A stretch of 64,000 nucleotides of DNA from Chitinophaga pinensis (GTDB taxonomy: Bacteria; Bacteroidota; Bacteroidia; UKL13-3), in assembly GCA_945870425.1 (NCBI GenBank), contig CAMBSD010000001.1, positions 248,001-312,000 of the forward strand, written 5' to 3'. The notes under the pieces are model-generated. The model did not search any database, was not told the DNA's origin, and worked only from the letters and a program-made list of their open reading frames with translations. The translations under genes were made by a program, and so were the position numbers. The first letter of the stretch is position 1. Every line of letters starts with the position of its first letter. This document shows, piece after piece, positions 1-64,000 of the stretch.

Positions 1-249
1 AGCCACTGCATTGTCTTTTTGTAAAACAGCAGCTACGATAGGACCAGAAGTCATGAATGATACTAAATCATTGAAGAAAGGACGTTCGCGGTGAATACCA
101 TAGAACTCACCTGCTTTTTCAGTTGATAAGTGAAGGTATTTCATAGCCACTATTTTGAAACCAGCAGTGGTGATATGATTTAAAATGTTGCCGATATGGC
201 CATTAGCAACTGCATCTGGCTTAATCATAGTGAAGGTAATATTGCTCAT
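1..249 (-). CDS. ndk: Nucleoside diphosphate kinase, 5' part
   Basis: Transfers the gamma phosphate from an NTP to an NDP through a phospho-histidine. Only the first 83 codons are inside the window; the C-terminal half, with the active-site histidine expected near residue 117, lies beyond base 1. The translation opens [20 protein letters not shown], and the TMIKPDAV segment is the family signature; [18 protein letters not shown] follows as in NDKs. The ATG is at 247-249 and the frame stays open to the window edge. It lies downstream of rodA on the same strand, separated by 91 bp, so it may be read with or independently of the shape cluster. Identification is firm. Confidence 0.93.
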
Positions 250-340
250 TTTTTGATTTGTTTTGGGGTGCAAAAGTATTCAGCTATTGTTAATTAGCCA
301 AACATTGTTGTAAAAATTTGTGTTAAGAAATTGATTTTAA

Positions 341-1615
341 CTAATCTGCACCGCTCGTTAGCTCATTCATTCTATTGGCATCAAGCCTAATAAAAATAAA
401 AAGCAGTACTGTGAAACTCAGTAAAGCCGAGCCTCCATAGCTGAAATAGGGCAGAGGAATACCAATAACGGGCATCAAACCTAAAGTCATACCTACATTG
501 ATGGTGAAATGGAAAAACAAAATAGAAACCACACTGTAGCCATAAATACGATTGAATTTGTATCGCTGCCTTTCGGCCATAAAGAGCAGTCGCCACAAGA
601 GCAACATGTATAAAGCAATAAAAAGTAAACTTCCCGCAAAGCCATATTCTTCGCCTATGGTACAAAAAATAAAATCGGTACTCTGCTCAGGCACAAATCG
701 AAATTTGTTTTGCGTTCCTTCTAAAAAACCTTTACCCAATAAGCCACCAGAGCCAATGGCAATTTTTGATTGTTGCACATTGTAACCCGCACCTTTCATG
801 TCTACTTCTTTACCCAGCAATACATTTATCCTTGATTTTTGATGGGCTTGCAAAACATTTTCAAATACATAATCTACAGAGCTGACATAGGCACTGGCAA
901 ATGCAATGATACCAACTGTCAGATAAATCAAGAGCATCGTTCTTCTTACCATCAAGAGAAATGCCCCTGCCAATACCACCAACCCAATAATAATATATAG
1001 GGGTTTGACTAACAAGGCCAAAACACTCAACACCCCCAAAGCAATTCCTACCAATAAAAGCCATCCTGGCAATCCTTCGCGATAAAGCACCAAGGCAAAG
1101 GCCACAAATACCAATGCTGAGCCCGTTTCGTTTTGAAAGAGAATAATAACCATTGGCAGCAGTATCATGGCCGCACATATCATTTGTGTTTTTCTTTCTT
1201 TAAACTGGATATTGTAACCGCTTAGGTATTTCGACAATGCCAATGCAGTGGCAAATTTGGCTATCTCTGCAGGTTGAAACTGAATGCCCCCCACTCGTAT
1301 CCATGAGCTAGAACCTTTTATTTCTGTACCTAATGCAAAAACTGACAAGAGCATAACAATACCGATTCCATATAATCCGTATGCAAAAGCGTAAAAGAAC
1401 TTTTCATCAATCAATAAAATCATTAAACCCACAAAAAACGAAATGCCAATCCATACCAATTGTTTCCCATAGTTCATGCTATTGTCATAAATCATGGGAT
1501 TGGTTTCTTTGTATACCGAGGCATAAATGCATAACAAACCAGCTACTACAAATACGTAGTAAAGCATTAGCGTTAGCCAATCGAATTTAGCGGGTTTTGG
1601 TTGCAGCTGAGTCAT
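341..1615 (-). CDS. rodA: RodA, SEDS peptidoglycan polymerase
   Basis: Integral membrane glycan-strand polymerase of the elongasome, partner of PBP2. The 424 residues contain about ten hydrophobic segments. The FtsW/RodA/SpoVE signature FQPAEIAKFA is at residues 113-122, and the conserved loop VPEQSTDFIF at about 308-317 carries the acidic residue required in SEDS enzymes. RodA rather than FtsW is chosen because the gene overlaps mrdA by 29 bp and ends the mreB-mreC-mreD-mrdA-rodA cluster. The ATG lies inside the 3' end of mrdA, which suggests translational coupling. Confidence 0.95.
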   Translation of the reverse strand: MTQLQPKPAKFDWLTLMLYYVFVVAGLLCIYASVYKETNPMIYDNSMNYGKQLVWIGISFFVGLMILLIDEKFFYAFAYGLYGIGIVMLLSVFALGTEIKGSSSWIRVGGIQFQPAEIAKFATALALSKYLSGYNIQFKERKTQMICAAMILLPMVIILFQNETGSALVFVAFALVLYREGLPGWLLLVGIALGVLSVLALLVKPLYIIIGLVVLAGAFLLMVRRTMLLIYLTVGIIAFASAYVSSVDYVFENVLQAHQKSRINVLLGKEVDMKGAGYNVQQSKIAIGSGGLLGKGFLEGTQNKFRFVPEQSTDFIFCTIGEEYGFAGSLLFIALYMLLLWRLLFMAERQRYKFNRIYGYSVVSILFFHFTINVGMTLGLMPVIGIPLPYFSYGGSALLSFTVLLFIFIRLDANRMNELTSGAD

Positions 1616-3431
1616 TGGTATTTTTATGTGTAAGGTTCGCCTTTATCATACGCTCGTATAAAGCCTTTCTTGTATCATGTTTTTTGTTTAAATACTCTTC
1701 CATCATCAAGCTGGCAATAGGAGCTGCATAAGTAGCGCCAAATCCAGCATTTTCAACCACCACTGCTATGGCAATTTTGGGTTTGTTTTTCGGGGCAAAT
1801 GCAAAAAAGATTGAGTGGTCTTTGCCATGTGGGTTTTGGGCCGTGCCAGTCTTTCCGCAAATTTCTATACCCGGAATTTTAGCAATATATGCCGTTCCAT
1901 GTTCCACCACATCTTGCATGCCATCAATCACTACTTGGAAATAGGATGTATCAATGGTGCTCCAGTGCTTCTTGTTAAAATCTGGATTGGGATTTAATTT
2001 ACTATCTATCTTTTTAACAATATGAGGAGTGATATAATAACCTCGGTTGGCCACAGCAGCTGTGGCATTGGCCATTTGAAGTGGTGTGATACCGAGCTCA
2101 CCTTGTCCAATACCCAATGAGATAGTGGTAAGAGCTTGCCAACGATAGCGGCCATAAATCTTATCATAGTACTCACTTGTTGGAACTAGTCCAGAACCTT
2201 CTCCATACAAATCTACACCTAATTTGCTACCAAGACCGAAACTGGTGATGTGCTTGTGGAAGCTTTTATAAGCATCTTCTCTCAATTTGTATGCTGGGTT
2301 GTTTACCACACTTCGGTATACTTGACAGAAATACGAATTACAACTCACAGCAATACCTCCTCTTAATGGAAGTGGTGAGCCATGTGCATGGCAACCCACA
2401 AACAAATAGCCTCGCGAACAACCATAAGTAGTTGCAGGTGTTAACACATGTTCTTGTTGCCCTGTTAAGGCCATTAAGATTTTAAAAATGGATCCTGGTG
2501 GATAGGGTGCCGCAATGGTTCTGTTAAAAAGTGGTTTTGCTGGATCAAGCAGCAATTCCATATAATGCTTGCCTCGGTCTCTTCCTACAAATAAATTGGG
2601 GTCGTAGCTTGGTGTACTCACCATCGCTAATATTTCACCTGTAGCGGGCTCTATGGCTACCACGCTTCCAATTTTGTTTTGCATCAATTCCTCGCCAAGG
2701 GCTTGCAATTTATAGTCTAAACTTAGGTTGATGTTTTTTCCAGAAACTGAAGGTGTATCATACTCCCCATTTTTATAACGACCTTGTGTACGTGCTTTTG
2801 AATCCACCAAAATGTATTTGATTCCTTTTATACCACCCAATTCTTTTTCATAACTTCTTTCCACCCCACTCATACCCTTAAAATCGCCCATTTGATAATA
2901 ACCATTGGAATTTTCAATATCTCTATCTGTTACCTCACTGATATATCCCATGATATGAGCTGCGTTACTATGAGCATATTTTCTATCCGTTCTTACATCT
3001 ACATAAAAGCCTCTGAAATCATATAAGTGTTCTTGAAATGCTGCATATACGGGAATGGAAATTTGCCTATCGAATATACATTTTTTGTAGGGTGCATAAC
3101 CCTTTTGGCGTTTCAGTTTTTCAAACTTGTATCTGAACTGTTCTGAACTTATTCCTAATACTTTACAAAATAAAGCTGTATCAAGTGTTTTAACTTCAAT
3201 GGGAATAACGGATAAATCATATACTGCATCATTGTATACAAGTAGCTCGCCATTTCTGTCATATATTAGACCCCTTGCAGGATAAATGGTCTGTTCTTGC
3301 AATACATTTTCTTGGGCGGACCTGAAATAACTATCATCAACAATCTGAAGCTGCATTAGACGAATTACATACACCAAAGCCACTAAACAAAAGGCAATAA
3401 AGAGTATTTTTTGTCTGATTTTGTTATCCAT
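1587..3431 (-). CDS. mrdA: Penicillin-binding protein 2 (elongasome transpeptidase)
   Basis: Class B PBP that cross-links peptidoglycan during side-wall growth. A membrane anchor spans about residues 9-27, followed by the PBP dimerisation domain (residues about 45-220). The transpeptidase domain shows all three motifs: SIFK (nucleophile Ser314, Lys317), SCN (363-365) and KTGT (527-530). The 614-residue length is normal for PBP2. It overlaps rodA by 29 bp and follows mreD after about 125 bp, so one shape operon is likely. No truncation or missing catalytic residue is seen. Confidence 0.95.
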   Translation of the reverse strand: MDNKIRQKILFIAFCLVALVYVIRLMQLQIVDDSYFRSAQENVLQEQTIYPARGLIYDRNGELLVYNDAVYDLSVIPIEVKTLDTALFCKVLGISSEQFRYKFEKLKRQKGYAPYKKCIFDRQISIPVYAAFQEHLYDFRGFYVDVRTDRKYAHSNAAHIMGYISEVTDRDIENSNGYYQMGDFKGMSGVERSYEKELGGIKGIKYILVDSKARTQGRYKNGEYDTPSVSGKNINLSLDYKLQALGEELMQNKIGSVVAIEPATGEILAMVSTPSYDPNLFVGRDRGKHYMELLLDPAKPLFNRTIAAPYPPGSIFKILMALTGQQEHVLTPATTYGCSRGYLFVGCHAHGSPLPLRGGIAVSCNSYFCQVYRSVVNNPAYKLREDAYKSFHKHITSFGLGSKLGVDLYGEGSGLVPTSEYYDKIYGRYRWQALTTISLGIGQGELGITPLQMANATAAVANRGYYITPHIVKKIDSKLNPNPDFNKKHWSTIDTSYFQVVIDGMQDVVEHGTAYIAKIPGIEICGKTGTAQNPHGKDHSIFFAFAPKNKPKIAIAVVVENAGFGATYAAPIASLMMEEYLNKKHDTRKALYERMIKANLTHKNTNDSAATKTR

Positions 3432-3556
3432 TTATGGAAAAAAGCTAAAATTTTTTGATGTGCAACAAAGCTAATTCAAAAAGAGTGAATGATATTATTT
3501 TAATTGTGGAGAAGTTAAAAATTCTTCAACTCGTTAGAAACGATAGGTTCATACCA

Positions 3557-4084
3557 CTAAATTCTACCTTTACTTGGAGAAAAATTATAAAATAAAAACT
3601 GCCCAATAACAATTATAAATACCGAGAAAAGTGTACTCAAAAAGATTTGTGAAAGGGTACCGAAAAATTGGTTCAAGCCATAAATTTCAAGGAAGAAAAG
3701 CATGAAATGGTGAGCGAAAACCATGATGAATGTATAGATAGAAAACCATACCCAACCTTTGTTAGACAAGTTAGGTATGATGTTAGACTCTTGGTCGTCT
3801 TTACCCGTTGCAAAACGAAGGTAGAACCCACGTAAATAACCCATACAAACGCAGGCTGCCATGTGCAAACCTGGTGTGCTACTGAAACTGTCCATTACCA
3901 TACCAGTTAAGCATGAAATGACCAATACCATCCATGGTTTAATTTTGATGGGTAGTAACAAAATAAACACAACATATACATAAGGATTCACATAGGTACT
4001 GATTCCTAGTTTGTTTACCACCAACAACTGAAATAGCATGAGCAGCATAAACTTAACGATATTTGATACTAATTCTATAATCAA
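3557..4084 (-). CDS. mreD: MreD, rod shape-determining membrane protein
   Basis: Small polytopic inner-membrane protein of the elongasome, which links MreB/MreC to RodA and PBP2. The 175 residues form five to six hydrophobic segments with little other motif content, as is usual for MreD; its assignment rests largely on position. Its start overlaps the end of mreC by 4 bp, implying coupled translation, and mrdA follows. Sequence conservation in this family is weak, so context carries most of the weight, but the context is unambiguous. Confidence 0.88.
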   Translation of the reverse strand: MIIELVSNIVKFMLLMLFQLLVVNKLGISTYVNPYVYVVFILLLPIKIKPWMVLVISCLTGMVMDSFSSTPGLHMAACVCMGYLRGFYLRFATGKDDQESNIIPNLSNKGWVWFSIYTFIMVFAHHFMLFFLEIYGLNQFFGTLSQIFLSTLFSVFIIVIGQFLFYNFSPSKGRI

Positions 4085-4917
4085 TGTTTTTCGGGGTTAG
4101 CTAAAGCTTCAATACCTTGTTGCTGATATTTAAGTAAATTTCGAATGACATATACACTTTTTAGGGTGCCAAAATCTGTGTTTAGTTTGATATCAATACT
4201 ATGAAAATTCTCACCATCATCTAAGTAATGGTTGCTAATGGTTCCAACAGGAATTCCTTCAGGGTAGATGGTTGAATAATTACTAGTTACAATTTCATCT
4301 TTTACAGCAATTTGAACATGTTTATTTACGTCTTTCAACCTTGCTTCTCCCGGATCATCACCTTCCCACACCAATGAGCCAAAGGCGTTGTTCTTTTTCA
4401 CCTTTACACTCAAGTTGGATTGGCTATTCAAGAAAGATAATATCACGCTGTAGTTTCTGCTCACATATTGCACTGTTCCCACAATACCATTGCTACAAAT
4501 AACCCCCATCCCTTTTTCTATTCCGTGTTCACTGCCTTTGTCAAGGGTAATGTAGTTGTTTCTTTTAGTTACTGAATTGTTTACCACACTTGCCGAGATA
4601 TATTCATATTGCTGTTTGTAAGTGGTGTCACTAATTTTGGTAATGGTAAAAGAATTTTGATAAAATGCATTTAGCAACTGTGAACGCAATTGGGCGTTTT
4701 CTGCTTGCAAACTATCGTTTACATTTTTTAAGTTGAAATACGAAGTGGTGTTATTTACGGCATTATAAAAACCCGAACTAACAGAACCTGTATAGTTTAA
4801 AAAACTGGCTTTTTGGTAATTGTTATAACGATAAATGATTATAAATGACAGCAACTCAAGCCCTACAAAGAGCATGAAAGTGTAGTACTTATATAAAAAG
4901 AATATAATGTTGCGCAT
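4081..4917 (-). CDS. mreC: MreC, rod shape-determining protein
   Basis: Bitopic periplasmic scaffold of the elongasome. An N-terminal membrane segment (about residues 10-28) is followed by a coiled-coil-prone stretch (about 60-85, rich in Gln, Asn, Leu) and the paired beta-barrel MreC core containing DKGSEHGIEKGMGVICSNGI, the typical family turn. Length 278 is usual for Bacteroidota. It lies between mreB (56 bp upstream) and mreD (4 bp overlap). Confidence 0.93.
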   Translation of the reverse strand: MRNIIFFLYKYYTFMLFVGLELLSFIIIYRYNNYQKASFLNYTGSVSSGFYNAVNNTTSYFNLKNVNDSLQAENAQLRSQLLNAFYQNSFTITKISDTTYKQQYEYISASVVNNSVTKRNNYITLDKGSEHGIEKGMGVICSNGIVGTVQYVSRNYSVILSFLNSQSNLSVKVKKNNAFGSLVWEGDDPGEARLKDVNKHVQIAVKDEIVTSNYSTIYPEGIPVGTISNHYLDDGENFHSIDIKLNTDFGTLKSVYVIRNLLKYQQQGIEALANPEKH

Positions 4918-4972
4918 TATGTAGTTTTAGTGCGGGCTTTAGATATGCTAAGACCGATCAACTATTTACAAA

Positions 4973-5995
4973 TTATGTCATTAAAAATTTGAAATTCTTA
5001 AGATTTTTCAAAGCCATGCCAGTGCCACGCACTACAGCGCGCAATGGATCTTCGGCCACATGCACTGGCAACTTGGTTTTGGCTGCAATACGCTTATCAA
5101 GACCACGAAGTAAGGCCCCACCACCTGTAAGATATAAACCCGTTGAATAAATATCTGCTGAAAGCTCAGGAGGAGTTAATTCTAAAGCCCTTAATACAGC
5201 TTCTTCAATTTTAGATATAGATTTGTCCAATGCTGATGCAATCTCTGTGTACGAAACAAAAATTTGCTTAGGAATACCTGTCATCAAATCTCGGCCATTA
5301 ACCGCATAATCGGGCGGTGCATTTTCAAGTTCATTTAAAGCAGAACCCACCTCAATTTTTATTTTTTCAGCAGTACGTTCACCCACCAACAAATTATGTT
5401 GTCTGCGCATATAGTCTAAAATATCTTCTGTAAACTCATCACCAGCCACGCGAATTGATTGGTCGCAAACGATACCAGCCAAAGCAATAACTGCAATTTC
5501 GGTAGTTCCACCCCCAATATCGATAATCATATTACCCATTGGCTCAAATACGTCAATACCAATACCAATGGCAGCAGCCATAGGCTCGTGAATAAGATAA
5601 ACCTCTTTTGCACCAGCACGTTCAGCACTGTCTTTTACCGCACGTTTTTCCACCTCGGTAATACCCGAAGGAATACAAATCACCATGCGTTGTTGCGGTT
5701 TGATAAGCTTGTTGTTTTGGGGAATCATGCCTATTAGGCCACGTATCATATGCTCTGCAGCTTGAAAATCAGCGATTACTCCATCTTTCAAAGGTCTAAC
5801 AGTTTTAATATCCTCGTGCACTTTGCCATGCATTTGTTGTGCTTGACTTCCCACCGCAATCACATTGCCTGTTCTTCTGTTAATAGCAATGATGGATGGC
5901 TCATCAACTACTACCTGATCTTTGTGTATTATCAGCGTGTTTGCTGTACCTAAATCTATTGCTAAATCTTGAGTTAAAAAATTGAATACGCTCAT
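4973..5995 (-). CDS. mreB: MreB, bacterial actin
   Basis: Cytoskeletal actin homologue that directs lateral wall synthesis. The 340 residues carry the actin-fold phosphate loops: DLAIDLGTANT near residue 12, IDIGGGTTEIAV in the middle and the adenosine motif LTGGGALLRGLD near 295. Length is typical (about 340). It is the first gene of the shape cluster; its promoter should lie in 5996-6199, a region shared with the divergent ppx-like gene. The cluster indicates a rod-shaped cell or rod ancestry. Confidence 0.97.
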   Translation of the reverse strand: MSVFNFLTQDLAIDLGTANTLIIHKDQVVVDEPSIIAINRRTGNVIAVGSQAQQMHGKVHEDIKTVRPLKDGVIADFQAAEHMIRGLIGMIPQNNKLIKPQQRMVICIPSGITEVEKRAVKDSAERAGAKEVYLIHEPMAAAIGIGIDVFEPMGNMIIDIGGGTTEIAVIALAGIVCDQSIRVAGDEFTEDILDYMRRQHNLLVGERTAEKIKIEVGSALNELENAPPDYAVNGRDLMTGIPKQIFVSYTEIASALDKSISKIEEAVLRALELTPPELSADIYSTGLYLTGGGALLRGLDKRIAAKTKLPVHVAEDPLRAVVRGTGMALKNLKNFKFLMT

Positions 5996-6199
5996 TTTCT
6001 ATGCTTATCTCCCTGCAAAATTAGTTATTTTAAAAATTTCGCTGCAAGTTAATGTAAAACAAAGCAAAATTTAAATCCTGAAAATATTTTTTTTTGAGGC
6101 TTAAAAAGCATCCATCTTTAGGGACTTAAAAACTTAAGATAATATTCAATTCTGTAATAAAAAACACCTTCATAAATATATATTGCCAAAAATTAGAAG

Positions 6200-7087
6200 A
6201 TGAAACTAGCTGCCATAGATATTGGTTCAAATGCTGTGCGATTGCAAATTGTTAGAACGGTTGACAACGATTCTCAAGAATTGTTTAAGAAATTAGAATT
6301 TGTGAGAATTCCTGTGCGCTTGGGTGATGATGCTTTCAAAGAAGGTATTATCAGCAAAGAAAAGTCTAAGATTTTTTATAAAGCCATGAAAGCCTTTATG
6401 CTTATTATGGAGGTATTTGAAGTGGATTATTATATGGCATGTGCTACTAGCGCCCTGCGCGAAGCTTCTAATGGGCATAAGGTAGCCCAAAAGGTTTTTG
6501 AAAAAACGGGATTGAAAATCCGCATCATCGATGGCAAGGAGGAAAGCCAAATCATTTTACGTTCGATAGATACTTTATTTGAAAAAAATAAAAACTATTT
6601 AACTATTGATGTAGGAGGTGGAAGCACTGAAATGACGGTTATTCAGAACCAGAAAGCCATACATTCTGTTTCTTTTGATATAGGAACCGTGAGGATGTTT
6701 GATGGCGCTGTAAAAGAAAAAACTTGGGAAACCATAGAGGCATGGGTGCGAAAAAATACGAAAGGATTGGAAAACCTTTCAGCTGTTGTAACTAGTGGAA
6801 CGATAAATAAAATCTCGAATATAATAAGTGAAGGAGCTAATACAGATTACTTTACCCGTGAGCAGTTGAAAAACTTCCATCGTAAAGTAACCAAAATGTC
6901 GGTTAATGAGCGAATTGAGCAATTAAAATTAAACCCTGATAGGGCTGATATCATTGGTACTTCAGCCGATATTTATTTGAGGATATTAAGTTGGGCTAAT
7001 ATTGAAAAAGTATATTCTCCTGCTAATTCAGGTCTAAAGGATGGTATACTCTTAGACCTGTATGACAAATATGTGAAGAAGAATTAA
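6200..7087 (+). CDS. Ppx/GppA-family phosphatase
   Basis: Member of the ASKHA-fold Ppx/GppA family, which hydrolyses polyphosphate or pppGpp; the two cannot be separated by eye. Phosphate-binding motifs are visible: AIDIGSNAVRLQI at the N-terminus and TIDVGGGSTEMTV around residue 135. With 295 residues it has only the two core domains and lacks the C-terminal HD-like extension of the long E. coli enzymes, as usual for the short Bacteroidota form. It is divergent from mreB with about 200 bp between the starts. Confidence 0.87.
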   Translation: MKLAAIDIGSNAVRLQIVRTVDNDSQELFKKLEFVRIPVRLGDDAFKEGIISKEKSKIFYKAMKAFMLIMEVFEVDYYMACATSALREASNGHKVAQKVFEKTGLKIRIIDGKEESQIILRSIDTLFEKNKNYLTIDVGGGSTEMTVIQNQKAIHSVSFDIGTVRMFDGAVKEKTWETIEAWVRKNTKGLENLSAVVTSGTINKISNIISEGANTDYFTREQLKNFHRKVTKMSVNERIEQLKLNPDRADIIGTSADIYLRILSWANIEKVYSPANSGLKDGILLDLYDKYVKKN

Positions 7088-7096
7088 GAGGGCAAA

Positions 7097-7843
7097 TTAC
7101 ATCACCATTCCACCGCAAACATTTAGGGTTTGTCCGCTGATATAGCTCGACATGTTTGATGCTAAGAACAATACTGCATTTGCTACTTCTTCAGGACTTC
7201 CACCACGTTTTAAGGCAATGCCATCGGTCCATTGTTTGCGAATTTCTTCGCTCAATGCCTCAGTCATTTCGGTTTCTATAAATCCTGGTGCAATGGCATT
7301 GCAGCGAATATTACGTGAACCTAATTCCTTAGCCACCGATTTGGTTAATCCTATCATACCTGCTTTTGAAGCGGCATAGTTAGCTTGGCCAGCATTTCCA
7401 GTAATACCTACCACTGAAGTAATATTGATGATAGAGCCATTGCGGGCTTTCATCATGGGTTTCATAGCGGCTTTGGTTAAAGCAAAAGCCGATTTAAGGT
7501 TGGTATCCATCACCTCGTCCCAATGTTGTTCGGTCATGCGCATTAGCAAACCATCACGTGTTATACCTGCGTTGTTTACCAATACATCTAGTGAACCAAA
7601 TTCTTTTGTAATATCATCTACTAAACGCTCAGCTTCAGCAAATTCGGCTGCATTGCTTTGGTATCCTTTGGCTTTCACACCAAGGCTTGCTAACTCTGCT
7701 TCAAATACTTTTGCTTTTTCAACAGAGCTCACAAAAGTGAAAGCAATGTTAGCTCCTTCATTGGCAAGTTTTAAGGCAATACCTTTGCCTATGCCACGTG
7801 TTGCGCCCGTTACTAGAGCTGTTTTTCCTTCAAGTAATTTCAT
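7097..7843 (-). CDS. fabG: 3-oxoacyl-ACP reductase FabG
   Basis: NADPH-dependent SDR that reduces 3-ketoacyl-ACP in fatty-acid elongation. It shows the cofactor loop TGATRGIG, the NNAG motif and catalytic Ser143, Tyr156 and Lys160 (YAASK) in the 248-residue form, and ends LNVCGGMVM as FabG proteins do. An ATG eight codons upstream (7867) is possible, but the start at 7843 (MKLLEGKTALVTG) matches the family. It converges with the ppx-like gene with only about 9 bp between stops. Confidence 0.93.
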   Translation of the reverse strand: MKLLEGKTALVTGATRGIGKGIALKLANEGANIAFTFVSSVEKAKVFEAELASLGVKAKGYQSNAAEFAEAERLVDDITKEFGSLDVLVNNAGITRDGLLMRMTEQHWDEVMDTNLKSAFALTKAAMKPMMKARNGSIINITSVVGITGNAGQANYAASKAGMIGLTKSVAKELGSRNIRCNAIAPGFIETEMTEALSEEIRKQWTDGIALKRGGSPEEVANAVLFLASNMSSYISGQTLNVCGGMVM

Positions 7844-7935
7844 ATGGTTTCGTTTGGAAACAAACATAATTGAAAAACATAGAATTAAAAACCCTTATGA
7901 AGTCTAAAGGAAATAATTGGTTGATTGAAATAGTT

Positions 7936-8703
7936 TTATGCTGAGGTTTTGCTGGCATTGCAGCTATGAACTGCTGCAGCCAATTTAGCTATCAAGCTAG
8001 GGTCTTTTTCGATGGCATTGCCCACCACCACTACATCAGCACCTGCCTTGCAAGTTGCCATAGCTTGTTCCACTGTTCTGATGCCACCGCCTACAAATAG
8101 TGGAGAATGGATGTTAGCTTTCACATCAGCAAGCATCTCGGCTGATATGGGTTGTTTAGCTCCACTGCCCGCATCCATGTATATCAATTGAAGGCCAAGC
8201 ATTTCGCCTGCCATGGCCGTGCATACTGCAATATTGTTTTTATCCGAAGGAATGGGTGTGGTATTGCTCATATACATCACACTGGTAATATTGCCTCCAT
8301 CCACTATCATGTAGCCTGTTGGGATAACCTCTATGCCTGATTTTTTTAAACCTGGGGCAGCAAGCACATGCTTTCCAATTAGTAAATCAGGGTTGCGACC
8401 TGAGATCATGCTGAGAAATAAAATAGCATCGGCTTTGTCGTGGGTTTGCATCACATTGCCCGGAAAAAGCAATACGGGTATTTGGGTATTGGCTTTGATA
8501 ATATCAACACAAGTGTTCCAAAATCCATTGGTTATCAGGCTACCACCTATTAAAATAAGGTCAACTCCCGAACTGTTGCACAGTGCCACAGTTACTTCAA
8601 GGTTTTCAATACTGGCAATGCTATCTGGGTCGATTAACACGGCCAATTGCTTTGTACCTTCTTGAGATTTTTGCTTAAGTGTATGTATTATCTGTTTATT
8701 CAA
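7936..8703 (-). CDS. Geranylgeranylglyceryl phosphate synthase-like prenyltransferase
   Basis: TIM-barrel enzyme of the GGGPS/PcrB family, which joins a polyprenyl diphosphate to sn-glycerol-1-phosphate. Visible motifs are VLIDPD near the N-terminus, PTGYMIVDGG, YMDAGSGA and the phosphate-binding VGGGIRT followed by GNAIEKDP. Archaeal homologues make ether lipids; Bacteroidota are known to carry group II homologues with GGGPS activity whose cellular product is not clear. The ORF can only start at TTG (8701-8703), as no upstream ATG is in frame. The gene appears single. Family is secure; chain length and role are not. Confidence 0.87.
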   Translation of the reverse strand: MNKQIIHTLKQKSQEGTKQLAVLIDPDSIASIENLEVTVALCNSSGVDLILIGGSLITNGFWNTCVDIIKANTQIPVLLFPGNVMQTHDKADAILFLSMISGRNPDLLIGKHVLAAPGLKKSGIEVIPTGYMIVDGGNITSVMYMSNTTPIPSDKNNIAVCTAMAGEMLGLQLIYMDAGSGAKQPISAEMLADVKANIHSPLFVGGGIRTVEQAMATCKAGADVVVVGNAIEKDPSLIAKLAAAVHSCNASKTSA

Positions 8704-8770
8704 AACCCAACAAATAAACCCAAATTATTGCTCAGAAACAATAAGGAAAGCGACAAAGGCAAAAAACATT

Positions 8771-9892
8771 TTGATTTTAGCAAGGGCAATCGAATATTGC
8801 AGGGTGGCAAAACTCTATTTTAAAGAACTCGTTTTTGATACAAATACTATTCATACAATTGCTGAAGATTGCGAATTGCAGTTGAAACAAGCACTTGTGT
8901 TTATAAACAAATGGAATGAGCATAGCCAAAGTTTTGTTTTTTATACTTCAGGATCCACAGGTAAACCCAAAGAGATTTTGGCAAGCCGAAAGCAAATAGA
9001 AGCAAGTGCATCGGCTACCATACAATTTTTACAATTGAAGCAAGATGCCGAACATGTTTTGATTTGTTTGCAAATGCATACCGTTGGCGCAGCTATTATG
9101 CTTGCCCGCGCTCTGATGCTGAATGCTGATATAACACTTTGCGAAGCCTCATCCAATCCATTGTTGCAAATTGATTCAAGCAAAATCAGCTTTGCTTCCT
9201 TTGTGCCTTTGCAGGTGGATAGCATACTAAAAAACGAAAGCACCAAAGTGGCCTTTCAAAAAATCAATCATGTCATATTAGGCGGAGCTGCTCTTTCACA
9301 TAAATTAGAAAACGAATTGGCTGCTTTCGATAACCATATTTGGCATAGCTATGGCATGACTGAAACCCTATCGCATATTGCATTACGCAGGGTGGGCAAG
9401 GAGAAGGCCTTTAGACCCATGCCCTTGGTTGAGTTGGCTTTGTCATCCACTTCATGTTTAATGATAAAAGCACCTGTGAGCAATAATGAATGGATTGAAA
9501 CCCATGATGTGGCTAAGATTCATGAAGATGGTAGTTTTGAGATTTTAGGACGAAGTGATTTTGTTATAAACAGTGGGGCTTATAAAATACATCCTGAGCG
9601 AGTGGAAGAGGCCATACTGAAGCATTGGCCCTTTGCACATTCTTTTTTTGTGGGTGCGGTTGAGGATAGTTTGCTAACACATGCTGCAGTGCTCGCTGTG
9701 GAGTGTAAAGACGAAAAAGAGCAAGAAAAAATGGCATTGGCATTTGATAAAATAAAATCGGATTTACACAGCCAGATTCACAAATATGAAATTCCTAAGC
9801 GAATCGTATTTGTAGAAAAAATATTTTATACCCAAAACCTAAAATTGGATAGAATAAAATCAAATCAAGCACTTCATAATCAGGCTATTTGA
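8771..9892 (+). CDS. menE: AMP-forming ligase, probable O-succinylbenzoyl-CoA synthetase
   Basis: ANL-superfamily adenylating enzyme. The P-loop FYTSGSTGKPKE is at residues 57-68, the A5 motif SYGMTET near 197-203 and the A7 element GRSDFVINSGAYKIHPERVE near 265. At 373 residues it is shorter than the usual MenE (about 450-490) and lacks much of the N-terminal subdomain, a size seen in Bacteroidota MenE proteins. The only supported start is TTG at 8771. No other menaquinone gene is adjacent, so MenE is the best guess; another small acyl-CoA ligase is possible. Confidence 0.68.
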   Translation: MILARAIEYCRVAKLYFKELVFDTNTIHTIAEDCELQLKQALVFINKWNEHSQSFVFYTSGSTGKPKEILASRKQIEASASATIQFLQLKQDAEHVLICLQMHTVGAAIMLARALMLNADITLCEASSNPLLQIDSSKISFASFVPLQVDSILKNESTKVAFQKINHVILGGAALSHKLENELAAFDNHIWHSYGMTETLSHIALRRVGKEKAFRPMPLVELALSSTSCLMIKAPVSNNEWIETHDVAKIHEDGSFEILGRSDFVINSGAYKIHPERVEEAILKHWPFAHSFFVGAVEDSLLTHAAVLAVECKDEKEQEKMALAFDKIKSDLHSQIHKYEIPKRIVFVEKIFYTQNLKLDRIKSNQALHNQAI

Positions 9893-9974
9893 AACTTTGT
9901 TCTGACATTCCAAAAAAACTCTTTTTTGGGAGATTCAAATTTTTATATTCGCGCTAAATTTAAACCAAACTAAT

Positions 9975-10196
9975 ATGTACTGGACACTCGAATTAGCTTC
10001 GTATTTGGACGATGCGCCATGGCCTGCTACCAAAGATGAATTGATAGATTATGCCATCCGCAGTGGTGCACCACTTGAGGTGATTGAAAATTTACAAGAA
10101 ATAGAAGACGATGGTGACCCGTTTGAAGGCATTGAAGAAATTTGGCCTGATTACCCAACCAACGAAGATTATTTTTACAACGAAGACGAATTGTAA
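9975..10196 (+). CDS. DUF2795-type small acidic protein
   Basis: 73-residue, very acidic protein opening MYWTLELASYLDDAPWPATK with a helical segment DELIDYAIRSGAPLEVIENL, the pattern of DUF2795 proteins widespread in Bacteroidota. The function is unknown. It has no signal peptide or membrane segment. A strong rho-independent terminator follows 5 bp after the stop, so it is a monocistronic or final gene. Confidence 0.82.
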   Translation: MYWTLELASYLDDAPWPATKDELIDYAIRSGAPLEVIENLQEIEDDGDPFEGIEEIWPDYPTNEDYFYNEDEL

Positions 10197-10200
10197 TAAA

Positions 10201-10228
10201 AAAGGAACTCATTTGAGTTCCTTTTTTT
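10201..10228 (+). terminator. Rho-independent terminator after the DUF2795 gene
   Basis: Perfect 11-bp stem AAAGGAACTCA/TGAGTTCCTTT with a TT centre, followed by a T run. It starts five bases after the stop codon at 10196. Confidence 0.88.
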
Positions 10229-10422
10229 GTTTATTGCCATTATGCCTATGTTGTGTATTATCATCAAACATTATAATCGAAATCACACAATATTTTTAGT
10301 TTTACTTATTAAGCTTTATGAAATAGTACTTGTGCATTTTTTTAAATATTATACAACTTACGATGTTGTTGATCACACCAACATTAGGCAGAAAACCTCA
10401 ATCGTGATAACAAAAAAAGCAA

Positions 10423-11415
10423 CTAACCAAAATTAATCTCAGTGCTATCGCCTATGTTCAAGCTTTGTTTCATGCCAATAAACAAGGCATCGTTGCCAAT
10501 AAGCGAATGGTCTAAGATGGCATGTTTTATTTGTGCATAAGGCCCAATGATAGATTCTTTTAATATCGCATAATCCAATATGGCATGATCTCCCACCGAC
10601 ACATTGGGTCCAATGATTGAATTTTTTATCTCGCAACCCTCGCCAATAAAAACAGGCGGAATAATGATGGTGTTTTCAAATTGGTATTTAGAGGTATCGT
10701 AGTTTAAACGATTTAGCAAAATGGAATTGGTTTCTAAAAGCACCTCTTTCTTGCCGCAATCATACCAATAATCCACATCAAAAGTTTTGAATTTAACACC
10801 TTCATTTATCATGCTCATCATGGCATCGGTTAGTGTAAACTCGTTATGGGTTTTCAGTTTTTGGCTGATATTGTTTTCTAAGGCTTCAAGCAGCTTTTCG
10901 CTTTCTTTTATTTTATATATTCCCACCAAGGCCAAATTGGTTTTGGGTATGGTTGGTTTTTCAACCATTCGGGTAATAAAACCTTCTTTGTCGAGCTCGG
11001 CTACTCCAAATTGTCTGGGGTCTTCTACTTTTTTTACACCCAATGCTGATGTGTCTGAATTTATAACCGATTGCAAATTTACATCCACAATGGTATCACC
11101 AAAAACCACCAATATTTCTTCGTTGTTTGGAATCAAATCTTTGGCTAACCAAATGGCGTGTCCCACGCCTTTTCCAGTGGTTTGAATAACAAAAGATGAT
11201 TTGATATGAGGATAATGGCCAGTGATGTACCTTTCGATTTTATCACCCATATAACCGATGATAAAAATAAAGTCGTTTATACCAGCATCTATCAAACTCT
11301 CAACTATATGAGCCAAAATAGGTTTTCCGGCAATAGGGATTAAAGCTTTGGGCTGTGTTTGTGCGTGTGTTCTTAAACGGGTACCAATCCCTGCTACGGG
11401 AATAATTGCTTTCAT
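10423..11415 (-). CDS. Sugar nucleotidyltransferase with left-handed beta-helix tail
   Basis: NDP-sugar pyrophosphorylase, which makes NDP-sugar from NTP and sugar-1-phosphate. The signature GIGTRLRTHAQTQPKAL is at residues 9-25, followed by GKPILAHIVESL and VVFGDTIVD (metal-binding Asp). From about residue 245 hexapeptide-like repeats (IIPPVFIGEGCEIKNSIIGP, then further turns) predict a left-handed beta-helix like that of RmlA-long or GlmU enzymes. Sugar specificity cannot be read from the sequence. No cell-envelope sugar gene is adjacent. Confidence 0.83.
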   Translation of the reverse strand: MKAIIPVAGIGTRLRTHAQTQPKALIPIAGKPILAHIVESLIDAGINDFIFIIGYMGDKIERYITGHYPHIKSSFVIQTTGKGVGHAIWLAKDLIPNNEEILVVFGDTIVDVNLQSVINSDTSALGVKKVEDPRQFGVAELDKEGFITRMVEKPTIPKTNLALVGIYKIKESEKLLEALENNISQKLKTHNEFTLTDAMMSMINEGVKFKTFDVDYWYDCGKKEVLLETNSILLNRLNYDTSKYQFENTIIIPPVFIGEGCEIKNSIIGPNVSVGDHAILDYAILKESIIGPYAQIKHAILDHSLIGNDALFIGMKQSLNIGDSTEINFG

Positions 11416-11579
11416 TAATCTGATTTAAAAAATGAAAATCAAAAATAGGGATTTGTTTAATACATTCAAGTTATATTTTTTGCATGATGCATAAGGCCTT
11501 GAAAAATTCAGGTATAAGTATTTAAAGAATTAGCTTTTATTTGTAAAATCATAAAACAAAAACCACTAATCTATAAGAT

Positions 11580-12851
11580 ATGCAAAGAGATACTGCCATT
11601 TTCGATTTAATTAAAAAAGAACAGCATCGCCAAGAACATGGCATTGAACTGATAGCTTCTGAAAATTTTACCAGCCCTCAGGTTATGGAGGCTATGGGAA
11701 GTGTATTGACCAACAAATATGCTGAAGGCCTTCCGGGCAAAAGGTATTATGGTGGATGTGAAGTGGTGGATGAAGTTGAAAACCTTGCTATTGATAGATT
11801 AAAAGAACTTTTTGGTGCCGCTTGGGCCAATGTGCAGCCACATAGTGGTGCGCAAGCCAATGCAGCCGTAATGCTTGGATGCTTAAACCCTGGTGATAAA
11901 ATTTTGGGTTTTGACTTGTCGCATGGCGGACATTTAACACATGGTTCTCCTGTTAATTTTTCAGGTAAATTGTACAAACCTAGTTTTTACGGTGTAGAGC
12001 AAGAAACAGGTTTGATTAACTGGGATAAAGTTGAAGAAACGGCTAAAAGAGAAATGCCTAAGTTAATTATCTGCGGTGCATCAGCCTATAGCCGCGATTG
12101 GGATTATGCCCGCTTGCGTGCCATTGCTGATTCAGTTGGTGCTTTGCTGATGGCTGATATCGCGCATCCTGCAGGTTTTATTGCTACAAAATTGCTTAAC
12201 AACCCTATACAACATTGCCATATTGTAACATCAACCACGCACAAAACATTGCGTGGTCCTAGAGGTGGTATCATCATGATGGGTAATGATTTTGAAAATC
12301 CATTTGGCCAAAAAACACCTAAAGGTGAATTGAAAATGATGAGTGCGGTGCTTGATGGATCTGTGTTTCCGGGTACACAAGGCGGTCCTTTGGAGCATGT
12401 GATTGCTGCAAAAGCAGTGGCATTTGGAGAGTGTTTGACGGATGATTACATAGCCTACATGAAGCAAGTAGGAGCCAATGCGCAAGCCATGGCAAAAGCA
12501 TTTGTTGGAAAAGGGTATAAAATTATTTCAGGAGGTACCGATAACCATTTGATGTTGATTGACCTAAGAAGCAAAAACCTTTCAGGTAAATTGGCTGAAA
12601 ACACTTTGATAAAAGCCGATATCACCATTAACAAAAACATGGTTCCTTTTGATGACAAGAGCCCATTTGTAACAAGCGGAATGCGCCTAGGTACTGCTGC
12701 TATTACCACGCGTGGTATGCTTGAAAGCGATATGGAGCAAATTGCAGATTATATTGACATTGTATTGATGAACCATGAAAATGAAAGCATCATTGCGGGT
12801 GTGAGAAAGAACGTTAATACTTGGATGGAAAAATTTCCATTGTATAAATAA
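11580..12851 (+). CDS. glyA: Serine hydroxymethyltransferase
   Basis: PLP enzyme that interconverts serine and glycine with tetrahydrofolate, feeding one-carbon metabolism. N-terminal [14 protein letters not shown], the GKRYYGGCE active-site loop and the PLP lysine Lys222 in [13 protein letters not shown] are all present. Length 423 is normal. A terminator follows at 12879. Confidence 0.97.
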
Positions 12852-12878
12852 TTCTGTACTTAAAAAAGATATCATTTG

Positions 12879-12912
12879 AAAGCTGTAAGATAGATTTCTT
12901 GCAGCTTTTATC
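12879..12912 (+). terminator. Terminator-like hairpin after glyA
   Basis: Stem AAAGCTG/CAGCTTT at 12879-12885 and 12902-12908, with an inner AAGA/TCTT pairing in the loop. The T run is short, so this is a weak terminator or processing hairpin. Confidence 0.5.
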
Positions 12913-12926
12913 ATGTTAAAGAATCC

Positions 12927-13583
12927 ATGAAAAAAAAGTTATTGAGTTATTTGTATCCCATTACCCAAAAGGTAGAAACCCACAACAATGGGGTACTGGA
13001 GATAACTTATAACCAAGGCAAGAAAGTATTGGATAGTACCAATGCCAACTACTCTTATGGCTCTTTACAAAAAGTATTGAAATTTGGTTTGCAGCAAATT
13101 GACTTAGACCACACACGACATATATTGTTATTAGGTTTGGGCGGTGGTAGTGTTATAAAAACACTGCGCAACGAGTTTAAATACAACCATAAAATAACAG
13201 CTGTAGAGATTGATGATATTATCATTCAAATTGCTTTTAAAGAGTTTAATATTAAACCCAATGAAAAGCTTGAACTGGTGAATGATAATGCGCTTTTTTT
13301 TGTAAGGAAATCAAAGCAAAAATACGACCTCATCATCATCGATTTGTTTATAGACAATGCAGTTCCGAAAGATTTTTATGAGCCTGATTTTTGGAATAAT
13401 ATTTATAATATCACCTCCAAAGGAGGAAGTATATTGTTTAATGCATCAACGATAGAGCATATTCAGCATGAAATAGAAAAGCTAATTCCTATACTTAACA
13501 ATTTATTTTTTTTACAACAAATGAATAAAGTGGAAGGCTCAAACACCCTTATTTTAGGAACGAAGAAATCGGAAAGTTATTAA
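12927..13583 (+). CDS. Spermidine synthase-like Rossmann protein
   Basis: Belongs to the spermidine synthase/SAM-methyltransferase fold. The SAM-type loop LLLGLGGGSVIKTL is near residues 66-79, with the acidic residue of the nucleotide site in ITAVEID, and DLIIIDLFIDNAVP as motif II. At 218 residues it is short and lacks the complete N-terminal beta domain of true spermidine synthases, so the aminopropyltransferase reaction is not assured; Bacteroidota carry many such fused-MFS or stand-alone relatives of unknown substrate. No polyamine gene is nearby. Confidence 0.65.
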   Translation: MKKKLLSYLYPITQKVETHNNGVLEITYNQGKKVLDSTNANYSYGSLQKVLKFGLQQIDLDHTRHILLLGLGGGSVIKTLRNEFKYNHKITAVEIDDIIIQIAFKEFNIKPNEKLELVNDNALFFVRKSKQKYDLIIIDLFIDNAVPKDFYEPDFWNNIYNITSKGGSILFNASTIEHIQHEIEKLIPILNNLFFLQQMNKVEGSNTLILGTKKSESY

Positions 13584-13632
13584 GAAGAATTAATAATGCA
13601 TTTCCATTAACGCAGCAATTTTTTGGTTTTAT

Positions 13633-13705
13633 CGTCTTGGCGAGGTACGAAGCCATCTGTTTTATTGAGATTGCTTCATCCCGATAATCGGGATTCGCAA
13701 AGACG
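13633..13705. repeat. REP-like intergenic inverted repeat
   Basis: Imperfect long hairpin: CGTCTTGGCGAGG on the left pairs with TCGCAAAGACG on the right, and inside it ATCCCGAT-A-ATCGGGAT forms a second perfect stem at 13679-13695. The CGTC...GCGAGG...GACG type resembles intergenic repeats common in this phylum (from general knowledge, not searched). It lies between convergent genes. Confidence 0.65.
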
Positions 13706-13709
13706 CCTA

Positions 13710-13738
13710 ATACCGAAAATCGACTTCGTGATCGGTAT
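13710..13738. repeat. Second hairpin next to the REP-like element
   Basis: Perfect 7-bp arms ATACCGA/TCGGTAT separated by 15 bases, immediately after the 13633-13705 repeat. It is probably part of the same composite repeat and may serve as a transcript end for the convergent genes. Confidence 0.45.
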
Positions 13739-13785
13739 ACCATGGATAATGACATACATAAAATCTGCCAGAAAATGTTTTTGAA

Positions 13786-14028
13786 TTATTTCAACAAGCC
13801 AATCACTACAAATTTATCAAATACTTTCTCTGTATGTGGTGCATCTTTTAATTCATCCGTAAGATCCTGACCAGCCCAATGTTCATAATGTTTTCCATTG
13901 CGCCATAGTCTGCTTATTCCTACATCATAAATATGCCCTTTGTAGGCAACCCAAATTTCATCACGGTCTTGTCCATTTCTTAAGGCTAGTTGCGATTTGG
14001 TGTAAATGGGCAAATTTTGATCACTCAT
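13786..14028 (-). CDS. Cytochrome b5-like heme/steroid-binding domain protein
   Basis: 80 residues; the ATG at 14026-14028 is 2 bp past the asd stop and gives MSDQNLPIYTKSQLALRNGQ, a better start than the upstream one inside asd. LRNGQDRDEIWVAYKGHIYDV, a region around SRLWRNGKHYEHWAGQDLT and the tail match the cytochrome b5 fold, with HYEHWAGQDLT as the heme-loop segment. No membrane anchor or signal peptide is present, so it would be a soluble cytoplasmic protein. Whether it binds heme or a steroid-like ligand is unknown. It is probably co-transcribed with asd. Confidence 0.78.
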   Translation of the reverse strand: MSDQNLPIYTKSQLALRNGQDRDEIWVAYKGHIYDVGISRLWRNGKHYEHWAGQDLTDELKDAPHTEKVFDKFVVIGLLK

Positions 14029-14029
14029 T

Positions 14030-15019
14030 TTAAACCAATTTGTTTTTAACAAGGTATTCAGCAATCTGCACCGCATTGGTGGCTGCTCCTTTACGTAAGT
14101 TATCAGCTACGACCCACAGATTAAGAGTGTTTGCTTGCGATTCATCTCTACGAACTCGACCCACAAATACATCATCTTTGCCATCTGCATCCAATGGCAT
14201 AGGATAAATGAATTGAGCGATATCGTCTTTTAAAACGACTCCATTTGTTGAAGATAAGATTGAACGTACTTCTTCTAAATCGAAATCATTTTCAAATTCA
14301 ATATTGATGCTTTCGCTATGACCGCCTGTTGTGGGAATGCGCACGCATGTTGCTGTGAGAGCAATACTATCATCACGCATGATTTTTTTAGTTTCGTTCA
14401 CCATTTTCATTTCTTCTTTGGTGTAACCATTGTCAACAAAGACATCAATTTGAGGAATCACATTTTTATCAATACGGTATTTATATGCCATTACTCCAGA
14501 TACACCAGCCCTTTCGTTTTCCATTTGTTGAACCGCTTTAACCCCTGTGCCAGTTACACTCTGATAGGTGGATACCACGATGCGTTTGATTTTATATTTT
14601 AAATGAAGCGGATTTAATACCAACACCATTTGTATGGTTGAACAATTTGGATTTGCAATGATTAAATCCTCTTTAGTAATAGCATCTGCATTGATTTCTG
14701 GAACAACTAATTTTTTATCTTCCATCATGCGCCAAGCGGATGAATTATCAATCACAAAAGTGCCTACCTCTGCAAATTTTGGAGCCCATTCTAATGAGGT
14801 GCTTCCACCTGCTGAAAATAAAGCTATGGTTGGCTTTGCAGCTATTGCATCCGTCATGCTCTGAATCTTATATGAATTGCCTTTAAAAGTAATTTCTTTA
14901 CCAACAGATTTTTCAGAAGCTACTGGAATCAGCTCGCTGATAGGGAAATTTCTTTCCTCCAAAACTTTTAACATAACTCCACCTACTAAACCTGTTGCTC
15001 CGACTACTGCAATTTTCAT
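14030..15019 (-). CDS. asd: Aspartate-semialdehyde dehydrogenase
   Basis: Reduces aspartyl phosphate to aspartate semialdehyde, the branch point to lysine/DAP, threonine and methionine. NADP loop VVGATGLVGG at residues 5-14, the catalytic cysteine Cys126 in NPNCSTIQMV, and the substrate-binding stretch around RIPTTGGHSES are present. The 329-residue length is normal. It is divergent from the large lamin-tail gene with 36 bp between the starts. Confidence 0.95.
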   Translation of the reverse strand: MKIAVVGATGLVGGVMLKVLEERNFPISELIPVASEKSVGKEITFKGNSYKIQSMTDAIAAKPTIALFSAGGSTSLEWAPKFAEVGTFVIDNSSAWRMMEDKKLVVPEINADAITKEDLIIANPNCSTIQMVLVLNPLHLKYKIKRIVVSTYQSVTGTGVKAVQQMENERAGVSGVMAYKYRIDKNVIPQIDVFVDNGYTKEEMKMVNETKKIMRDDSIALTATCVRIPTTGGHSESINIEFENDFDLEEVRSILSSTNGVVLKDDIAQFIYPMPLDADGKDDVFVGRVRRDESQANTLNLWVVADNLRKGAATNAVQIAEYLVKNKLV

Positions 15020-15055
15020 AATCTTTTTTTATTTTCCGCAAATAAAACCATTGCT

Positions 15056-18000
15056 ATGCGTTTAGTAAAATACTTTTCCGTTTTACTGATAATTTTATGC
15101 AGTAATTTTTGCCAATCCCAAATATTGGATGATTTTGATGATGGCAATTTCACCGACAATCCCACATGGATAGGCGATGATAGTTTGTTTCAAGTGAATG
15201 GACTTGGACAGCTTCAAAGTAAAGGCTCAGCAAACATTGGGAAAGATATTTATTTGGCAACTCAATCATATTTTTTGAAAGGAAGCGAATGGAATTTTTT
15301 AGTAAGATTTAATTTAAGTCCAAGTACACAAAATTTTTGCAGGTTTTATTTGTTAAGTGATTCAAGCAATCTTAAAGCATCTACCAACAATGCCTATTAT
15401 GTTCAGTTTGGAGGTATTACTGGAAACAATGATAGCATTCAATTTGTGAAGCAGGTTGGTACAAACCGCACTATATTGATAGGGGGTAGGAGAGGAACGG
15501 TTTCTAAATCAAACAATTTATTAAGATTGAAAATGCTCAGAGATAGTCTTGGTTTCTGGCAAATGTTTTCAGACACCTTGGGTGCTGATGATTATGCGTT
15601 AGAAGGATCGGTATTTGATTCAACGTTTATAGTCTCAAATTATATGGGGTTGTGGGCGAAATACACTACCACAAATGCTAACAATTATTATTTGGATGAT
15701 GTGTATGTAGGACCTATTAGAACAGACATTGAGCCTCCTCAATTATTGAAAGTAAGTTTTTTATCGGATCATCAAATTTATTTATTGTTTAATGAAAAGC
15801 TTGATAATATATCATCCACACAACTATCGAATTATTTAGTTGACAATGGCTTGGGAAAGCCAATTTCAGCTATTGCAGACCCTGATAATGTGAATGCTAT
15901 ATTATTGATTTTTGCTCAATCATTTGAAAATGGTAAAAGCTATATACTTTCATTAGCAAATATTAAAGACCGATTTAATAATCAAATGCCATCTAAGAAT
16001 GTTGAGTTGTTGTATTATGTAACACAAAAACATGATGTTTTAATAACTGAAATTTTCCCTGACCCATCACCATCTGTGGGTCTTCCAGATGCTGAGTTTA
16101 TTGAAATTTATAACCATTCTAAGTTTGCTATCAATTTGAATAATTGGAGTGTTTCTGACCCAAGCACAACAAGTAATTTACCTGATGCTGTTATTAAACC
16201 AGATTCATTTATTGTATTTTGTGCATTGAGTAATGAGAGTAAATTTTCATCTTATGGCAAAACCATAGGCTTATCTGCATTTCCTTCTCTAAATAATGAC
16301 AGTGATTCAATTCTATTAAAGGATGATATAGGCAAGTTGATTCATCTAGTGAACTATAATACATCTTGGTATAAAGATGCCAGTAAAAAGGATGGTGGTT
16401 GGACATTAGAAATGTTCAATCCATTTTCAATATGCCTTGATGGAGACAATTGGCAAGGCTCTCAAGCAGCGCAGGGAGGTACACCAGGCAAATACAATTC
16501 TACTTTTAAGAACCACCCTGATACCACGCGACCAGGTATCAAAAGTCTTGAACCAATAGACTCATTGCAATTGTTAGTTGTGTTCGATTCCAAGATGGAT
16601 GAAATTTCATTACAACTGTCATCAGTAAAGTTGAATGGCGTATCTGTATCATCAAAACAAATTATAGGACAAAGAAAAGACAGCATGATGCTGGTTTTGA
16701 CTTCAGCATTATTAAGAGATAATATATACCTGCTTAGCTTTGATACCTTGAAAAATTGTTTGGGAAATGCATCTATAAATATTAGTAAGTCTTTTGTTTT
16801 TATTCCACAAACAACGGATGTTAAACAAAACGATATCATTATTACTGAAGTGTTTGCTAATCCTAAACCTGTTGGTCTGCTTCCAAATGCCGAGTGGATT
16901 GAATTGCATAACAGAAGTAAAAATATTGTTCGACTTAATAATTGGAAACTTAAGAAAGGAAATATAAGCTATACTTTTCCAAATACCATTCTTTATCCAG
17001 ATAGTTATGTGGTGGTGTGTGATGCTAATGACCAACAAAGTTTGAGCGCCTTGGCTAATGTGATTACAATGAATAATTTTCCTTCTTTGGCATTGGATGA
17101 CGAACTTACTTTACTGAATGAACAGAATTTTATTATACATAATCTTTCTTATAAAAATGATTGGATGAATGATAAGTTAAAACAAAGTGCTGCATGGAGT
17201 TTGGAAATCATAGATGTAAATAACCCCTGCATGGGAGAAGGCAATTGGGGGGCTTCAATCAATCCAAAAGGAGCAACGCCAGGTAAGATAAACAGTTTAC
17301 ATACATACAACCCTGATAAGTCGGAATTGAAATTACTCAGAGCCTATCCTATTGATAACAAAACATTGGTTTTGGTTTTCGATAAAACACTCGATAGTCT
17401 TTCAAGTAATGCATACACACATTATTGGTTTAATAACCAAAATAAGGGCATCTCATATCATCATTTTATAGATAATTCACTTTCCCGAATTGAGTTGCAA
17501 ATGAGTGATAGTTTTCTTTCAAATACTACTTATCGTGTTCGCATAGATAGCTTAGCTGATTGTGCAAATAATTTTTCTATTGATAGAAATTATGCTGATT
17601 TTGGACTATCAGAAAAAGCAGATTCAAATGATTTACATATCAATGAAGTATTGTTTAATCCAAGTTCTTTAGGCGCTGATTTTGTTGAGTTATACAATAG
17701 CAGCAATAAGTTTATTGATTTGAAAAACTATCTTATTTGTAATACGGATGAACGAGATTCAATCAATCAGTTTAATGCCTTTGGAACTGATTATTGGCAA
17801 ATACATCCGAAACAATTTTTAGTTTTGACTGATAGTAAAGACAAAATTTTGTCGAATCATTCTGTGGCTTTTCTTGATCAGATAATTGAAGTGAAAACAA
17901 TGCCTTCATACAATGATGATGCGGGTACTGTTTTGCTGAGCGATTTGAATGGAGGGCAAATCGAGAAATTCATCTATGACGATAAGATGCATTTTGCTTT

Positions 18001-18466
18001 GATTGAAAACAAAGAAGCTGTAAGTCTTGAACGTATTAATCCTTTCAGGCCTGTGAATGATAGAAGCAATTGGACTTCATCTTCAGCAAGTGCAAATTAT
18101 GCTACCCCTACCACTCGTAATTCACAGTATTTTGAAATTTCTCAAAATGGCTCTACATTATCTATTCAACCAGAAGTTTTCAGCCCTAATGGAGACGGCT
18201 ACCATGATGTGGTAAATTTCAACTACCAGTTTAGTGAAACGGGAAATGTAGCCAAACTTGAAATTTACAATAGCAGTGGTTTGTTAGTAAAAACACTGTT
18301 TAAAAATGAATTGCTCGGTTCTTCTGGAACCTACTCTTGGAATGGTATTGACGAGCATGGTAATGTACCCGCTTACGGAATTTACATCGCCAATTTTGAA
18401 GTATTTAGTATAAACGGAGAAAGCCAAACGTATCGTAAAACCTTTGTTTTAGGAGGAAAGCTTTAA
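15056..18466 (+). CDS. Secreted lamin-tail-domain surface protein with gliding-type C-terminus
   Basis: 1136 residues with an N-terminal signal peptide (hydrophobic segment ending near FCQSQ). After an N-terminal sandwich-like domain (about 25-220), three repeats of an SbsA-like Ig domain plus a lamin tail domain follow; the LTD starts are about residue 325 (VLITEIFPDPSP), 592 (IIITEVFANPKP) and 858 (LHINEVLFNPSS). The C-terminus (VFSPNGDGYHDV at about 1041) is a FlgD/CHU_C-like Ig domain typical of T9SS-exported gliding-associated proteins. The function is unknown; adhesion or extracellular nucleic-acid/polymer binding is a guess. Its end overlaps the convergent SDR gene by 4 bp. Confidence 0.8.
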   Translation: MRLVKYFSVLLIILCSNFCQSQILDDFDDGNFTDNPTWIGDDSLFQVNGLGQLQSKGSANIGKDIYLATQSYFLKGSEWNFLVRFNLSPSTQNFCRFYLLSDSSNLKASTNNAYYVQFGGITGNNDSIQFVKQVGTNRTILIGGRRGTVSKSNNLLRLKMLRDSLGFWQMFSDTLGADDYALEGSVFDSTFIVSNYMGLWAKYTTTNANNYYLDDVYVGPIRTDIEPPQLLKVSFLSDHQIYLLFNEKLDNISSTQLSNYLVDNGLGKPISAIADPDNVNAILLIFAQSFENGKSYILSLANIKDRFNNQMPSKNVELLYYVTQKHDVLITEIFPDPSPSVGLPDAEFIEIYNHSKFAINLNNWSVSDPSTTSNLPDAVIKPDSFIVFCALSNESKFSSYGKTIGLSAFPSLNNDSDSILLKDDIGKLIHLVNYNTSWYKDASKKDGGWTLEMFNPFSICLDGDNWQGSQAAQGGTPGKYNSTFKNHPDTTRPGIKSLEPIDSLQLLVVFDSKMDEISLQLSSVKLNGVSVSSKQIIGQRKDSMMLVLTSALLRDNIYLLSFDTLKNCLGNASINISKSFVFIPQTTDVKQNDIIITEVFANPKPVGLLPNAEWIELHNRSKNIVRLNNWKLKKGNISYTFPNTILYPDSYVVVCDANDQQSLSALANVITMNNFPSLALDDELTLLNEQNFIIHNLSYKNDWMNDKLKQSAAWSLEIIDVNNPCMGEGNWGASINPKGATPGKINSLHTYNPDKSELKLLRAYPIDNKTLVLVFDKTLDSLSSNAYTHYWFNNQNKGISYHHFIDNSLSRIELQMSDSFLSNTTYRVRIDSLADCANNFSIDRNYADFGLSEKADSNDLHINEVLFNPSSLGADFVELYNSSNKFIDLKNYLICNTDERDSINQFNAFGTDYWQIHPKQFLVLTDSKDKILSNHSVAFLDQIIEVKTMPSYNDDAGTVLLSDLNGGQIEKFIYDDKMHFALIENKEAVSLERINPFRPVNDRSNWTSSSASANYATPTTRNSQYFEISQNGSTLSIQPEVFSPNGDGYHDVVNFNYQFSETGNVAKLEIYNSSGLLVKTLFKNELLGSSGTYSWNGIDEHGNVPAYGIYIANFEVFSINGESQTYRKTFVLGGKL

Positions 18467-19158
18467 GCCTTTGGTCCTTTGGGTTGAAGAGGTCTTATTT
18501 CAAGATTGACCGTATGGAAATTGTCAGGCATTTCTATTGCTTGGATAATGGCCAATGCAACATCATGGGGCATCAGCATATAATCATGAGGCTTGATGCC
18601 TGGGCTGTTTCTAAAAAAATCAGTTTTGGTTGAACCTGGATAGATGCAAGTAACTTTGATTCTATAATCACGCACTTCTCTAAATAAAGATTCGCTTAGG
18701 CCTTTCACAGCCCATTTTGTTGCACAATAGGCAGATACTTGCGGCATACCCTCTAAAGCAGCTGTAGAAGCAATATTGATAATATGTCCAAATTGATTTT
18801 TTTTCATAGAAGGCAATGCCATTTTGCAGCAATGAAATATACCACTCACATTAGTTTGATACATTTCATCCCATTGTTCAATACTCATGTCCTCAAGCAT
18901 TCCAAAATAGCCTAAACCTGCATTGTTTAGCAATATGTCAATCCGATTATGTATATCCAATATTTGTTTAAAAGCATATTCAACCTTTTCAAAATACCTA
19001 ACATCACTTTCAATGAAGGTATAGTTGGAGTGATTAATTACATTATTTCTTCCTAAACCATAAACGATGGCCCCTTTTTCAAGCAATTGAAGGCAGGTTT
19101 CATAGCCTATACCTTTGCCAACTCCTGTTACTACGGTAATTTTATTTTGTAAATCCAC
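18463..19158 (-). CDS. Short-chain dehydrogenase/reductase
   Basis: Classical SDR oxidoreductase with TGVGKGIG at the N-terminus, NNAG motif, and the active-site Ser-Tyr-Lys (IASTAALEG and YCATK). Starts at GTG (19156-19158). The 231-residue length fits the classical subfamily; the substrate cannot be told. It does not look like a second FabG because the C-terminal region diverges (YPGSTKTDFF). It converges with the lamin-tail gene. Confidence 0.85.
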   Translation of the reverse strand: MDLQNKITVVTGVGKGIGYETCLQLLEKGAIVYGLGRNNVINHSNYTFIESDVRYFEKVEYAFKQILDIHNRIDILLNNAGLGYFGMLEDMSIEQWDEMYQTNVSGIFHCCKMALPSMKKNQFGHIINIASTAALEGMPQVSAYCATKWAVKGLSESLFREVRDYRIKVTCIYPGSTKTDFFRNSPGIKPHDYMLMPHDVALAIIQAIEMPDNFHTVNLEIRPLQPKGPKA

Positions 19159-19359
19159 GAGGCCAATATAGGTAAAAACCCAAAAGCGTTGTTATTTATC
19201 AATCCTTTTGAATTCTATTTTGATTACTGTATTGGTTTATTATTGATACAAACTAGTCTTTTTGCTCCCATTTTGAAACGATTTTTTCTTCTGTGACTCT
19301 TATGATTTATCCCCAAACTGAGACAGCCTCTTTTTTATTATCAAGCTTAATTAAACTGA

Positions 19360-21993
19360 CTATTTCCCCAATTCAAGATTACCTAAATCTTCTTCTTCTT
19401 TTAGCTTCATGATTTGTTCTAATGCATCTGGAACCACATCACTGCAAATGGTAATAAAACTTCCTTTTACAGCATTTTTAATAGCATATTCAATGGCCTC
19501 TTTTTCTTTTTTGATGGTAGTAACTTTTTTGTTTGCATCAATCTCGCTAATACCAGAAGTCATCAAATCAATAATCTCTTCTTCTGCTCTACCTCTCAAG
19601 TTCTTGTCTTGGCGTATAATAATTTCATCAAACATTTTAGCGGCTACTTTACCTAAGTTTATGGTATCTTGATCTCTTCTATCACCTACACCTGCAATCA
19701 CCCCCACCTTTTGGGTTGCATTTATTTTGCTCAACATATCAGCAATGGCTTCAAAGCCTGCAGTATTGTGGGCATAATCTACCATCACATCAAAGTTTTT
19801 AAATCTAAAGATGTTCATGCGACCAGGAGTTTGTGCCGGCCCGGGAATGAAGGTAGCTAAAGCCAATCGCATATCTTCAATCTTATAATTGCGGATAAAT
19901 CCAGCCAGTATAGTAGGAAGAATATTGGCAATGTTATAAGTCGCTCTTCCGCCATATGTCAATGGAATATTAACTGCTTTCTCTACCCTTATTTTCCATG
20001 TGCCTTTACAGATAGTTACATAATCATTTTCAAAAATAGCAGCTAATCCGCCTTTAGCAGTATGTTCTTTAATGATTGGATTGTTTTCATCCATACTAAA
20101 GAAAGCATGCTTGCAACGTAAATCTTTTGTCATGCCTACTGTATGTTTGTTGTCGGCATTTAAGATAGCATAACCTCCTGGCAAAACACTCTCAGGTACA
20201 ACTGCTTTCACTCCTGCTAATTGCTCAATTGTATCAATATCTCCTAAGCCTAGATGGTCCTCAGCTACGTTGGTAACAATGGCTATATCACAATTATGAA
20301 AACCTAAGCCTGAGCGCAAAATTCCACCTCTTGCACATTCCAATACGGCAAAGTCAACCGTTGGGTCTTTTAGAACAAATTCTGCGCTTACAGGTCCTGT
20401 GCAATCTCCCCTCATCATCAATTGGTTTTGGATATAAACACCATCAGTGGTTGTATATCCAACCTTATGCCCCATGGTTTTCACCATATGTGCCATTAGG
20501 CGTGTGGTGGTAGTTTTTCCATTGGTACCGGTAACAGCAATAATTGGAATACGAGCCGTGCTGCCAAGTGGGTATAACATATCAATAACAGGTTCGGCAA
20601 TATTCCTCGGTAATCCTTCAGCTGGATCTATATGCATCCTGAAACCTGGTGCAGCATTCACTTCTATCACACCACCACCTGATTCTGCCAATGGCTCTGA
20701 AAGGGTGTTGGCCATAATATCTATACCACAAATATCCAATCCAATAATGCGAGCTATACGCTCACACATGAAGATATTATCTGGGTGAACCATATCTGTC
20801 ACATCCGTTGCTGTTCCGCCTGTGCTCAGATTAGCAGTTGGCTTCAACCAAAGCTCTTCGCCCTTTGGTAAAACTGAACCTAAGGTCAATCCTTTTTTGT
20901 CCAAAATATCCATGGTAAAATCATCTACCTTTATGCTGGTCAAGGTCTTCTCATGTCCATAACCCCTTCTTGGGTCTAAGTTTGTGATATCAATTAATTC
21001 TTGAATACTGTGCTTACCATCACCCATTACCGAAGCAGGTTTTCGTATGGCAGCAGCTATAAACTTATAGTTGATAACCAATACGCGGTGATCTAAACCT
21101 GTTATGAATTTTTCAACTATGACTCCACGTGAATATTTTTTAGCGGCATCCAATCCTTTTATAGCATCATCCCAATTGTTAATATTGGTTGTTGCTCCCT
21201 TTCCATGATTTCCATCAATAGGCTTCGTAACTATGGGATATTTGATACTTTCAATAGCTGCTTCTAAGCCTTCTTCCGTGTATACAATTCTACCTTTTGG
21301 AACAGGAATTTCTGCTGCACCCAATAGGTTTTTTGTTTCTTCTTTATCGCATGCAATATCAACAGCAATGCTACCTGTAGTGCTTGCAATTGTTGCCCTG
21401 ATGCGTTTTTGATTTACACCATATCCTAATTGAACGAGAGAGTTTCTGTTTAAACGAATATAAGGTATCCCTCGAGCTACAGCCTCATCTACAATACAAC
21501 CTGTACTCGGTCCAAGACGTTCGTCTTCGCGAATTTCTCTCAGCGTTTGGATATCGTTTGCTAAGTCATATTCAGTATTATTTATTAACGATATGGCTAT
21601 TTCAACGGCAGCCTTTGCAGCATATACTCCTGCTTTTTCTTCCATATAGCTAAAAACCACATTGTAAATACCATCTTTTCCTGTTCCCCTAGTTCGTCCA
21701 AAACCACAATTCATGCCAGCTAAACATTGAATCTCTAAAGCAATATGTTCTATCACATGTCCCATCCATGTGCCATCTTTTACTCGCATAAAGAAACCTC
21801 CATCAACACCTTCAGAACAGCGATGTCCATACATAGTAGGAAACATTTTTTCGAGTCTTTCACCAAATCCAGCAATCAAATTAGTTGGCTTTTGCTCTAA
21901 TTCTTCAAGGTCAAGGCGCATCTGAATCAGCTTATGCCTGCGAATTGACCAATAGTTTGGCCCCCGCATAATTTTAATGTCTAATACTTTCAT
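19360..21993 (-). CDS. cphA: Cyanophycin synthetase
   Basis: Non-ribosomal ATP-dependent ligase that builds cyanophycin (poly-aspartate backbone with arginine side chains), a nitrogen/carbon store. 877 residues is the usual length. The order is an N-terminal domain (about 1-160), an ATP-grasp domain (about 220-480, with YPIVTKPIDGNHGKGATTNI) and a Mur-ligase-like domain with P-loop GTNGKTTTTRL near residue 489, DYAHNTAGFEAI and GDRRDQD further on. All motifs appear intact. It is divergent from cphB with 105 bp between the starts, so the store and its hydrolase share a regulatory region. Confidence 0.93.
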   Translation of the reverse strand: MKVLDIKIMRGPNYWSIRRHKLIQMRLDLEELEQKPTNLIAGFGERLEKMFPTMYGHRCSEGVDGGFFMRVKDGTWMGHVIEHIALEIQCLAGMNCGFGRTRGTGKDGIYNVVFSYMEEKAGVYAAKAAVEIAISLINNTEYDLANDIQTLREIREDERLGPSTGCIVDEAVARGIPYIRLNRNSLVQLGYGVNQKRIRATIASTTGSIAVDIACDKEETKNLLGAAEIPVPKGRIVYTEEGLEAAIESIKYPIVTKPIDGNHGKGATTNINNWDDAIKGLDAAKKYSRGVIVEKFITGLDHRVLVINYKFIAAAIRKPASVMGDGKHSIQELIDITNLDPRRGYGHEKTLTSIKVDDFTMDILDKKGLTLGSVLPKGEELWLKPTANLSTGGTATDVTDMVHPDNIFMCERIARIIGLDICGIDIMANTLSEPLAESGGGVIEVNAAPGFRMHIDPAEGLPRNIAEPVIDMLYPLGSTARIPIIAVTGTNGKTTTTRLMAHMVKTMGHKVGYTTTDGVYIQNQLMMRGDCTGPVSAEFVLKDPTVDFAVLECARGGILRSGLGFHNCDIAIVTNVAEDHLGLGDIDTIEQLAGVKAVVPESVLPGGYAILNADNKHTVGMTKDLRCKHAFFSMDENNPIIKEHTAKGGLAAIFENDYVTICKGTWKIRVEKAVNIPLTYGGRATYNIANILPTILAGFIRNYKIEDMRLALATFIPGPAQTPGRMNIFRFKNFDVMVDYAHNTAGFEAIADMLSKINATQKVGVIAGVGDRRDQDTINLGKVAAKMFDEIIIRQDKNLRGRAEEEIIDLMTSGISEIDANKKVTTIKKEKEAIEYAIKNAVKGSFITICSDVVPDALEQIMKLKEEEDLGNLELGK

Positions 21994-22098
21994 GGTTTAT
22001 GTTCTATTTTAATGTTGATAGTTTATTGAATTTAGTTTGGTGGTTTTAGTGGTAAGTATATATTCGCACACTTCAGAAACAATAATAAATAAAATACA

Positions 22099-22971
22099 TT
22101 GGAAAAACCAAAAGGCAAGCTAATTTCAGTTGGAGGGGCTGAAGATAAGGGCACAGACTTAGAGCAAGGATTTATTCAGCGCAATCGTTTAAACTTTTTT
22201 GAACTAGGCATATTAAAAAGAATCGTTGTTGAAACGGGCGGAACAGACAAGCGCATAGAAGTGATTACAACCGCATCATCCATTCCTTTGGAGGTAGGAG
22301 AAAACTATTTACACTCTTTTGGTAAAATTGGCTGCACGAATGTAGGTGTGATTGACATTCGTAATAGATCAGACGCAAACAATCCTGAGTTCATTCAGAG
22401 AATAAAGAATTGTGATTGCGCTATGTTTAGCGGTGGTGATCAATTGCGTTTAACGAGTATATTTGGTGGAACCGATATTTACCAAATACTTCATGATAGA
22501 TATTTGAACGAATCAAATTTTGTAATTGCTGGAACCAGTGCAGGTGCTATGGCTATGAGCAATACTATGATATATCAGGGCAAGAGCGAATTGGCACATT
22601 TAAAAGGAGAAGTTAAGATTACAACAGGATTGGCTTTTGTTGCCAATGTAATCATCGATTCACATTTCGATAAACGTGGTAGATTTAGTCGTTTAGCCCA
22701 AGCTGTGGCAAGTAACCCACAATGCTTAGGAATTGGATTAGGTGAAGATACGGGTGTTATAGTAACCAATGGAAATGAATTAGAAGTAGTGGGTAGTGGT
22801 GCGGTAATTATTGTGGATGGAAAAGACATCAATCATAGCAATATTACAGATGTAGATTTTGGTGCGCCTATTTCGGTTGAAAACATAAGGGTAAATATTC
22901 TAGTTAGAGGCAATGGTTATTTACTGAAAGAAAGAAAATTTCTTTCAGAGATGTTGGTTGCCATAAACTAG
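22099..22971 (+). CDS. cphB: Cyanophycinase
   Basis: Serine exopeptidase of the S51 family that degrades cyanophycin to beta-Asp-Arg dipeptides. The catalytic serine lies in GTSAGAMAMS near residue 147, with FSGGDQLRLTSIFGGT before it, both hallmarks of CphB. Length 290 fits the exclusively intracellular type and no signal peptide is seen. The start is TTG (22099-22101). A terminator follows at 23174. The dipeptide isoaspartyl peptidase needed to finish degradation is not in this window. Confidence 0.93.
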   Translation: MEKPKGKLISVGGAEDKGTDLEQGFIQRNRLNFFELGILKRIVVETGGTDKRIEVITTASSIPLEVGENYLHSFGKIGCTNVGVIDIRNRSDANNPEFIQRIKNCDCAMFSGGDQLRLTSIFGGTDIYQILHDRYLNESNFVIAGTSAGAMAMSNTMIYQGKSELAHLKGEVKITTGLAFVANVIIDSHFDKRGRFSRLAQAVASNPQCLGIGLGEDTGVIVTNGNELEVVGSGAVIIVDGKDINHSNITDVDFGAPISVENIRVNILVRGNGYLLKERKFLSEMLVAIN

Positions 22972-23173
22972 TTCTGCCGCCCTCAGGCGCTTATTTGGCT
23001 TTAGTTTTAAACGTTCTTATATGCTTAGTATGTCGGTCAAAATTTTTAAAATAAGTATTGATTGTTTTAAAAGAATCTCTTTCTAAACGTTAATCTTCTG
23101 TAAAACTATCTGCTAGCTTTTATGAAATTTTCTTGCTAAAATAAAGTTGAATTAGCTTTGATTTGATATCAAG

Positions 23174-23199
23174 TATTGCTGGTTTGTTCCAGCAATATT
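23174..23199. terminator. Bidirectional terminator between cphB and paaC
   Basis: 9-bp stem TATTGCTGG/CCAGCAATA with a TTTGTT loop, lying between convergent cphB and paaC and 19 bp after the paaC stop. The T-run is poor, so it may act mainly as an RNA 3'-end hairpin. Confidence 0.6.
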
Positions 23200-23217
23200 A
23201 GTCATATCTATATGTTA

Positions 23218-23967
23218 CTACCACTCTGTATTAGGTTCAATCCTGAACACTTCGCTCATCTCATTAACCAATTGATCCAAATAATCAGTGTGATATCCCT
23301 TTCGTCCACCTAAAATAGGATTCCATTCTGATTCTGCGGGTATTTTTAAATTTGCCTTTTCAATTATTGGAGCAATGGCATCTAACCATCTTTTTTGCAA
23401 TTCCTTTTCTCCAGCAAAAATATTTTCAGATTGTAATTGTAATTCATAATCACCCTCTTCAAATATTCCTAAGGCATAGTTCCAAGCCATATTTATAGCC
23501 GATTGCATGCGTGCTTTGCTTTCTTCAGTGCCGTTTCCTAATTTCACTAACCATATATCAGCATGAAAAACGTGGTACTTTATTTCTCCTTTTATTTTTC
23601 GTGCAACTTTGGCCAAAGGTTCAAAGCTACTTTCAGAGAGCATATTGAAGCGAATTTGATCTGCATGGTCAAATAAAAAATGCCTAACTGATGAGAAGTC
23701 GTAATCATCATTTGGCAACTCCACCAATTGTGAATTATGGAACTGTTTTGCTTCACGCATGAAGGCATTTGTATCAGGTTCAGCTTCGCCCAATTCAAAC
23801 AAAATTTGAAACAATGCTTGCGCATGTCCTATTTTATCTTGTGCCATAGATGAAAAAGCAATATCTTCTTCCAATATGGGACCAAGCCCCGTCCATTCGC
23901 TATTTCTGTGACCTAGTATTAATAAGTCATCAGCCATTTTGTATAATAATTCTTTTATGTGTTCCAT
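23218..23967 (-). CDS. paaC: Phenylacetyl-CoA epoxidase subunit PaaC
   Basis: Ferritin-like structural subunit that pairs with PaaA in the multicomponent oxygenase converting phenylacetyl-CoA to the ring-1,2-epoxide. 249 residues, four-helix pattern, with segments LLILGHRNSEWTGLGPILEE and AQDKIGHAQALFQ typical of PaaC. Last gene of tetR-paaA-paaB-paaC, 81 bp after paaB. No paaD/paaE follows; instead the terminator and cphB come next. Confidence 0.92.
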   Translation of the reverse strand: MEHIKELLYKMADDLLILGHRNSEWTGLGPILEEDIAFSSMAQDKIGHAQALFQILFELGEAEPDTNAFMREAKQFHNSQLVELPNDDYDFSSVRHFLFDHADQIRFNMLSESSFEPLAKVARKIKGEIKYHVFHADIWLVKLGNGTEESKARMQSAINMAWNYALGIFEEGDYELQLQSENIFAGEKELQKRWLDAIAPIIEKANLKIPAESEWNPILGGRKGYHTDYLDQLVNEMSEVFRIEPNTEW

Positions 23968-24048
23968 GTAATTTTATTTATGGATTTAAAGATTACAGAA
24001 TTCGATAGTTAACCATATTTGATCAAATCTAATTCTGAAATAATTGTA

Positions 24049-24420
24049 TTATAATGTATTTTCCTTTTTGTATTTGTTTATCTTACTCATCACTTTATAA
24101 CCACCTGCCTCACGGTATTGCTTTTCAGGGACAGTATCAAAAATGTCTGAATCATCATAATCTGATGCAAATACATTACTGGTTTTCACAACCCACATAT
24201 TTACGCTAATGCCTCTTCTGCCATATTGTTCTTTACCGAATAGAAAAGCCATTTCGGGATTTGGTGCATGCACAATGCCCACATGAATGTGCTGATCACC
24301 ACGTTTCTTTTGATGAAAGACCTCATAGGTTTCCCAATTATCCATTTCGGTCAATGGAGCTATGTTGTTTTCTTCATTTATTTTCTCTCGAGCTATACGA
24401 GGATCTAATGATTGTATCAT
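24049..24420 (-). CDS. paaB: Phenylacetyl-CoA epoxidase subunit PaaB
   Basis: Small bridging subunit of the PaaABCE complex. 123 residues with WETYEVFHQKKRGDQHIHVG and an R/N-rich middle segment (RRGISVNMWVVKTSNV) as in the family. Its start lies 2 bp downstream of paaA's stop, indicating a coupled operon. It ends with a longer, lysine-rich tail than E. coli PaaB (about 95 residues), which is common in Bacteroidota homologues. Confidence 0.92.
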   Translation of the reverse strand: MIQSLDPRIAREKINEENNIAPLTEMDNWETYEVFHQKKRGDQHIHVGIVHAPNPEMAFLFGKEQYGRRGISVNMWVVKTSNVFASDYDDSDIFDTVPEKQYREAGGYKVMSKINKYKKENTL

Positions 24421-24421
24421 G

Positions 24422-25411
24422 TTATGCTAAGGGTGTAACGTATTTTTCTGATTTGTTTAATAGTGCAGCTCTTACCCACCTTCCTTTTTCTTCAGCCATT
24501 CTTCGAACTGCTAATCTCTCGGCATTACATGGACCACCACCATTGATTACGCGCTTAAATTCATCCCAATCTGGCTCGGTATAATTCCACAAACCAGTTT
24601 CTTCGTTTTTCTTTAAATTGGCATCAGGAACTGTTAACCCTAAATCCCAAATTTTAGGCACATACATATTTAAAAACTGTTGGCGCATATCATCATTTGT
24701 TGCCATTTTTACTTTCCAACGCATCAATATTTCAGTATGATTTGATATTTTATCACTTGGTCCAAAAAAGTGCATGATAGGTGGCCACCAGCGTGTAAGC
24801 GCTTCTTGAACCATCTTACGTTGCACAGATGTTCCAGTTGCTAATGTTACTACATTGTCGTGGCCATATTTTAGATGGAAACTTTCTTCGGTACAAATCC
24901 TATCCAATGCGCGTCCGTATGGGCCATAACTGCCTTTGGCATTTGCTACTTGGTTGATAATAGCACCTGCATCTATTAGCCATGCAATGATACAAGCATC
25001 AGCCCATGTGTAAGCAGGATAATTAAAAACATTTGAATATTTTGATTTACCTGTAATCAAATCATTAATCATGGCCTCGCGGCTTTTTCCAAGTGTTTCA
25101 GCTGCACTGTAAAGCAATTGTGCGTGTCCTACTTCATCTTGTACTTTTGCCATCAAAGCAAGTTTGCGTTTGAAGCCCGGAGCACGCGTAATCCAAGTAC
25201 CTTCAGGCAATGCACCTATGATTTCTGAATGTGCATGTTGCTCAATCATTCTAATTAGTTGTTTTCTATACTCGCGGGGCATCCAATCTTTTGGTTCGAT
25301 TTTTTCACCTCTTGCAATTCTAGCTTCAAATTCAGCCAATTTAATAGGATCCTCGCCATCAATTATTGACTTTGGCTTTTCATTTGGATCGATGTAAGCA
25401 TTTCCGTACAT
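24422..25411 (-). CDS. paaA: Phenylacetyl-CoA epoxidase catalytic subunit PaaA
   Basis: Diiron oxygenase subunit of the phenylacetyl-CoA epoxidase. 329 residues; metal-ligand segments include EHAHSEIIG and [12 protein letters not shown], and [14 protein letters not shown] supplies the second Glu-His set. The reading frame is complete with an ATG at 25409-25411. It starts the paaA-B-C unit and is preceded by a TetR gene on the same strand 113 bp upstream. Confidence 0.94.
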
Positions 25412-25524
25412 ATGTTTTTATCTTAATTATTATATTCAGTTATAAAGGTTAAATAATTGCAAGCTAAATAGTTTAAGTGTTTGCAATTTTTTTAATTCAT
25501 CATTGGCAATTCGTAATTCTTAAT

Positions 25525-26124
25525 TTACCTATCTGTTACCAAGCGTTTTCGCAATCCGCCCATGATAAAATAGCTTAGTTTATCTGCAATTTCGTTCGCA
25601 TTCATCTTGCCTTCAGGCTTATACCACTCATTAATAAAGTTTATGGTCGATAGAATGCTTAACACAGCAAATTTCTTGTCAACATCATCAAAAATATCCT
25701 CCTTCTCACCATCTGCCAGAATGATTGTAAATTGATTTTCATATTGTTGACGTAATTGCCTGAAAAGTTTAAGTTTAGGCTCGCTAAGATTTCTCCATTC
25801 GCTCAAGAAAACGGAGGATTGATTTTGATTTTCAGTAATTGTCTCAACGTGAAGTTTTATGGCCATTTTCAATTTTTCTTCAGCATTAAAATAAATATCA
25901 TTTACCTCTTTGGCATTTGTAATAAATTTATCTGCCATGTCAAAACAAATCTTTTCAAGTAATTCTTCTTTAGACTTAAAATGGTAATAAATACTCGCTG
26001 CCTCTATGCCTAACTCAGCAGCTAAATCTCGCATGCTTGTAGCCACAAAGCCTTTTTGTTTGAACAATTTTGCAGCAACATTTACAATTTGTTCTTTTCT
26101 GCTGATATTCAATATTTCTGCCAT
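25525..26124 (-). CDS. TetR-family regulator of the paa genes
   Basis: 199 residues. The N-terminal HTH (residues about 10-55, with FKQKGFVATSMRDLAAELGIEAASIYYHFKSKEELLE) is a textbook TetR domain, and the rest is the ligand-binding helical domain. It lies directly upstream of paaA and probably represses it in response to phenylacetyl-CoA, by analogy to PaaR-type regulators (inference). A 9-bp-arm palindrome covers its start region and is the likely autoregulatory operator. Short distance suggests it is also read through into paaA. Confidence 0.85.
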   Translation of the reverse strand: MAEILNISRKEQIVNVAAKLFKQKGFVATSMRDLAAELGIEAASIYYHFKSKEELLEKICFDMADKFITNAKEVNDIYFNAEEKLKMAIKLHVETITENQNQSSVFLSEWRNLSEPKLKLFRQLRQQYENQFTIILADGEKEDIFDDVDKKFAVLSILSTINFINEWYKPEGKMNANEIADKLSYFIMGGLRKRLVTDR

Positions 26125-26145
26125 TGCCTAACGAATGTTAGGCAA
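26124..26145. promoter_or_regulatory. Inverted-repeat operator at the TetR start
   Basis: Perfect arms TTGCCTAAC and GTTAGGCAA separated by GAAT, lying on the first bases of the tetR translational start (ATG 26122-26124) and just upstream of it. Such an inverted repeat is what a TetR dimer binds, so autoregulation is the natural reading. No second copy was found before paaA. Confidence 0.6.
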
Positions 26146-26273
26146 AATTATAAAATGAAATCAGAAATGCAAGTTTTTGATTAAAATTTCGTTTTAGGAT
26201 GACCAAATTTGTATGAAGAAATTGTGAATTAGTTAGAGACTTGAAATAGTATTAAGTCTATACATTTGCTGAA

Positions 26274-26879
26274 GTGAATTATCCATCATCTTTAATAGAG
26301 GAAGCAGTAAATGAGCTGTCTAAATTTCCTGGGGTTGGCAAGAAATCTGCCCTTCGCATGGTTTTGTTTTTATTAAAACAATCACCTAATGATGCTCGAA
26401 AATTGGGTGAGGCTGTAATTAACATGCGAGAAAAAATCAATTACTGTAAAAGATGCTACAATGTAAGTGATTACGACTTGTGTAATATTTGTGCAAGCCC
26501 GAAAAGAAACGCACAAACCATTTGTGTGGTGGAAGATTTGAGAGATGTTATTGCCATTGAGAACACTAATCAACATAATGGTATGTATCATGTTCTTGGC
26601 GGAGTAATATCTCCTATGAATGGAGTTGGCCCTGATGAATTGAAGATAGATGAGTTGGTTTTGAGGGTAAAAGCAGAGGAGATATCAGAAATAATTATGG
26701 CTTTAAGTCCCACACCTGAAGGAGATACAACCATTTATTACCTTTCTAAAAAATTGGCTGGTTTGGATGTAAAGATTAGCACCATTTCAAGAGGTATTGC
26801 CATAGGGGGCGAACTTGAATATGCTGATGAAATTACTTTAGGCCGCTCTATTGTTACACGCATTCCTTATCAGATGTAG
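26274..26879 (+). CDS. recR: Recombination protein RecR
   Basis: RecFOR-pathway protein that helps load RecA at gaps. An N-terminal helix-hairpin-helix (FPGVGKKSALRMVLFLLKQ), a zinc finger with Cys58, Cys61, Cys70 and Cys73, and the Toprim motif beginning CVVEDLRDVIAIEN are present. 201 residues is normal. GTG start at 26274. It converges with a small lipoprotein ORF whose 3' end overlaps its last 26 bp. Confidence 0.95.
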   Translation: MNYPSSLIEEAVNELSKFPGVGKKSALRMVLFLLKQSPNDARKLGEAVINMREKINYCKRCYNVSDYDLCNICASPKRNAQTICVVEDLRDVIAIENTNQHNGMYHVLGGVISPMNGVGPDELKIDELVLRVKAEEISEIIMALSPTPEGDTTIYYLSKKLAGLDVKISTISRGIAIGGELEYADEITLGRSIVTRIPYQM

Positions 26880-26991
26880 CTATTTCCTTATTTACGGGTA
26901 TACTTGTCTGAGATTTTGTTTTTTTACATGTGTTAAATGTTAATCCCCCTAAAAGCATAATAGCCAGCAAAGTATGTTTAATTACTTTCAT
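26854..26991 (-). CDS. Possible small lipoprotein
   Basis: An ORF of 45 residues (ATG 26989-26991), too short to be obvious by length. It starts MKVIKHTLLAIMLLGGLTFN and continues TCKKTKSQTS, i.e. a charged N-region, a hydrophobic run and a Cys in a plausible but non-ideal lipobox (FNTC), followed by a polar tail. This is the pattern of Bacteroidota lipoproteins. Its end overlaps recR antisense by 26 bp. It is not recognised as a family member and could be fortuitous; a promoter cannot be verified. Confidence 0.4.
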   Translation of the reverse strand: MKVIKHTLLAIMLLGGLTFNTCKKTKSQTSIPVNKEIATSDKECV

Positions 26992-27111
26992 AGTTTTGTA
27001 GTATTTGTTGTATAATACGTTGCAAATGTGCAGGAAGTTACAATCACTTGCTATTATTTTTCGGTTAAGTTCAATTGAATACAGATAAAGTGGCCATTTA
27101 AGGATGTGTAA

Positions 27112-28260
27112 TTATTTTCCCATTGCAAAATTTATGTTTTGCTTATAGCTCAAATAAAAGGAGTATGAATAATCCAGGCCTGTTGTTGCAAAGTCGTAAA
27201 AGGGTTCCAATCGGGCCGTCAAGTATAGTTTGTCGAACAAGGGTTTTTCGTACAAAAGCCTGAGAAATAATAATTCCCTTTTGTAATTGGGAATAAAATA
27301 GTTCGGTTTATCTATGCTTTGGGATTGGTAAATAGCTGTTCCTCTGGGCGCAAGGAAGTTTTGTGAATTCCAGTAACTAATCATTAGACCTAGATATTTG
27401 GTATCCACAAAGGCACTCAAATACATCGCATTTCCATTATCAAATGGCATTCCCGAACTAGAGTTTTCTTTGTATATTAGATAATAAGGCTCAAGGCATA
27501 TTTCCTTTATAAATTGATTCGAAAAGCTTCTGGAAATTCTCAACCCGGCAGCGGCATTCATTTTCACATACAATTGATTGACACTGTCATTGTCAATCTG
27601 ACCGCCTTGATGCGAGAGCATAAATTGGGATATAAACAATACATTCCAATCTTTGTTTTTTGCTTTGGAGTCAAATAGGTTGTGCTGCAAACTGCCCCCT
27701 GTAGTAAGATGTTCTTTGTAGGGTGAACCTCTCTCAATAAACTTTTCCCAATTAATCCATCCATCAAAAAAGGTTCTTTGGGTATTGTATTTTACCTGAA
27801 ATCCGTTTTCTAGTCTATTTTCTATTACCCTTGATATATCAAACATAGGTTCAATTATCCTATGACTTAGAGCTCCTTCTAGCGTGCCGAAGAGCATACT
27901 AAAATTGTTTTTTTGTACTTTAAGTGTGAAGGTAGGGGCAATGGAAGTATATGTGTTTTCTGCGCCAAAATCATTCCTTAAAAAAACACCTGCTTGTAAT
28001 TTAATGTATGGATTAACTTGATAATATAGATTTGGATTCAGTTGATAGCCAAACAAAGTACGCCCTACTTCTATTTTGCTGTAATACTCGGTATTTCGCA
28101 TGTAATTAAAAGCATTCAGACTTAAGCCTATACGATTGCTGTCACTGGAATTAATGTCAATTTTGTCTTGTAAATACTTGTTGTCTAGCTGAGCTAATGA
28201 AATAAAATAGCTCGATAATAAGAGAAAGAGGGCAAAAAATATGTTTTTATTAAGTTGCAT
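27112..28260 (-). CDS. Outer-membrane beta-barrel protein, unknown function
   Basis: 382 residues with a signal peptide (cleavage likely near ISLAQ), then alternating aromatic/polar beta strands throughout, for example YYSKIEVGRTLFGYQLNPNLYYQV and LYLTARLEPFYDF. No plug, TonB box or Sus signature. The ATG is 2 bp past the stop of the CCG-domain gene, so both are probably on one transcript. The C-terminus (NINFAMGK) is not the classic terminal aromatic of outer-membrane proteins, but the strand pattern supports a barrel. No homologue is recognised. Confidence 0.7.
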   Translation of the reverse strand: MQLNKNIFFALFLLLSSYFISLAQLDNKYLQDKIDINSSDSNRIGLSLNAFNYMRNTEYYSKIEVGRTLFGYQLNPNLYYQVNPYIKLQAGVFLRNDFGAENTYTSIAPTFTLKVQKNNFSMLFGTLEGALSHRIIEPMFDISRVIENRLENGFQVKYNTQRTFFDGWINWEKFIERGSPYKEHLTTGGSLQHNLFDSKAKNKDWNVLFISQFMLSHQGGQIDNDSVNQLYVKMNAAAGLRISRSFSNQFIKEICLEPYYLIYKENSSSGMPFDNGNAMYLSAFVDTKYLGLMISYWNSQNFLAPRGTAIYQSQSIDKPNYFIPNYKRELLFLRLLYEKPLFDKLYLTARLEPFYDFATTGLDYSYSFYLSYKQNINFAMGK

Positions 28261-28262
28261 GA

Positions 28263-29051
28263 CTATAAGTCCATTGCATTGGAAATTAATTCTGCAATAT
28301 CAAGCACTTGTATCTCTTGCTCTTTGTTGTGATGCTTTACTCCATCTCTTAGCATGGTCATGCAAAATGGGCAAGCAGCAGCTACCACAGAAGGATTGGT
28401 TTCTAGGGCATCATCCATTCTTTCGAGATTTACCTCTTTGGTGCCTTGCTCTGCATCTTTAAACATTTGAGCTCCACCTGCACCGCAGCATAAGCCATTT
28501 GCTTTGCTTCTTTTCATTTCCACCAATTCAGCATCCAATTTTTCTATGACTTCACGAGGTGCTTCAAAAATATTATTAGCTCTGCCTAAATAGCAGCTAT
28601 CATGGTAAGTAATGCGTTGGCCTTTGAAGGCACCCCCTTTAATAGCTATTTTACCCTCGTTTAAGAGTTTATTAATAAGCGTAGTATGATGCAACACTTC
28701 ATACGAGCCACCCAACTCAGGGTATTCGTTTTTAATGGTATTGAAACAATGGGGGCAAGCAGTTACAATTTTTTTGATATTGTAGGCATTTAACGTTGTA
28801 ATGTTTTGCATAGCAAGCATTTGGTAAAGGAATTCATTCCCAGCGCGCTTTGCTGGATCACCTGTACAAGCCTCTTCAGTTCCTAAAATGGCGAACTTAA
28901 TACCTGCTGCATGCAAAATTTTGGCTACAGCTTTGGTGATTTTCTGCGCCCTTTCGTCAAAACTTCCTGCGCATCCTACCCAAAACAAAATTTCGGCATT
29001 CTCCCCTGCTGATGTCATTTCAGCTATGGTACGAACTTTAAATTCAGTCAT
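28263..29051 (-). CDS. CCG-domain Fe-S protein
   Basis: 262 residues from the ATG at 29049-29051 (an upstream start at 29114 adds a non-conserved leader). Two CCG-type cysteine modules are visible: WVGCAG in the N-terminal half, SCYLGR and CCGAGGAQMF in the C-terminal half, with ACPFCMTML. Such modules bind unusual [4Fe-4S] clusters in heterodisulfide-reductase HdrB, LutA and GlpC-like subunits. Here it is a soluble stand-alone protein, so it probably belongs to a flavin/Fe-S oxidoreductase whose other subunits are elsewhere. Linked by 2 bp to the outer-membrane barrel gene. Confidence 0.78.
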   Translation of the reverse strand: MTEFKVRTIAEMTSAGENAEILFWVGCAGSFDERAQKITKAVAKILHAAGIKFAILGTEEACTGDPAKRAGNEFLYQMLAMQNITTLNAYNIKKIVTACPHCFNTIKNEYPELGGSYEVLHHTTLINKLLNEGKIAIKGGAFKGQRITYHDSCYLGRANNIFEAPREVIEKLDAELVEMKRSKANGLCCGAGGAQMFKDAEQGTKEVNLERMDDALETNPSVVAAACPFCMTMLRDGVKHHNKEQEIQVLDIAELISNAMDL

Positions 29052-29306
29052 AAAAATGATAATATTCGAAGGCAATTTAAGAAAACTGAGAGAAAAGAAA
29101 AATCTAAGTTTCAAAGTACCAATAATCTGTTCTTTATTTATTTTTTAAATGTTGATGTTCTTATAAATCTCTTTTTAAAATCGAGTAGAAAAACCTAATT
29201 GAAAGGCTTAAAATTGGAAAATTTCCTCCTCAAACGGGCTCTATTTACACAAAATAGTAGCAGAAAAACATCATTTTAAAAAACTATAAATCAATATTTT
29301 ATATTA

Positions 29307-29331
29307 TGTAGTAGTAGTCTTGTAGTAGTAG
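29307..29331. promoter_or_regulatory. Tandem direct repeat, putative operator of the glucan regulon
   Basis: TGTAGTAGTAGT at 29307-29318 and TGTAGTAGTAG at 29321-29331, exactly 14 bp start to start, 131 bp before the ATG at 29438. A related pair with the same 14-bp period stands 121 bp before the operon starting at 37517. Both precede a promoter-like element by 93-95 bp. Confidence 0.55.
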
Positions 29332-29379
29332 CTTGTGTAATATTTCTTACTAGTGAAAACAATGAAGGGGCATGTAAAA

Positions 29380-29409
29380 TTGTAACTTATATTTATGTAC
29401 TTATGTTTA
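29380..29409 (+). promoter_or_regulatory. Bacteroidota-type promoter before the 1204-residue secreted protein
   Basis: TTG at 29380-29382 and TATGTTTA at 29402-29409, separated by 19 bp, match the Bacteroidota -33 TTTG and -7 TAnnTTTG pattern. The -7 ends 28 bp before the ATG at 29438. Confidence 0.5.
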
Positions 29410-29437
29410 CATCAATAAACCAAAAATAAAATAAAAT

Positions 29438-32400
29438 ATGAAATCATTTAGACATTTACAATTTTTCATTTTGCTGTTCTTTTCAGCACAATTGATTTAT
29501 GGACAAACGAGTTTGCCCATAAACTTCGACAGTGTTGGTTTTACATACGTCTTCACAGATTTTGGTGGCGGGTCAACATCTGTTGCTACCGACCCAGTTT
29601 CTGGTGCTAATAAAGTGGCCAAAACTAATAAGCCGGCAGGAGCGCAGTCTTGGGCTGGTGTTACCATTGGTGGTGCTGCCTCAACAATTGGATTTAATTC
29701 ATCTATTCCTTTTGCAAGCAATGCTACCAAGGTTTCGGTTATGATGTATTCTCCTGACAGCGGAATTGTAGTGAAACTTAAAGTGGAAGACGCTACAAAT
29801 AATCAAATTAGCTGTGAGGCGGATGTGAAAACTAAGAAAGCAAATGCATGGGATACCTTGGTTTTTGATTTTGCAAATGGAACTCCCACTTTAAATCTTT
29901 CTAACTCTTACAAGAAAATGTCAATTTTCTTCAATTTTGGTGTTGATGGAAATACCGCTGGTAACAAAGATTACTATTTTGATGAGGTGATGATGCTACC
30001 CCCTTCTGCTCCGGTTGTTTCAAATGTTACTTTTAGTGTTGATATGAGCAAATATGGCGCTGTGAATGGTACCGTATATGTGAATGGGAATTTTAACTCT
30101 TGGTGCGGTTCGTGTAATCCAATGGTTAAAGGAACTCAAGATACCAATGTTTGGACTGTAGCATTGCCTATTACAAATGGCCCTATGGAATTTAAATATA
30201 CCATTAATGGTTGGAATATTGACGAGAAATTAACCTCTGGAACTTCTTGTACCATAACCGCAGGTGGTTTTACTAACCGTTCATATAATGTTTCTTCAAA
30301 TGTGACTTTGCCAACAGTGTGTTGGGAGTCTTGTGTGGGATGCAATACTATTGTGCTAGCAAAAGTAAGTTTGCCTATCTATTTTGATTCTACAAATGTA
30401 GATTACTCGCTTGCGGATTTTGGCGGTAATGCAAGTTCAATAGTTGCTGACCCAGGCAATGCCAATAACAAAGTCGTTAAAGTAATTAAAACTGCTTCTG
30501 CTGCCGATTGGGCTGGTACAACAATTGGAAACACAGGTTTTGCAAGCGCCATTCCGTTTGCTGCAAATAGAAATGTTATTAAAATGAGAGTGTATTCTCC
30601 AGCTGTAGGCATGAAGGTGAAATTGAAAACTGAAGATGTTTCTGATCCAACTAAAAGCGTTGAAACCGATACTTTTACTACTGTCGCAAATACATGGGAA
30701 ACTTTAACGTTTAATTTTGCAAATCAATCAAACGGCACTGCCGCAATAAACTATGGTTACAGTTTCAAAAAATTATCAGCTTTCTTCAATTTTGGTGTTG
30801 ATGGTGCAACTGCGGGTGAGAAAATATTTTATTTCGATAATATTGAATTAGCTCCTCCAACTCCAGCAAATGTTACATTTAATGTAAACATGAAAAAGTA
30901 TGGTGCTGTAAATGGTACTGTGTATGTCAATGGTACATTTAATAGCTGGTGTGGTTCGTGTAACCCAATGGTTAAAGGAACTGTTGACACAAACATTTGG
31001 TCAGTAACTTTGCCAATAAATAATGGTGCAATGGAGTATAAGTTTACCATTAATGGCTGGGATATTGATGAAAAACTAGCAGCAGGTAGCTCTTGTACTG
31101 TTACTAGCGGTGGTTTTACCAATCGTTCATATAACGTTACTTCAAATGTTAATTTGCCTGTGATTTGCTGGGAGTCATGTGCCAATTGTGTGATTGTAAA
31201 TCCAAATGCTTTGAACATGCCTGTTTCTTTTGAAAGCACTACTTTAAACTATGGCTTAACTGATTTTGAAGGTAATGCAAGTTCAATCGTTGCTGATCCT
31301 TTAAACTCATCAAATAAAGCTTGTAAAGTTATTAAGTCTAATTCGGCCAAACCATGGGCTGGAACTACTATTGGTGGTACTATTGGTTTTGATAACCAAA
31401 TTCCTTTTGTAGCTTCAACTGATACAAAAATCAGCATGAGGGTATACTCTCCAAACGCAGGTATTAAAGTAAGAATGAAAGTAGAAGACCCTAACGATGC
31501 TGGAAAGAGTGTTGAAACAGAAGCAACAACTACAATTGCCAACAATTGGGAAGTATTGGTTTTTGATTTTGCTAACGAAGCCAATGGAACAGCTAAAATC
31601 AACTATACATACGTATACAAAAAGTTAACTATGTTCTTCAACTTTGGTACTGATGGTGCCACTGCTGGTGAAAAAATTTATTATTTTGATGATGTAACTT
31701 TTGGTACTTTGGCCAATACCGTATCTTCAAAAGTGAAGGTTAAATTTACAGTTGATACCAAAAATTTACCAATGGCACCTGGTGATACCATTACCTTGAA
31801 TGGCACATTTAACAATTGGTGTGGTGATTGTGCTAAAATGACCAATCTGCCAGGAACCAAAATGTGGACTACAACAGTTGAATTAGATTCAAATACTGAG
31901 TACGAATACAAATACGTAATAGGTGCTTGGAAATCCTCAGAAAACTTAAGTTCAAGCTTAACCGCTTGTACAAAAACTACAGGTAATTTCACAAATCGTC
32001 TATACAAAACTGGTAAAACAAATGATTCGATTCCTATGGTATGTTGGGAAAGTTGCTCGTCATGCGGAAATACCGGTGGACCAAGCAAAACCTACCTTAC
32101 TTTCAGAGTTGATATGAGTAAAAACAAACCTGCTGCTGGTGATACGGTAACTTTGAATGGTACTTTTAACAATTGGTGTGGTGCTTGTACGCCAATGACT
32201 AAAGTGGGTACAACGGATGTATGGTCTGCAACAGTTTTATTAAATCAAGATTCATCTTACGATTACAAATACGTAATAGGTGCTTGGAAATCACAAGAAA
32301 CATTGAAAGAAGGTTCAGTGTGTACTACTACCAAATCTGGTTTTACAAACAGAACAGTTGTGGTAAATAAATTGAATGATACCCTTCCCATAGTGTGTTG

Positions 32401-33052
32401 GGAAAGTTGTGTAAGCTGTCAAAATACAGCACCTAAAACCAAAGTTACCTTTAAGGTTAACATGAAAAACTACCTTGACGATAGTCTTGCTATCAAAGGT
32501 GTAACATTAAATGGTAGCTTCAACGGATGGTGTGGTAATTGTACTCCAATGACTTTAATAGGAAGCAATATTTATGCTACAACTTTGACTTTAGATACAG
32601 GTTCTTACGATTTCAAATTCACTGTGGGTAATTGGTTAGACCAAGAGCAATTCAGTCCATCTGATCCTTGTACTAAAACTGTAGGAAACTTCACAAATAG
32701 AAATGTGGTAATAAAAGATACAGCAGCTTTAATCGTAGGTACCTATTGCTGGAACACTTGCAACAAGTGTGAAGCAGTGGGAAGTGTTGCTGAAGCTGAA
32801 TTAAACAATGTGAAAGTATATCCTAATCCAGTTTCAGGTGCTTTGTTTGTCGATTTGGGTCAGATATCTGAAGTAGGAACTAAACTATATGTTTACAATA
32901 TGTTAGGCGAACAAATGAATGTTAAATCTAACAACGTAAACCCTGGTACAGGAACCATCAGCTTAGATACCCATGGTTTAAAACAAGGTGTTTATCTTTT
33001 GAAAATCGAATCAGATAACGTAATTAAAACAATTAAATTCCAAGTGAATTAG
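29438..33052 (+). CDS. Secreted multi-module carbohydrate-binding-type protein with T9SS signal
   Basis: 1204 residues; signal peptide ends near LIYGQ. Two module types alternate. Module A is a beta-sandwich of about 165 residues (three copies, near residues 28-190, 310-475 and 595-760) ending FNFGVDGxTAG..YYFD. Module B is about 105 residues (five copies, from near 197, 480, 765, 885 and 1003) with NGxFNxWCGxC, a second Cys, FTNRxY and CWESCxxC, resembling starch/glycan-recognition sandwiches. The order is A-B-A-B-A-B-B-B, then a C-terminal T9SS sorting domain from VKVYPNPVSG (about residue 1120). Conserved cysteines suggest disulfides. No catalytic motif is seen. The shared operator ties it to the beta-glucan operon; a surface glycan-binding or scaffolding role is inferred. 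Confidence 0.8.
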   Translation: MKSFRHLQFFILLFFSAQLIYGQTSLPINFDSVGFTYVFTDFGGGSTSVATDPVSGANKVAKTNKPAGAQSWAGVTIGGAASTIGFNSSIPFASNATKVSVMMYSPDSGIVVKLKVEDATNNQISCEADVKTKKANAWDTLVFDFANGTPTLNLSNSYKKMSIFFNFGVDGNTAGNKDYYFDEVMMLPPSAPVVSNVTFSVDMSKYGAVNGTVYVNGNFNSWCGSCNPMVKGTQDTNVWTVALPITNGPMEFKYTINGWNIDEKLTSGTSCTITAGGFTNRSYNVSSNVTLPTVCWESCVGCNTIVLAKVSLPIYFDSTNVDYSLADFGGNASSIVADPGNANNKVVKVIKTASAADWAGTTIGNTGFASAIPFAANRNVIKMRVYSPAVGMKVKLKTEDVSDPTKSVETDTFTTVANTWETLTFNFANQSNGTAAINYGYSFKKLSAFFNFGVDGATAGEKIFYFDNIELAPPTPANVTFNVNMKKYGAVNGTVYVNGTFNSWCGSCNPMVKGTVDTNIWSVTLPINNGAMEYKFTINGWDIDEKLAAGSSCTVTSGGFTNRSYNVTSNVNLPVICWESCANCVIVNPNALNMPVSFESTTLNYGLTDFEGNASSIVADPLNSSNKACKVIKSNSAKPWAGTTIGGTIGFDNQIPFVASTDTKISMRVYSPNAGIKVRMKVEDPNDAGKSVETEATTTIANNWEVLVFDFANEANGTAKINYTYVYKKLTMFFNFGTDGATAGEKIYYFDDVTFGTLANTVSSKVKVKFTVDTKNLPMAPGDTITLNGTFNNWCGDCAKMTNLPGTKMWTTTVELDSNTEYEYKYVIGAWKSSENLSSSLTACTKTTGNFTNRLYKTGKTNDSIPMVCWESCSSCGNTGGPSKTYLTFRVDMSKNKPAAGDTVTLNGTFNNWCGACTPMTKVGTTDVWSATVLLNQDSSYDYKYVIGAWKSQETLKEGSVCTTTKSGFTNRTVVVNKLNDTLPIVCWESCVSCQNTAPKTKVTFKVNMKNYLDDSLAIKGVTLNGSFNGWCGNCTPMTLIGSNIYATTLTLDTGSYDFKFTVGNWLDQEQFSPSDPCTKTVGNFTNRNVVIKDTAALIVGTYCWNTCNKCEAVGSVAEAELNNVKVYPNPVSGALFVDLGQISEVGTKLYVYNMLGEQMNVKSNNVNPGTGTISLDTHGLKQGVYLLKIESDNVIKTIKFQVN

Positions 33053-33074
33053 ATTTAAGTGATTTTTATATATT

Positions 33075-33108
33075 GGAAAGAGGCCGGAGAAATCTGGCCT
33101 TTTTCCTT
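33075..33108. terminator. Strong hairpin terminator after the modular secreted gene
   Basis: AGGCCGGA-GAAA-TCTGGCCT stem at 33081-33100 with a GNRA tetraloop, extended on both sides by GGAAAG/TTTTCC pairing, then T-rich DNA. The stop codon is at 33052. Confidence 0.87.
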
Positions 33109-33181
33109 TTAAAAATATTGCTAATTTTGGCTTTTGAATTGCATACCAGATGTGCATTGCATAAACTTGAACATACCATAG

Positions 33182-33967
33182 ATGCTAGGCTTGAGAAAAG
33201 TTACCATTACACGATATATCACTCCTTTGCGAGAAGGAGGTTCTTTGCCTGCCTTGGCCGAAGGTGATGATGATTTTAAATATGTGCTTAAATTTAATGG
33301 AACTGGGCATGGCCCCAAGGTACTTATTGCAGAACTACTTGGTGGTGAAATAGCCCGTGCCATTAGCTTGAAGGTACCTGAATTGGTGTTTGCAGATTTG
33401 CACGAAGCATTTGGACAAACCGAAGCTGATGAAGAAATTCAAGATTTGTTAAAGGCCAGCAAAGGCTTGAATTTAGCACTACATTTCCTTTCAGGGGCTA
33501 TCAATTTCGACCCTGTGGTGAAGACGATTGAAGCAGAACTTGCCTCTCAAATTGTCTGGCTAGATGCCTTTATTACCAATGTTGATCGCACTTTTAGAAA
33601 TACCAATATGCTGCTATGGAACAGAGAACTTTGGTTAATAGATCATGGCGCTTGTCTGTATTTCCATCATGGGGGAACTGATTGGGAAGCTGCTAGTAAA
33701 ACACCTTTTGCTACTATTAAAACGCACGTACTTTTGCCGCAAGCCAGTCTGCTAACCCAGGTTGATGCAGAAATAAAGCAAGTATTGACTCCCGAGAAAT
33801 TGACCGAGATAGTTAATTTAATCCCAAATGAGTGGCTTGTGTGGAGCGATTCTGATAAATCACCAGATGAATTGCGAGCCATGTATTTGAACTTTTTTCT
33901 TGCCAGATTGAACAACACCGAATTATTTATTAATGAAGCCCAACATGCAAGAGAGACACTTATATGA
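33182..33967 (+). CDS. HipA-like kinase family protein
   Basis: 261 residues. The C-terminal half carries a kinase-like active-site loop: WLDAFITNVDRTFRNTNMLLW (residues about 126-146) resembles the HipA catalytic D-x-x-x-N-x-D-R-x-x-R-N stretch, followed by LIDHGACLYFHHG (152-164), equivalent to the metal-binding Asp motif. It is shorter than HipA (about 440 residues) and lacks the N-terminal subdomain. It overlaps the DUF3037 gene by 35 bp. The pair is recurrent in bacteria but I know of no settled function; no HipB-like HTH antitoxin is adjacent. Confidence 0.77.
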   Translation: MLGLRKVTITRYITPLREGGSLPALAEGDDDFKYVLKFNGTGHGPKVLIAELLGGEIARAISLKVPELVFADLHEAFGQTEADEEIQDLLKASKGLNLALHFLSGAINFDPVVKTIEAELASQIVWLDAFITNVDRTFRNTNMLLWNRELWLIDHGACLYFHHGGTDWEAASKTPFATIKTHVLLPQASLLTQVDAEIKQVLTPEKLTEIVNLIPNEWLVWSDSDKSPDELRAMYLNFFLARLNNTELFINEAQHARETLI

Positions 33968-34328
33968 GTATTCTGTAATTCGGGTCTTGCCAATTGTTGA
34001 GCGAGAAGAATTTATCAATGTGGGCATCATTTTGTTTTGCAAAAAAGAAGCTTTCATAAAGGTGCATTATGCTTTAGATGCAGCAAAATTGCAATCCTTT
34101 TCAAAAGACATAGATGTGGAGCAAATCGAAAAAAACCTCCAATCATTGACTAAGATAGCATATGGAGAAAAGAGCTGCGGTCCTATAGCTGTGTTGGATG
34201 TTCCATCAAGATTCAGATGGCTTACGGCTGTAAGGAGTTCAGCCATTCAGCTTTCTAGGCCACACCCAGGTATGTGTAGCGACTTGGAAATGACGGCAAG
34301 ACGTTTATTTGAGGAGTTGGTTTTATAA
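33933..34328 (+). CDS. DUF3037 protein
   Basis: 131 residues opening with MKPNMQERHLYEYSVIRVLP; the run EYSVIRVLPIVEREEFINVGIILF is characteristic of DUF3037. An alternative start is the ATG at 33945. The gene begins inside the end of the HipA-like kinase gene (35-bp overlap), so expression is coupled. Soluble, no signal peptide. Function unknown; the constant pairing with a HipA-like kinase suggests a partner or substrate. Confidence 0.85.
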   Translation: MKPNMQERHLYEYSVIRVLPIVEREEFINVGIILFCKKEAFIKVHYALDAAKLQSFSKDIDVEQIEKNLQSLTKIAYGEKSCGPIAVLDVPSRFRWLTAVRSSAIQLSRPHPGMCSDLEMTARRLFEELVL

Positions 34329-34342
34329 GGGAGTTAGATATT

Positions 34343-34364
34343 ACAAAGTTAAAAACTTTGTTTA
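34343..34364 (+). terminator. Terminator-like hairpin after DUF3037
   Basis: ACAAAGTT-AAA-AACTTTGT perfect 8-bp stem starting 14 bp after the stop; the following T-run is broken (TTTACTT). Confidence 0.55.
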
Positions 34365-34369
34365 CTTAT

Positions 34370-34413
34370 CCTCACAAGTGACGCTGCGCTTAACACTTGC
34401 AAGAGCTGCGAGG
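34370..34413. repeat. Nested inverted-repeat element
   Basis: CCTC/GAGG outer arms enclose CAAGTG/CACTTG inner arms, with GCTGCG and its near copy AGCTGCG in the loops. It lies between the convergent DUF3037 gene and the regulator gene. It resembles a REP-type element but was not matched to other copies in this window. Confidence 0.35.
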
Positions 34414-34430
34414 CCTTTTGTAAATTATAA

Positions 34431-37316
34431 TTACAACCTAGATAGGTAATCAGTAAGATTGGTGCCATTGTCTAGCTCCATTTTCTTGCGCAAACGATAC
34501 CTACTAATTTCAACACCCCTCACCGAAATATTGAGTATGCTAGCAATCTCTTTGGTAGATAAATTCATTCGCAAATAGGCGCACATCTTGATATCATTGG
34601 CTGAAAGCACGGGGAATTTGGCCTTTAAACTTTGGGTAAAGCTTTCATGAATATTATTAAAATACAATTCAAATTTTTCCCAATCCTTGTCAATCAGTGT
34701 GTCTTTGTCAATGTCTTTAATAAGCTCACTGATTTCAGGCTTTATTTTAGGGTCATTACTGATCTGAGAGATTCGTTTCAATTTCTCTTTAATTGATAAT
34801 AGCTTTTCGCTTTTCTGAACAATATGCATGGTACTTGAAGCCAATTCTTTACCTTGGTGTTCCAATTCCCTTTGCAATTGTTGGTTCTTCAGTTCTATTA
34901 GTTCTTTTTCTTGCTTTTCTTTCTCAAGCCTTAGCTGCTCGGTTTGTTGCTTAAAATGATCATCTTTAGCTGCTATCACTCTTGATGCTTTTTTTCTCAC
35001 CAACATTTGTGGGTAGAAACCAATCACTAATACAGCTATCAAAGCTAATATAGAATAAAAAACCTTGGCTAATGGGGTCCAATACCAAGGAGCGGGAATA
35101 TGAATTTTTACGAGCATTTCGGGCCCTTCAAGTGACATACATTTGGCTTTTACCCTAAGGGTATAATCCCCATAAGACAAACGGCTAAACTCTCTGGTAC
35201 TGGTGGTTTTCCATGCCGACCATGATTTGTCCCACCCTTCGAGATAACTTGAAAACAATACATCTTTATAAAAATAGGCATTAGGTGAGCTAAACGAAAA
35301 CTCAACCGAGCGGTCATTCATATCAATTTCAGACGAGCTTGAGTTCAGGTATTTGTAGTACACCGAGTCTAAAGCACTAAGCGAATTAACCGATGTAATA
35401 AGCACACTTGGTGATTGCTGCTTGAATTTTTTTATTTGTAGTAAATCAATGCTAACAAAACCTGATTCAACACCAATAAACAAATTGCCATTACTGCACT
35501 CGTTTAAAAACTCAAATCCACCCACTAAATTTTGGTCTAGCTTGGGCAGTTTTACTTTTGAATAGGTATAATCCACTCCATTGTAACTAGGCCTTAAATA
35601 GCCCATTTCTTGGCTGCTGATGAACCATATATTGCCATTTTTTCCATTAATGATGCGTTTGTAGGCAATGCTCGTATCAAGCAAAGTAGCAAAGGTTTTT
35701 GACAACTCAAATTTATCCAGGTCGCTGCGGTATTTATAAATGCCTTTTTCAGTGGCGAAACAAACTCCCATATCGGTACTAAAAACATAGTTTTCGGTTT
35801 CATTGGGAAGACCGTCTTTTGTGCCATATAGCCTCACTTGCTTGATGCCCTGCATGTCATCATCTAATTTGATTTTATAGAGACCTTTATAAGGATGGCC
35901 CACCCACAAATTTCCTACTTCATCTTGTTCAATAAATCGGCTCGATTCCTTAAATCGTGCCAATTTGTTAGATAAAACCAACGAATTGTTTTCCCATTTA
36001 AAAACACTAAGCCCATTGTATGTTCCCATGATGAAATAGCCGGGATGTTTTTCATCGTTAATAATCTTCCAACAACCTCTTGTGTCACTTATTTTATTGG
36101 CCACAAGGCCATTTACTTCAAACAAACCTTCGTGGTGACAAACAAATAGTTTTGAATTAATCACTTGTGTATTCCATACTTGACCTTCTGTGTTGCTCAC
36201 AAGTTGAAAGGCATCTGAATTGTTATTGTTTTTATCCCTGCAGTATAAGCCATTGTTGGTTCCAAAGTAGTAGTAGTTGTTAAACTCGGTCATGGTATAG
36301 CCAGTTCCTTTCAACAACCCATCGGGCAATAGATATCCAAAAGGGTAGTTTAATCGCACCAAGTCTATGCCATTGTCTAGGCCAAGCCAAACATTGTTAT
36401 TCCTGTCTTTAAACAAAGAGAGTACGTTATTATTCTGTAGGCCATCCTTTATGCTGATGTTGTTTACGATTCTGCCACTGCTATCTAAGAAATAAATGCC
36501 TGCGCGGTTACTGGCCAACACATAATAATTACCGTAGGTACAGGCTCTGTATATTCTATTATTTTTCAGGGAGCTTTCGTCTTTATCTGATTTTACAACT
36601 GTATTACCTCTTAGAAAGTAAATGCCATTTTTATAGGTGGTAATGAGCAAATCATTTTTGCCGGAAGGCAGTAATGAAGAAATGTCCAATTTTGTATCAG
36701 AAATCAGTGCTTTGAATTGGTTCGATTTTAACTCAAATACACTTCCATTCATATCTGTAAGGAGTAGCCTTTTGCCAACTTTAAACATATATTCAAGTAG
36801 GTTGGCTGAGGGGCTTTGCAAGCTCATTTTTTGGCCATCATAAGCAAATACATATCGACTTGTTTGAAAATAGATTTTATTATTTTGTTCCTCTATGCTC
36901 CATACATCTTCAAATCCTTTGAAATCAGAGGGAAGAAGCTGCGCCAAAGATTCAAAACGAAGGGAACCATTCTTCTCAAAAATAAAATACCCCAATTCAT
37001 TCTGTCCGCCCACATATATCCGATTGCTTGCATTGTCATAATACACTGATCTAAGAATGGTGTTTTTGGGCAGCGGGTGAAGGCTATATTGTTTACCATC
37101 AAATATAAGTAGGCCGTCATTATTGGCAAAAAACACCAAGCCATTATCTGATTCACAAATATCCCATGTTTGTGTCCCCCCGTTATAATTTTGTTTCGGG
37201 TAGTTTTTTACCATAGGTATAGAAGTCATGTTTTGGGCCATCATTTTGTCATGGCATAAACTTCCTAAACCAAAAATTAGAGCAAATATGATTGAATATG
37301 TAAAATTTTTTGGCAT
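34431..37316 (-). CDS. Membrane sensor/LuxR regulator with two-component-propeller and Y_Y_Y domains
   Basis: 961 residues. A signal peptide (to about 28) precedes a long periplasmic region with recurring two-component regulator propeller motifs (for example NNVWLGLDNGIDLVR and GNLWVGHPYKGLYKI). A Y_Y_Y domain follows (about 665-735), then a transmembrane helix (about 742-768), a Gln/Glu/Lys-rich coiled coil (about 780-835) and a C-terminal LuxR-type HTH (about 895-961, with LSTKEIASILNISVRGVEISRYRLRKKM). No kinase or receiver domain is present, so the periplasmic signal is passed straight to a DNA-binding domain. It is divergent from the seven-gene glucan operon with 200 bp between, and its likely DNA site lies in that gap. 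Confidence 0.85.
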   Translation of the reverse strand: MPKNFTYSIIFALIFGLGSLCHDKMMAQNMTSIPMVKNYPKQNYNGGTQTWDICESDNGLVFFANNDGLLIFDGKQYSLHPLPKNTILRSVYYDNASNRIYVGGQNELGYFIFEKNGSLRFESLAQLLPSDFKGFEDVWSIEEQNNKIYFQTSRYVFAYDGQKMSLQSPSANLLEYMFKVGKRLLLTDMNGSVFELKSNQFKALISDTKLDISSLLPSGKNDLLITTYKNGIYFLRGNTVVKSDKDESSLKNNRIYRACTYGNYYVLASNRAGIYFLDSSGRIVNNISIKDGLQNNNVLSLFKDRNNNVWLGLDNGIDLVRLNYPFGYLLPDGLLKGTGYTMTEFNNYYYFGTNNGLYCRDKNNNNSDAFQLVSNTEGQVWNTQVINSKLFVCHHEGLFEVNGLVANKISDTRGCWKIINDEKHPGYFIMGTYNGLSVFKWENNSLVLSNKLARFKESSRFIEQDEVGNLWVGHPYKGLYKIKLDDDMQGIKQVRLYGTKDGLPNETENYVFSTDMGVCFATEKGIYKYRSDLDKFELSKTFATLLDTSIAYKRIINGKNGNIWFISSQEMGYLRPSYNGVDYTYSKVKLPKLDQNLVGGFEFLNECSNGNLFIGVESGFVSIDLLQIKKFKQQSPSVLITSVNSLSALDSVYYKYLNSSSSEIDMNDRSVEFSFSSPNAYFYKDVLFSSYLEGWDKSWSAWKTTSTREFSRLSYGDYTLRVKAKCMSLEGPEMLVKIHIPAPWYWTPLAKVFYSILALIAVLVIGFYPQMLVRKKASRVIAAKDDHFKQQTEQLRLEKEKQEKELIELKNQQLQRELEHQGKELASSTMHIVQKSEKLLSIKEKLKRISQISNDPKIKPEISELIKDIDKDTLIDKDWEKFELYFNNIHESFTQSLKAKFPVLSANDIKMCAYLRMNLSTKEIASILNISVRGVEISRYRLRKKMELDNGTNLTDYLSRL

Positions 37317-37395
37317 TCTATTCGCTCAAAAATACAATTTTTTTTGATTTGACAAACCTAAGCAAACAATTTATTTTCAATTATTTGCAATTTAT

Positions 37396-37417
37396 TGTAG
37401 TAGTGATGTTGTAGATA
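37396..37417. promoter_or_regulatory. Second direct-repeat operator, before the beta-glucan operon
   Basis: TGTAGTAGTGATGT followed by TGTAGATATTT; the two TGTAG units start at 37396 and 37410, 14 bp apart, as at 29307/29321. It lies between the regulator gene and the operon, 121 bp before the start at 37517, so it could serve both directions. Confidence 0.5.
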
Positions 37418-37516
37418 TTTAAGTTCCGAAAATTACTTGAAGTATGTGAGTTGGGTGAGGGGTTATGGTTTTAAGGTGCCATATCAAATACATTCGCTTT
37501 ACATAAAACTATTGTT

Positions 37517-39442
37517 TTGGAAAAAAATTACATTTTTAGTCGATTTTTCAATGTTTGTATCTTCTTGATTTTGGCTCAATCTCCAATACATATGTATGCT
37601 CAAAATCAAGATAGTACTGACAGCTCTAAACCAATATCAACGGGACCTACAGGACTTTTACCTTTAAAGAAACTTAATGTAAATGGCTACTACAGGTTTT
37701 TTGGCATCAACAGAGACCTTGAGCAATCATTTGTTGTCATTCCCGGAAATCAATATGCCAATGCACCTGCCTATATTTTAGGGACAGGGGATGTATACCG
37801 TGATCCTCCTTTGATGTTATTGAATTTATCCGTTCAACCTACATCTAAAACTTTCATTGGAATGGACTATGCCTTGTATCACAATTTTACTGGCAATATT
37901 GGTAATAGTCCTATCAATCTAAATTTGGGTATCAATTTGACAGGAAGTATTCAAACCACTTCTGGAAAATTTACAGCACATATGGGAGGTATCAATTGGA
38001 CCGATATGAGTGGAATGGTTTTTAGTAGTTTTATTGGATATCAGAGGTTTAGCATATATGAGCGCTACCCATGGGAAAATAATTCGGTTTCGTATGATAG
38101 AGCTAGCAATTACTTCGAGTACGGAAATATCAGTCGTGATATGCGTTTTGGAATGCAGGCCTTCAAGGGCATGATGATAGATGGAAACGAGTTGCCTTAT
38201 AATTTTTCATTTAGATTTTTATATGGTGTAACCCCTGTTCAATCGATTATTGGTAGCAAGATTCCTGCCTACACCATGGGTTTGCGCATTAGAAAGCAAA
38301 TGAAAAACCAAAGCATTGGTTTTAATATGATGAACTACACTTCATTCCTTGATTCAACTGCCAAAGAAGAAGCAGGTATACAGTTGCAAACCATTTCTTA
38401 TGATGCCAATTGGAAAGGATTTGAATTGTCTACTGAGTTTGGAAGAGGTCAACTGTATTCGGCAGTTCAAAATGAAGGTTGGGGAAATGCCATCCGTTTA
38501 AAAGTTAAAACACCTGCTAAAATTACTAAGATTCCATTTGATATTGAAGGTTTTTATATGAGTCCTCAATTTGTAAATTATTATGGTAATTTTCTTAGTT
38601 CAAATACGGCCTTTTTAAGCACTGCTTCAGTTAATCAAACGGGTTCTTCTGCAGGAGGTAGTGGAGGTATCAGTAATTTTGCAGGCTCTATCACGGATGT
38701 AGGTATGATCAGTAATAATCGTAAAGGGTTTAGTTTTAATTTTTGGTTAGATTTGACTAAGACCACTAAATTAAATGTGGGCAATATGGTTTCTTCTGAA
38801 ATAAAATCAATGGGAAAAACCATGGCTTTTGGGCATAAAATTAATGCTTTGCCTTTTTCAAGATTTGTGCCTTTTGTAAATAATGTAGGTGCCTATAACA
38901 ATTGGACTTCATATTTCCGAGGCTTTTCGCAAACAATGGAGATTATCGATACCAATGCATCGGGAATGCCTAAGACCCTTACTAATTTTAACATGTTGCA
39001 GGTTCAGTTAAAACAAAAAGTGAACATGCCTTGGATGCCTTTCTATTTGTTATATGTAGGTTCATTTGGTTCAGCACAAACCGACTTTAGTTTCATTCCT
39101 GAGTTTAGTAATAAAGCCTATTTGCGTACCTTTTATCATGAGTTTGATGCTATCTTTATGCTTAACAAACAAATCAGCTTAATAACCTCCTATGGCCAAG
39201 AAAATATTACTGGAAATGCACAACTCAATAAAGGTGATAACAGAGATGGTGTTTTAGGGAGCATAAATAACAATGCAATTGAGCAAGAGTCAACCATGTT
39301 AGGATTAGGGATGGATTTGAACATTTCAAAAAATACCACTCTATATTTGAGAAGGCGCTGGTTTAGCCAAGAAGATAAAAGCTTTTTAAAGGATAATATA
39401 AAAGGAACCGAAACCACCATTGAACTAAAACTATATTTCTAA
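37517..39442 (+). CDS. Large outer-membrane beta-barrel, first gene of the glucan operon
   Basis: 641 residues; N-terminal signal peptide ends near MYAQN. Throughout it alternates amphipathic strands and ends ELKLYF, an outer-membrane C-terminus (terminal Phe). No TonB-dependent plug, no SusC box and no carboxypeptidase-like N-terminal domain is seen. It occupies the place of SusC as the first gene of a polysaccharide operon, so uptake or surface attachment is inferred. Start at TTG (37517-37519). Followed 2 bp later by a second barrel gene. Family not recognised. Confidence 0.72.
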   Translation: MEKNYIFSRFFNVCIFLILAQSPIHMYAQNQDSTDSSKPISTGPTGLLPLKKLNVNGYYRFFGINRDLEQSFVVIPGNQYANAPAYILGTGDVYRDPPLMLLNLSVQPTSKTFIGMDYALYHNFTGNIGNSPINLNLGINLTGSIQTTSGKFTAHMGGINWTDMSGMVFSSFIGYQRFSIYERYPWENNSVSYDRASNYFEYGNISRDMRFGMQAFKGMMIDGNELPYNFSFRFLYGVTPVQSIIGSKIPAYTMGLRIRKQMKNQSIGFNMMNYTSFLDSTAKEEAGIQLQTISYDANWKGFELSTEFGRGQLYSAVQNEGWGNAIRLKVKTPAKITKIPFDIEGFYMSPQFVNYYGNFLSSNTAFLSTASVNQTGSSAGGSGGISNFAGSITDVGMISNNRKGFSFNFWLDLTKTTKLNVGNMVSSEIKSMGKTMAFGHKINALPFSRFVPFVNNVGAYNNWTSYFRGFSQTMEIIDTNASGMPKTLTNFNMLQVQLKQKVNMPWMPFYLLYVGSFGSAQTDFSFIPEFSNKAYLRTFYHEFDAIFMLNKQISLITSYGQENITGNAQLNKGDNRDGVLGSINNNAIEQESTMLGLGMDLNISKNTTLYLRRRWFSQEDKSFLKDNIKGTETTIELKLYF

Positions 39443-39443
39443 T

Positions 39444-41165
39444 ATGAAAAATATTTATTCCTATATAATCTTAACAATTCTAATGCTACCCATAGTTGCA
39501 AAGGCCCAAGAGAAAAAGATTGATTTCTTTGGGTCTGGACGCTTTGTTTTTAATAACAGCAGCATCGGAGGTGAACTTATTAAACACGATTCAACTACCG
39601 CTCGTAAACAAATGACTGGTTATACATTGTTTGATTTAGGTTTTCATATCAGACCTTCAGAAAACACTGAGATAAAAGCTATCACACGTGTTCAAAACGA
39701 CATGACAGGCTTTTGGGGCGGTGGTATTGTATTCAATTTGCGTGAACTGTATCTAAGAGGATTAATGTTTAATCGCATTAAATACCAGGTGGGTGATTTG
39801 AATACAAGAATGACAGAGTATACCTTATTCAATTATCAAGGAGAAATGGGTCAAAACAATCCATTGGCTTTAAATACATTTGGTGAGGTTATTCAATATG
39901 ATAAATTCTACGGTCAAAACTCTTGGCGTCAGCAAGGTGCAACGGCAGATATAGGCTTTGATTTTAATAAATACCTAAATCATATTCATCTAACTGGATT
40001 GATAACCAAGAATCGCCAAACCGATTATTTTACCACACCTGATAGGCTTTTTTCTGGCGCTAACATGCAAGCAAAATTGTTTAACCAATTAAACCTTGGC
40101 TATAATTATACCAATGTTTTTGATGTGCAACATTCTGCAATGTTTTCAAATGCCATGTTTAACAATAGGGTGCAAAGCATTGATGTAAAAGAAAAATTTG
40201 CATATAAGAATATGCAGTTTGATTTGGCTGGAGAATTTGGTGTGTCTAATGTTAATTTTGAGAACGCCCAAAATGCGCCACAGTTGAAGGATGGTTCTTT
40301 TATGGATGGGAGCATAGCTATCCAAAACAAGAAAAGCAATTGGAATGCATCATTAGCTTTGAGAAGTGTTGAATCGGAATTTAGAAGCATGGGTGCACAG
40401 AGCAGAAGGGTTGATTTTACAGCTGTTGCCAATGAATTTGCTTACTACACTAATCGCGAGACCCCAAGGCCAGTTAATATGCTATCATTGCTTACAGATG
40501 GGAATTATTATAATATGTTTTTAAGTCCAACCCTTAAAGATTTTAACCCTGCTTACGAAAATATATTGCCGTATGGTAAAGCCACACCAAACCGACAAGG
40601 GGCTGACGTGAAATTGGGATGGAATCACAGCAACAAAAACTTATTAAAACTTGGAGCCAATATTTCGTTTTATAATGAAATTACAGGACAAGGGACAACC
40701 AATCTAAGAAGTTTTAATAATACAGAATTGCATGCAGATATTGGTATCAATGAGTTTTATAAAGGCAAGAAAAAAGTGCATCTTGGTGTATTTGTAAAAC
40801 AACAAAATACCAGCAGAAGTGGAACCCAAGGTATTGATAAAATTGATTTGAAGAGTATGCAATATAAAGTGGGTTTGGAATATGAAATGATACCTAATTT
40901 AGAATTGCAATTGGCTGGAATAATTTTAGAAGCGAATGGAAATGAATTTATGGCACAAAGAAATTCGTTTAATGAAATTATCTTCTATAATGCCTATAAA
41001 GCCGATTTATCAGAAACACTTTTATTAGGTGGAATTAATTATCAGTTTAGTAAAAATAATTGCTTGAAGATTCAATATCAACAAGCGGATTGGAACAATA
41101 AACTGCTTGCATCAAACCAGTATACCATCAGCAAATTTGCCATTTTATATAACTTATTTTTTTAA
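39444..41165 (+). CDS. Second outer-membrane beta-barrel of the glucan operon
   Basis: 573 residues; signal peptide to about IVAKAQ, then strand-rich sequence ending FAILYNLFF, an aromatic outer-membrane C-terminus. Begins 2 bp after the first barrel gene. It is not similar to SusD, which would be an alpha-helical lipoprotein. One segment (LRELYLRGLMFNRIKYQVGDLNTRM) looks like a periplasmic-turn region. A two-barrel complex with the preceding protein is possible but unproven. Function unknown. Confidence 0.7.
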   Translation: MKNIYSYIILTILMLPIVAKAQEKKIDFFGSGRFVFNNSSIGGELIKHDSTTARKQMTGYTLFDLGFHIRPSENTEIKAITRVQNDMTGFWGGGIVFNLRELYLRGLMFNRIKYQVGDLNTRMTEYTLFNYQGEMGQNNPLALNTFGEVIQYDKFYGQNSWRQQGATADIGFDFNKYLNHIHLTGLITKNRQTDYFTTPDRLFSGANMQAKLFNQLNLGYNYTNVFDVQHSAMFSNAMFNNRVQSIDVKEKFAYKNMQFDLAGEFGVSNVNFENAQNAPQLKDGSFMDGSIAIQNKKSNWNASLALRSVESEFRSMGAQSRRVDFTAVANEFAYYTNRETPRPVNMLSLLTDGNYYNMFLSPTLKDFNPAYENILPYGKATPNRQGADVKLGWNHSNKNLLKLGANISFYNEITGQGTTNLRSFNNTELHADIGINEFYKGKKKVHLGVFVKQQNTSRSGTQGIDKIDLKSMQYKVGLEYEMIPNLELQLAGIILEANGNEFMAQRNSFNEIIFYNAYKADLSETLLLGGINYQFSKNNCLKIQYQQADWNNKLLASNQYTISKFAILYNLFF

Positions 41166-41174
41166 TACACGAAC

Positions 41175-42209
41175 ATGAAAAAAGCATTGCTATACATAGG
41201 AATTATCAGTCTGACAATACTATCATCATGTAAGAAGAGTGATAAAATTGAAGGCCCCGAATTGGTAGATTTATTTGGAGAGTTTAAGGTATTAGAACCA
41301 TTGAAAGCATCCATTGCCAATCCGAATTTTGCTACAGGTGATATTGTAAATTATCACACAAAACTATCTATTCGCACCAATTGGACGATTGAAGTGATAG
41401 GCTTAAACAGCGGGGCTATGAAGGTATTTACAGGTAATGAAAAAGACTTTACACTGAATCCAGTTATATGGAATGGCAGCATCACTTTTGCACCTTTTTT
41501 TAGAAAGAATGAACCGGTAGTAGCCCGAATGAGATTTGATAATTATCCAGATACACTTTACTCCGATACAATTACCATTTCAGCGTCTCGACCAACACCT
41601 GCTGTTGATATTCTTATTGATGATTTTGAAAGTCCGCAACGTGCCTATAATACCTTTACAGAAGGACAACAAACATTTAATTCAACATCAGTAAACTTCC
41701 AAGGCGTAGCACCTGCAGAAAAGAATAGATTTTATGCCCTGGGAGCTAATCATGGTCCTACTGCAAGTTTGTTTTTGTGTGGAATGGGATTAAGTGCAAA
41801 GGCAAGTCAAGGAACTGGTAACAATTACTTTGTTTTTAATACGGACAATCCAAAGCGCATTTATTTTAATGCCTACGTAAATGGTTGGGGCGAAAACAAC
41901 GCACAACTATCTGTGCAGTTCCAGGAAGATGACAATTTAGATGGTGTGTATCAGCCGGCACAAGAAGGAACCTACCAACAACAATTCAATGTGAATTGGA
42001 CAGGATGGAAATTGGTATCATTCTCATACGATCAAACAAGCATATCTACATCAGGTGGATTTGGGAATATTGATGCAACTGGTAAGAAAGATCTAGATAG
42101 AATAATCAATGTGCAATTTTTGTTGCTAGCGCAGCCAGGAACAGCAGGAAATACGAGGGTCGGACTTGACTATGCTTCGTTTACCTACATCAATCCATTT
42201 CAACCATAA
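41175..42209 (+). CDS. Surface lipoprotein with sandwich domain
   Basis: 344 residues; MKKALLYIGIISLTILSSC is a type II signal peptide with lipobox (LSSC), followed by KKSDKIEG. The N-terminal half is Ig/PKD-like (about 30-135, ending TLYSDTITISAS). The C-terminal half starting VDILIDDFESPQRAYN (about 145) is a jelly-roll sandwich of the galactose-binding/CBM type, with RVGLDYASFTYINPF at its end. A surface glycan-binding role is inferred from this and the operon. It ends on the A that begins the next start codon (1-nt overlap). Confidence 0.73.
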   Translation: MKKALLYIGIISLTILSSCKKSDKIEGPELVDLFGEFKVLEPLKASIANPNFATGDIVNYHTKLSIRTNWTIEVIGLNSGAMKVFTGNEKDFTLNPVIWNGSITFAPFFRKNEPVVARMRFDNYPDTLYSDTITISASRPTPAVDILIDDFESPQRAYNTFTEGQQTFNSTSVNFQGVAPAEKNRFYALGANHGPTASLFLCGMGLSAKASQGTGNNYFVFNTDNPKRIYFNAYVNGWGENNAQLSVQFQEDDNLDGVYQPAQEGTYQQQFNVNWTGWKLVSFSYDQTSISTSGGFGNIDATGKKDLDRIINVQFLLLAQPGTAGNTRVGLDYASFTYINPFQP

Positions 42210-43381
42210 TGAGAAAAATATTTACATATATTTTCACATTATCTGTATTGGTTTCGGCATGTGGTATCCGCATGCAAACCACACAACTAACTGATGAATG
42301 GGGTGGAACCTATGCAAATAATGCTGTAAAAGAATTTCAGGATAAGGAAATTTACAGCGATCAAACCGTGGATATATGGGGCATGGAAAAGACCGACTGC
42401 AAGAACTTTCTACGTGTGGATACCATTTCATTTAGTGGCAAGTCTTGTCTTAGTTTAACTTGGAACAGAACAGGCAGTTGCCCTTGGATTGGTTTTGGTA
42501 TTGGTTGGAATGGTTATGCAGCAAAGGATTTAAGCGAAGTAATGGAAAAAGGTAGCATCGATTTTTATATCAGAGCTATCAAAGGGAAACAATTTATTCC
42601 TACCCTTATTTTTTTATTAGAAGATTATTCAGGTGTACAAACAGCAGCTTTGCTCAAAGCCAAGCATTTGACAAAATATCCAATTGATGAAGAATGGCAG
42701 AAAGTGAGTATTCCATTGAATTCCTTTTTGCAAGCATCAAAACCATTAAGTGATTTTAGCAATATCAAAAGTTTGAATGTGGAATGTCAAGGCGAAGGTT
42801 CATTTTTGATTGATAAAATCGAAATAGGAGGTGCTGCAGCAAATGCAGTATCTGTAAGTAAATTTGGTAAAACCATTACCCAAAATTTTCCTGCCTATAT
42901 CTTTAAAGATGATTTTACTTATGCATGGGGTATGGGCAATTACCCCGGAAAATTGATTGAATTGAATTCGATAAAATCTTATCAAGGTAATAAGTCTATT
43001 CATGCCAATTGGAATCAAGATGAAAGCGGCAAACAAATCCGTCAAATTGGAATGAATTGGGAACATTGGCAAGCCATTGCATTTCCTGATTCAATCAATA
43101 GTTATGGTTTGCAGTTTTATGTAAACTGCAATAAAAAAAACACGTTGAATAATATCAAGATAGGATTCGAGTCCTATAATGGCAAATCAGTTTTGTTGCC
43201 CATTAATGAAAATTATATAAGTCCATTACCTAATAGTGATTGGCAATTGGTTTCCATTCCATTTAGTGAGTTCAATTTTGCGGAAATAGGATTTGATGTG
43301 AATAGATTCAAGCAATTAACAATAGAATTTAATAATTCAGGCGAGATATGGCTTGATGAAATATTTTTAAAGAAACAATAA
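42209..43381 (+). CDS. Surface lipoprotein with two CBM-like domains
   Basis: 390 residues; lipobox at about 14-18 (LVSAC) after a hydrophobic N-terminus. Two homologous sandwich domains follow (about 45-205 and 225-388), both with a WxxIGFGIGWN/IGMNWEHW-type motif and an ending LIDKIEIGG or WLDEIFLKK, like the CBM11/ExoP-like fold used to hold glucans. No enzyme motif is present. It starts 1 nt inside the previous gene's stop and ends 3 bp before the GH3 gene, so all are one transcript. Confidence 0.72.
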   Translation: MRKIFTYIFTLSVLVSACGIRMQTTQLTDEWGGTYANNAVKEFQDKEIYSDQTVDIWGMEKTDCKNFLRVDTISFSGKSCLSLTWNRTGSCPWIGFGIGWNGYAAKDLSEVMEKGSIDFYIRAIKGKQFIPTLIFLLEDYSGVQTAALLKAKHLTKYPIDEEWQKVSIPLNSFLQASKPLSDFSNIKSLNVECQGEGSFLIDKIEIGGAAANAVSVSKFGKTITQNFPAYIFKDDFTYAWGMGNYPGKLIELNSIKSYQGNKSIHANWNQDESGKQIRQIGMNWEHWQAIAFPDSINSYGLQFYVNCNKKNTLNNIKIGFESYNGKSVLLPINENYISPLPNSDWQLVSIPFSEFNFAEIGFDVNRFKQLTIEFNNSGEIWLDEIFLKKQ

Positions 43382-43384
43382 TTT

Positions 43385-45625
43385 ATGAAGTTAAAAACAG
43401 TTTTACTATTATTTCTTATCGTTTTGTTCAACCAAGTAATTGGACAGAATAATTCAAGTTCAATAGAACGTGCAAAAGCACTCTTAAGTAAAATGACCCT
43501 TGAAGAAAAGGTGGGACAGATGACCCAACTTACCATTGAAATGATTTCGAAAGGAGTTGGTAACGACATTAGCAAGCCCCATGCAGTTGATACGGCTAAA
43601 TTGAGAAATGTAATCGTTAATCTTGGAGTAGGTTCGATACTCAATGTGAGTGGCTATACCTACACTGTAAATCATTGGAAAGAGGTCATTAATTCTATTG
43701 AAAAATATAGCAAAAAGTCAAGATTAAAGATACCAGTATTATATGGCATTGATGCCATTCATGGTGCTAATTACACTGTAGGAGCTACACTATATCCTCA
43801 GCAAATTGGACTGGCTGCTACATTTAACCCTGAGCTAAGTTATAAAATGGCCCAGTATGTTGCCAATGATGTTCGTGGTAGTGGTATTCCTTGGAATTTC
43901 TCTCCTGTTTTGGATGTGGGAAGAAACCCAATGTGGCCAAGGTTTTGGGAAACATTTGGTGAAGACCCTTATCTAGTTTCACAAATGGGAGTATCGATGG
44001 TGAATGGTTATCAAAATACGAATAATGGTAAAGTTAGATCTTTTGCAGCTTGTTTAAAACATTATGTAGGTTATAGCAATCCGCAAAGTGGACATGATAG
44101 AGCACCTGCTTATATTCCGGAGCGTCAACTTCGCGAAATATATTTATTGCCATTTGCCAAAGCCATAGCCGCAGGTGCCAAAACCATCATGATTAATTCA
44201 TCTGAAATTAATGGGGAACCTGTGCATGCAAGTAAATTTTTATTGCAAACCATATTGAGAGATGAGTTAAACTTTAAGGGAATAACTGTAACCGATTGGG
44301 AAGACATAAAGAATCTGACTACAAGACACAAGGTGGCTGAGACATATAAAGAAGCTGTTGCCTTATCTATTAATGCAGGTATTGACTTGGCTATGGTGCC
44401 GCTTGATTTGGAGTTTACTCAGTATTTGATTGAAAACGTTAAAGAAGGTAAAGTTAAATTAGATCGCATTGATGAGGCTACCCTGAGAATATTGAATCTA
44501 AAATTTGAATTAGGTTTGTTTGACGAAGTGAAAACGAAAACCCCAAGATTTATTGAACCGGAACAAATTGAAAGCAAGAAATTGAGCTATGAATTAGCTT
44601 CTCAAAGCATCACGTTACTAAAAAATCAATTTAACAGTTTACCACTTGCAAGTAATGAAAGAATATTGGTTACAGGTCCCAATGCAAATTATATCAATGC
44701 CTTAAATGGCGGATGGACACACACATGGCAAGGCAGAGACACCAGTTATAATCCTATGGTTTTAACAGTGGCAAATGCACTCCAAAATGTATTTGGCAAA
44801 TCACAAGTAACTTACCTAAAAGGAAATTCATACAACCAAATTTTGTCTTCAAATGAATTACTAAATGCTGCCCAAAATATGGGTACGGTGGTATTGTGTT
44901 TAGGTGAAGATACCTATACTGAAAAGCCTGGTGATATTAATGATTTGGAACTTGAACAAGCGCAACAAAATTTAATTAAAATTTATAAAGAAGCGGGTAA
45001 GAAAGTAATTGTAATTTTCTTGGAAGGAAGACCTAGAACTTTTGTGAAGACTGAGCCTTTTTGTGATGCTATTCTTTATGCTTATTTACCCGGTAACGAA
45101 GGTGCTTTGGCGATTGCTGATATATTGATTGGTAAAGTTAACCCAAGCGGCAAGTTGCCATTTACATTCCCTCGTTTTGCAGGCACTCATATAACCTATG
45201 ATTGTAAATATACAGAGACCCTTAACAACGATTTTAAACCTATTGGATTTAATCCATTGTTTCCTTTTGGTCATGGATTGAGTTATACCCAATATGAGTA
45301 TTCAGATTTAGTTATTGATAACAAAAATCCTTCGACAAGTGATAGCATTTTAGTTAGGGTAAAAGTAAGTAATAAAGGAGAAATGGATGGATATGAGACG
45401 GCACTGCTTTATGTATCCGATGAGTATGCAAGTATTACCCCCTCTATCAAAAGACTTAGGGCATTCAAAAAAGTTTATCTTAAAGCTGGAGAATCAAAAA
45501 ACGTATCAATTAAATTGGCTATATCAGATTTGGCATTTGTTGGGTTGGATAACAAGTTTATGGTGGAGCCTGGTAAGTTTGTAATTAATATAGGCAATTT
45601 GAATGATGCTATTATTGTTAAATAA
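43385..45625 (+). CDS. GH3 beta-glucosidase
   Basis: 746 residues; N-terminal signal peptide (FNQVIGQ). The (beta/alpha)8 domain (about 25-380) carries nucleophile Asp304 in GITVTDWED and the KHYVGYS motif; the second GH3 domain (about 400-610) contains GLGEDTYTEKPGD and PGNEGALAIADILIG, and a C-terminal Fn3-like domain closes it (DLAFVGLDNKFMVEPGKF). The overall order is a normal periplasmic GH3 beta-glucosidase that would cleave oligosaccharides from the non-reducing end. Operon position fits beta-1,3-glucan breakdown. Confidence 0.92.
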   Translation: MKLKTVLLLFLIVLFNQVIGQNNSSSIERAKALLSKMTLEEKVGQMTQLTIEMISKGVGNDISKPHAVDTAKLRNVIVNLGVGSILNVSGYTYTVNHWKEVINSIEKYSKKSRLKIPVLYGIDAIHGANYTVGATLYPQQIGLAATFNPELSYKMAQYVANDVRGSGIPWNFSPVLDVGRNPMWPRFWETFGEDPYLVSQMGVSMVNGYQNTNNGKVRSFAACLKHYVGYSNPQSGHDRAPAYIPERQLREIYLLPFAKAIAAGAKTIMINSSEINGEPVHASKFLLQTILRDELNFKGITVTDWEDIKNLTTRHKVAETYKEAVALSINAGIDLAMVPLDLEFTQYLIENVKEGKVKLDRIDEATLRILNLKFELGLFDEVKTKTPRFIEPEQIESKKLSYELASQSITLLKNQFNSLPLASNERILVTGPNANYINALNGGWTHTWQGRDTSYNPMVLTVANALQNVFGKSQVTYLKGNSYNQILSSNELLNAAQNMGTVVLCLGEDTYTEKPGDINDLELEQAQQNLIKIYKEAGKKVIVIFLEGRPRTFVKTEPFCDAILYAYLPGNEGALAIADILIGKVNPSGKLPFTFPRFAGTHITYDCKYTETLNNDFKPIGFNPLFPFGHGLSYTQYEYSDLVIDNKNPSTSDSILVRVKVSNKGEMDGYETALLYVSDEYASITPSIKRLRAFKKVYLKAGESKNVSIKLAISDLAFVGLDNKFMVEPGKFVINIGNLNDAIIVK

Positions 45626-45630
45626 ACCAA

Positions 45631-47451
45631 ATGATGAAAATAAAATTTAGACTTCTTTTATTATTAAGTATTACCATTCCATTTTCAGGATTCTCACAAG
45701 AGTTTTTGAGATGGTCGGATGAATTCACGGGCTCGCAACTTGATACCAATTATTGGGAATACCAAATAGGCGATGGTTGTCCAAACCTTTGTGGTTGGGG
45801 TAATGATGAAAGAGAATCGTATCAAAAAAGCAATGTGAGTGTTGAAGGAGGTTTATTAAAAATAAAAGCCAAAAAGGAAAATATTGGCAACAGCACTTAT
45901 AGTTCAGGCAGAATCAGAACGATGAAAAAATTTGATTTTGCCTCAGGTCGAATTGATGTGAGAGCGCGTCTTCCAATTGGTCAGGCATATTGGCCCGCTG
46001 TATGGTTTTTGCCAACAGAAAATTATTATGGTGGCTGGCCTTTAAGTGGGGAGATTGACTTATTAGAGGGCAAAGGACAAGAACCTAAAAACACTTATGG
46101 AACCATTCATTATGGTGCGCATACCCCTAATAACAAATATACGGGAGCTTCCTATACATTGCCATCAGGTTCGTTCACAACAGACTTCCATACTTTTTCT
46201 TTGATATGGAAAGTAGATACCATACAATGGTTGGTAGATAATGTAGTGTATAGTACCAAAACCAAAAAAGATTTACCTGATTTTTGGTGGCCTTATAATC
46301 GAAATTTTCATTGCATTGTAAACCTTGCTGTAGGTGGTTATTTTTTAGGTTATCCAGATGGGACAACACCTGATACTGCTACTCTTCAGTTAGATTATAT
46401 TAGGGTGTATCAAAACCTTGATGACCTATTTATTTCAGGACCTGAGGCTATTTTACGTGCTGATCAACAAAAGGAGTATTATACCCAAAAGTTAGCGGGT
46501 GCAAGCTACGATTGGGTCGTGCCTATGAATGCTAAAATTGTTTCAGGACAAGGAACACCAAATCTTAAAGTAAATTGGGGATTAAAGAGCGATAGTGTAA
46601 AAGTAAAAATTACATATAAATCAGTCACTAAGACAGTAAGCAAATATGTGAAGGCCCTTCCAGACACATGCCAAGGAGTTATTGATAATATTGAAAGCTT
46701 AAGAACAGTTTATTGGGTGGGTGGAAATGGAACTTATAAGGCATCAGTAAGCACTCCATCTAAAGACTCAGTTAACAGTACCTTGATGTGCAATAGGTAT
46801 TATAGAAATGGCTCTACCACATACGATGTCTTAACCGTATTTACTGATGTGATTAGAAATGCAAAGCCTTTTGAAGAGGGAAGTCTTTTATTTAAAATGA
46901 AGCTTTACACTACTGCTCCTATTGGTACTCAAGTAAACATTAATTTCGAGAATAGAGTTTTGTCATCAAGTGATTACCCAAGTGGAAGAAGATGTGTTTT
47001 GCAAGCTACTACCAGTAAAACAAGGTCATGGGAAGAATTGGTCTTTAAGTTAATTTTAAAACCCGATGCCAACACACCTGAGGGAAGTATTGACCAGTTG
47101 GTAATTTTATTTGCACCTAATTCAAGCAATACTGATGTATTTTATTTTGATGAATTTGGCATAGAAGAAACACCTTGTAAAACCATCAGTTCATCTATAA
47201 ATGAAATGAATACTAATTTAGGTAAAATAACGGTATATCCGAACCCTTTCAATCATCAATTGCAGATTGACTCTAAGCATCTGCCTGACGAAATTAGCAT
47301 TATGAATTTGATGGGCCAAAACATCTTACAATCAAATAACCTAGATGAAATAAACAAACAGCTGCCAAATCTAAAAGAGGGTGCTTTCATACTTAGGCTG
47401 TCTATTAAAGAGCAATACCATTTCTTTAAAATTATTAAATCAAATCCATAA
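45631..47451 (+). CDS. GH16 endo-beta-glucanase with T9SS signal
   Basis: 606 residues; signal peptide ends near SGFSQ. The GH16 catalytic domain (about 25-265) has EIDLLE with nucleophile Glu141, Asp143 and acid/base Glu146, as in laminarinases (family fold; exact linkage not proved). After it come a PKD-like domain (about 275-345) and a CBM-like sandwich (about 355-515), then a T9SS sorting domain starting TVYPNPFNHQ (about residue 530) and ending HFFKIIKSNP. It would be secreted and tethered at the cell surface to cut polymeric glucan. It begins 5 bp after the GH3 stop. Confidence 0.93.
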   Translation: MMKIKFRLLLLLSITIPFSGFSQEFLRWSDEFTGSQLDTNYWEYQIGDGCPNLCGWGNDERESYQKSNVSVEGGLLKIKAKKENIGNSTYSSGRIRTMKKFDFASGRIDVRARLPIGQAYWPAVWFLPTENYYGGWPLSGEIDLLEGKGQEPKNTYGTIHYGAHTPNNKYTGASYTLPSGSFTTDFHTFSLIWKVDTIQWLVDNVVYSTKTKKDLPDFWWPYNRNFHCIVNLAVGGYFLGYPDGTTPDTATLQLDYIRVYQNLDDLFISGPEAILRADQQKEYYTQKLAGASYDWVVPMNAKIVSGQGTPNLKVNWGLKSDSVKVKITYKSVTKTVSKYVKALPDTCQGVIDNIESLRTVYWVGGNGTYKASVSTPSKDSVNSTLMCNRYYRNGSTTYDVLTVFTDVIRNAKPFEEGSLLFKMKLYTTAPIGTQVNINFENRVLSSSDYPSGRRCVLQATTSKTRSWEELVFKLILKPDANTPEGSIDQLVILFAPNSSNTDVFYFDEFGIEETPCKTISSSINEMNTNLGKITVYPNPFNHQLQIDSKHLPDEISIMNLMGQNILQSNNLDEINKQLPNLKEGAFILRLSIKEQYHFFKIIKSNP

Positions 47452-47460
47452 CATATAAAT

Positions 47461-48726
47461 ATGAAAAAGTGCCTATTAATATGGATTTTGTTTGTCTTAG
47501 CTAACCCAATATGGGCGCAAGTTATTAAGGTTGAAATTACCAAGAATGCCAATGGTAATTATCAATTGTTACGAGGCAATAATCCCTTTTATGTAAAAGG
47601 TGCAGGTGGAGATGTGCTTATGGATAAAACACTTTCTGCGGGAGGAAATTCTGTAAGACTTTGGGGTGCCGAAAATGCCCAGGCAGTGCTTGATGAAGCG
47701 CAGAAAAAAGGTTTAACTGTAATGCTCGGCCTATGGATGCCACCAGAACGACATGGTTTTGATTACAGTGATAAGTGGGCATGCCAAGATCAAGTTGAAC
47801 AATTTAAAAGTATTGTGAATAGGTTTAAGAATCACCCAGCATTATTATTATGGGGAGTGGGCAATGAAGTTGATTTAGAATATACAGATTTTTCTGTATG
47901 GAAAGCCGTACAAAATATTGCAGCTATGATTCATGAAGAGGACAAGAATCATCCAACATGTGTGGTTACTGCTGGTATTGATGCTCCTGAAGTTTCATTA
48001 ATCAAAGAGTATTGTCCTGATATCGATATCTTGGGTGTTAATACCTATGGTGATTTGCCAAGTTTACCAGAAAAAATTAGATTATTTGGATGGACTAAAC
48101 CATACTTAGTTACTGAGTGGGGACCAAATGGACATTGGGAGGTAGCCAAAACAAAATGGGGTGCAGCCATAGAACAAACCTCAACTGAAAAAGCCATTAC
48201 ATATAGAGAGAGGTATGTAAATTATATTCAAAATGATAGCAGCTTGTGTTTAGGTTCTTATGCCTTTTTATGGGGACAAAAGCAAGAAACCACACCTACA
48301 TGGTATGGTGTATTCGTTGATGGAAAACAAACAGAAGCTGTTAATGTGCTGCAAGAAGTTTGGAGTGGAACTGCTCCAAAAAATTGGGCTCCACAAATAG
48401 ATTCATTTCTTTTAAATAATACCTTACCATTTAAAAGTGTTGAATTAAAGAAAGGAGTAAAAACAAATGTTAAGCTTCATATCAATCATAAGGATATTTC
48501 AAGTCTTGGATTCAATTGGGAACTATTACCTGAAAGTGAATTCACTAAAAGTGGAGGTGATGTTGAGAAACGTCCTGATGCCATGCCTATCAGCATGAAA
48601 GGCGATAACAATGTGGGTTATAGTTTTAATGCACCTTATCAAAAAGGGGCCTATCGTTTATTCGTTTATATCATAGATAAACATGAACAAGTAGCTTGTG
48701 CTAATTTTCCGTTTTGGGTTAAGTAA
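47461..48726 (+). CDS. Clan GH-A glycosidase, family uncertain
   Basis: 421 residues; signal peptide to about PIWAQ. A TIM barrel shows the clan A pair: acid/base Glu136 in WGVGNEVD and nucleophile Glu219 in VTEWGPNG. It resembles the catalytic domain of GH2 but lacks the N-terminal sandwich domains, and a small C-terminal sandwich (about 330-421) ends it. GH2, GH5-like or GH158-type are all possible; a beta-glucan or beta-1,3/1,6-glucoside substrate is inferred from the operon only. Starts 9 bp after GH16 and is the last gene of the operon. Confidence 0.8.
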   Translation: MKKCLLIWILFVLANPIWAQVIKVEITKNANGNYQLLRGNNPFYVKGAGGDVLMDKTLSAGGNSVRLWGAENAQAVLDEAQKKGLTVMLGLWMPPERHGFDYSDKWACQDQVEQFKSIVNRFKNHPALLLWGVGNEVDLEYTDFSVWKAVQNIAAMIHEEDKNHPTCVVTAGIDAPEVSLIKEYCPDIDILGVNTYGDLPSLPEKIRLFGWTKPYLVTEWGPNGHWEVAKTKWGAAIEQTSTEKAITYRERYVNYIQNDSSLCLGSYAFLWGQKQETTPTWYGVFVDGKQTEAVNVLQEVWSGTAPKNWAPQIDSFLLNNTLPFKSVELKKGVKTNVKLHINHKDISSLGFNWELLPESEFTKSGGDVEKRPDAMPISMKGDNNVGYSFNAPYQKGAYRLFVYIIDKHEQVACANFPFWVK

Positions 48727-48904
48727 ATTTGATTAAATAACTGAATTTATTTCTATATACTTAACAGTACCTTTCCCCAGTTAATCTAGCTAATTCAATT
48801 TTTGCACTACATAGTTGAGATTCGTATTGCAACTTATTTAACAAAGCCCATGGAAAGATGGTTGATTCAAAGCATAAATTTAAAAATGTGGCTAATATTT
48901 TATT

Positions 48905-49135
48905 TTAGTTAATTAACCGACCAGTCGCCTTTATATGGCTTTCAACATTTCTAAGTTTAATTTGATAACTCTCCATTTTACTTAAAGCCATTTTATATCT
49001 TTCTTGTAAGTGTTTTTCAAATATACTAAACCAAGTTCGGTTTGTTTAAGACTGTAGGTAGAAACTCCAATCAGTGATCTTGTTTTAAGACCAGAAGAGA
49101 TGGGAACATTCAAACTAATATTTGCTAAGATAATT
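48905..49135 (-). pseudogene. Remnant of a TolC-like outer-membrane gene
   Basis: Conceptual minus-strand translation gives LANISLNVPISSGLKTRS, the TolC-family segment that precedes the helical coil, in one frame, and after a frame change near 49020 a helix-type tail LQERYKMALSKMESYQIKL ending in a stop at 48905-48907. Upstream bases have stops in frame. No intact ORF spans it. This reads as a decayed copy; the match is by eye only, so the assignment is tentative. Confidence 0.4.
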
Positions 49136-49243
49136 TAGGCGAAGGGAACTATATAGTTATGGTTGAATCCAATTAGAAGATTGCTAAACATCATGAACAA
49201 AAACAATAATAAAACCTTAAGTTTGACCCATTCGATTTAAAAA

Positions 49244-49729
49244 ATGATAAGCGAAAAAGAAATTTGGCAAGCTCTTGAAGTGGTGAAAGATCCTGAAATA
49301 CCCACCTTAAGTATGGTGGATATGGGCATTATCACGAAGGTTGAAATACGTGGTGAGAGCAATGTGTTTGTTGAGATGACCCCTACCTTTACAGGCTGTC
49401 CTGCTATCAAAATGATGGAAAATATGGTAGCTGATAGGTTGAAAGAAATAGGTATTGAAACAGTGGAAGTGAAAACTACTTTTGATACCCCATGGAATAG
49501 CAACAAACTAACTGAAAGAGGTTTGCTATGCTTAAAAAAACATGGACTTGCTCCTCCCCCAAAACACGAAGGTGAAATTACGAATGAGTTATTAGAAACC
49601 AGTGTTTGCCCTCATTGCGGAAGTAGTAATACTGAAATGAAAACGCCTTTTGGTCCAACGCTTTGCCGAAGCATGCATTATTGCAACAATTGCCTGCAAG
49701 CCTTTGAGCAATTTAAACCAGTGGTGTAG
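49244..49729 (+). CDS. paaD: Phenylacetyl-CoA epoxidase maturation protein PaaD
   Basis: 161 residues: MIP18-type N-terminal domain (VKDPEIPTLSMVDMGIITKV, then FTGCPAIKMMENMV) and C-terminal zinc ribbon (CPHCGSS, then CNNCLQAFE), the two-part arrangement of PaaD/PaaJ. It is thought to help assemble the iron-sulfur/diiron centres of the PaaABCE complex. It stands alone about 24 kb from paaABC; paaE is not in the window. It overlaps the 3' end of the convergent inositol-phosphatase gene by 17 bp. Confidence 0.9.
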   Translation: MISEKEIWQALEVVKDPEIPTLSMVDMGIITKVEIRGESNVFVEMTPTFTGCPAIKMMENMVADRLKEIGIETVEVKTTFDTPWNSNKLTERGLLCLKKHGLAPPPKHEGEITNELLETSVCPHCGSSNTEMKTPFGPTLCRSMHYCNNCLQAFEQFKPVV

Positions 49730-50516
49730 TAAAACTATCTTTTATCACAGCCATAAACTGAGGATATAAAGCCTTTGATGAACCAATAATACTCTTGCTA
49801 AAAATGGTATCCTCACTGCCATCAAAAGTGGTAACAATGCCACCTGCTTCTTCTATTAAACAAATGCCACCTGCAATATCCCAAGGGCTAAGACCATATT
49901 CAAAAAAGCCATCAAACCTACCACAAGCCGTATAAGCCAAATCAACTGCTGCACTGCCCATTCTGCGCATGCCTTGTGTTTGAGTCATCAAGTATTTTAA
50001 AGCCTTAATATATTCATCCATCACCTTAAAATCATAATAAGGAAAGCCCGTGGCTAATAATGACTTTTCTAATTCGGTGTTTTGCTTTACGGATATTCTT
50101 TGTCCATTTAGCCATGCACCTCCATTTTGCCAAGCATAAAACATCTCTTCTCTGTTCACTTCATAAACCACACCTAAAACAGGCTTGCCATTTCTTATCA
50201 AGCCTACACTTACACTAAAAACGGGTAGGGCATGAATAAAATTGGTGGTACCATCTAAGGGGTCAATCACCCACATCCATTCTTTTTGTTCGGTGGCGAT
50301 GGTTTGTTCTTCTGTAATAAAACCTGCTTCAGGAAAAATATTCTTTAAACCAGCTACTAAAATCTCTTCAGCTGTTTTGTCAACATAACTTACCAATTGA
50401 TTGAAGCTCTTTACTTCAACTACATCTGCATTAAAACTCTCTCTTTCTTTTTTGATAAATAGACCCGCTTCTTTTGCAATGGCGCAAGTTTTAGAACAAA
50501 TACTTTCTAGATTCAT
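49713..50516 (-). CDS. Inositol monophosphatase family protein
   Basis: Mg-dependent sugar-phosphate phosphatase of the SuhB/IMPase family (also may act on PAP or FBP). 267 residues; metal motifs EEQTI and DPLDGTTNFIHALP near residues 84-98, and WDIAGGICLIEEAGG near the C-terminus, are intact. Specificity cannot be judged. Convergent with paaD. Confidence 0.9.
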   Translation of the reverse strand: MNLESICSKTCAIAKEAGLFIKKERESFNADVVEVKSFNQLVSYVDKTAEEILVAGLKNIFPEAGFITEEQTIATEQKEWMWVIDPLDGTTNFIHALPVFSVSVGLIRNGKPVLGVVYEVNREEMFYAWQNGGAWLNGQRISVKQNTELEKSLLATGFPYYDFKVMDEYIKALKYLMTQTQGMRRMGSAAVDLAYTACGRFDGFFEYGLSPWDIAGGICLIEEAGGIVTTFDGSEDTIFSKSIIGSSKALYPQFMAVIKDSFTTPLV

Positions 50517-50629
50517 AAGACAAGGATAAGCAAAATCATCAAAAGTTGAGAACTTATCTTCGTCACAATTTATACCGAGACTATTGGAAAATAAAACAAA
50601 TTCCTATTTTGCATAAAAGAAACTACCTC

Positions 50630-52336
50630 ATGAAAAATAAAATTTCTCAATTCTTAAAAGCCTGCATTTTCTTTTGCTTCATGTCAATATTGAGTTTTAC
50701 TTCCTATGCAAGTCACATAACTGGGGGTGAAATGAGTTACCAATGTCTTGGTGGTAATGTATATAAACTATCATTCAAAGTATACAGAGATTGCCAAGGA
50801 ATCCCTATATGCATGTGTCCAGGAATGAATGGATGCACCTTAACAAACATTCAAGTAACTGGACTAGATGCAGGCTGTGGTAATATGCCAACAAGCATCA
50901 CCATGAAAATTGACTCAAATACTGTTAGCGGTTATGATGTGGTGCAACTATGCAGAGGCACTAAAACCATTTGTACCAATTGTGGAACTCGAAGTCCGGG
51001 CAGTATGTATGGAGGATTAGAAGTATACACATTTACAGGTAGGGTAGACTTATCACAAATCACAACAACAAGCTGCTGCAATATTGCGGTAGGCTGGACC
51101 GAATGTTGCAGAAATGCCGCGAATACCAATTTGCAAAATCCTTCAAGTTTGTCATATTACATAGGAGCCACCATAAACCGATGTGCTGAACCTTGTAACA
51201 ATGCACCTATATTCATGAATAAACCCATTATTATGTTGTGTGCAGGACAGGAATTCGCTTACAATATGGGTGCATACGACCCTGATGGAGATTCTTTGAG
51301 TTATGCCTTTGGCAAGTCAATGATTTCTGCAAATACCCCTGCTCCATACAAAGCACCTTACAGTTATGATTCTATTCCTTTTCCATTCCTTGGTCAACCC
51401 AATGCGAATTTACCTCCACCTTATGGTATTCACCTTAATGCAAATACTGGAGATTTAATTTTCACTCCAATAGGTAGCTTTGTTTCAAATCTTGTTATCG
51501 AGGTTACACAATGGAGATTCCGACCCAATGGAACTGCCTATAAAGTAGGCACAACAAACAGGGAAATTCAATTCTTATCAAAAAATGATTGCCCTCCAAA
51601 TGATCCCCCTAAATTTATTACCTATACCGAGCAGGGCGATTTAATTAGCAATACCCAAGTAATAAATCCTAAACCAACTCCTATTCCTACCAATTATATT
51701 CCAAAAACAAATTGGGCATTTAATGTTAATGAAAACAAGTGCTTTTTTATTGAGGCTTTGGATGGTGTTGAAGTAACTGATACAACTGACCTTGCTATAT
51801 TAATTCCACCTAGTTTTAGCAATGCTACCAATGGCATTGCCACGATTGAACCTACCTATCCAAGGCTTACATACATGGATAGCGATGAACACATAGGAAT
51901 ACAAAAATTCGATAGATGGAAGTTTTGTTGGACTCCCACTATGGATGCCTTCAACAATGCCCACAAAAGACCATATTTCATTACGGTTGAAGCAAAAGAT
52001 AGGTCTTGCCCTGTTCCAGCCCGCACTGCAAGGTCATTCGCCATTTGGGTTCATTCATCCACCGATTCCACCTCATCCATTGAAGACTTGAACGCTGAAA
52101 ATATTAAACTATATCCTAACCCAAGTAATAGTCAAAGTTTGTTGGAATTGAAAGAAATAGCCAACTGGAAAATAGATATCAGCGATGTGAATGGCAAACA
52201 GCTAAGAAGTTACAAAACCTTTAAAGGTAAAGAGCTAAACATCCTAAAAGATGAATTAAAAACAGGATTGTACATGGTATCAGTCAAAAACTTGGATAGC
52301 AACCAATCTGTTGTATTGAAACTTATGTTTGAATAG
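50630..52336 (+). CDS. Secreted T9SS-type protein of gliding-associated type
   Basis: 568 residues from the ATG at 50630 (the longer frame from 50546 adds a leader outside the signal peptide). Signal peptide ends near TSYA; the mature start SHITGGEMSYQCLGGNVYKL is the recurrent N-terminus of a Bacteroidota surface family. Many cysteines in the first 170 residues (CQGIPICMCPGMNGC, CNNAP) suggest disulfides. A C-terminal T9SS sorting domain begins near IKLYPNPSNS. Catalytic function is not apparent. Confidence 0.77.
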   Translation: MKNKISQFLKACIFFCFMSILSFTSYASHITGGEMSYQCLGGNVYKLSFKVYRDCQGIPICMCPGMNGCTLTNIQVTGLDAGCGNMPTSITMKIDSNTVSGYDVVQLCRGTKTICTNCGTRSPGSMYGGLEVYTFTGRVDLSQITTTSCCNIAVGWTECCRNAANTNLQNPSSLSYYIGATINRCAEPCNNAPIFMNKPIIMLCAGQEFAYNMGAYDPDGDSLSYAFGKSMISANTPAPYKAPYSYDSIPFPFLGQPNANLPPPYGIHLNANTGDLIFTPIGSFVSNLVIEVTQWRFRPNGTAYKVGTTNREIQFLSKNDCPPNDPPKFITYTEQGDLISNTQVINPKPTPIPTNYIPKTNWAFNVNENKCFFIEALDGVEVTDTTDLAILIPPSFSNATNGIATIEPTYPRLTYMDSDEHIGIQKFDRWKFCWTPTMDAFNNAHKRPYFITVEAKDRSCPVPARTARSFAIWVHSSTDSTSSIEDLNAENIKLYPNPSNSQSLLELKEIANWKIDISDVNGKQLRSYKTFKGKELNILKDELKTGLYMVSVKNLDSNQSVVLKLMFE

Positions 52337-52450
52337 TTGTCAGAAATCCTTTGAAAAATATTTAGATCTCAAGCAAGTTCCTGTTTTACAATACTATTAT
52401 TCCTGCTTTTTTGTTTATGCAGTTTTAGTTAGGTTTGCGCCACTAAAATT

Positions 52451-53992
52451 ATGACACAAGACAGAAGAGTTAGGGTACGATTTGCACCTAGTCCTACAGG
52501 GGCTTTGCACATTGGTGGGGTGCGTACGGCTTTGTACAATTATTTATTTGCTAAAAAACACGGAGGAGATTTTGTCCTTCGTATCGAAGATACCGACCAA
52601 ACTAGATTTGTGCCCGGTGCTGAAGAATATATTATTGAGAGTTTGAAATGGTTGGGCATTGAACCCAATGAGGGTGTTGGTTTTGGAGAGGGTCCTCATG
52701 CCCCTTATCGCCAAAGTGATAGAAAGCCTATGTATAGGCAATTTGCTGAGCAATTGATTGCTGCTGGCTATGCATACTATGCATTTGATACAGCTGAAGA
52801 TTTAGAAGCCATGCGCGAAAGGCTTAAAGCCTCAAACGTGGATGCTAAATATGATGGCATCACACGCTCTGCCATGAAAAACAGCTTGACCCTTCCTGAA
52901 GATGAGGTAAAAAGAAAGCTTGAAAATGGCGATCCTTATGTAATCCGTATCAAACTACCACGCAAAGAGGAAGTAAAATTTCATGATGAAATTCGCGGTT
53001 GGATTATTGTAAATACCAGCCAAATGGATGATAAGGTATTGTTTAAATCAGACGGAATGCCAACTTATCATTTGGCCAATGTAGTGGATGATTGGGATAT
53101 GAAAACCACCCACGTTATTCGTGGTGAGGAGTGGTTGCCATCAGCACCTTTGCATGTTTTGCTATACAGATATTTAGGTTGGGAAGATGTGATGCCAAAG
53201 TTTGCTCACCTTCCACTATTGTTAAAACCTGATGGTACTGGAAAATTAAGCAAACGTGATGGTGATAGATTGGGTTTCCCTGTGTTTCCATTGGATTGGG
53301 AAGACCCAAAAACAGGCGAAAAATCAAGTGGCTACAAGCAAGCAGGATACTTGCCTGAAGCAGTTGTAAACTTATTGGCCTTTTTAGGCTGGAACCCTGG
53401 TACTCACCAAGAGTTGTTTAGTTTGGAAGAATTGATAGCAGCATTCACACTTGAGCGAGTAGGGAAGCATGGTGCCAAATTCGACCAAAACAAAGCAAAA
53501 TGGTATAACCAACAATATGTACGTAAGGTTGACAATCATTTATTGGCACCTTCTCTAAAAGCAGCTTTGGCACTAAATGTCCCTGAAGCAACTTTTAGTG
53601 ATGAATACATTGAGAAAGTTTGTGGTATTGTGAAGGAAAAAATAAGTTTCGTTAAAGAACTTTGGGACTATAGCAATTACTTTTTTATTGAACCTGCAAA
53701 CTATGATGAAGGCGTAATAAAAAAACGTTATAACGAGAAAGTACCTCAATTGTTGAGTGATTTGATTGAAGCTTTTTCTGCATTAGCAGAGTTTAGCCAT
53801 AGCAATACCGAAGCAGCCTACAATGCTGTTTTAGCCAAAAACGAAGTAGCGAGCAAAGACTTTTTACAATTATTTAGGGTTTGCTTAAGTGGTGTTGCAG
53901 GTGGGCCTCCTATTTTTGAAATGGTAGAAATTTTTGGAAAAGACAAAACCATACAGCATTTAAACAAAGCCTCAGCAAGCATTAAAGGATAA
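52451..53992 (+). CDS. gltX: Glutamyl-tRNA synthetase
   Basis: Class I synthetase: HIGH-type motif [14 protein letters not shown] (residues 14-26) and KLSKRDG (264-270), 513 residues. Its stop lies 5 bp before the B12-binding gene, so they are probably co-transcribed. Confidence 0.96.
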
Positions 53993-53997
53993 GCATT

Positions 53998-54405
53998 ATG
54001 AACAGACCCATTAGAGTATTGGTAGCCAAAGTAGGACTAGACGGGCACGACCGTGGAGCCAAAGTGATAGCTACAGCCTTGCGTGATGCAGGTATGGAGG
54101 TAATATATACAGGCTTGCGCCAAACACCCGACATGGTGGTGCAAGCGGCCTTGCAAGAAGATGTAGATGTAATAGGTGTGAGTATACTTTCGGGTGCGCA
54201 CAACACCGTATTTGCAAAGTTGAAAGAGCTAATGAATAAAGAAGGAATGACTGATGTATTATTAACAGGCGGTGGTATTATTCCTAATGAAGACATTACA
54301 ACCCTAAACGAAATAGGTGTAGGCAAAATATTTACCCCTGGAACCAACACGTCTGATATAGCTGCCTATATCAAAACTTGGGTGGCCGAGCATAGGGATT
54401 TTTAA
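53998..54405 (+). CDS. Cobalamin-binding domain protein (mutase small subunit-like)
   Basis: 135 residues with the B12-binding motif LDGHDRG (D15-x-H17-x-x-G20) and the conserved [13 protein letters not shown] and TGGGIIP segments; it matches the C-terminal domain of methylmalonyl-CoA mutase made as a free subunit. The catalytic large subunit must be elsewhere. Starts 5 bp after gltX, an accidental-looking neighbour. Mutase-type rearrangement of (iso)butyryl- or methylmalonyl-CoA is the likely role, and an acyl-CoA carboxylase subunit at 61104 would fit propionate metabolism. Confidence 0.88.
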
Positions 54406-54430
54406 GGGTTTGGTCAGCTTCATAGTCAGA

Positions 54431-54847
54431 TTATCCCAACTTCATCTTCACATGTTCAATATCGGCTTCCCAAAAATGCTCGCCTACTTCGGTAAATCCA
54501 TGCTTGGCATATAGCCCTTTAGCTGTTAATTGAGCGTGTAGGTATATCAATTTATCATTTTCGGGCAAATCGGCTATGACAGTTTTGAGAAGCGTAGAAG
54601 CTACACCTTTATTCCTAAACTCTTCTAGCACAGCAAAGCGCTCCAATTTGTATCCATTATCCGTTTTTCGCCAACGGGCAGTGCCAGCGGCTACACCATC
54701 GTAGAGGGCTAAAAAATGGATGGATTCGTCTTCATACTCCCACTCTATTTCTTCGGCACAATTTTGCCCAATTACAAAAACCACTTTGCGAATGGCCCAT
54801 GCGGTTTCTAGGTCTTTTTGATTTGATATTTTGATTACTTGCAACAT
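54431..54847 (-). CDS. GNAT acetyltransferase
   Basis: 138 residues with the acetyl-CoA motif: VLEEFRNKGVASTLLKTVI (R/Q-x-x-G-x-G/A variant). ElaA/YjdJ-like in shape, substrate unknown. It sits convergent with the B12-binding gene, 25 bp away. Confidence 0.85.
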   Translation of the reverse strand: MLQVIKISNQKDLETAWAIRKVVFVIGQNCAEEIEWEYEDESIHFLALYDGVAAGTARWRKTDNGYKLERFAVLEEFRNKGVASTLLKTVIADLPENDKLIYLHAQLTAKGLYAKHGFTEVGEHFWEADIEHVKMKLG

Positions 54848-54942
54848 GAAGCAAACATAAGCAGTTATTTACAAACTAAGAAAATTCATAAATACTTCTC
54901 ACTTTGCCAAAAAAGTGTAAGTTTGTCGAAACTTTTATAATT

Positions 54943-56007
54943 ATGAATTCAGCCACTTCAAAAACAGCAGAACTTTTAGGCGACAAAGCCGAATCATTAT
55001 TAAATCACGAATGTAAGACCATCTCAAAAAGCAGTTTACACTTACCTGGTTCTGACTTTATTGACAGGGTTTTTATAGGTACAAACCGTTCACCACAAGT
55101 ATTAAGAAGTCTTGGCGCTTTATATGGTACTGGCCGTTTGGCTAATACAGGTTATGTTTCAATTCTTCCTGTTGATCAAGGAATTGAGCATTCAGCAGGT
55201 GCTTCATTTGCACCAAATCCTGCTTATTTCGATCCTGAAAATATCATTAAATTGGCTATTGAAGGTGGTTGTAATGCAGTGGCATCAACCTATGGTGTCT
55301 TGGCAGCTTGCTCACGCAAATATGCTCACAAAATACCTTTCATTGTAAAAATCAATCACAACGAATTCATATCTTTCCCTAACAAATTTGACCAAATCAT
55401 GTTTGGTTCAGTGGATGAGGCTTGGAACTTAGGTGCCACTGCAGTGGGTGCAACCATCTATTTTGGTTCTGAAGAGTCGGGCCGTCAAATCCAAGAAGTT
55501 GCAGCTGCTTTCGAGCGTGCTCACGAATTGGGGATGGCTACCATCTTATGGTGCTACTTGCGTAACAATGCTTTCAAAAAAGACGGTGTTGATTACCATA
55601 CTGCTGCTGACTTAACAGCACAAGCTAACCACTTAGGTGTAACCATCCAAGCGGATATCATCAAACAAAAATTACCTACCAACAATGGTGGTTATACCGC
55701 TGTTAACTTTGGTAAAACACACGATAAAGTGTACACTGAACTTTCATCAAATCACCCAATTGATTTAGCTCGATACCAAGTAGCCAATTGCTATATGGGT
55801 CGCCAAGGCTTAATCAACTCAGGTGGAGAGAGCAAAGGTGCTAGCGATATGTCGGAAGCAGTAATGACAGCAGTAATCAACAAGCGTGCTGGTGGTCAAG
55901 GTTTGATATCTGGCCGTAAAGCATTCCAAAAACCAATAAACGATGGTGTAGCATTATTAAACGCTATCCAAGACGTTTATTTAGATAATTCGATAACAAT
56001 TGCATAA
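54943..56007 (+). CDS. fbaB: Class I fructose-bisphosphate aldolase
   Basis: 355 residues from the ATG at 54943; a TTG at 54904 adds a non-conserved leader. DhnA/FbaB-type class I aldolase: [28 protein letters not shown] (Schiff-base lysine region) and [13 protein letters not shown]. The glycolytic/gluconeogenic enzyme needs no metal. A long hairpin follows at 56029. Confidence 0.92.
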
Positions 56008-56028
56008 AATTATGTAAATGCATTTATA

Positions 56029-56070
56029 TGTGAATGTGTGTATTGATTCTATCATACACACATTTTCACA
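56029..56070 (+). terminator. Hairpin after fbaB
   Basis: TGTGTGTAT/ATACACACA (9 bp) extended by TGTG/CACA with a small bulge; loop of ten bases. No T-tract, so a factor-assisted end or mRNA 3' protection is also possible. Confidence 0.5.
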
Positions 56071-56087
56071 TTTATAGATAAAATAAA

Positions 56088-56972
56088 ATGAGTTGGTTTA
56101 AACGAAAAATAGAGGGAATCACAACATCTACATCCGACAAGAAATCGGTGCCTGACGGCTTGTGGCATAAATGTCCACGATGCAAAAAGGCCATATTATC
56201 TTCGGATCATGCGGCTAACCAATATGTTTGCATCAGTTGTAATTACCACGATAAAATAGGCTCTTTAGAGTATTTCCAAATCCTTTTTGGTGACGGAAAC
56301 TATACCAAGCTGTTTGCAAACATTACACCTACCGATCCTCTTAAATTCACTGATACCAAAGCCTACAAAGTAAGGTTAGAAGAAAGTCAGAAAAAAAGCG
56401 GTATGACCGATGCCATGAGAGTGGCGGTGGGTAATATTGACGAAGACATTAAATTGGTGGTGGCATGTATGGACTTTGGTTTTATTGGTGGTAGTATGGG
56501 TAGTGTGATGGGTGAAAAAATAGCTCGTGCTATCGACTATGGAAGAGAGCATAAAATACCCGTAATGGTGGTATCAAAAAGCGGTGGGGCACGTATGATG
56601 GAAGCGGCCTTTAGCTTAATGCAAATGGCTAAAACCTCTGCTAAGTTAGCCCTTTTGGCTCAAGCTGGAGTTCCTTATATTTCATTATTAACCGACCCAA
56701 CTACAGGTGGTGTAACGGCTAGTTTTGCTATGTTGGGTGATGTAAACATTGCCGAGCCTGAAGCATTAATTGGCTTTGCTGGTCCGCGTGTTATCAAAGA
56801 GACAATAGGTAAGGATTTACCTAAAGGATTCCAAAGCTCTGAGTTTTTATTAGAGCATGGTTTTGTGGACTTGATTGTACCTAGAACCGAATTAAGAAGC
56901 AAATTAAGCGAGCTTCTTCATATATTGGCAGATTTGCCCATAAGAATCAAAGAAGTAGCCGCGCAAGCATAA
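56088..56972 (+). CDS. accD: Acetyl-CoA carboxylase carboxyltransferase subunit beta
   Basis: 294 residues. N-terminal zinc ribbon with Cys29, Cys32, Cys48 and Cys51, then the crotonase-fold carboxyltransferase domain (SKSGGARMMEAAFSLMQMAK, PTTGGVTASFA). Works with AccA to make malonyl-CoA. Alone here; accA is elsewhere. A strong terminator at 57035 separates it from ctpA. Confidence 0.95.
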   Translation: MSWFKRKIEGITTSTSDKKSVPDGLWHKCPRCKKAILSSDHAANQYVCISCNYHDKIGSLEYFQILFGDGNYTKLFANITPTDPLKFTDTKAYKVRLEESQKKSGMTDAMRVAVGNIDEDIKLVVACMDFGFIGGSMGSVMGEKIARAIDYGREHKIPVMVVSKSGGARMMEAAFSLMQMAKTSAKLALLAQAGVPYISLLTDPTTGGVTASFAMLGDVNIAEPEALIGFAGPRVIKETIGKDLPKGFQSSEFLLEHGFVDLIVPRTELRSKLSELLHILADLPIRIKEVAAQA

Positions 56973-57033
56973 TTAGATAACCCTGCTAATTTTTGTAGTG
57001 CTTTTTATTGTTAGCAATATAAAACGATTAAAA

Positions 57034-57059
57034 GGGGACTCAATTGAGTCCCTATTTAA
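57034..57059. terminator. Bidirectional terminator between accD and ctpA
   Basis: GGGACTCA/TGAGTCCC perfect 8-bp stem around AT at 57035-57052, with A-rich upstream and a partial T-run downstream; convergent genes on each side. Confidence 0.75.
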
Positions 57060-57075
57060 TGAATAGCTATTCTCA

Positions 57076-58734
57076 TTATTTCTTAGCCACAGGCTTCAAA
57101 ATACTTTCGTATTTATTTTTATCTGCCAATACTTTTAGCGCTTCAAGAATATCTTCATCATGGTCGAAAGCAGCTTCGTAATGGGCTTTTTGGAAGTAGT
57201 AACGTTTAGCTATTTCTTCTTCAAGCAATAATTTTATCTCTTCTTTGTTTTTCTCTATATCAGCTTTTTTATCATGTTGCAGTTCTTTTTTCATGCTTTC
57301 ATATTGTAACTTCACTGCATCAAAATACTTTTCTTCTTCGGCTTTCTTTTTAAACTCATCTAATGACTTCTCAGTAGATGTAGTATAGCCATAGTCTTTG
57401 TCGGTAATAAACTTTTTAAAATCTTCAAAGTCTGCTTCGCTTATTTTAAAATCTTTTGCGGCTGCAATGCTTGCGTTTTTGTAACGATATTGGGTAGCAA
57501 AATCAAATACCAAAAGTTTGCTCATCAGGCTTTGCGCTATTTGAGAATAGTTTTTTGTAGACACTGCAATGTCTGGATCAACCCCACCACCATCATACAC
57601 TTTTCTGCCGTTTTTGGTTTTAAATTCTTTCTTTAAACTATCTGGCATATTGCCCACACTTCCATCTTCGTTGCGGTGGCTGTAGTCCAATGCTTGAATA
57701 CATCTTCCAGAAGGAACATAATATTTTGCAGTAGTAATTTTCACTTGTGCATTGTAATTTAATGGGCGTGTAGATTGCACCAAGCCTTTGCCAAAAGTTT
57801 TTTGACCTACCACCACTGCGCGGTCTAAGTCTTGCAAGGCACCACTTACAATCTCACTTGCCGATGCTGAACCACGGCTAGTAAGAACCACCACTGGCAA
57901 TTCCAAATCTACAGGTTGGTTAAGGGTTCTGTATGTTTTATCCCACTCACTCACTTTGCCTTTGGTGCTTACCACTTCTTGGCCAATGGGTATAAAAACA
58001 TTCACAATATTAATGGCCTCATGAAGCAATCCACCTGGGTTGCCGCGCACATCTAATATCACATTTTTGATACCAGAATTTTTCTTTAATGCTACCAAAG
58101 CATCTGCCACTTCTTTACCTGCATTGTTGGTAAACTGAGCCAATTTGATATAACCTGTTTCGTTGTTTATCATGCCATAGTAAGGCACATTTTTCATCTT
58201 TATCTCTTCACGGGTAAGGTTCTTTTCAAGGTCTTTGCCATCTCTTCTAATCATTATTTTCACCTTTGTGCCAGGTTGTCCTTTTAGCATTTTGCTTACA
58301 TCACCAGAGTTCTTTCCCTTGGTTGATTTGCCTTCAATTTCAACAATTAAATCCCCTGCCATCAAGCCTTCTTTTTGTGCAGGGTAGCCTTCATAAGGAT
58401 CGGTAATCATTACGTAATCACCCTTGATACCTATCATAGCGCCCACTCCACCGTATTGTCCAGTCATTTGCACCCTGAAATCTTCAGCCTCTGCTTCACT
58501 GATATAATTGGTATAGGGGTCAAGCTGATTTAGCATTTCATCAATGGCTTTTTTAGTCAGTTTACCCGCATCAATATCATCAACGTAATAGGTGTTTATC
58601 TCACGAAAAACAGAAGCAAACAAGTCGAGGTTTTTAGATATTTCAAAATAGGCTTCTCCTCCTTTGAAAGAGACTAAACCAATTATCAATATTGAACTGA
58701 TTGCGATTATTCTTTTTACCTTGCTTTGCATCAT
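57076..58734 (-). CDS. S41 C-terminal processing peptidase
   Basis: 552 residues from the ATG at 58734 (the GTG at 58752 is less likely). One N-terminal membrane/signal segment, a PDZ domain (about 85-165), and the S41 protease core: catalytic Ser in TSRGSASASEIVSG (near residue 290) and Lys in GQKTFGKGLVQS. C-terminal domain is helix-rich with Lys/Glu, longer than E. coli Prc in this part. A Ctp/Prc-like tail-specific protease of the periplasm. Confidence 0.92.
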   Translation of the reverse strand: MMQSKVKRIIAISSILIIGLVSFKGGEAYFEISKNLDLFASVFREINTYYVDDIDAGKLTKKAIDEMLNQLDPYTNYISEAEAEDFRVQMTGQYGGVGAMIGIKGDYVMITDPYEGYPAQKEGLMAGDLIVEIEGKSTKGKNSGDVSKMLKGQPGTKVKIMIRRDGKDLEKNLTREEIKMKNVPYYGMINNETGYIKLAQFTNNAGKEVADALVALKKNSGIKNVILDVRGNPGGLLHEAINIVNVFIPIGQEVVSTKGKVSEWDKTYRTLNQPVDLELPVVVLTSRGSASASEIVSGALQDLDRAVVVGQKTFGKGLVQSTRPLNYNAQVKITTAKYYVPSGRCIQALDYSHRNEDGSVGNMPDSLKKEFKTKNGRKVYDGGGVDPDIAVSTKNYSQIAQSLMSKLLVFDFATQYRYKNASIAAAKDFKISEADFEDFKKFITDKDYGYTTSTEKSLDEFKKKAEEEKYFDAVKLQYESMKKELQHDKKADIEKNKEEIKLLLEEEIAKRYYFQKAHYEAAFDHDEDILEALKVLADKNKYESILKPVAKK

Positions 58735-58841
58735 ACTTGATTTATTGTACACAAACCTATCAAAAAGAAAAGATATTTTGTTGCCGTTTGCGTAAAATTG
58801 GTGTCTTATCTTATTTTTGACTTCCTATAGAACGTTGAATC

Positions 58842-59246
58842 ATGAAAAAAATTATTGTTATAGCCCTTGTTTGCCTAGCTGCTTGTAGCAAACCTGTTTC
58901 GCCACTTCAAAAAGAAATTAACGACTTTGAGCACATCGTAGATTCTTTCCTTCAGGTGAATCAAGATTTCAGAGAAAGCTATGATACAGTTTATCAAGAA
59001 AGACCTATAGATCCAACAGATCCAGATTTGTATACCATTGATACAACTGTGTATGGTCCAGAAAATAAAAAATCTATATTTTATAATATGACAGAAGGAG
59101 GTCACCCTTTTAGTGATGCTTTCAGACATACTTATAATTACCGAACAGAATTATTAGACAGCTTGATGAGCCAAATGAGCGACAAACAAAGAACCGAATA
59201 CTTGGTGATGAAGAACAAGTTGCAGATGTTGATGCCGAAGTACTAG
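58842..59246 (+). CDS. Hypothetical lipoprotein
   Basis: 134 residues; MKKIIVIALVCLAACSK is a classic lipobox (LAAC). The mature protein is acidic, with a region of Asp/Pro repeats (PIDPTDPDLYTIDTTVY) and a helical C-terminus; no family recognised. It is divergent from ctpA, which is 107 bp away. Confidence 0.7.
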   Translation: MKKIIVIALVCLAACSKPVSPLQKEINDFEHIVDSFLQVNQDFRESYDTVYQERPIDPTDPDLYTIDTTVYGPENKKSIFYNMTEGGHPFSDAFRHTYNYRTELLDSLMSQMSDKQRTEYLVMKNKLQMLMPKY

Positions 59247-59299
59247 TTGGTCCTAAGTTGATGGTGCAATGTAAATTGTGCACTTTGCTAGGTTGTATA

Positions 59300-59504
59300 A
59301 TTTATGCGTATTGGGGTTGAAATGTAAATCCATTTGCCTGCCCGATCTTGTGTCATATGACCAACATCTTTGCTAGTCGGGATTTGAAATCATTGGTGTT
59401 CGAAACTTCAAAATTTGCTTACCTTGAAGGGGTAAAATAATTTTAGCCGTAGGTTTCACCTACGGCATAATGGAAAAAGAAAAGCAGAACCCCGAAGGGG
59501 GTTC
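59300..59504. repeat. Interspersed repeat island with two hairpins
   Basis: GCCGTAGGT-TTC-ACCTACGGC (59446-59466) and GAACCCC/GGGGTTC (59487-59504) hairpins, preceded by TGCCCGATCTTGTG and CTAGTCGGGATT segments. Read on the minus strand, TACCCCTTC, CCGTAGGTGAAACCTACGG and TCCCGACTAGC follow in order, which is the order of a repeat that recurs in Bacteroidota intergenic DNA (recalled, not searched). No ORF. Confidence 0.5.
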
Positions 59505-59516
59505 AACATCAACGAC

Positions 59517-59879
59517 CTAAGCCTCTTTTCTTTTCACCAACATATACAGATCGTTTTCTAATGGTAAGTAGCCATACTCATAGCAAAACATATAATTAGC
59601 TCCCGCCTTGGTGGTGTATATATGGGTATGATAATTAAAATTAAATCCTCTGTCTTGTAGCTTCTTTAAACTCACAGTGGTTTTGCCTTCATTGGCAGGT
59701 GTTAACTCTTCAATAATTCTACGGTTCTTACGCAAAATATTATTGATGTTTTTCATCAAGGCTGATGAATCACTATTGAGTTTGTTGTTGTAAGCGCTGC
59801 GACAGGCATCATCACAAAATTTTTTATCTGCACGGCCTTTAATTACTTCGCCACATTCGGTACATATTTTTGCTTCCAT
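59517..59879 (-). CDS. Zinc-ribbon protein of unknown function
   Basis: 120 residues. The N-terminus carries a C-x2-C pair at 6/9 and KFCDDACRSAYNNK (Cys22, Cys26), a FYVE/TRASH-like zinc ribbon as in DUF2116 proteins; the C-terminal half (residues 60-120) is beta-rich and ends in LYMLVKRKEA. Small soluble, no signal. Its ATG lies 2 bp after the stop of the upstream 134-residue gene, so the two are an operon. Confidence 0.68.
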   Translation of the reverse strand: MEAKICTECGEVIKGRADKKFCDDACRSAYNNKLNSDSSALMKNINNILRKNRRIIEELTPANEGKTTVSLKKLQDRGFNFNYHTHIYTTKAGANYMFCYEYGYLPLENDLYMLVKRKEA

Positions 59880-59881
59880 GT

Positions 59882-60286
59882 CTAATTATTTTTTTTTCCT
59901 ACTTTGTCATAAGGTCTTGCTCTAAGCGCACTCCAAGTATCATCAATGGCCACTTGTGTCACTGCTTCTTGTTCAATTAATTCAAGGGCTTTCCAAACGG
60001 TTTCTCTTTTGATATCACTCTTAATCTTACCTGTCCCTTTTGGATAACTTGCCCAAAATACACCATCATACTTGCCTGCTTCACCTACACTTTTTACAAG
60101 TTCTTCTAAAGTTGATTGTTTATCTGCAAATACGTGCACATAATCATAGGCACCCAAATTCTTTTTTAAAGGCTTAGTATCATAAGAAATACCATCAAAA
60201 ATGGGTACTAAAGAATCAGGAAGATTCACTAAAAGCGTTTTTCCTACGCTATCTAACCTAAGTTTTTTGATAATGTCGTTTTGCAT
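59882..60286 (-). CDS. Conserved hypothetical protein
   Basis: 134 residues. SKDVGKTLL-like N-terminus, then LVNLPDSLVPIFDGI, DGVFWASYPKGTGKIKSDI and a tail VAIDDTWSALRARPYDKVGKK. A weak resemblance to DUF3052 proteins is suspected only. Soluble. A palindrome CCGTTTGCAAACGG lies about 42 bp before the start. Confidence 0.55.
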   Translation of the reverse strand: MQNDIIKKLRLDSVGKTLLVNLPDSLVPIFDGISYDTKPLKKNLGAYDYVHVFADKQSTLEELVKSVGEAGKYDGVFWASYPKGTGKIKSDIKRETVWKALELIEQEAVTQVAIDDTWSALRARPYDKVGKKNN

Positions 60287-60326
60287 CTCAGTTAGTTAAT
60301 TTTCAGTGCAATATAGTAAAAATATT

Positions 60327-60342
60327 TCCGTTTGCAAACGGA
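60327..60342. promoter_or_regulatory. Perfect palindrome between two divergent genes
   Basis: TCCGTTTGCAAACGGA, a 16-bp perfect palindrome, 41 bp before the 59882-60286 gene and 146 bp before ssb. It could be an operator; perfect 16-mers of this kind occur about once per 64 kb by chance. Confidence 0.3.
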
Positions 60343-60487
60343 TTTAATCGGATAAACCCGTAAGTAAATGGATAAAATACGAATCGGGTTTGGGGGCCAC
60401 CACATCTTTGCATCGTCAAATCAACGGAATGGTTGGTAGCTGACAACAAGTTAAACATTTTATTAATTATTTAAACACAAAACACGT

Positions 60488-60829
60488 ATGAACAATTTAA
60501 AAAACAGCGTTCGCCTTATTGGCAACTTAGGCATGAATCCAGAAGTAAAAGAAACTACCAATGGAAAAAAATTAGCAAAATTCTCAATAGCTACAAACGA
60601 TAGCTACCGTGACGAAAAAGGTAAAGAAGTGAAAGAAACCCAATGGCACAACCTCGTGGTGTGGGGCAAGCAAGCCGAAATAGTTGAAAAATACTTAAAG
60701 AAAGGCAGCGAAGTAGCCATTGAAGGCAAATTAAGCACCCGCAACTACACCGACAAAGAAGGCGTAAAGCGCTATGTTACCGAAATAGTGGTTACCGAAT
60801 TTTTGATGCTAGGAGCCAAAACAGCTTAG
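60488..60829 (+). CDS. ssb: Single-stranded DNA-binding protein, short form
   Basis: 113 residues with the OB-fold sequence of SSB (KNSVRLIGNLGMNPEVKET, EKGKEVKETQWHNLVVWGKQAEIVEKYLKKGSEVAIEGKL). It ends ...VVTEFLMLGAKTA with no Gly/Pro-rich linker and no acidic DDDIPF-type tail. This is therefore a tail-less paralogue; the usual long SSB is expected elsewhere. A terminator follows at 60852. Confidence 0.92.
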   Translation: MNNLKNSVRLIGNLGMNPEVKETTNGKKLAKFSIATNDSYRDEKGKEVKETQWHNLVVWGKQAEIVEKYLKKGSEVAIEGKLSTRNYTDKEGVKRYVTEIVVTEFLMLGAKTA

Positions 60830-60851
60830 TATTTCATTTGATTGATTGCAC

Positions 60852-60889
60852 AAAAGCATCTTGTCCGAAATGGCAAGGTGCTTTTTGTG
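60852..60889 (+). terminator. Rho-independent terminator after ssb
   Basis: AAAAGCATCTTG/CAAGGTGCTTTT 12-bp stem (one wobble), then a T-rich run, 22 bp past the stop. Confidence 0.82.
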
Positions 60890-61040
60890 TTTTAACTAAG
60901 TTAATGTATCATTAAATACCAAACCTTATTGGGCGAATGTTTATTGGCCCTTACGATGCCAAATGTACTATCCTGCTTCTCTCCCATTAGTTAAAAATCA
61001 CGTTTTGAAAATCCCTTTAGTATGATAGTTTTGTGAATTG

Positions 61041-61098
61041 GTTGTTAGTTGATAGCTTTCACAAATCTTCCTTCAACTGTAAACCGTCAACTATCAAA
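61041..61098. repeat. Bacteroidota-type intergenic minisatellite-like repeat
   Basis: TTGATAG (61050-61056) and CTATCAA arms plus CAACTGTAAACCGTCAACTA resemble the GTTGACAGT/CAACTGTCAACTG repeat runs common between genes in this phylum. It lies just upstream of the carboxylase gene and could shape its leader. Confidence 0.35.
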
Positions 61099-61103
61099 AA
61101 AAT

Positions 61104-62723
61104 ATGCAAGAATTAGTATCAGAACTTAACACGCGTTTAGAAAAAATTTATTTAGGTGGTGGCAAAAAAGCTGCTGATAAGCAAAAAGAAAAAGGGAAAA
61201 TGTTGGCCCGCGAAAGGGTTGATTATCTTTTAGACAAAGATAAACCACAGATAGAAATAGCAGCTTTGGCGGGTTACGAAATGTATGCAGAGCATGGTGG
61301 TTGCCCAAGTGGGGGCGTTGTGGTGGTGATGGGTTTTGTGAGTGGCAAGCAGTGCATCGTGGTAGCTAATGATGCTACTGTAAAAGCTGGTGCATGGTTT
61401 CCAATCACTGGTAAAAAGAATTTACGCGCACAAGAAATATCTATAGAAAACAAATTGCCTATCATATACCTTGTTGATAGCGCAGGGGTTTATTTGCCTA
61501 TGCAGGATGAAATCTTTCCTGACAAAGAACATTTCGGTAGAATTTTCCGCAACAATGCTGTGATGAGTAGCATGGGAATTACCCAAATTGCTGCTGTTAT
61601 GGGCAGTTGTGTAGCAGGTGGTGCTTACCTACCCATCATGAGTGATGAGGCCATGATTGTAGATAAAACAGGCTCCATTTTCTTAGCAGGTTCATACCTT
61701 GTGAAAGCTGCCATTGGTGAAGATGTTGACAATGAAACATTAGGCGGTGCAAGCACCCATTGCGAAATAAGTGGTGTGACGGATTATAAATTTGAAAACG
61801 ATGCGGCTTGTTTGGATAGAATTAAGCGCATCATGGATAAGATAGGCGATTTTGACAAAGCGGGTTTCAATCGTGCTGCGCCTGTTGCTCCTGCTAAAAG
61901 CATGGACAATGTGTATGAAGCTGTGGCTAATTTTGCCAAGCCTTTTGATGTGATGGAGATTATTGAAAGATTAGTGGATGCTGATAGTTTCGACCCTTAT
62001 AAAGAATTATACGGAAAAACCATTACATGCGGATATGCCCGCGTAGATGGTTGGGCAGTGGGCATAGTAGCCAATAACCGCCAAGTGGTGAAAGCTAAAA
62101 AACCTAAACAAAGCGCATCAGATAATCCCATAGAAATGCAAATAGGTGGTGTGATATACAGTGATAGCGCTGACAAAGCAGCTCACTTTATTATGAATTG
62201 CAACCAAAAGAAAATCCCTTTGGTGTTCTTACAAGATGTTACAGGATTCATGGTAGGTAGTAGAAGTGAGCATGGCGGCATTATTAAAGATGGTGCTAAA
62301 TTGGTGAATGCCCAAGCAAACTCTGTTGTACCTAAATTCACCATCATAACAGGCAACAGCTATGGTGCGGGTAATTATGCCATGTGTGGCAAAGCCTATG
62401 ATCCTCGTTTAATTGCTGCCTGGCCAAATGCCAATATCGCTGTTATGGGTGGTGCACAAGCTGCCAAAGTTTTATTACAAATTGAAGAAGCAAGCTTAAA
62501 AGCAAAAGGTGAGGTAATTACAGAAGAAAAGAAAGCGGATTTGCTTAAAACCATCACAGATAGATATACCAAACAAACTTCGCCATACTATGCAGCAGCG
62601 CGTCTATGGGTAGATGCCATTATCAATCCAACGGATACGCGCAAATGGATAAGCATGGGTATTGAAGCCGCTAATCATGCGCCTATTACCAAAGAGTTTA
62701 GACCGGGTGTGATAAGGGCTTAG
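61104..62723 (+). CDS. Acyl-CoA carboxylase beta subunit
   Basis: Biotin-dependent carboxyltransferase; 539 residues with the two crotonase-fold halves (GGCPSGGVVVVMGFV, VDSAGVYLPMQDE, NSYGAGNYAMCGKAYDPRL, WPNANIAVMGGAQAAKVLL). The length fits the methylcrotonyl-/propionyl-CoA carboxylase beta chain; which substrate is not certain. Biotin-carboxylase/BCCP subunits are not here. A propionyl role would feed methylmalonyl-CoA to the B12 mutase. No SD site is clear. Confidence 0.88.
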   Translation: MQELVSELNTRLEKIYLGGGKKAADKQKEKGKMLARERVDYLLDKDKPQIEIAALAGYEMYAEHGGCPSGGVVVVMGFVSGKQCIVVANDATVKAGAWFPITGKKNLRAQEISIENKLPIIYLVDSAGVYLPMQDEIFPDKEHFGRIFRNNAVMSSMGITQIAAVMGSCVAGGAYLPIMSDEAMIVDKTGSIFLAGSYLVKAAIGEDVDNETLGGASTHCEISGVTDYKFENDAACLDRIKRIMDKIGDFDKAGFNRAAPVAPAKSMDNVYEAVANFAKPFDVMEIIERLVDADSFDPYKELYGKTITCGYARVDGWAVGIVANNRQVVKAKKPKQSASDNPIEMQIGGVIYSDSADKAAHFIMNCNQKKIPLVFLQDVTGFMVGSRSEHGGIIKDGAKLVNAQANSVVPKFTIITGNSYGAGNYAMCGKAYDPRLIAAWPNANIAVMGGAQAAKVLLQIEEASLKAKGEVITEEKKADLLKTITDRYTKQTSPYYAAARLWVDAIINPTDTRKWISMGIEAANHAPITKEFRPGVIRA

Positions 62724-62911
62724 TTCCCAGAAAATGATTTTGTTGTTAGCATAGTTTGGTAAGCCCTTAGACGAATTTTTGAATGCAGACTCTTATCATT
62801 ACTCTGCATCGCCTGAAATAGATGTATAAGAATAAACAATTGACTGGAATTTATATGGTGGAAAAATCTTTGAGAAAAATATTGTTGTAGCCGATTCCAA
62901 TTCTATTAAAG

Positions 62912-62938
62912 CCTTTCAGTTTTCTGAAAGGTTTTTTT
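62912..62938 (+). terminator. Rho-independent terminator
   Basis: CCTTTCAG-TTTT-CTGAAAGG perfect 8-bp stem then TTTTTTT. It lies 189 bp past the carboxylase stop, so a further short transcript could end here. Confidence 0.8.
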
Positions 62939-63042
62939 ATTTGATATTCTTTTATATCTATTTAATTTAGCATAGACTTAACAGCTGATCTTGAATGTTT
63001 AGAGGTTAAATTCTTGAATGCATATTTCACTTAGTTTAATGT

Positions 63043-63078
63043 AAAAGCTTATCAATTTGGGTAAGCTTTTTGCTTTTT
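63043..63078. terminator. Bidirectional terminator-like hairpin
   Basis: AAAAGCTTA/TAAGCTTTT perfect 9-bp stem, flanked by a T-run on the right. It may also end the minus-strand helicase transcript 150 bp after its stop. Confidence 0.6.
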
Positions 63079-63227
63079 ATTGGTTTGGATTTTTTACATT
63101 TTGATATCAATATTGGTTTGGATTTCTCTCATAAAACAATATATTTACCTGTAAATAAATAATTTGCGCATTGTCAAAATTCTACCAATTTATGCGACTA
63201 AAAACTTAGCTGATAATTTGAACTAAC

Positions 63228-64000
63228 CTACATCACATCAATGCCTAATTTCTTTACCCTTGACCAAATGGCTCCTTTGGTGCGGTTAAATTGAAGTGAT
63301 AAATCCGACATGCTCATGCCCTTTTGGTATAACCTTTTTAGCAAATCATCTTGCTCTTTGGTCCAAGGTTGGTTGGCCTCTTTGGGTTTATTTGTGGTTG
63401 ATTTTGGATTAGGTATATCCTTGTAATTGCGGTATTCATCTTTATCATAAATAACAACCCTACGTTGGGGTTGTTTGCTTATTATCTTGCCTGATTGACT
63501 ATTTGATTTTTCGGGTTTTTTCCTTTCAATCACTTGAATTTCGGGACTGTGTTCAAATGCTTTTGGTAATAAATCTTGATGAATTTTGAGTATGTTTTTA
63601 GTACGAGTTACAGCTACATACAAAAGGTTTACCTCTTCATTTAGTTTAGGAATGTTTATCTCCATTCCATCATCAGTTTGCTTTTTGTCTTTTAGTTTTT
63701 CAAGCTTGTCTTCTGTTATAAAATCATTCACCAATTCAATGCTATCATACTCCATGCCTTTACACCTATGAACGGTTGAGAAGATAATCTCTGCTTTGTG
63801 CTTGTTAGCATTTTCAACATGTTTGCTCTTTATGGTTTTGATGATATCATAAATTTCGTTTTCATATTCTTTCACCATTTCCACCATCATACCCAATTGC
63901 TTGTCTTCCGTTTTGTCAATATAATCTTCAAGCTCATCCATGTTTCGCATTTCTTTAATCATGGGGTCCTTAATCATATTGCGTTTGTTGTTATATAAAT
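63228..64000 (-). CDS. UvrD-like helicase, 3' part, with C-terminal SANT/HTH-like domain
   Basis: The frame is open to the window edge; the internal ATG at 63977 is preceded by in-frame LYNNKRN codons, so the gene continues beyond 64000. The visible helicase 2A part has STVHRCKGMEYDSIELVND (motif V/IV type) and NLLYVAVTRTKNIL (motif VI), the SF1A signature. After a charged linker (residues about 150-200 of the visible part) the last 50 residues (WTKEQDDLLKRLYQKGMSMSDLS, then GAIWSRVKKLGIDVM) form a SANT/Myb-like HTH of the type found at the end of some Bacteroidota helicases. Motifs I-III are not in this window. Confidence 0.85.
   Translation of the reverse strand, partial: LYNNKRNMIKDPMIKEMRNMDELEDYIDKTEDKQLGMMVEMVKEYENEIYDIIKTIKSKHVENANKHKAEIIFSTVHRCKGMEYDSIELVNDFITEDKLEKLKDKKQTDDGMEINIPKLNEEVNLLYVAVTRTKNILKIHQDLLPKAFEHSPEIQVIERKKPEKSNSQSGKIISKQPQRRVVIYDKDEYRNYKDIPNPKSTTNKPKEANQPWTKEQDDLLKRLYQKGMSMSDLSLQFNRTKGAIWSRVKKLGIDVM

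Follow-up and report, generated by a model that had tools for sequence, protein, structure and literature searches.

A putative beta-1,3-glucan locus without SusC and SusD in a freshwater Bacteroidota bacterium, built around a conserved pair of predicted outer-membrane barrels

Introduction

Bacteroidota loci for glycan use are recognised by SusC and SusD as their hallmark, and PUL finders key on this pair. How would a locus with glycosidases and surface lipoproteins take up its sugars if it encodes neither of the two? The question is raised by a 64,000-nucleotide stretch of DNA (the window) from a freshwater Bacteroidota bacterium, in which seven same-strand genes form an operon (37517-48726). 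The original prediction saw here an undescribed glucan-uptake locus, with two outer-membrane barrels possibly acting as a new transporter in the place of SusC/D.

An 'atypical PUL' for cellulose, consisting of two outer-membrane proteins, two SGBP-like lipoproteins and a glycosidase and devoid of SusC/D, has been published for Cytophaga hutchinsonii, C. aurantiaca and Sporocytophaga myxococcoides (PMC12016534). In C. hutchinsonii, cellulose use requires CHU_1276, CHU_1277 and the second lipoprotein, while the SusC/D homologues play no part in it (PMC12016534). Going by the title of a work cited there, CHU_1276 is involved in glucose uptake. Besides, the published hits for a model of CHU_1276 are TBDT-like (PMC12016534), so that a TonB-linked mechanism is possible.

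Results

All genes of the locus lie where they had been predicted (Table 1), and the tight spacing claimed for them (gaps of at most 10 bp) is borne out by gaps of 1, 9, -1, 3, 5 and 9 bp across the seven operon genes. The sensor-regulator, on the other hand, had been counted as a member of the operon; since it is read divergently from the minus strand, with ~200 bp in between, it lies outside. Its orthologue occupies the same place in relatives, at 34-75% identity. An intergenic alignment from 13 genomes contains ~35 invariant columns, most of which fall inside an operator-like element with a single exact site in the window. The original prediction had left out the upstream gene for a T9SS-exported multi-CBM protein, a conserved neighbour that adjoins the regulator in most relatives and has a similar promoter element. 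Exact copies of this element precede the multi-CBM orthologue in two relatives (L065 and L066), and the gene is probably part of the same regulon.

Table 1. Features of the locus and its upstream neighbour (window coordinates)
Feature	Position	Strand	Evidence
Probable second copy of promoter element, 5' of multi-CBM gene	29307..29328	+	pattern TGTWGTAGNNRTGTWGTAG with 1 mismatch
T9SS-exported protein with repeated CBM48-like modules, 1204 aa	29438..33052	+	Pfam CBM_48/AMPK1_CBM, Por_Secre_tail
SusR-like one-component sensor-regulator, 961 aa	34431..37316	-	Reg_prop, Y_Y_Y (just below cut-off), GerE/LuxR HTH
Conserved operator-like element TGTAGTAGTGATGTTGTAG...GAAGTATGTGAGTTGGG	37396..37455	+	intergenic alignment, 13 genomes
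B1, predicted outer-membrane barrel, 641 aa, TTG start	37517..39442	+	conserved family A1; C-terminus ...TIELKLYF; no match in Pfam/NCBIfam/PDB
B2, predicted outer-membrane barrel, 573 aa, probably B1 paralogue	39444..41165	+	alignment A2; weak OMP_b-brl/Porin_4 in some members
LP1, SGBP-like lipoprotein, 344 aa, lipobox LSSC	41175..42209	+	alignment A4; 3' of B2 in nearly all loci
LP2, bimodular SGBP-B-like lipoprotein, 390 aa	42209..43381	+	Pfam CBM30 + SGBP_B_XBD; CBM30 structures 2c24/1wmx
GH3 beta-glucosidase-like enzyme, 746 aa	43385..45625	+	PF00933 E 4.2e-76, PF01915 E 7e-42
GH16 glucanase with PKD-like module and T9SS tail, 606 aa	45631..47451	+	PF00722 E 4.9e-17, Por_Secre_tail E 1.2e-7
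GH158 endo-beta-1,3-glucanase, 421 aa	47461..48726	+	phmmer vs PDB: 9oro E 1.5e-97, 6pal E 9.4e-70

B1 and B2 are unclassified predicted outer-membrane barrels, so called on the basis of their signal peptides, aromatic C-termini and strand pattern. Together with LP1, they matched no Pfam or NCBIfam family and no solved structure, even when profiles were compared with the PDB. B2 is probably a paralogue of B1, given a profile match with a probability of 97.9% (76% with smaller alignments). None of the 25 B1 and 22 B2 members matched the Pfam families Plug or TonB_dep_Rec; weak matches to Porin_4 were found in two of the 22 B2 members (best E 0.0029) and to OMP_b-brl in seven (best E 0.00031). 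Structure prediction from alignments of sequences 66-95% identical gave no confident model (pLDDT 31 for B1 and 32 for B2), and the count of amphipathic strands did not clearly separate B1 from its shuffles (21 vs 17 +/- 2.9) and was only mildly positive for B2.

As predicted, neither the ORF listing nor Pfam returned a SusC or SusD in the locus. Profile comparison likewise detected no relation of either barrel to a SusC/D fold: B1 and B2 against the genome's SusC, and LP1 and LP2 against its SusD, reached probabilities of 0.3-5%.

The last gene of the operon has a clan GH-A fold and is assigned to GH158 by full-length matches to characterised members (9oro, residues 22-420, and 6pal). The combination of GH16, GH158 and GH3 fits beta-1,3-glucan of the laminarin type as the putative substrate. 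The ORF and Pfam search found no glycosyltransferase or synthase among the operon genes, and a GH9 endoglucanase of the chu_1276-1280 kind is absent from the operon.

B1 is carried by 48 of the 395 sampled genomes of the class and by 10 of 114 genomes of another, Rhodothermia-like order. B2 follows directly 3' of B1 wherever checked; its apparent absence from four loci (L130, L055, L085, L053) was dismissed as an artefact of ORF picking. B1-B2-LP1 form a conserved core, for which 70 B1 and 68 B2 sequences were assembled. A search for the gene order in other genomes had been proposed, and the order is indeed kept in ~25 genomes of the family, with the core form occurring also outside the class, so the locus is more than a chance arrangement. 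GH158, GH16 and GH3 adjoin B1 in most loci, the adjacent enzymes track the B1 clade, and SSS symporters adjoin the core in several cases. We distinguished a cellulose version with GH9 (L130, L135, L144, L145), a chitin version with GH18 and NagB (L136, L147, L155, L159; L138 is truncated at a contig end) and a starch version with GH97 and GH13 (L143). Retention of B1-B2-LP1 while the enzymes change with the B1 clade is as expected of a transport or capture module with exchangeable enzymes.

SusC over cut-off is lacking from 12 of 30 B1-bearing genomes, among them all eight examined genomes of the family that has the cellulose, chitin and starch versions and in which B1 can be present five or more times; other TonB-dependent receptors are still present in such genomes. 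Within 20 kb of a B1 locus, SusC was found only once (L060), in divergent orientation and with SusD also nearby; we judged it to belong to a neighbouring canonical PUL and rejected it as part of the B1 locus. The G242/G282 loci, considered as possible Cytophaga/Sporocytophaga, have high-GC proteins, a LacI-type regulator and a GH158/GH16 set, which argue against that origin.

The GH9 loci are arranged as B1-B2-LP1-380-aa bimodular lipoprotein-GH9, which is the five-gene order of chu_1276-1280. Their B1 and that of the window are homologous over their full length (Prob 100, E 5e-88; reciprocal E 6.5e-38). The 380-aa protein has aromatic residues at CHU_1279 positions 89, 92 and 180, with those at 253 and 256 shifted by 2-4. 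It is by gene order and by the residue positions published for CHU_1279, not by CHU sequences, that the GH9 form is equivalent to the chu_1276-1280 architecture. The locus is therefore a version, directed at beta-1,3-glucan, of a machine already known but sparsely described. The suggestion of a new transporter at the place of SusC/D gained from the conserved B1/B2 unit, which occurs also in genomes without SusC over cut-off and has no detectable relation to SusC/D; 'undescribed' has to be given up, as the same architecture has already been published as an atypical PUL (PMC12016534). The family nonetheless extends far beyond the three cases published so far. In the literature searched, we found no description of the beta-glucan version, its GH158/GH16/GH3 set, the phylum-wide spread or the chitin and starch versions.

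Discussion

We consider it probable that the locus is a SusCD-independent PUL for beta-1,3-glucan of the laminarin type in which B1 and B2 serve as the passage for oligosaccharides. LP1 and LP2 would hold the glucan at the cell surface, and the T9SS-exported GH16, probably together with GH158, would cut it. The resulting oligosaccharides would cross the outer membrane through the two homologous barrels, and GH3, with or without GH158, may complete hydrolysis in the periplasm. The products could then be taken up by a symporter of the inner membrane, such as several relatives encode next to the locus. The divergent sensor-regulator would activate the operon as well as the multi-CBM gene upstream of it, acting via the shared repeat element.

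Of the competing explanations, the one that fares best is still unlikely: B1 and B2 might serve as platforms in the outer membrane on which LP1, LP2 and the enzymes are anchored and displayed at the cell surface, with sugars entering via general porins or unrelated TonB receptors. Both barrels are, however, kept in the chitin and starch versions, and SSS symporters are co-located. CHU_1276, moreover, is reported in glucose uptake according to the above-mentioned title, and mutants in CHU_1276 and chu_1279 grow poorly on low glucose (PMC12016534), where a surface enzyme is unneeded. We regard it as distinctly improbable that the glucan is imported in trans and that the locus only digests. The genome does encode a single SusCD pair (contig C3), whose SusC scores over cut-off, and about 15 other TonB receptors that score below it; yet the lone pair looks like a starch PUL because an alpha-amylase/CBM48 T9SS protein adjoins it, and the B1-bearing genomes without SusC over cut-off speak against such a division of labour. 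Handling of endogenous or biofilm beta-1,3-glucan, or glucan export, instead of laminarin feeding is very improbable: the substrate is read from enzyme families only and several beta-1,3-glucans are possible substrates of GH16 and GH158, but the operon is without a glycosyltransferase or synthase, and paralogous loci have the gene sets usual for catabolism, among them NagB for chitin.

The recurrence of the same barrel pair throughout the phylum, beside enzymes for cellulose, chitin and starch, makes it look like a general alternative sugar importer, of which the cellulose system of C. hutchinsonii would be the one example described. Whether B1, B2 and the lipoproteins indeed represent a general Bacteroidota glycan importer parallel to SusCD, perhaps TonB-independent, is in our view evenly balanced. 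Such an importer would have a version for each of beta-1,3-glucan, cellulose, chitin and starch, would replace SusCD altogether in at least one lineage without SusC over cut-off, and would explain cello-oligosaccharide uptake by Cytophaga-type bacteria. Since this widespread, substrate-diverse family lacks SusC/SusD, many glycan-use loci will have gone uncounted. Besides, the long-standing puzzle of how C. hutchinsonii imports cellulose products without SusCD becomes a question on one family of proteins that spans several substrate classes and of which dozens of members have been aligned.

Compared with canonical SusCD PULs, the locus shares operonic lipoproteins, glycosidases and a co-located sensor-regulator (GH3, GH16, GH158, SGBP_B_XBD/CBM30, Reg_prop), but the adjacent susC/susD pair is missing and there is no profile-level link. 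The Bacteroides beta-1,3-glucan PULs (SusC, SusD, SGBP, GH16, GH158, GH3; PMC7157763 and, in part, general knowledge) resemble it in enzyme families, SGBP-B-type lipoprotein and expected substrate, whereas here two unrelated barrels stand in for SusC/SusD and GH16 is exported by the T9SS. With outer-membrane porins (Porin_4, OMP_b-brl), the barrels have in common the predicted barrel shape, the aromatic C-terminus and a weak match in some B2 members, yet they lack a significant family assignment, are always paired and are tied to SGBP lipoproteins. The nearest counterpart is chu_1276-1280, with two outer-membrane proteins followed by two SGBP-like lipoproteins (the second bimodular and SGBP-B-like), a glycosidase downstream and no SusC/SusD; the link is provided by the surveyed GH9 loci, which have the same order and homologues of the window's B1, B2 and LP1. 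The two differ in that the window locus has GH3, GH16 and GH158, for beta-1,3-glucan, in place of GH9, an LP2 composed of CBM30 and SGBP_B_XBD, a T9SS-exported multi-CBM neighbour, and a SusR-like sensor beside the operon, whereas an ECF sigma factor acts on chu_1276.

Operon architecture and regulation

The seven genes of the glucan operon lie on one strand with intergenic gaps of 1, 9, -1, 3, 5 and 9 bp (Table), and the tight clustering originally predicted thus holds, all gaps being ≤9 bp. B1 and B2, the two predicted outer-membrane barrels, carry signal peptides and have ELKLYF and YNLFF, respectively, as their C-termini; the SGBP-like lipoproteins LP1 and LP2 have lipobox-like starts (LSSC and VSAC). 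No Pfam, NCBIfam or PDB-sequence match was obtained for B1, B2 or LP1, either singly or as profiles, except that some B2 members weakly matched OMP_b-brl/Porin_4; neither B1 nor B2 members matched a plug or TonB-receptor family. B1 and B2 are probably paralogues, since their profiles matched each other at 97.9% (E 4e-13) with large alignments and at 76% with smaller ones. The clan GH-A enzyme is assigned to GH158 because of its full-length match to PDB 9oro, a GH158 (E 1.5e-97; 6pal, E 9.4e-70). B1 starts with TTG (37517), a codon shared by most of the aligned genomes, and most close relatives (L032, L033, L060 and others) have a non-ATG start at the same place.

The regulator, of the transmembrane-sensor type, had been counted as an operon member, yet is transcribed divergently. 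Most invariant columns of a 13-genome intergenic alignment fall within one strongly conserved element, of which a near copy precedes the gene of a multi-CBM48-like protein; in L065 and L066, the orthologue of this gene has exact copies upstream. The T9SS-exported protein was missing from the locus as first drawn. Its gene adjoins the regulator in most relatives, with conserved synteny, and has a similar promoter element. We infer that the operon and the multi-CBM gene may constitute a shared regulon. Two genes separate the multi-CBM gene from the regulator in the window and in L032, but not in most relatives.

Table. Features of the glucan locus in the window
Feature	Position	Size or place	Description
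Near copy of element	29307-29328	upstream of multi-CBM gene	
Multi-CBM48-like protein gene	29438-33052	upstream of regulator	T9SS-exported
Intervening genes	33182-34328	between multi-CBM gene and regulator	HipA-like kinase (by eye) and DUF3037-like gene
Regulator	34431-37316	divergent from operon	Reg_prop, Y_Y_Y (just under cut-off), LuxR HTH
Conserved element	37396-37455	200-bp divergent intergenic region	TGTAGTAG-N2-ATGTTGTAG then GAAGTATGTGAGTTGGG
Operon	37517-48726	seven genes	
B1		1st gene, 641 aa	predicted barrel
B2		2nd gene, 573 aa	predicted barrel
LP1		3rd gene, 344 aa	SGBP-like lipoprotein
LP2		4th gene, 390 aa	CBM30 + SGBP_B_XBD
GH3		5th gene, 746 aa	
GH16		6th gene, 606 aa	PKD-like module + T9SS tail
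GH158		7th gene, 421 aa	clan GH-A enzyme

SusC and SusD in the genome and beyond

Profiles built from 70 B1 and 68 B2 sequences were compared with the genome's own SusC, and LP1 and LP2 with its SusD. A SusC/D fold in either barrel would have refuted the original prediction; by profile comparison, no relation to SusC/D was detectable (probabilities: B1 vs SusC, 5%; B2 vs SusC, 0.3%; LP1 vs SusD, 4%; LP2 vs SusD, 1%). The whole genome (2.96 Mb, 97% complete) holds one SusC above the TIGR04056 cut-off and one SusD. This lone pair, on contig C3, lies beside a T9SS-tailed alpha-amylase/CBM48 protein and therefore probably serves starch; as to a SusCD encoded elsewhere that could carry the substrate, the only pair looks dedicated to alpha-glucan.

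As regards INDEPENDENCE from SusCD, 12 of the 30 B1-bearing genomes tested had no SusC over the cut-off; they included all eight tested members of family f68 (cellulose, chitin and starch versions). The SusC-less genomes are 91-100% complete and possess other TonB receptors, below the cut-off. In G020, a genome with a beta-glucan locus, SusD was not detected with PF07980, although two SusC-like proteins exceeded the cut-off. SusC occurred within the fetched flank of a single locus of 70 (L060).

Conservation and enzyme exchange

As to the proposed search for a conserved gene order, 27 of 64 genomes of the window's order encode B1, and about 25 of these keep the arrangement regulator / B1-B2-LP1-LP2-(GH3)-GH16-GH158. 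A class-wide sample of 395 genomes, searched with the B1 profile, had B1 in 48, representing 31 of 197 genera. One order outside the class had it in 10 of 114 genomes; there, the arrangement B1-B2-LP1-LP2-GH158-GH16/GH3 is again present, next to a LacI-type regulator, and the proteins, by eye, look like those of Rhodothermia. B2 directly follows B1 in the loci, including four in which automatic ORF choice had masked it. Genomes carry up to five B1 copies in the class sample. In L129, L131, L132, L133 and L156, the variant GH16-B1-B2-LP1-GH3, which lacks LP2 and GH158, is preceded by a conserved 193-216-aa protein with no assigned family.

In a small order (ten genomes, among them G537, G605, G682, G657, G632, G575, G704 and G726), B1-B2 loci for different polymers (L130, L135, L136, L143, L144, L145, L147, L155, L159) number one to about six per genome, and no SusC over the cut-off was seen. 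It may be a lineage relying on the B1-B2 system.

The 70 B1 loci comprised 49 with GH158, seven with GH16/GH3 but not GH158, five with GH18, four with GH9, one with GH97+GH13 and four unassigned, the labels stemming from single-query or small-profile searches and the weaker 'GH16' ones partly reflecting shared CBM/PKD modules. Pfam confirmed representatives for GH9 (E 2e-86, 2e-85), GH18 (E 3e-70), GH13 (E 2e-104) and GH97_N (E 7e-63), along with Glucosamine_iso and PIG-L. NagB accompanies four of the five GH18 loci; the fifth terminates at a contig end. The labels clustered on the maximum-likelihood B1 tree (10 changes vs 20.4 in shuffles; none of 200 as low) and the GH9 loci formed a single branch (support 100), so that B1 tracks the presumed substrate, which is what a substrate-specific module for uptake or capture would be expected to do. 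In several loci, sodium/solute symporters adjoin B1. In L140 (5372-9604), a GH158 B1-B2 locus, several flanking sulfatases suggest a sulfated glucan or mixed substrate.

Comparison with known systems

The original prediction of an undescribed locus stands in part. Three cellulose degraders are already known to have a system of this kind (PMC12016534). The open-access literature searched did not contain the beta-1,3-glucan version, the spread across the phylum, the chitin and starch versions tied to B1 clades or the SusC-less lineage. A marine study reports one laminarin PUL without susCD, with GH149/GH17-type enzymes; no barrels are described in the part of that source consulted (PMC10108472).

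The 'atypical PUL' for cellulose, chu_1276-chu_1280 of Cytophaga hutchinsonii, was described in 2025. It encodes two outer-membrane proteins, the predicted bimodular SGBP CHU_1278, the SGBP-B-like CHU_1279 (375 aa, with two domains resembling CBMs) and CHU_1280, a GH9 endoglucanase; other work has shown the SusC/D homologues to be uninvolved (PMC12016534). In the window locus, T9SS-exported GH16, perhaps with GH158, would most likely generate oligosaccharides at the surface, LP1/LP2 would hold the glucan, B1 and B2 would pass oligosaccharides across the outer membrane and GH3 would finish hydrolysis in the periplasm. This passage may be passive or energised: B1 and B2 lack plug or TonB-receptor family matches, but published modelling of CHU_1276 gave TBDT matches (PMC12016534). 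By analogy, we favour uptake over mere enzyme display, because CHU_1276 is involved in glucose uptake according to a published report cited in PMC12016534, and chu_1276 and chu_1279 mutants show growth defects at low glucose (PMC12016534).

Four GH9 loci (L130, L135, L144, L145) share the five-gene order of chu_1276-chu_1280. Their 380-aa lipoprotein has Y at 89/90, F at 92/93 and F at 180/181 (W89, F92 and F180 in CHU_1279) as well as Y at 255-257 and F at 258-260 (Y253 and F256), whereas F343 aligns only via a small indel. Window B1 and GH9-type B1 are full-length homologues (hhalign Prob 100, E 5.1e-88), and, reciprocally, the A7 profile matched window B1 at E 6.5e-38. Taken together, gene order, residue positions and B1 homology would place the window locus in the chu_1276-chu_1280 kind. 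Since its enzymes differ, it is not a member of the cellulose PUL; rather, it likely belongs to a wider family, to which the GH9-type loci link it, and by analogy likely works like the chu_1276-chu_1280 system.
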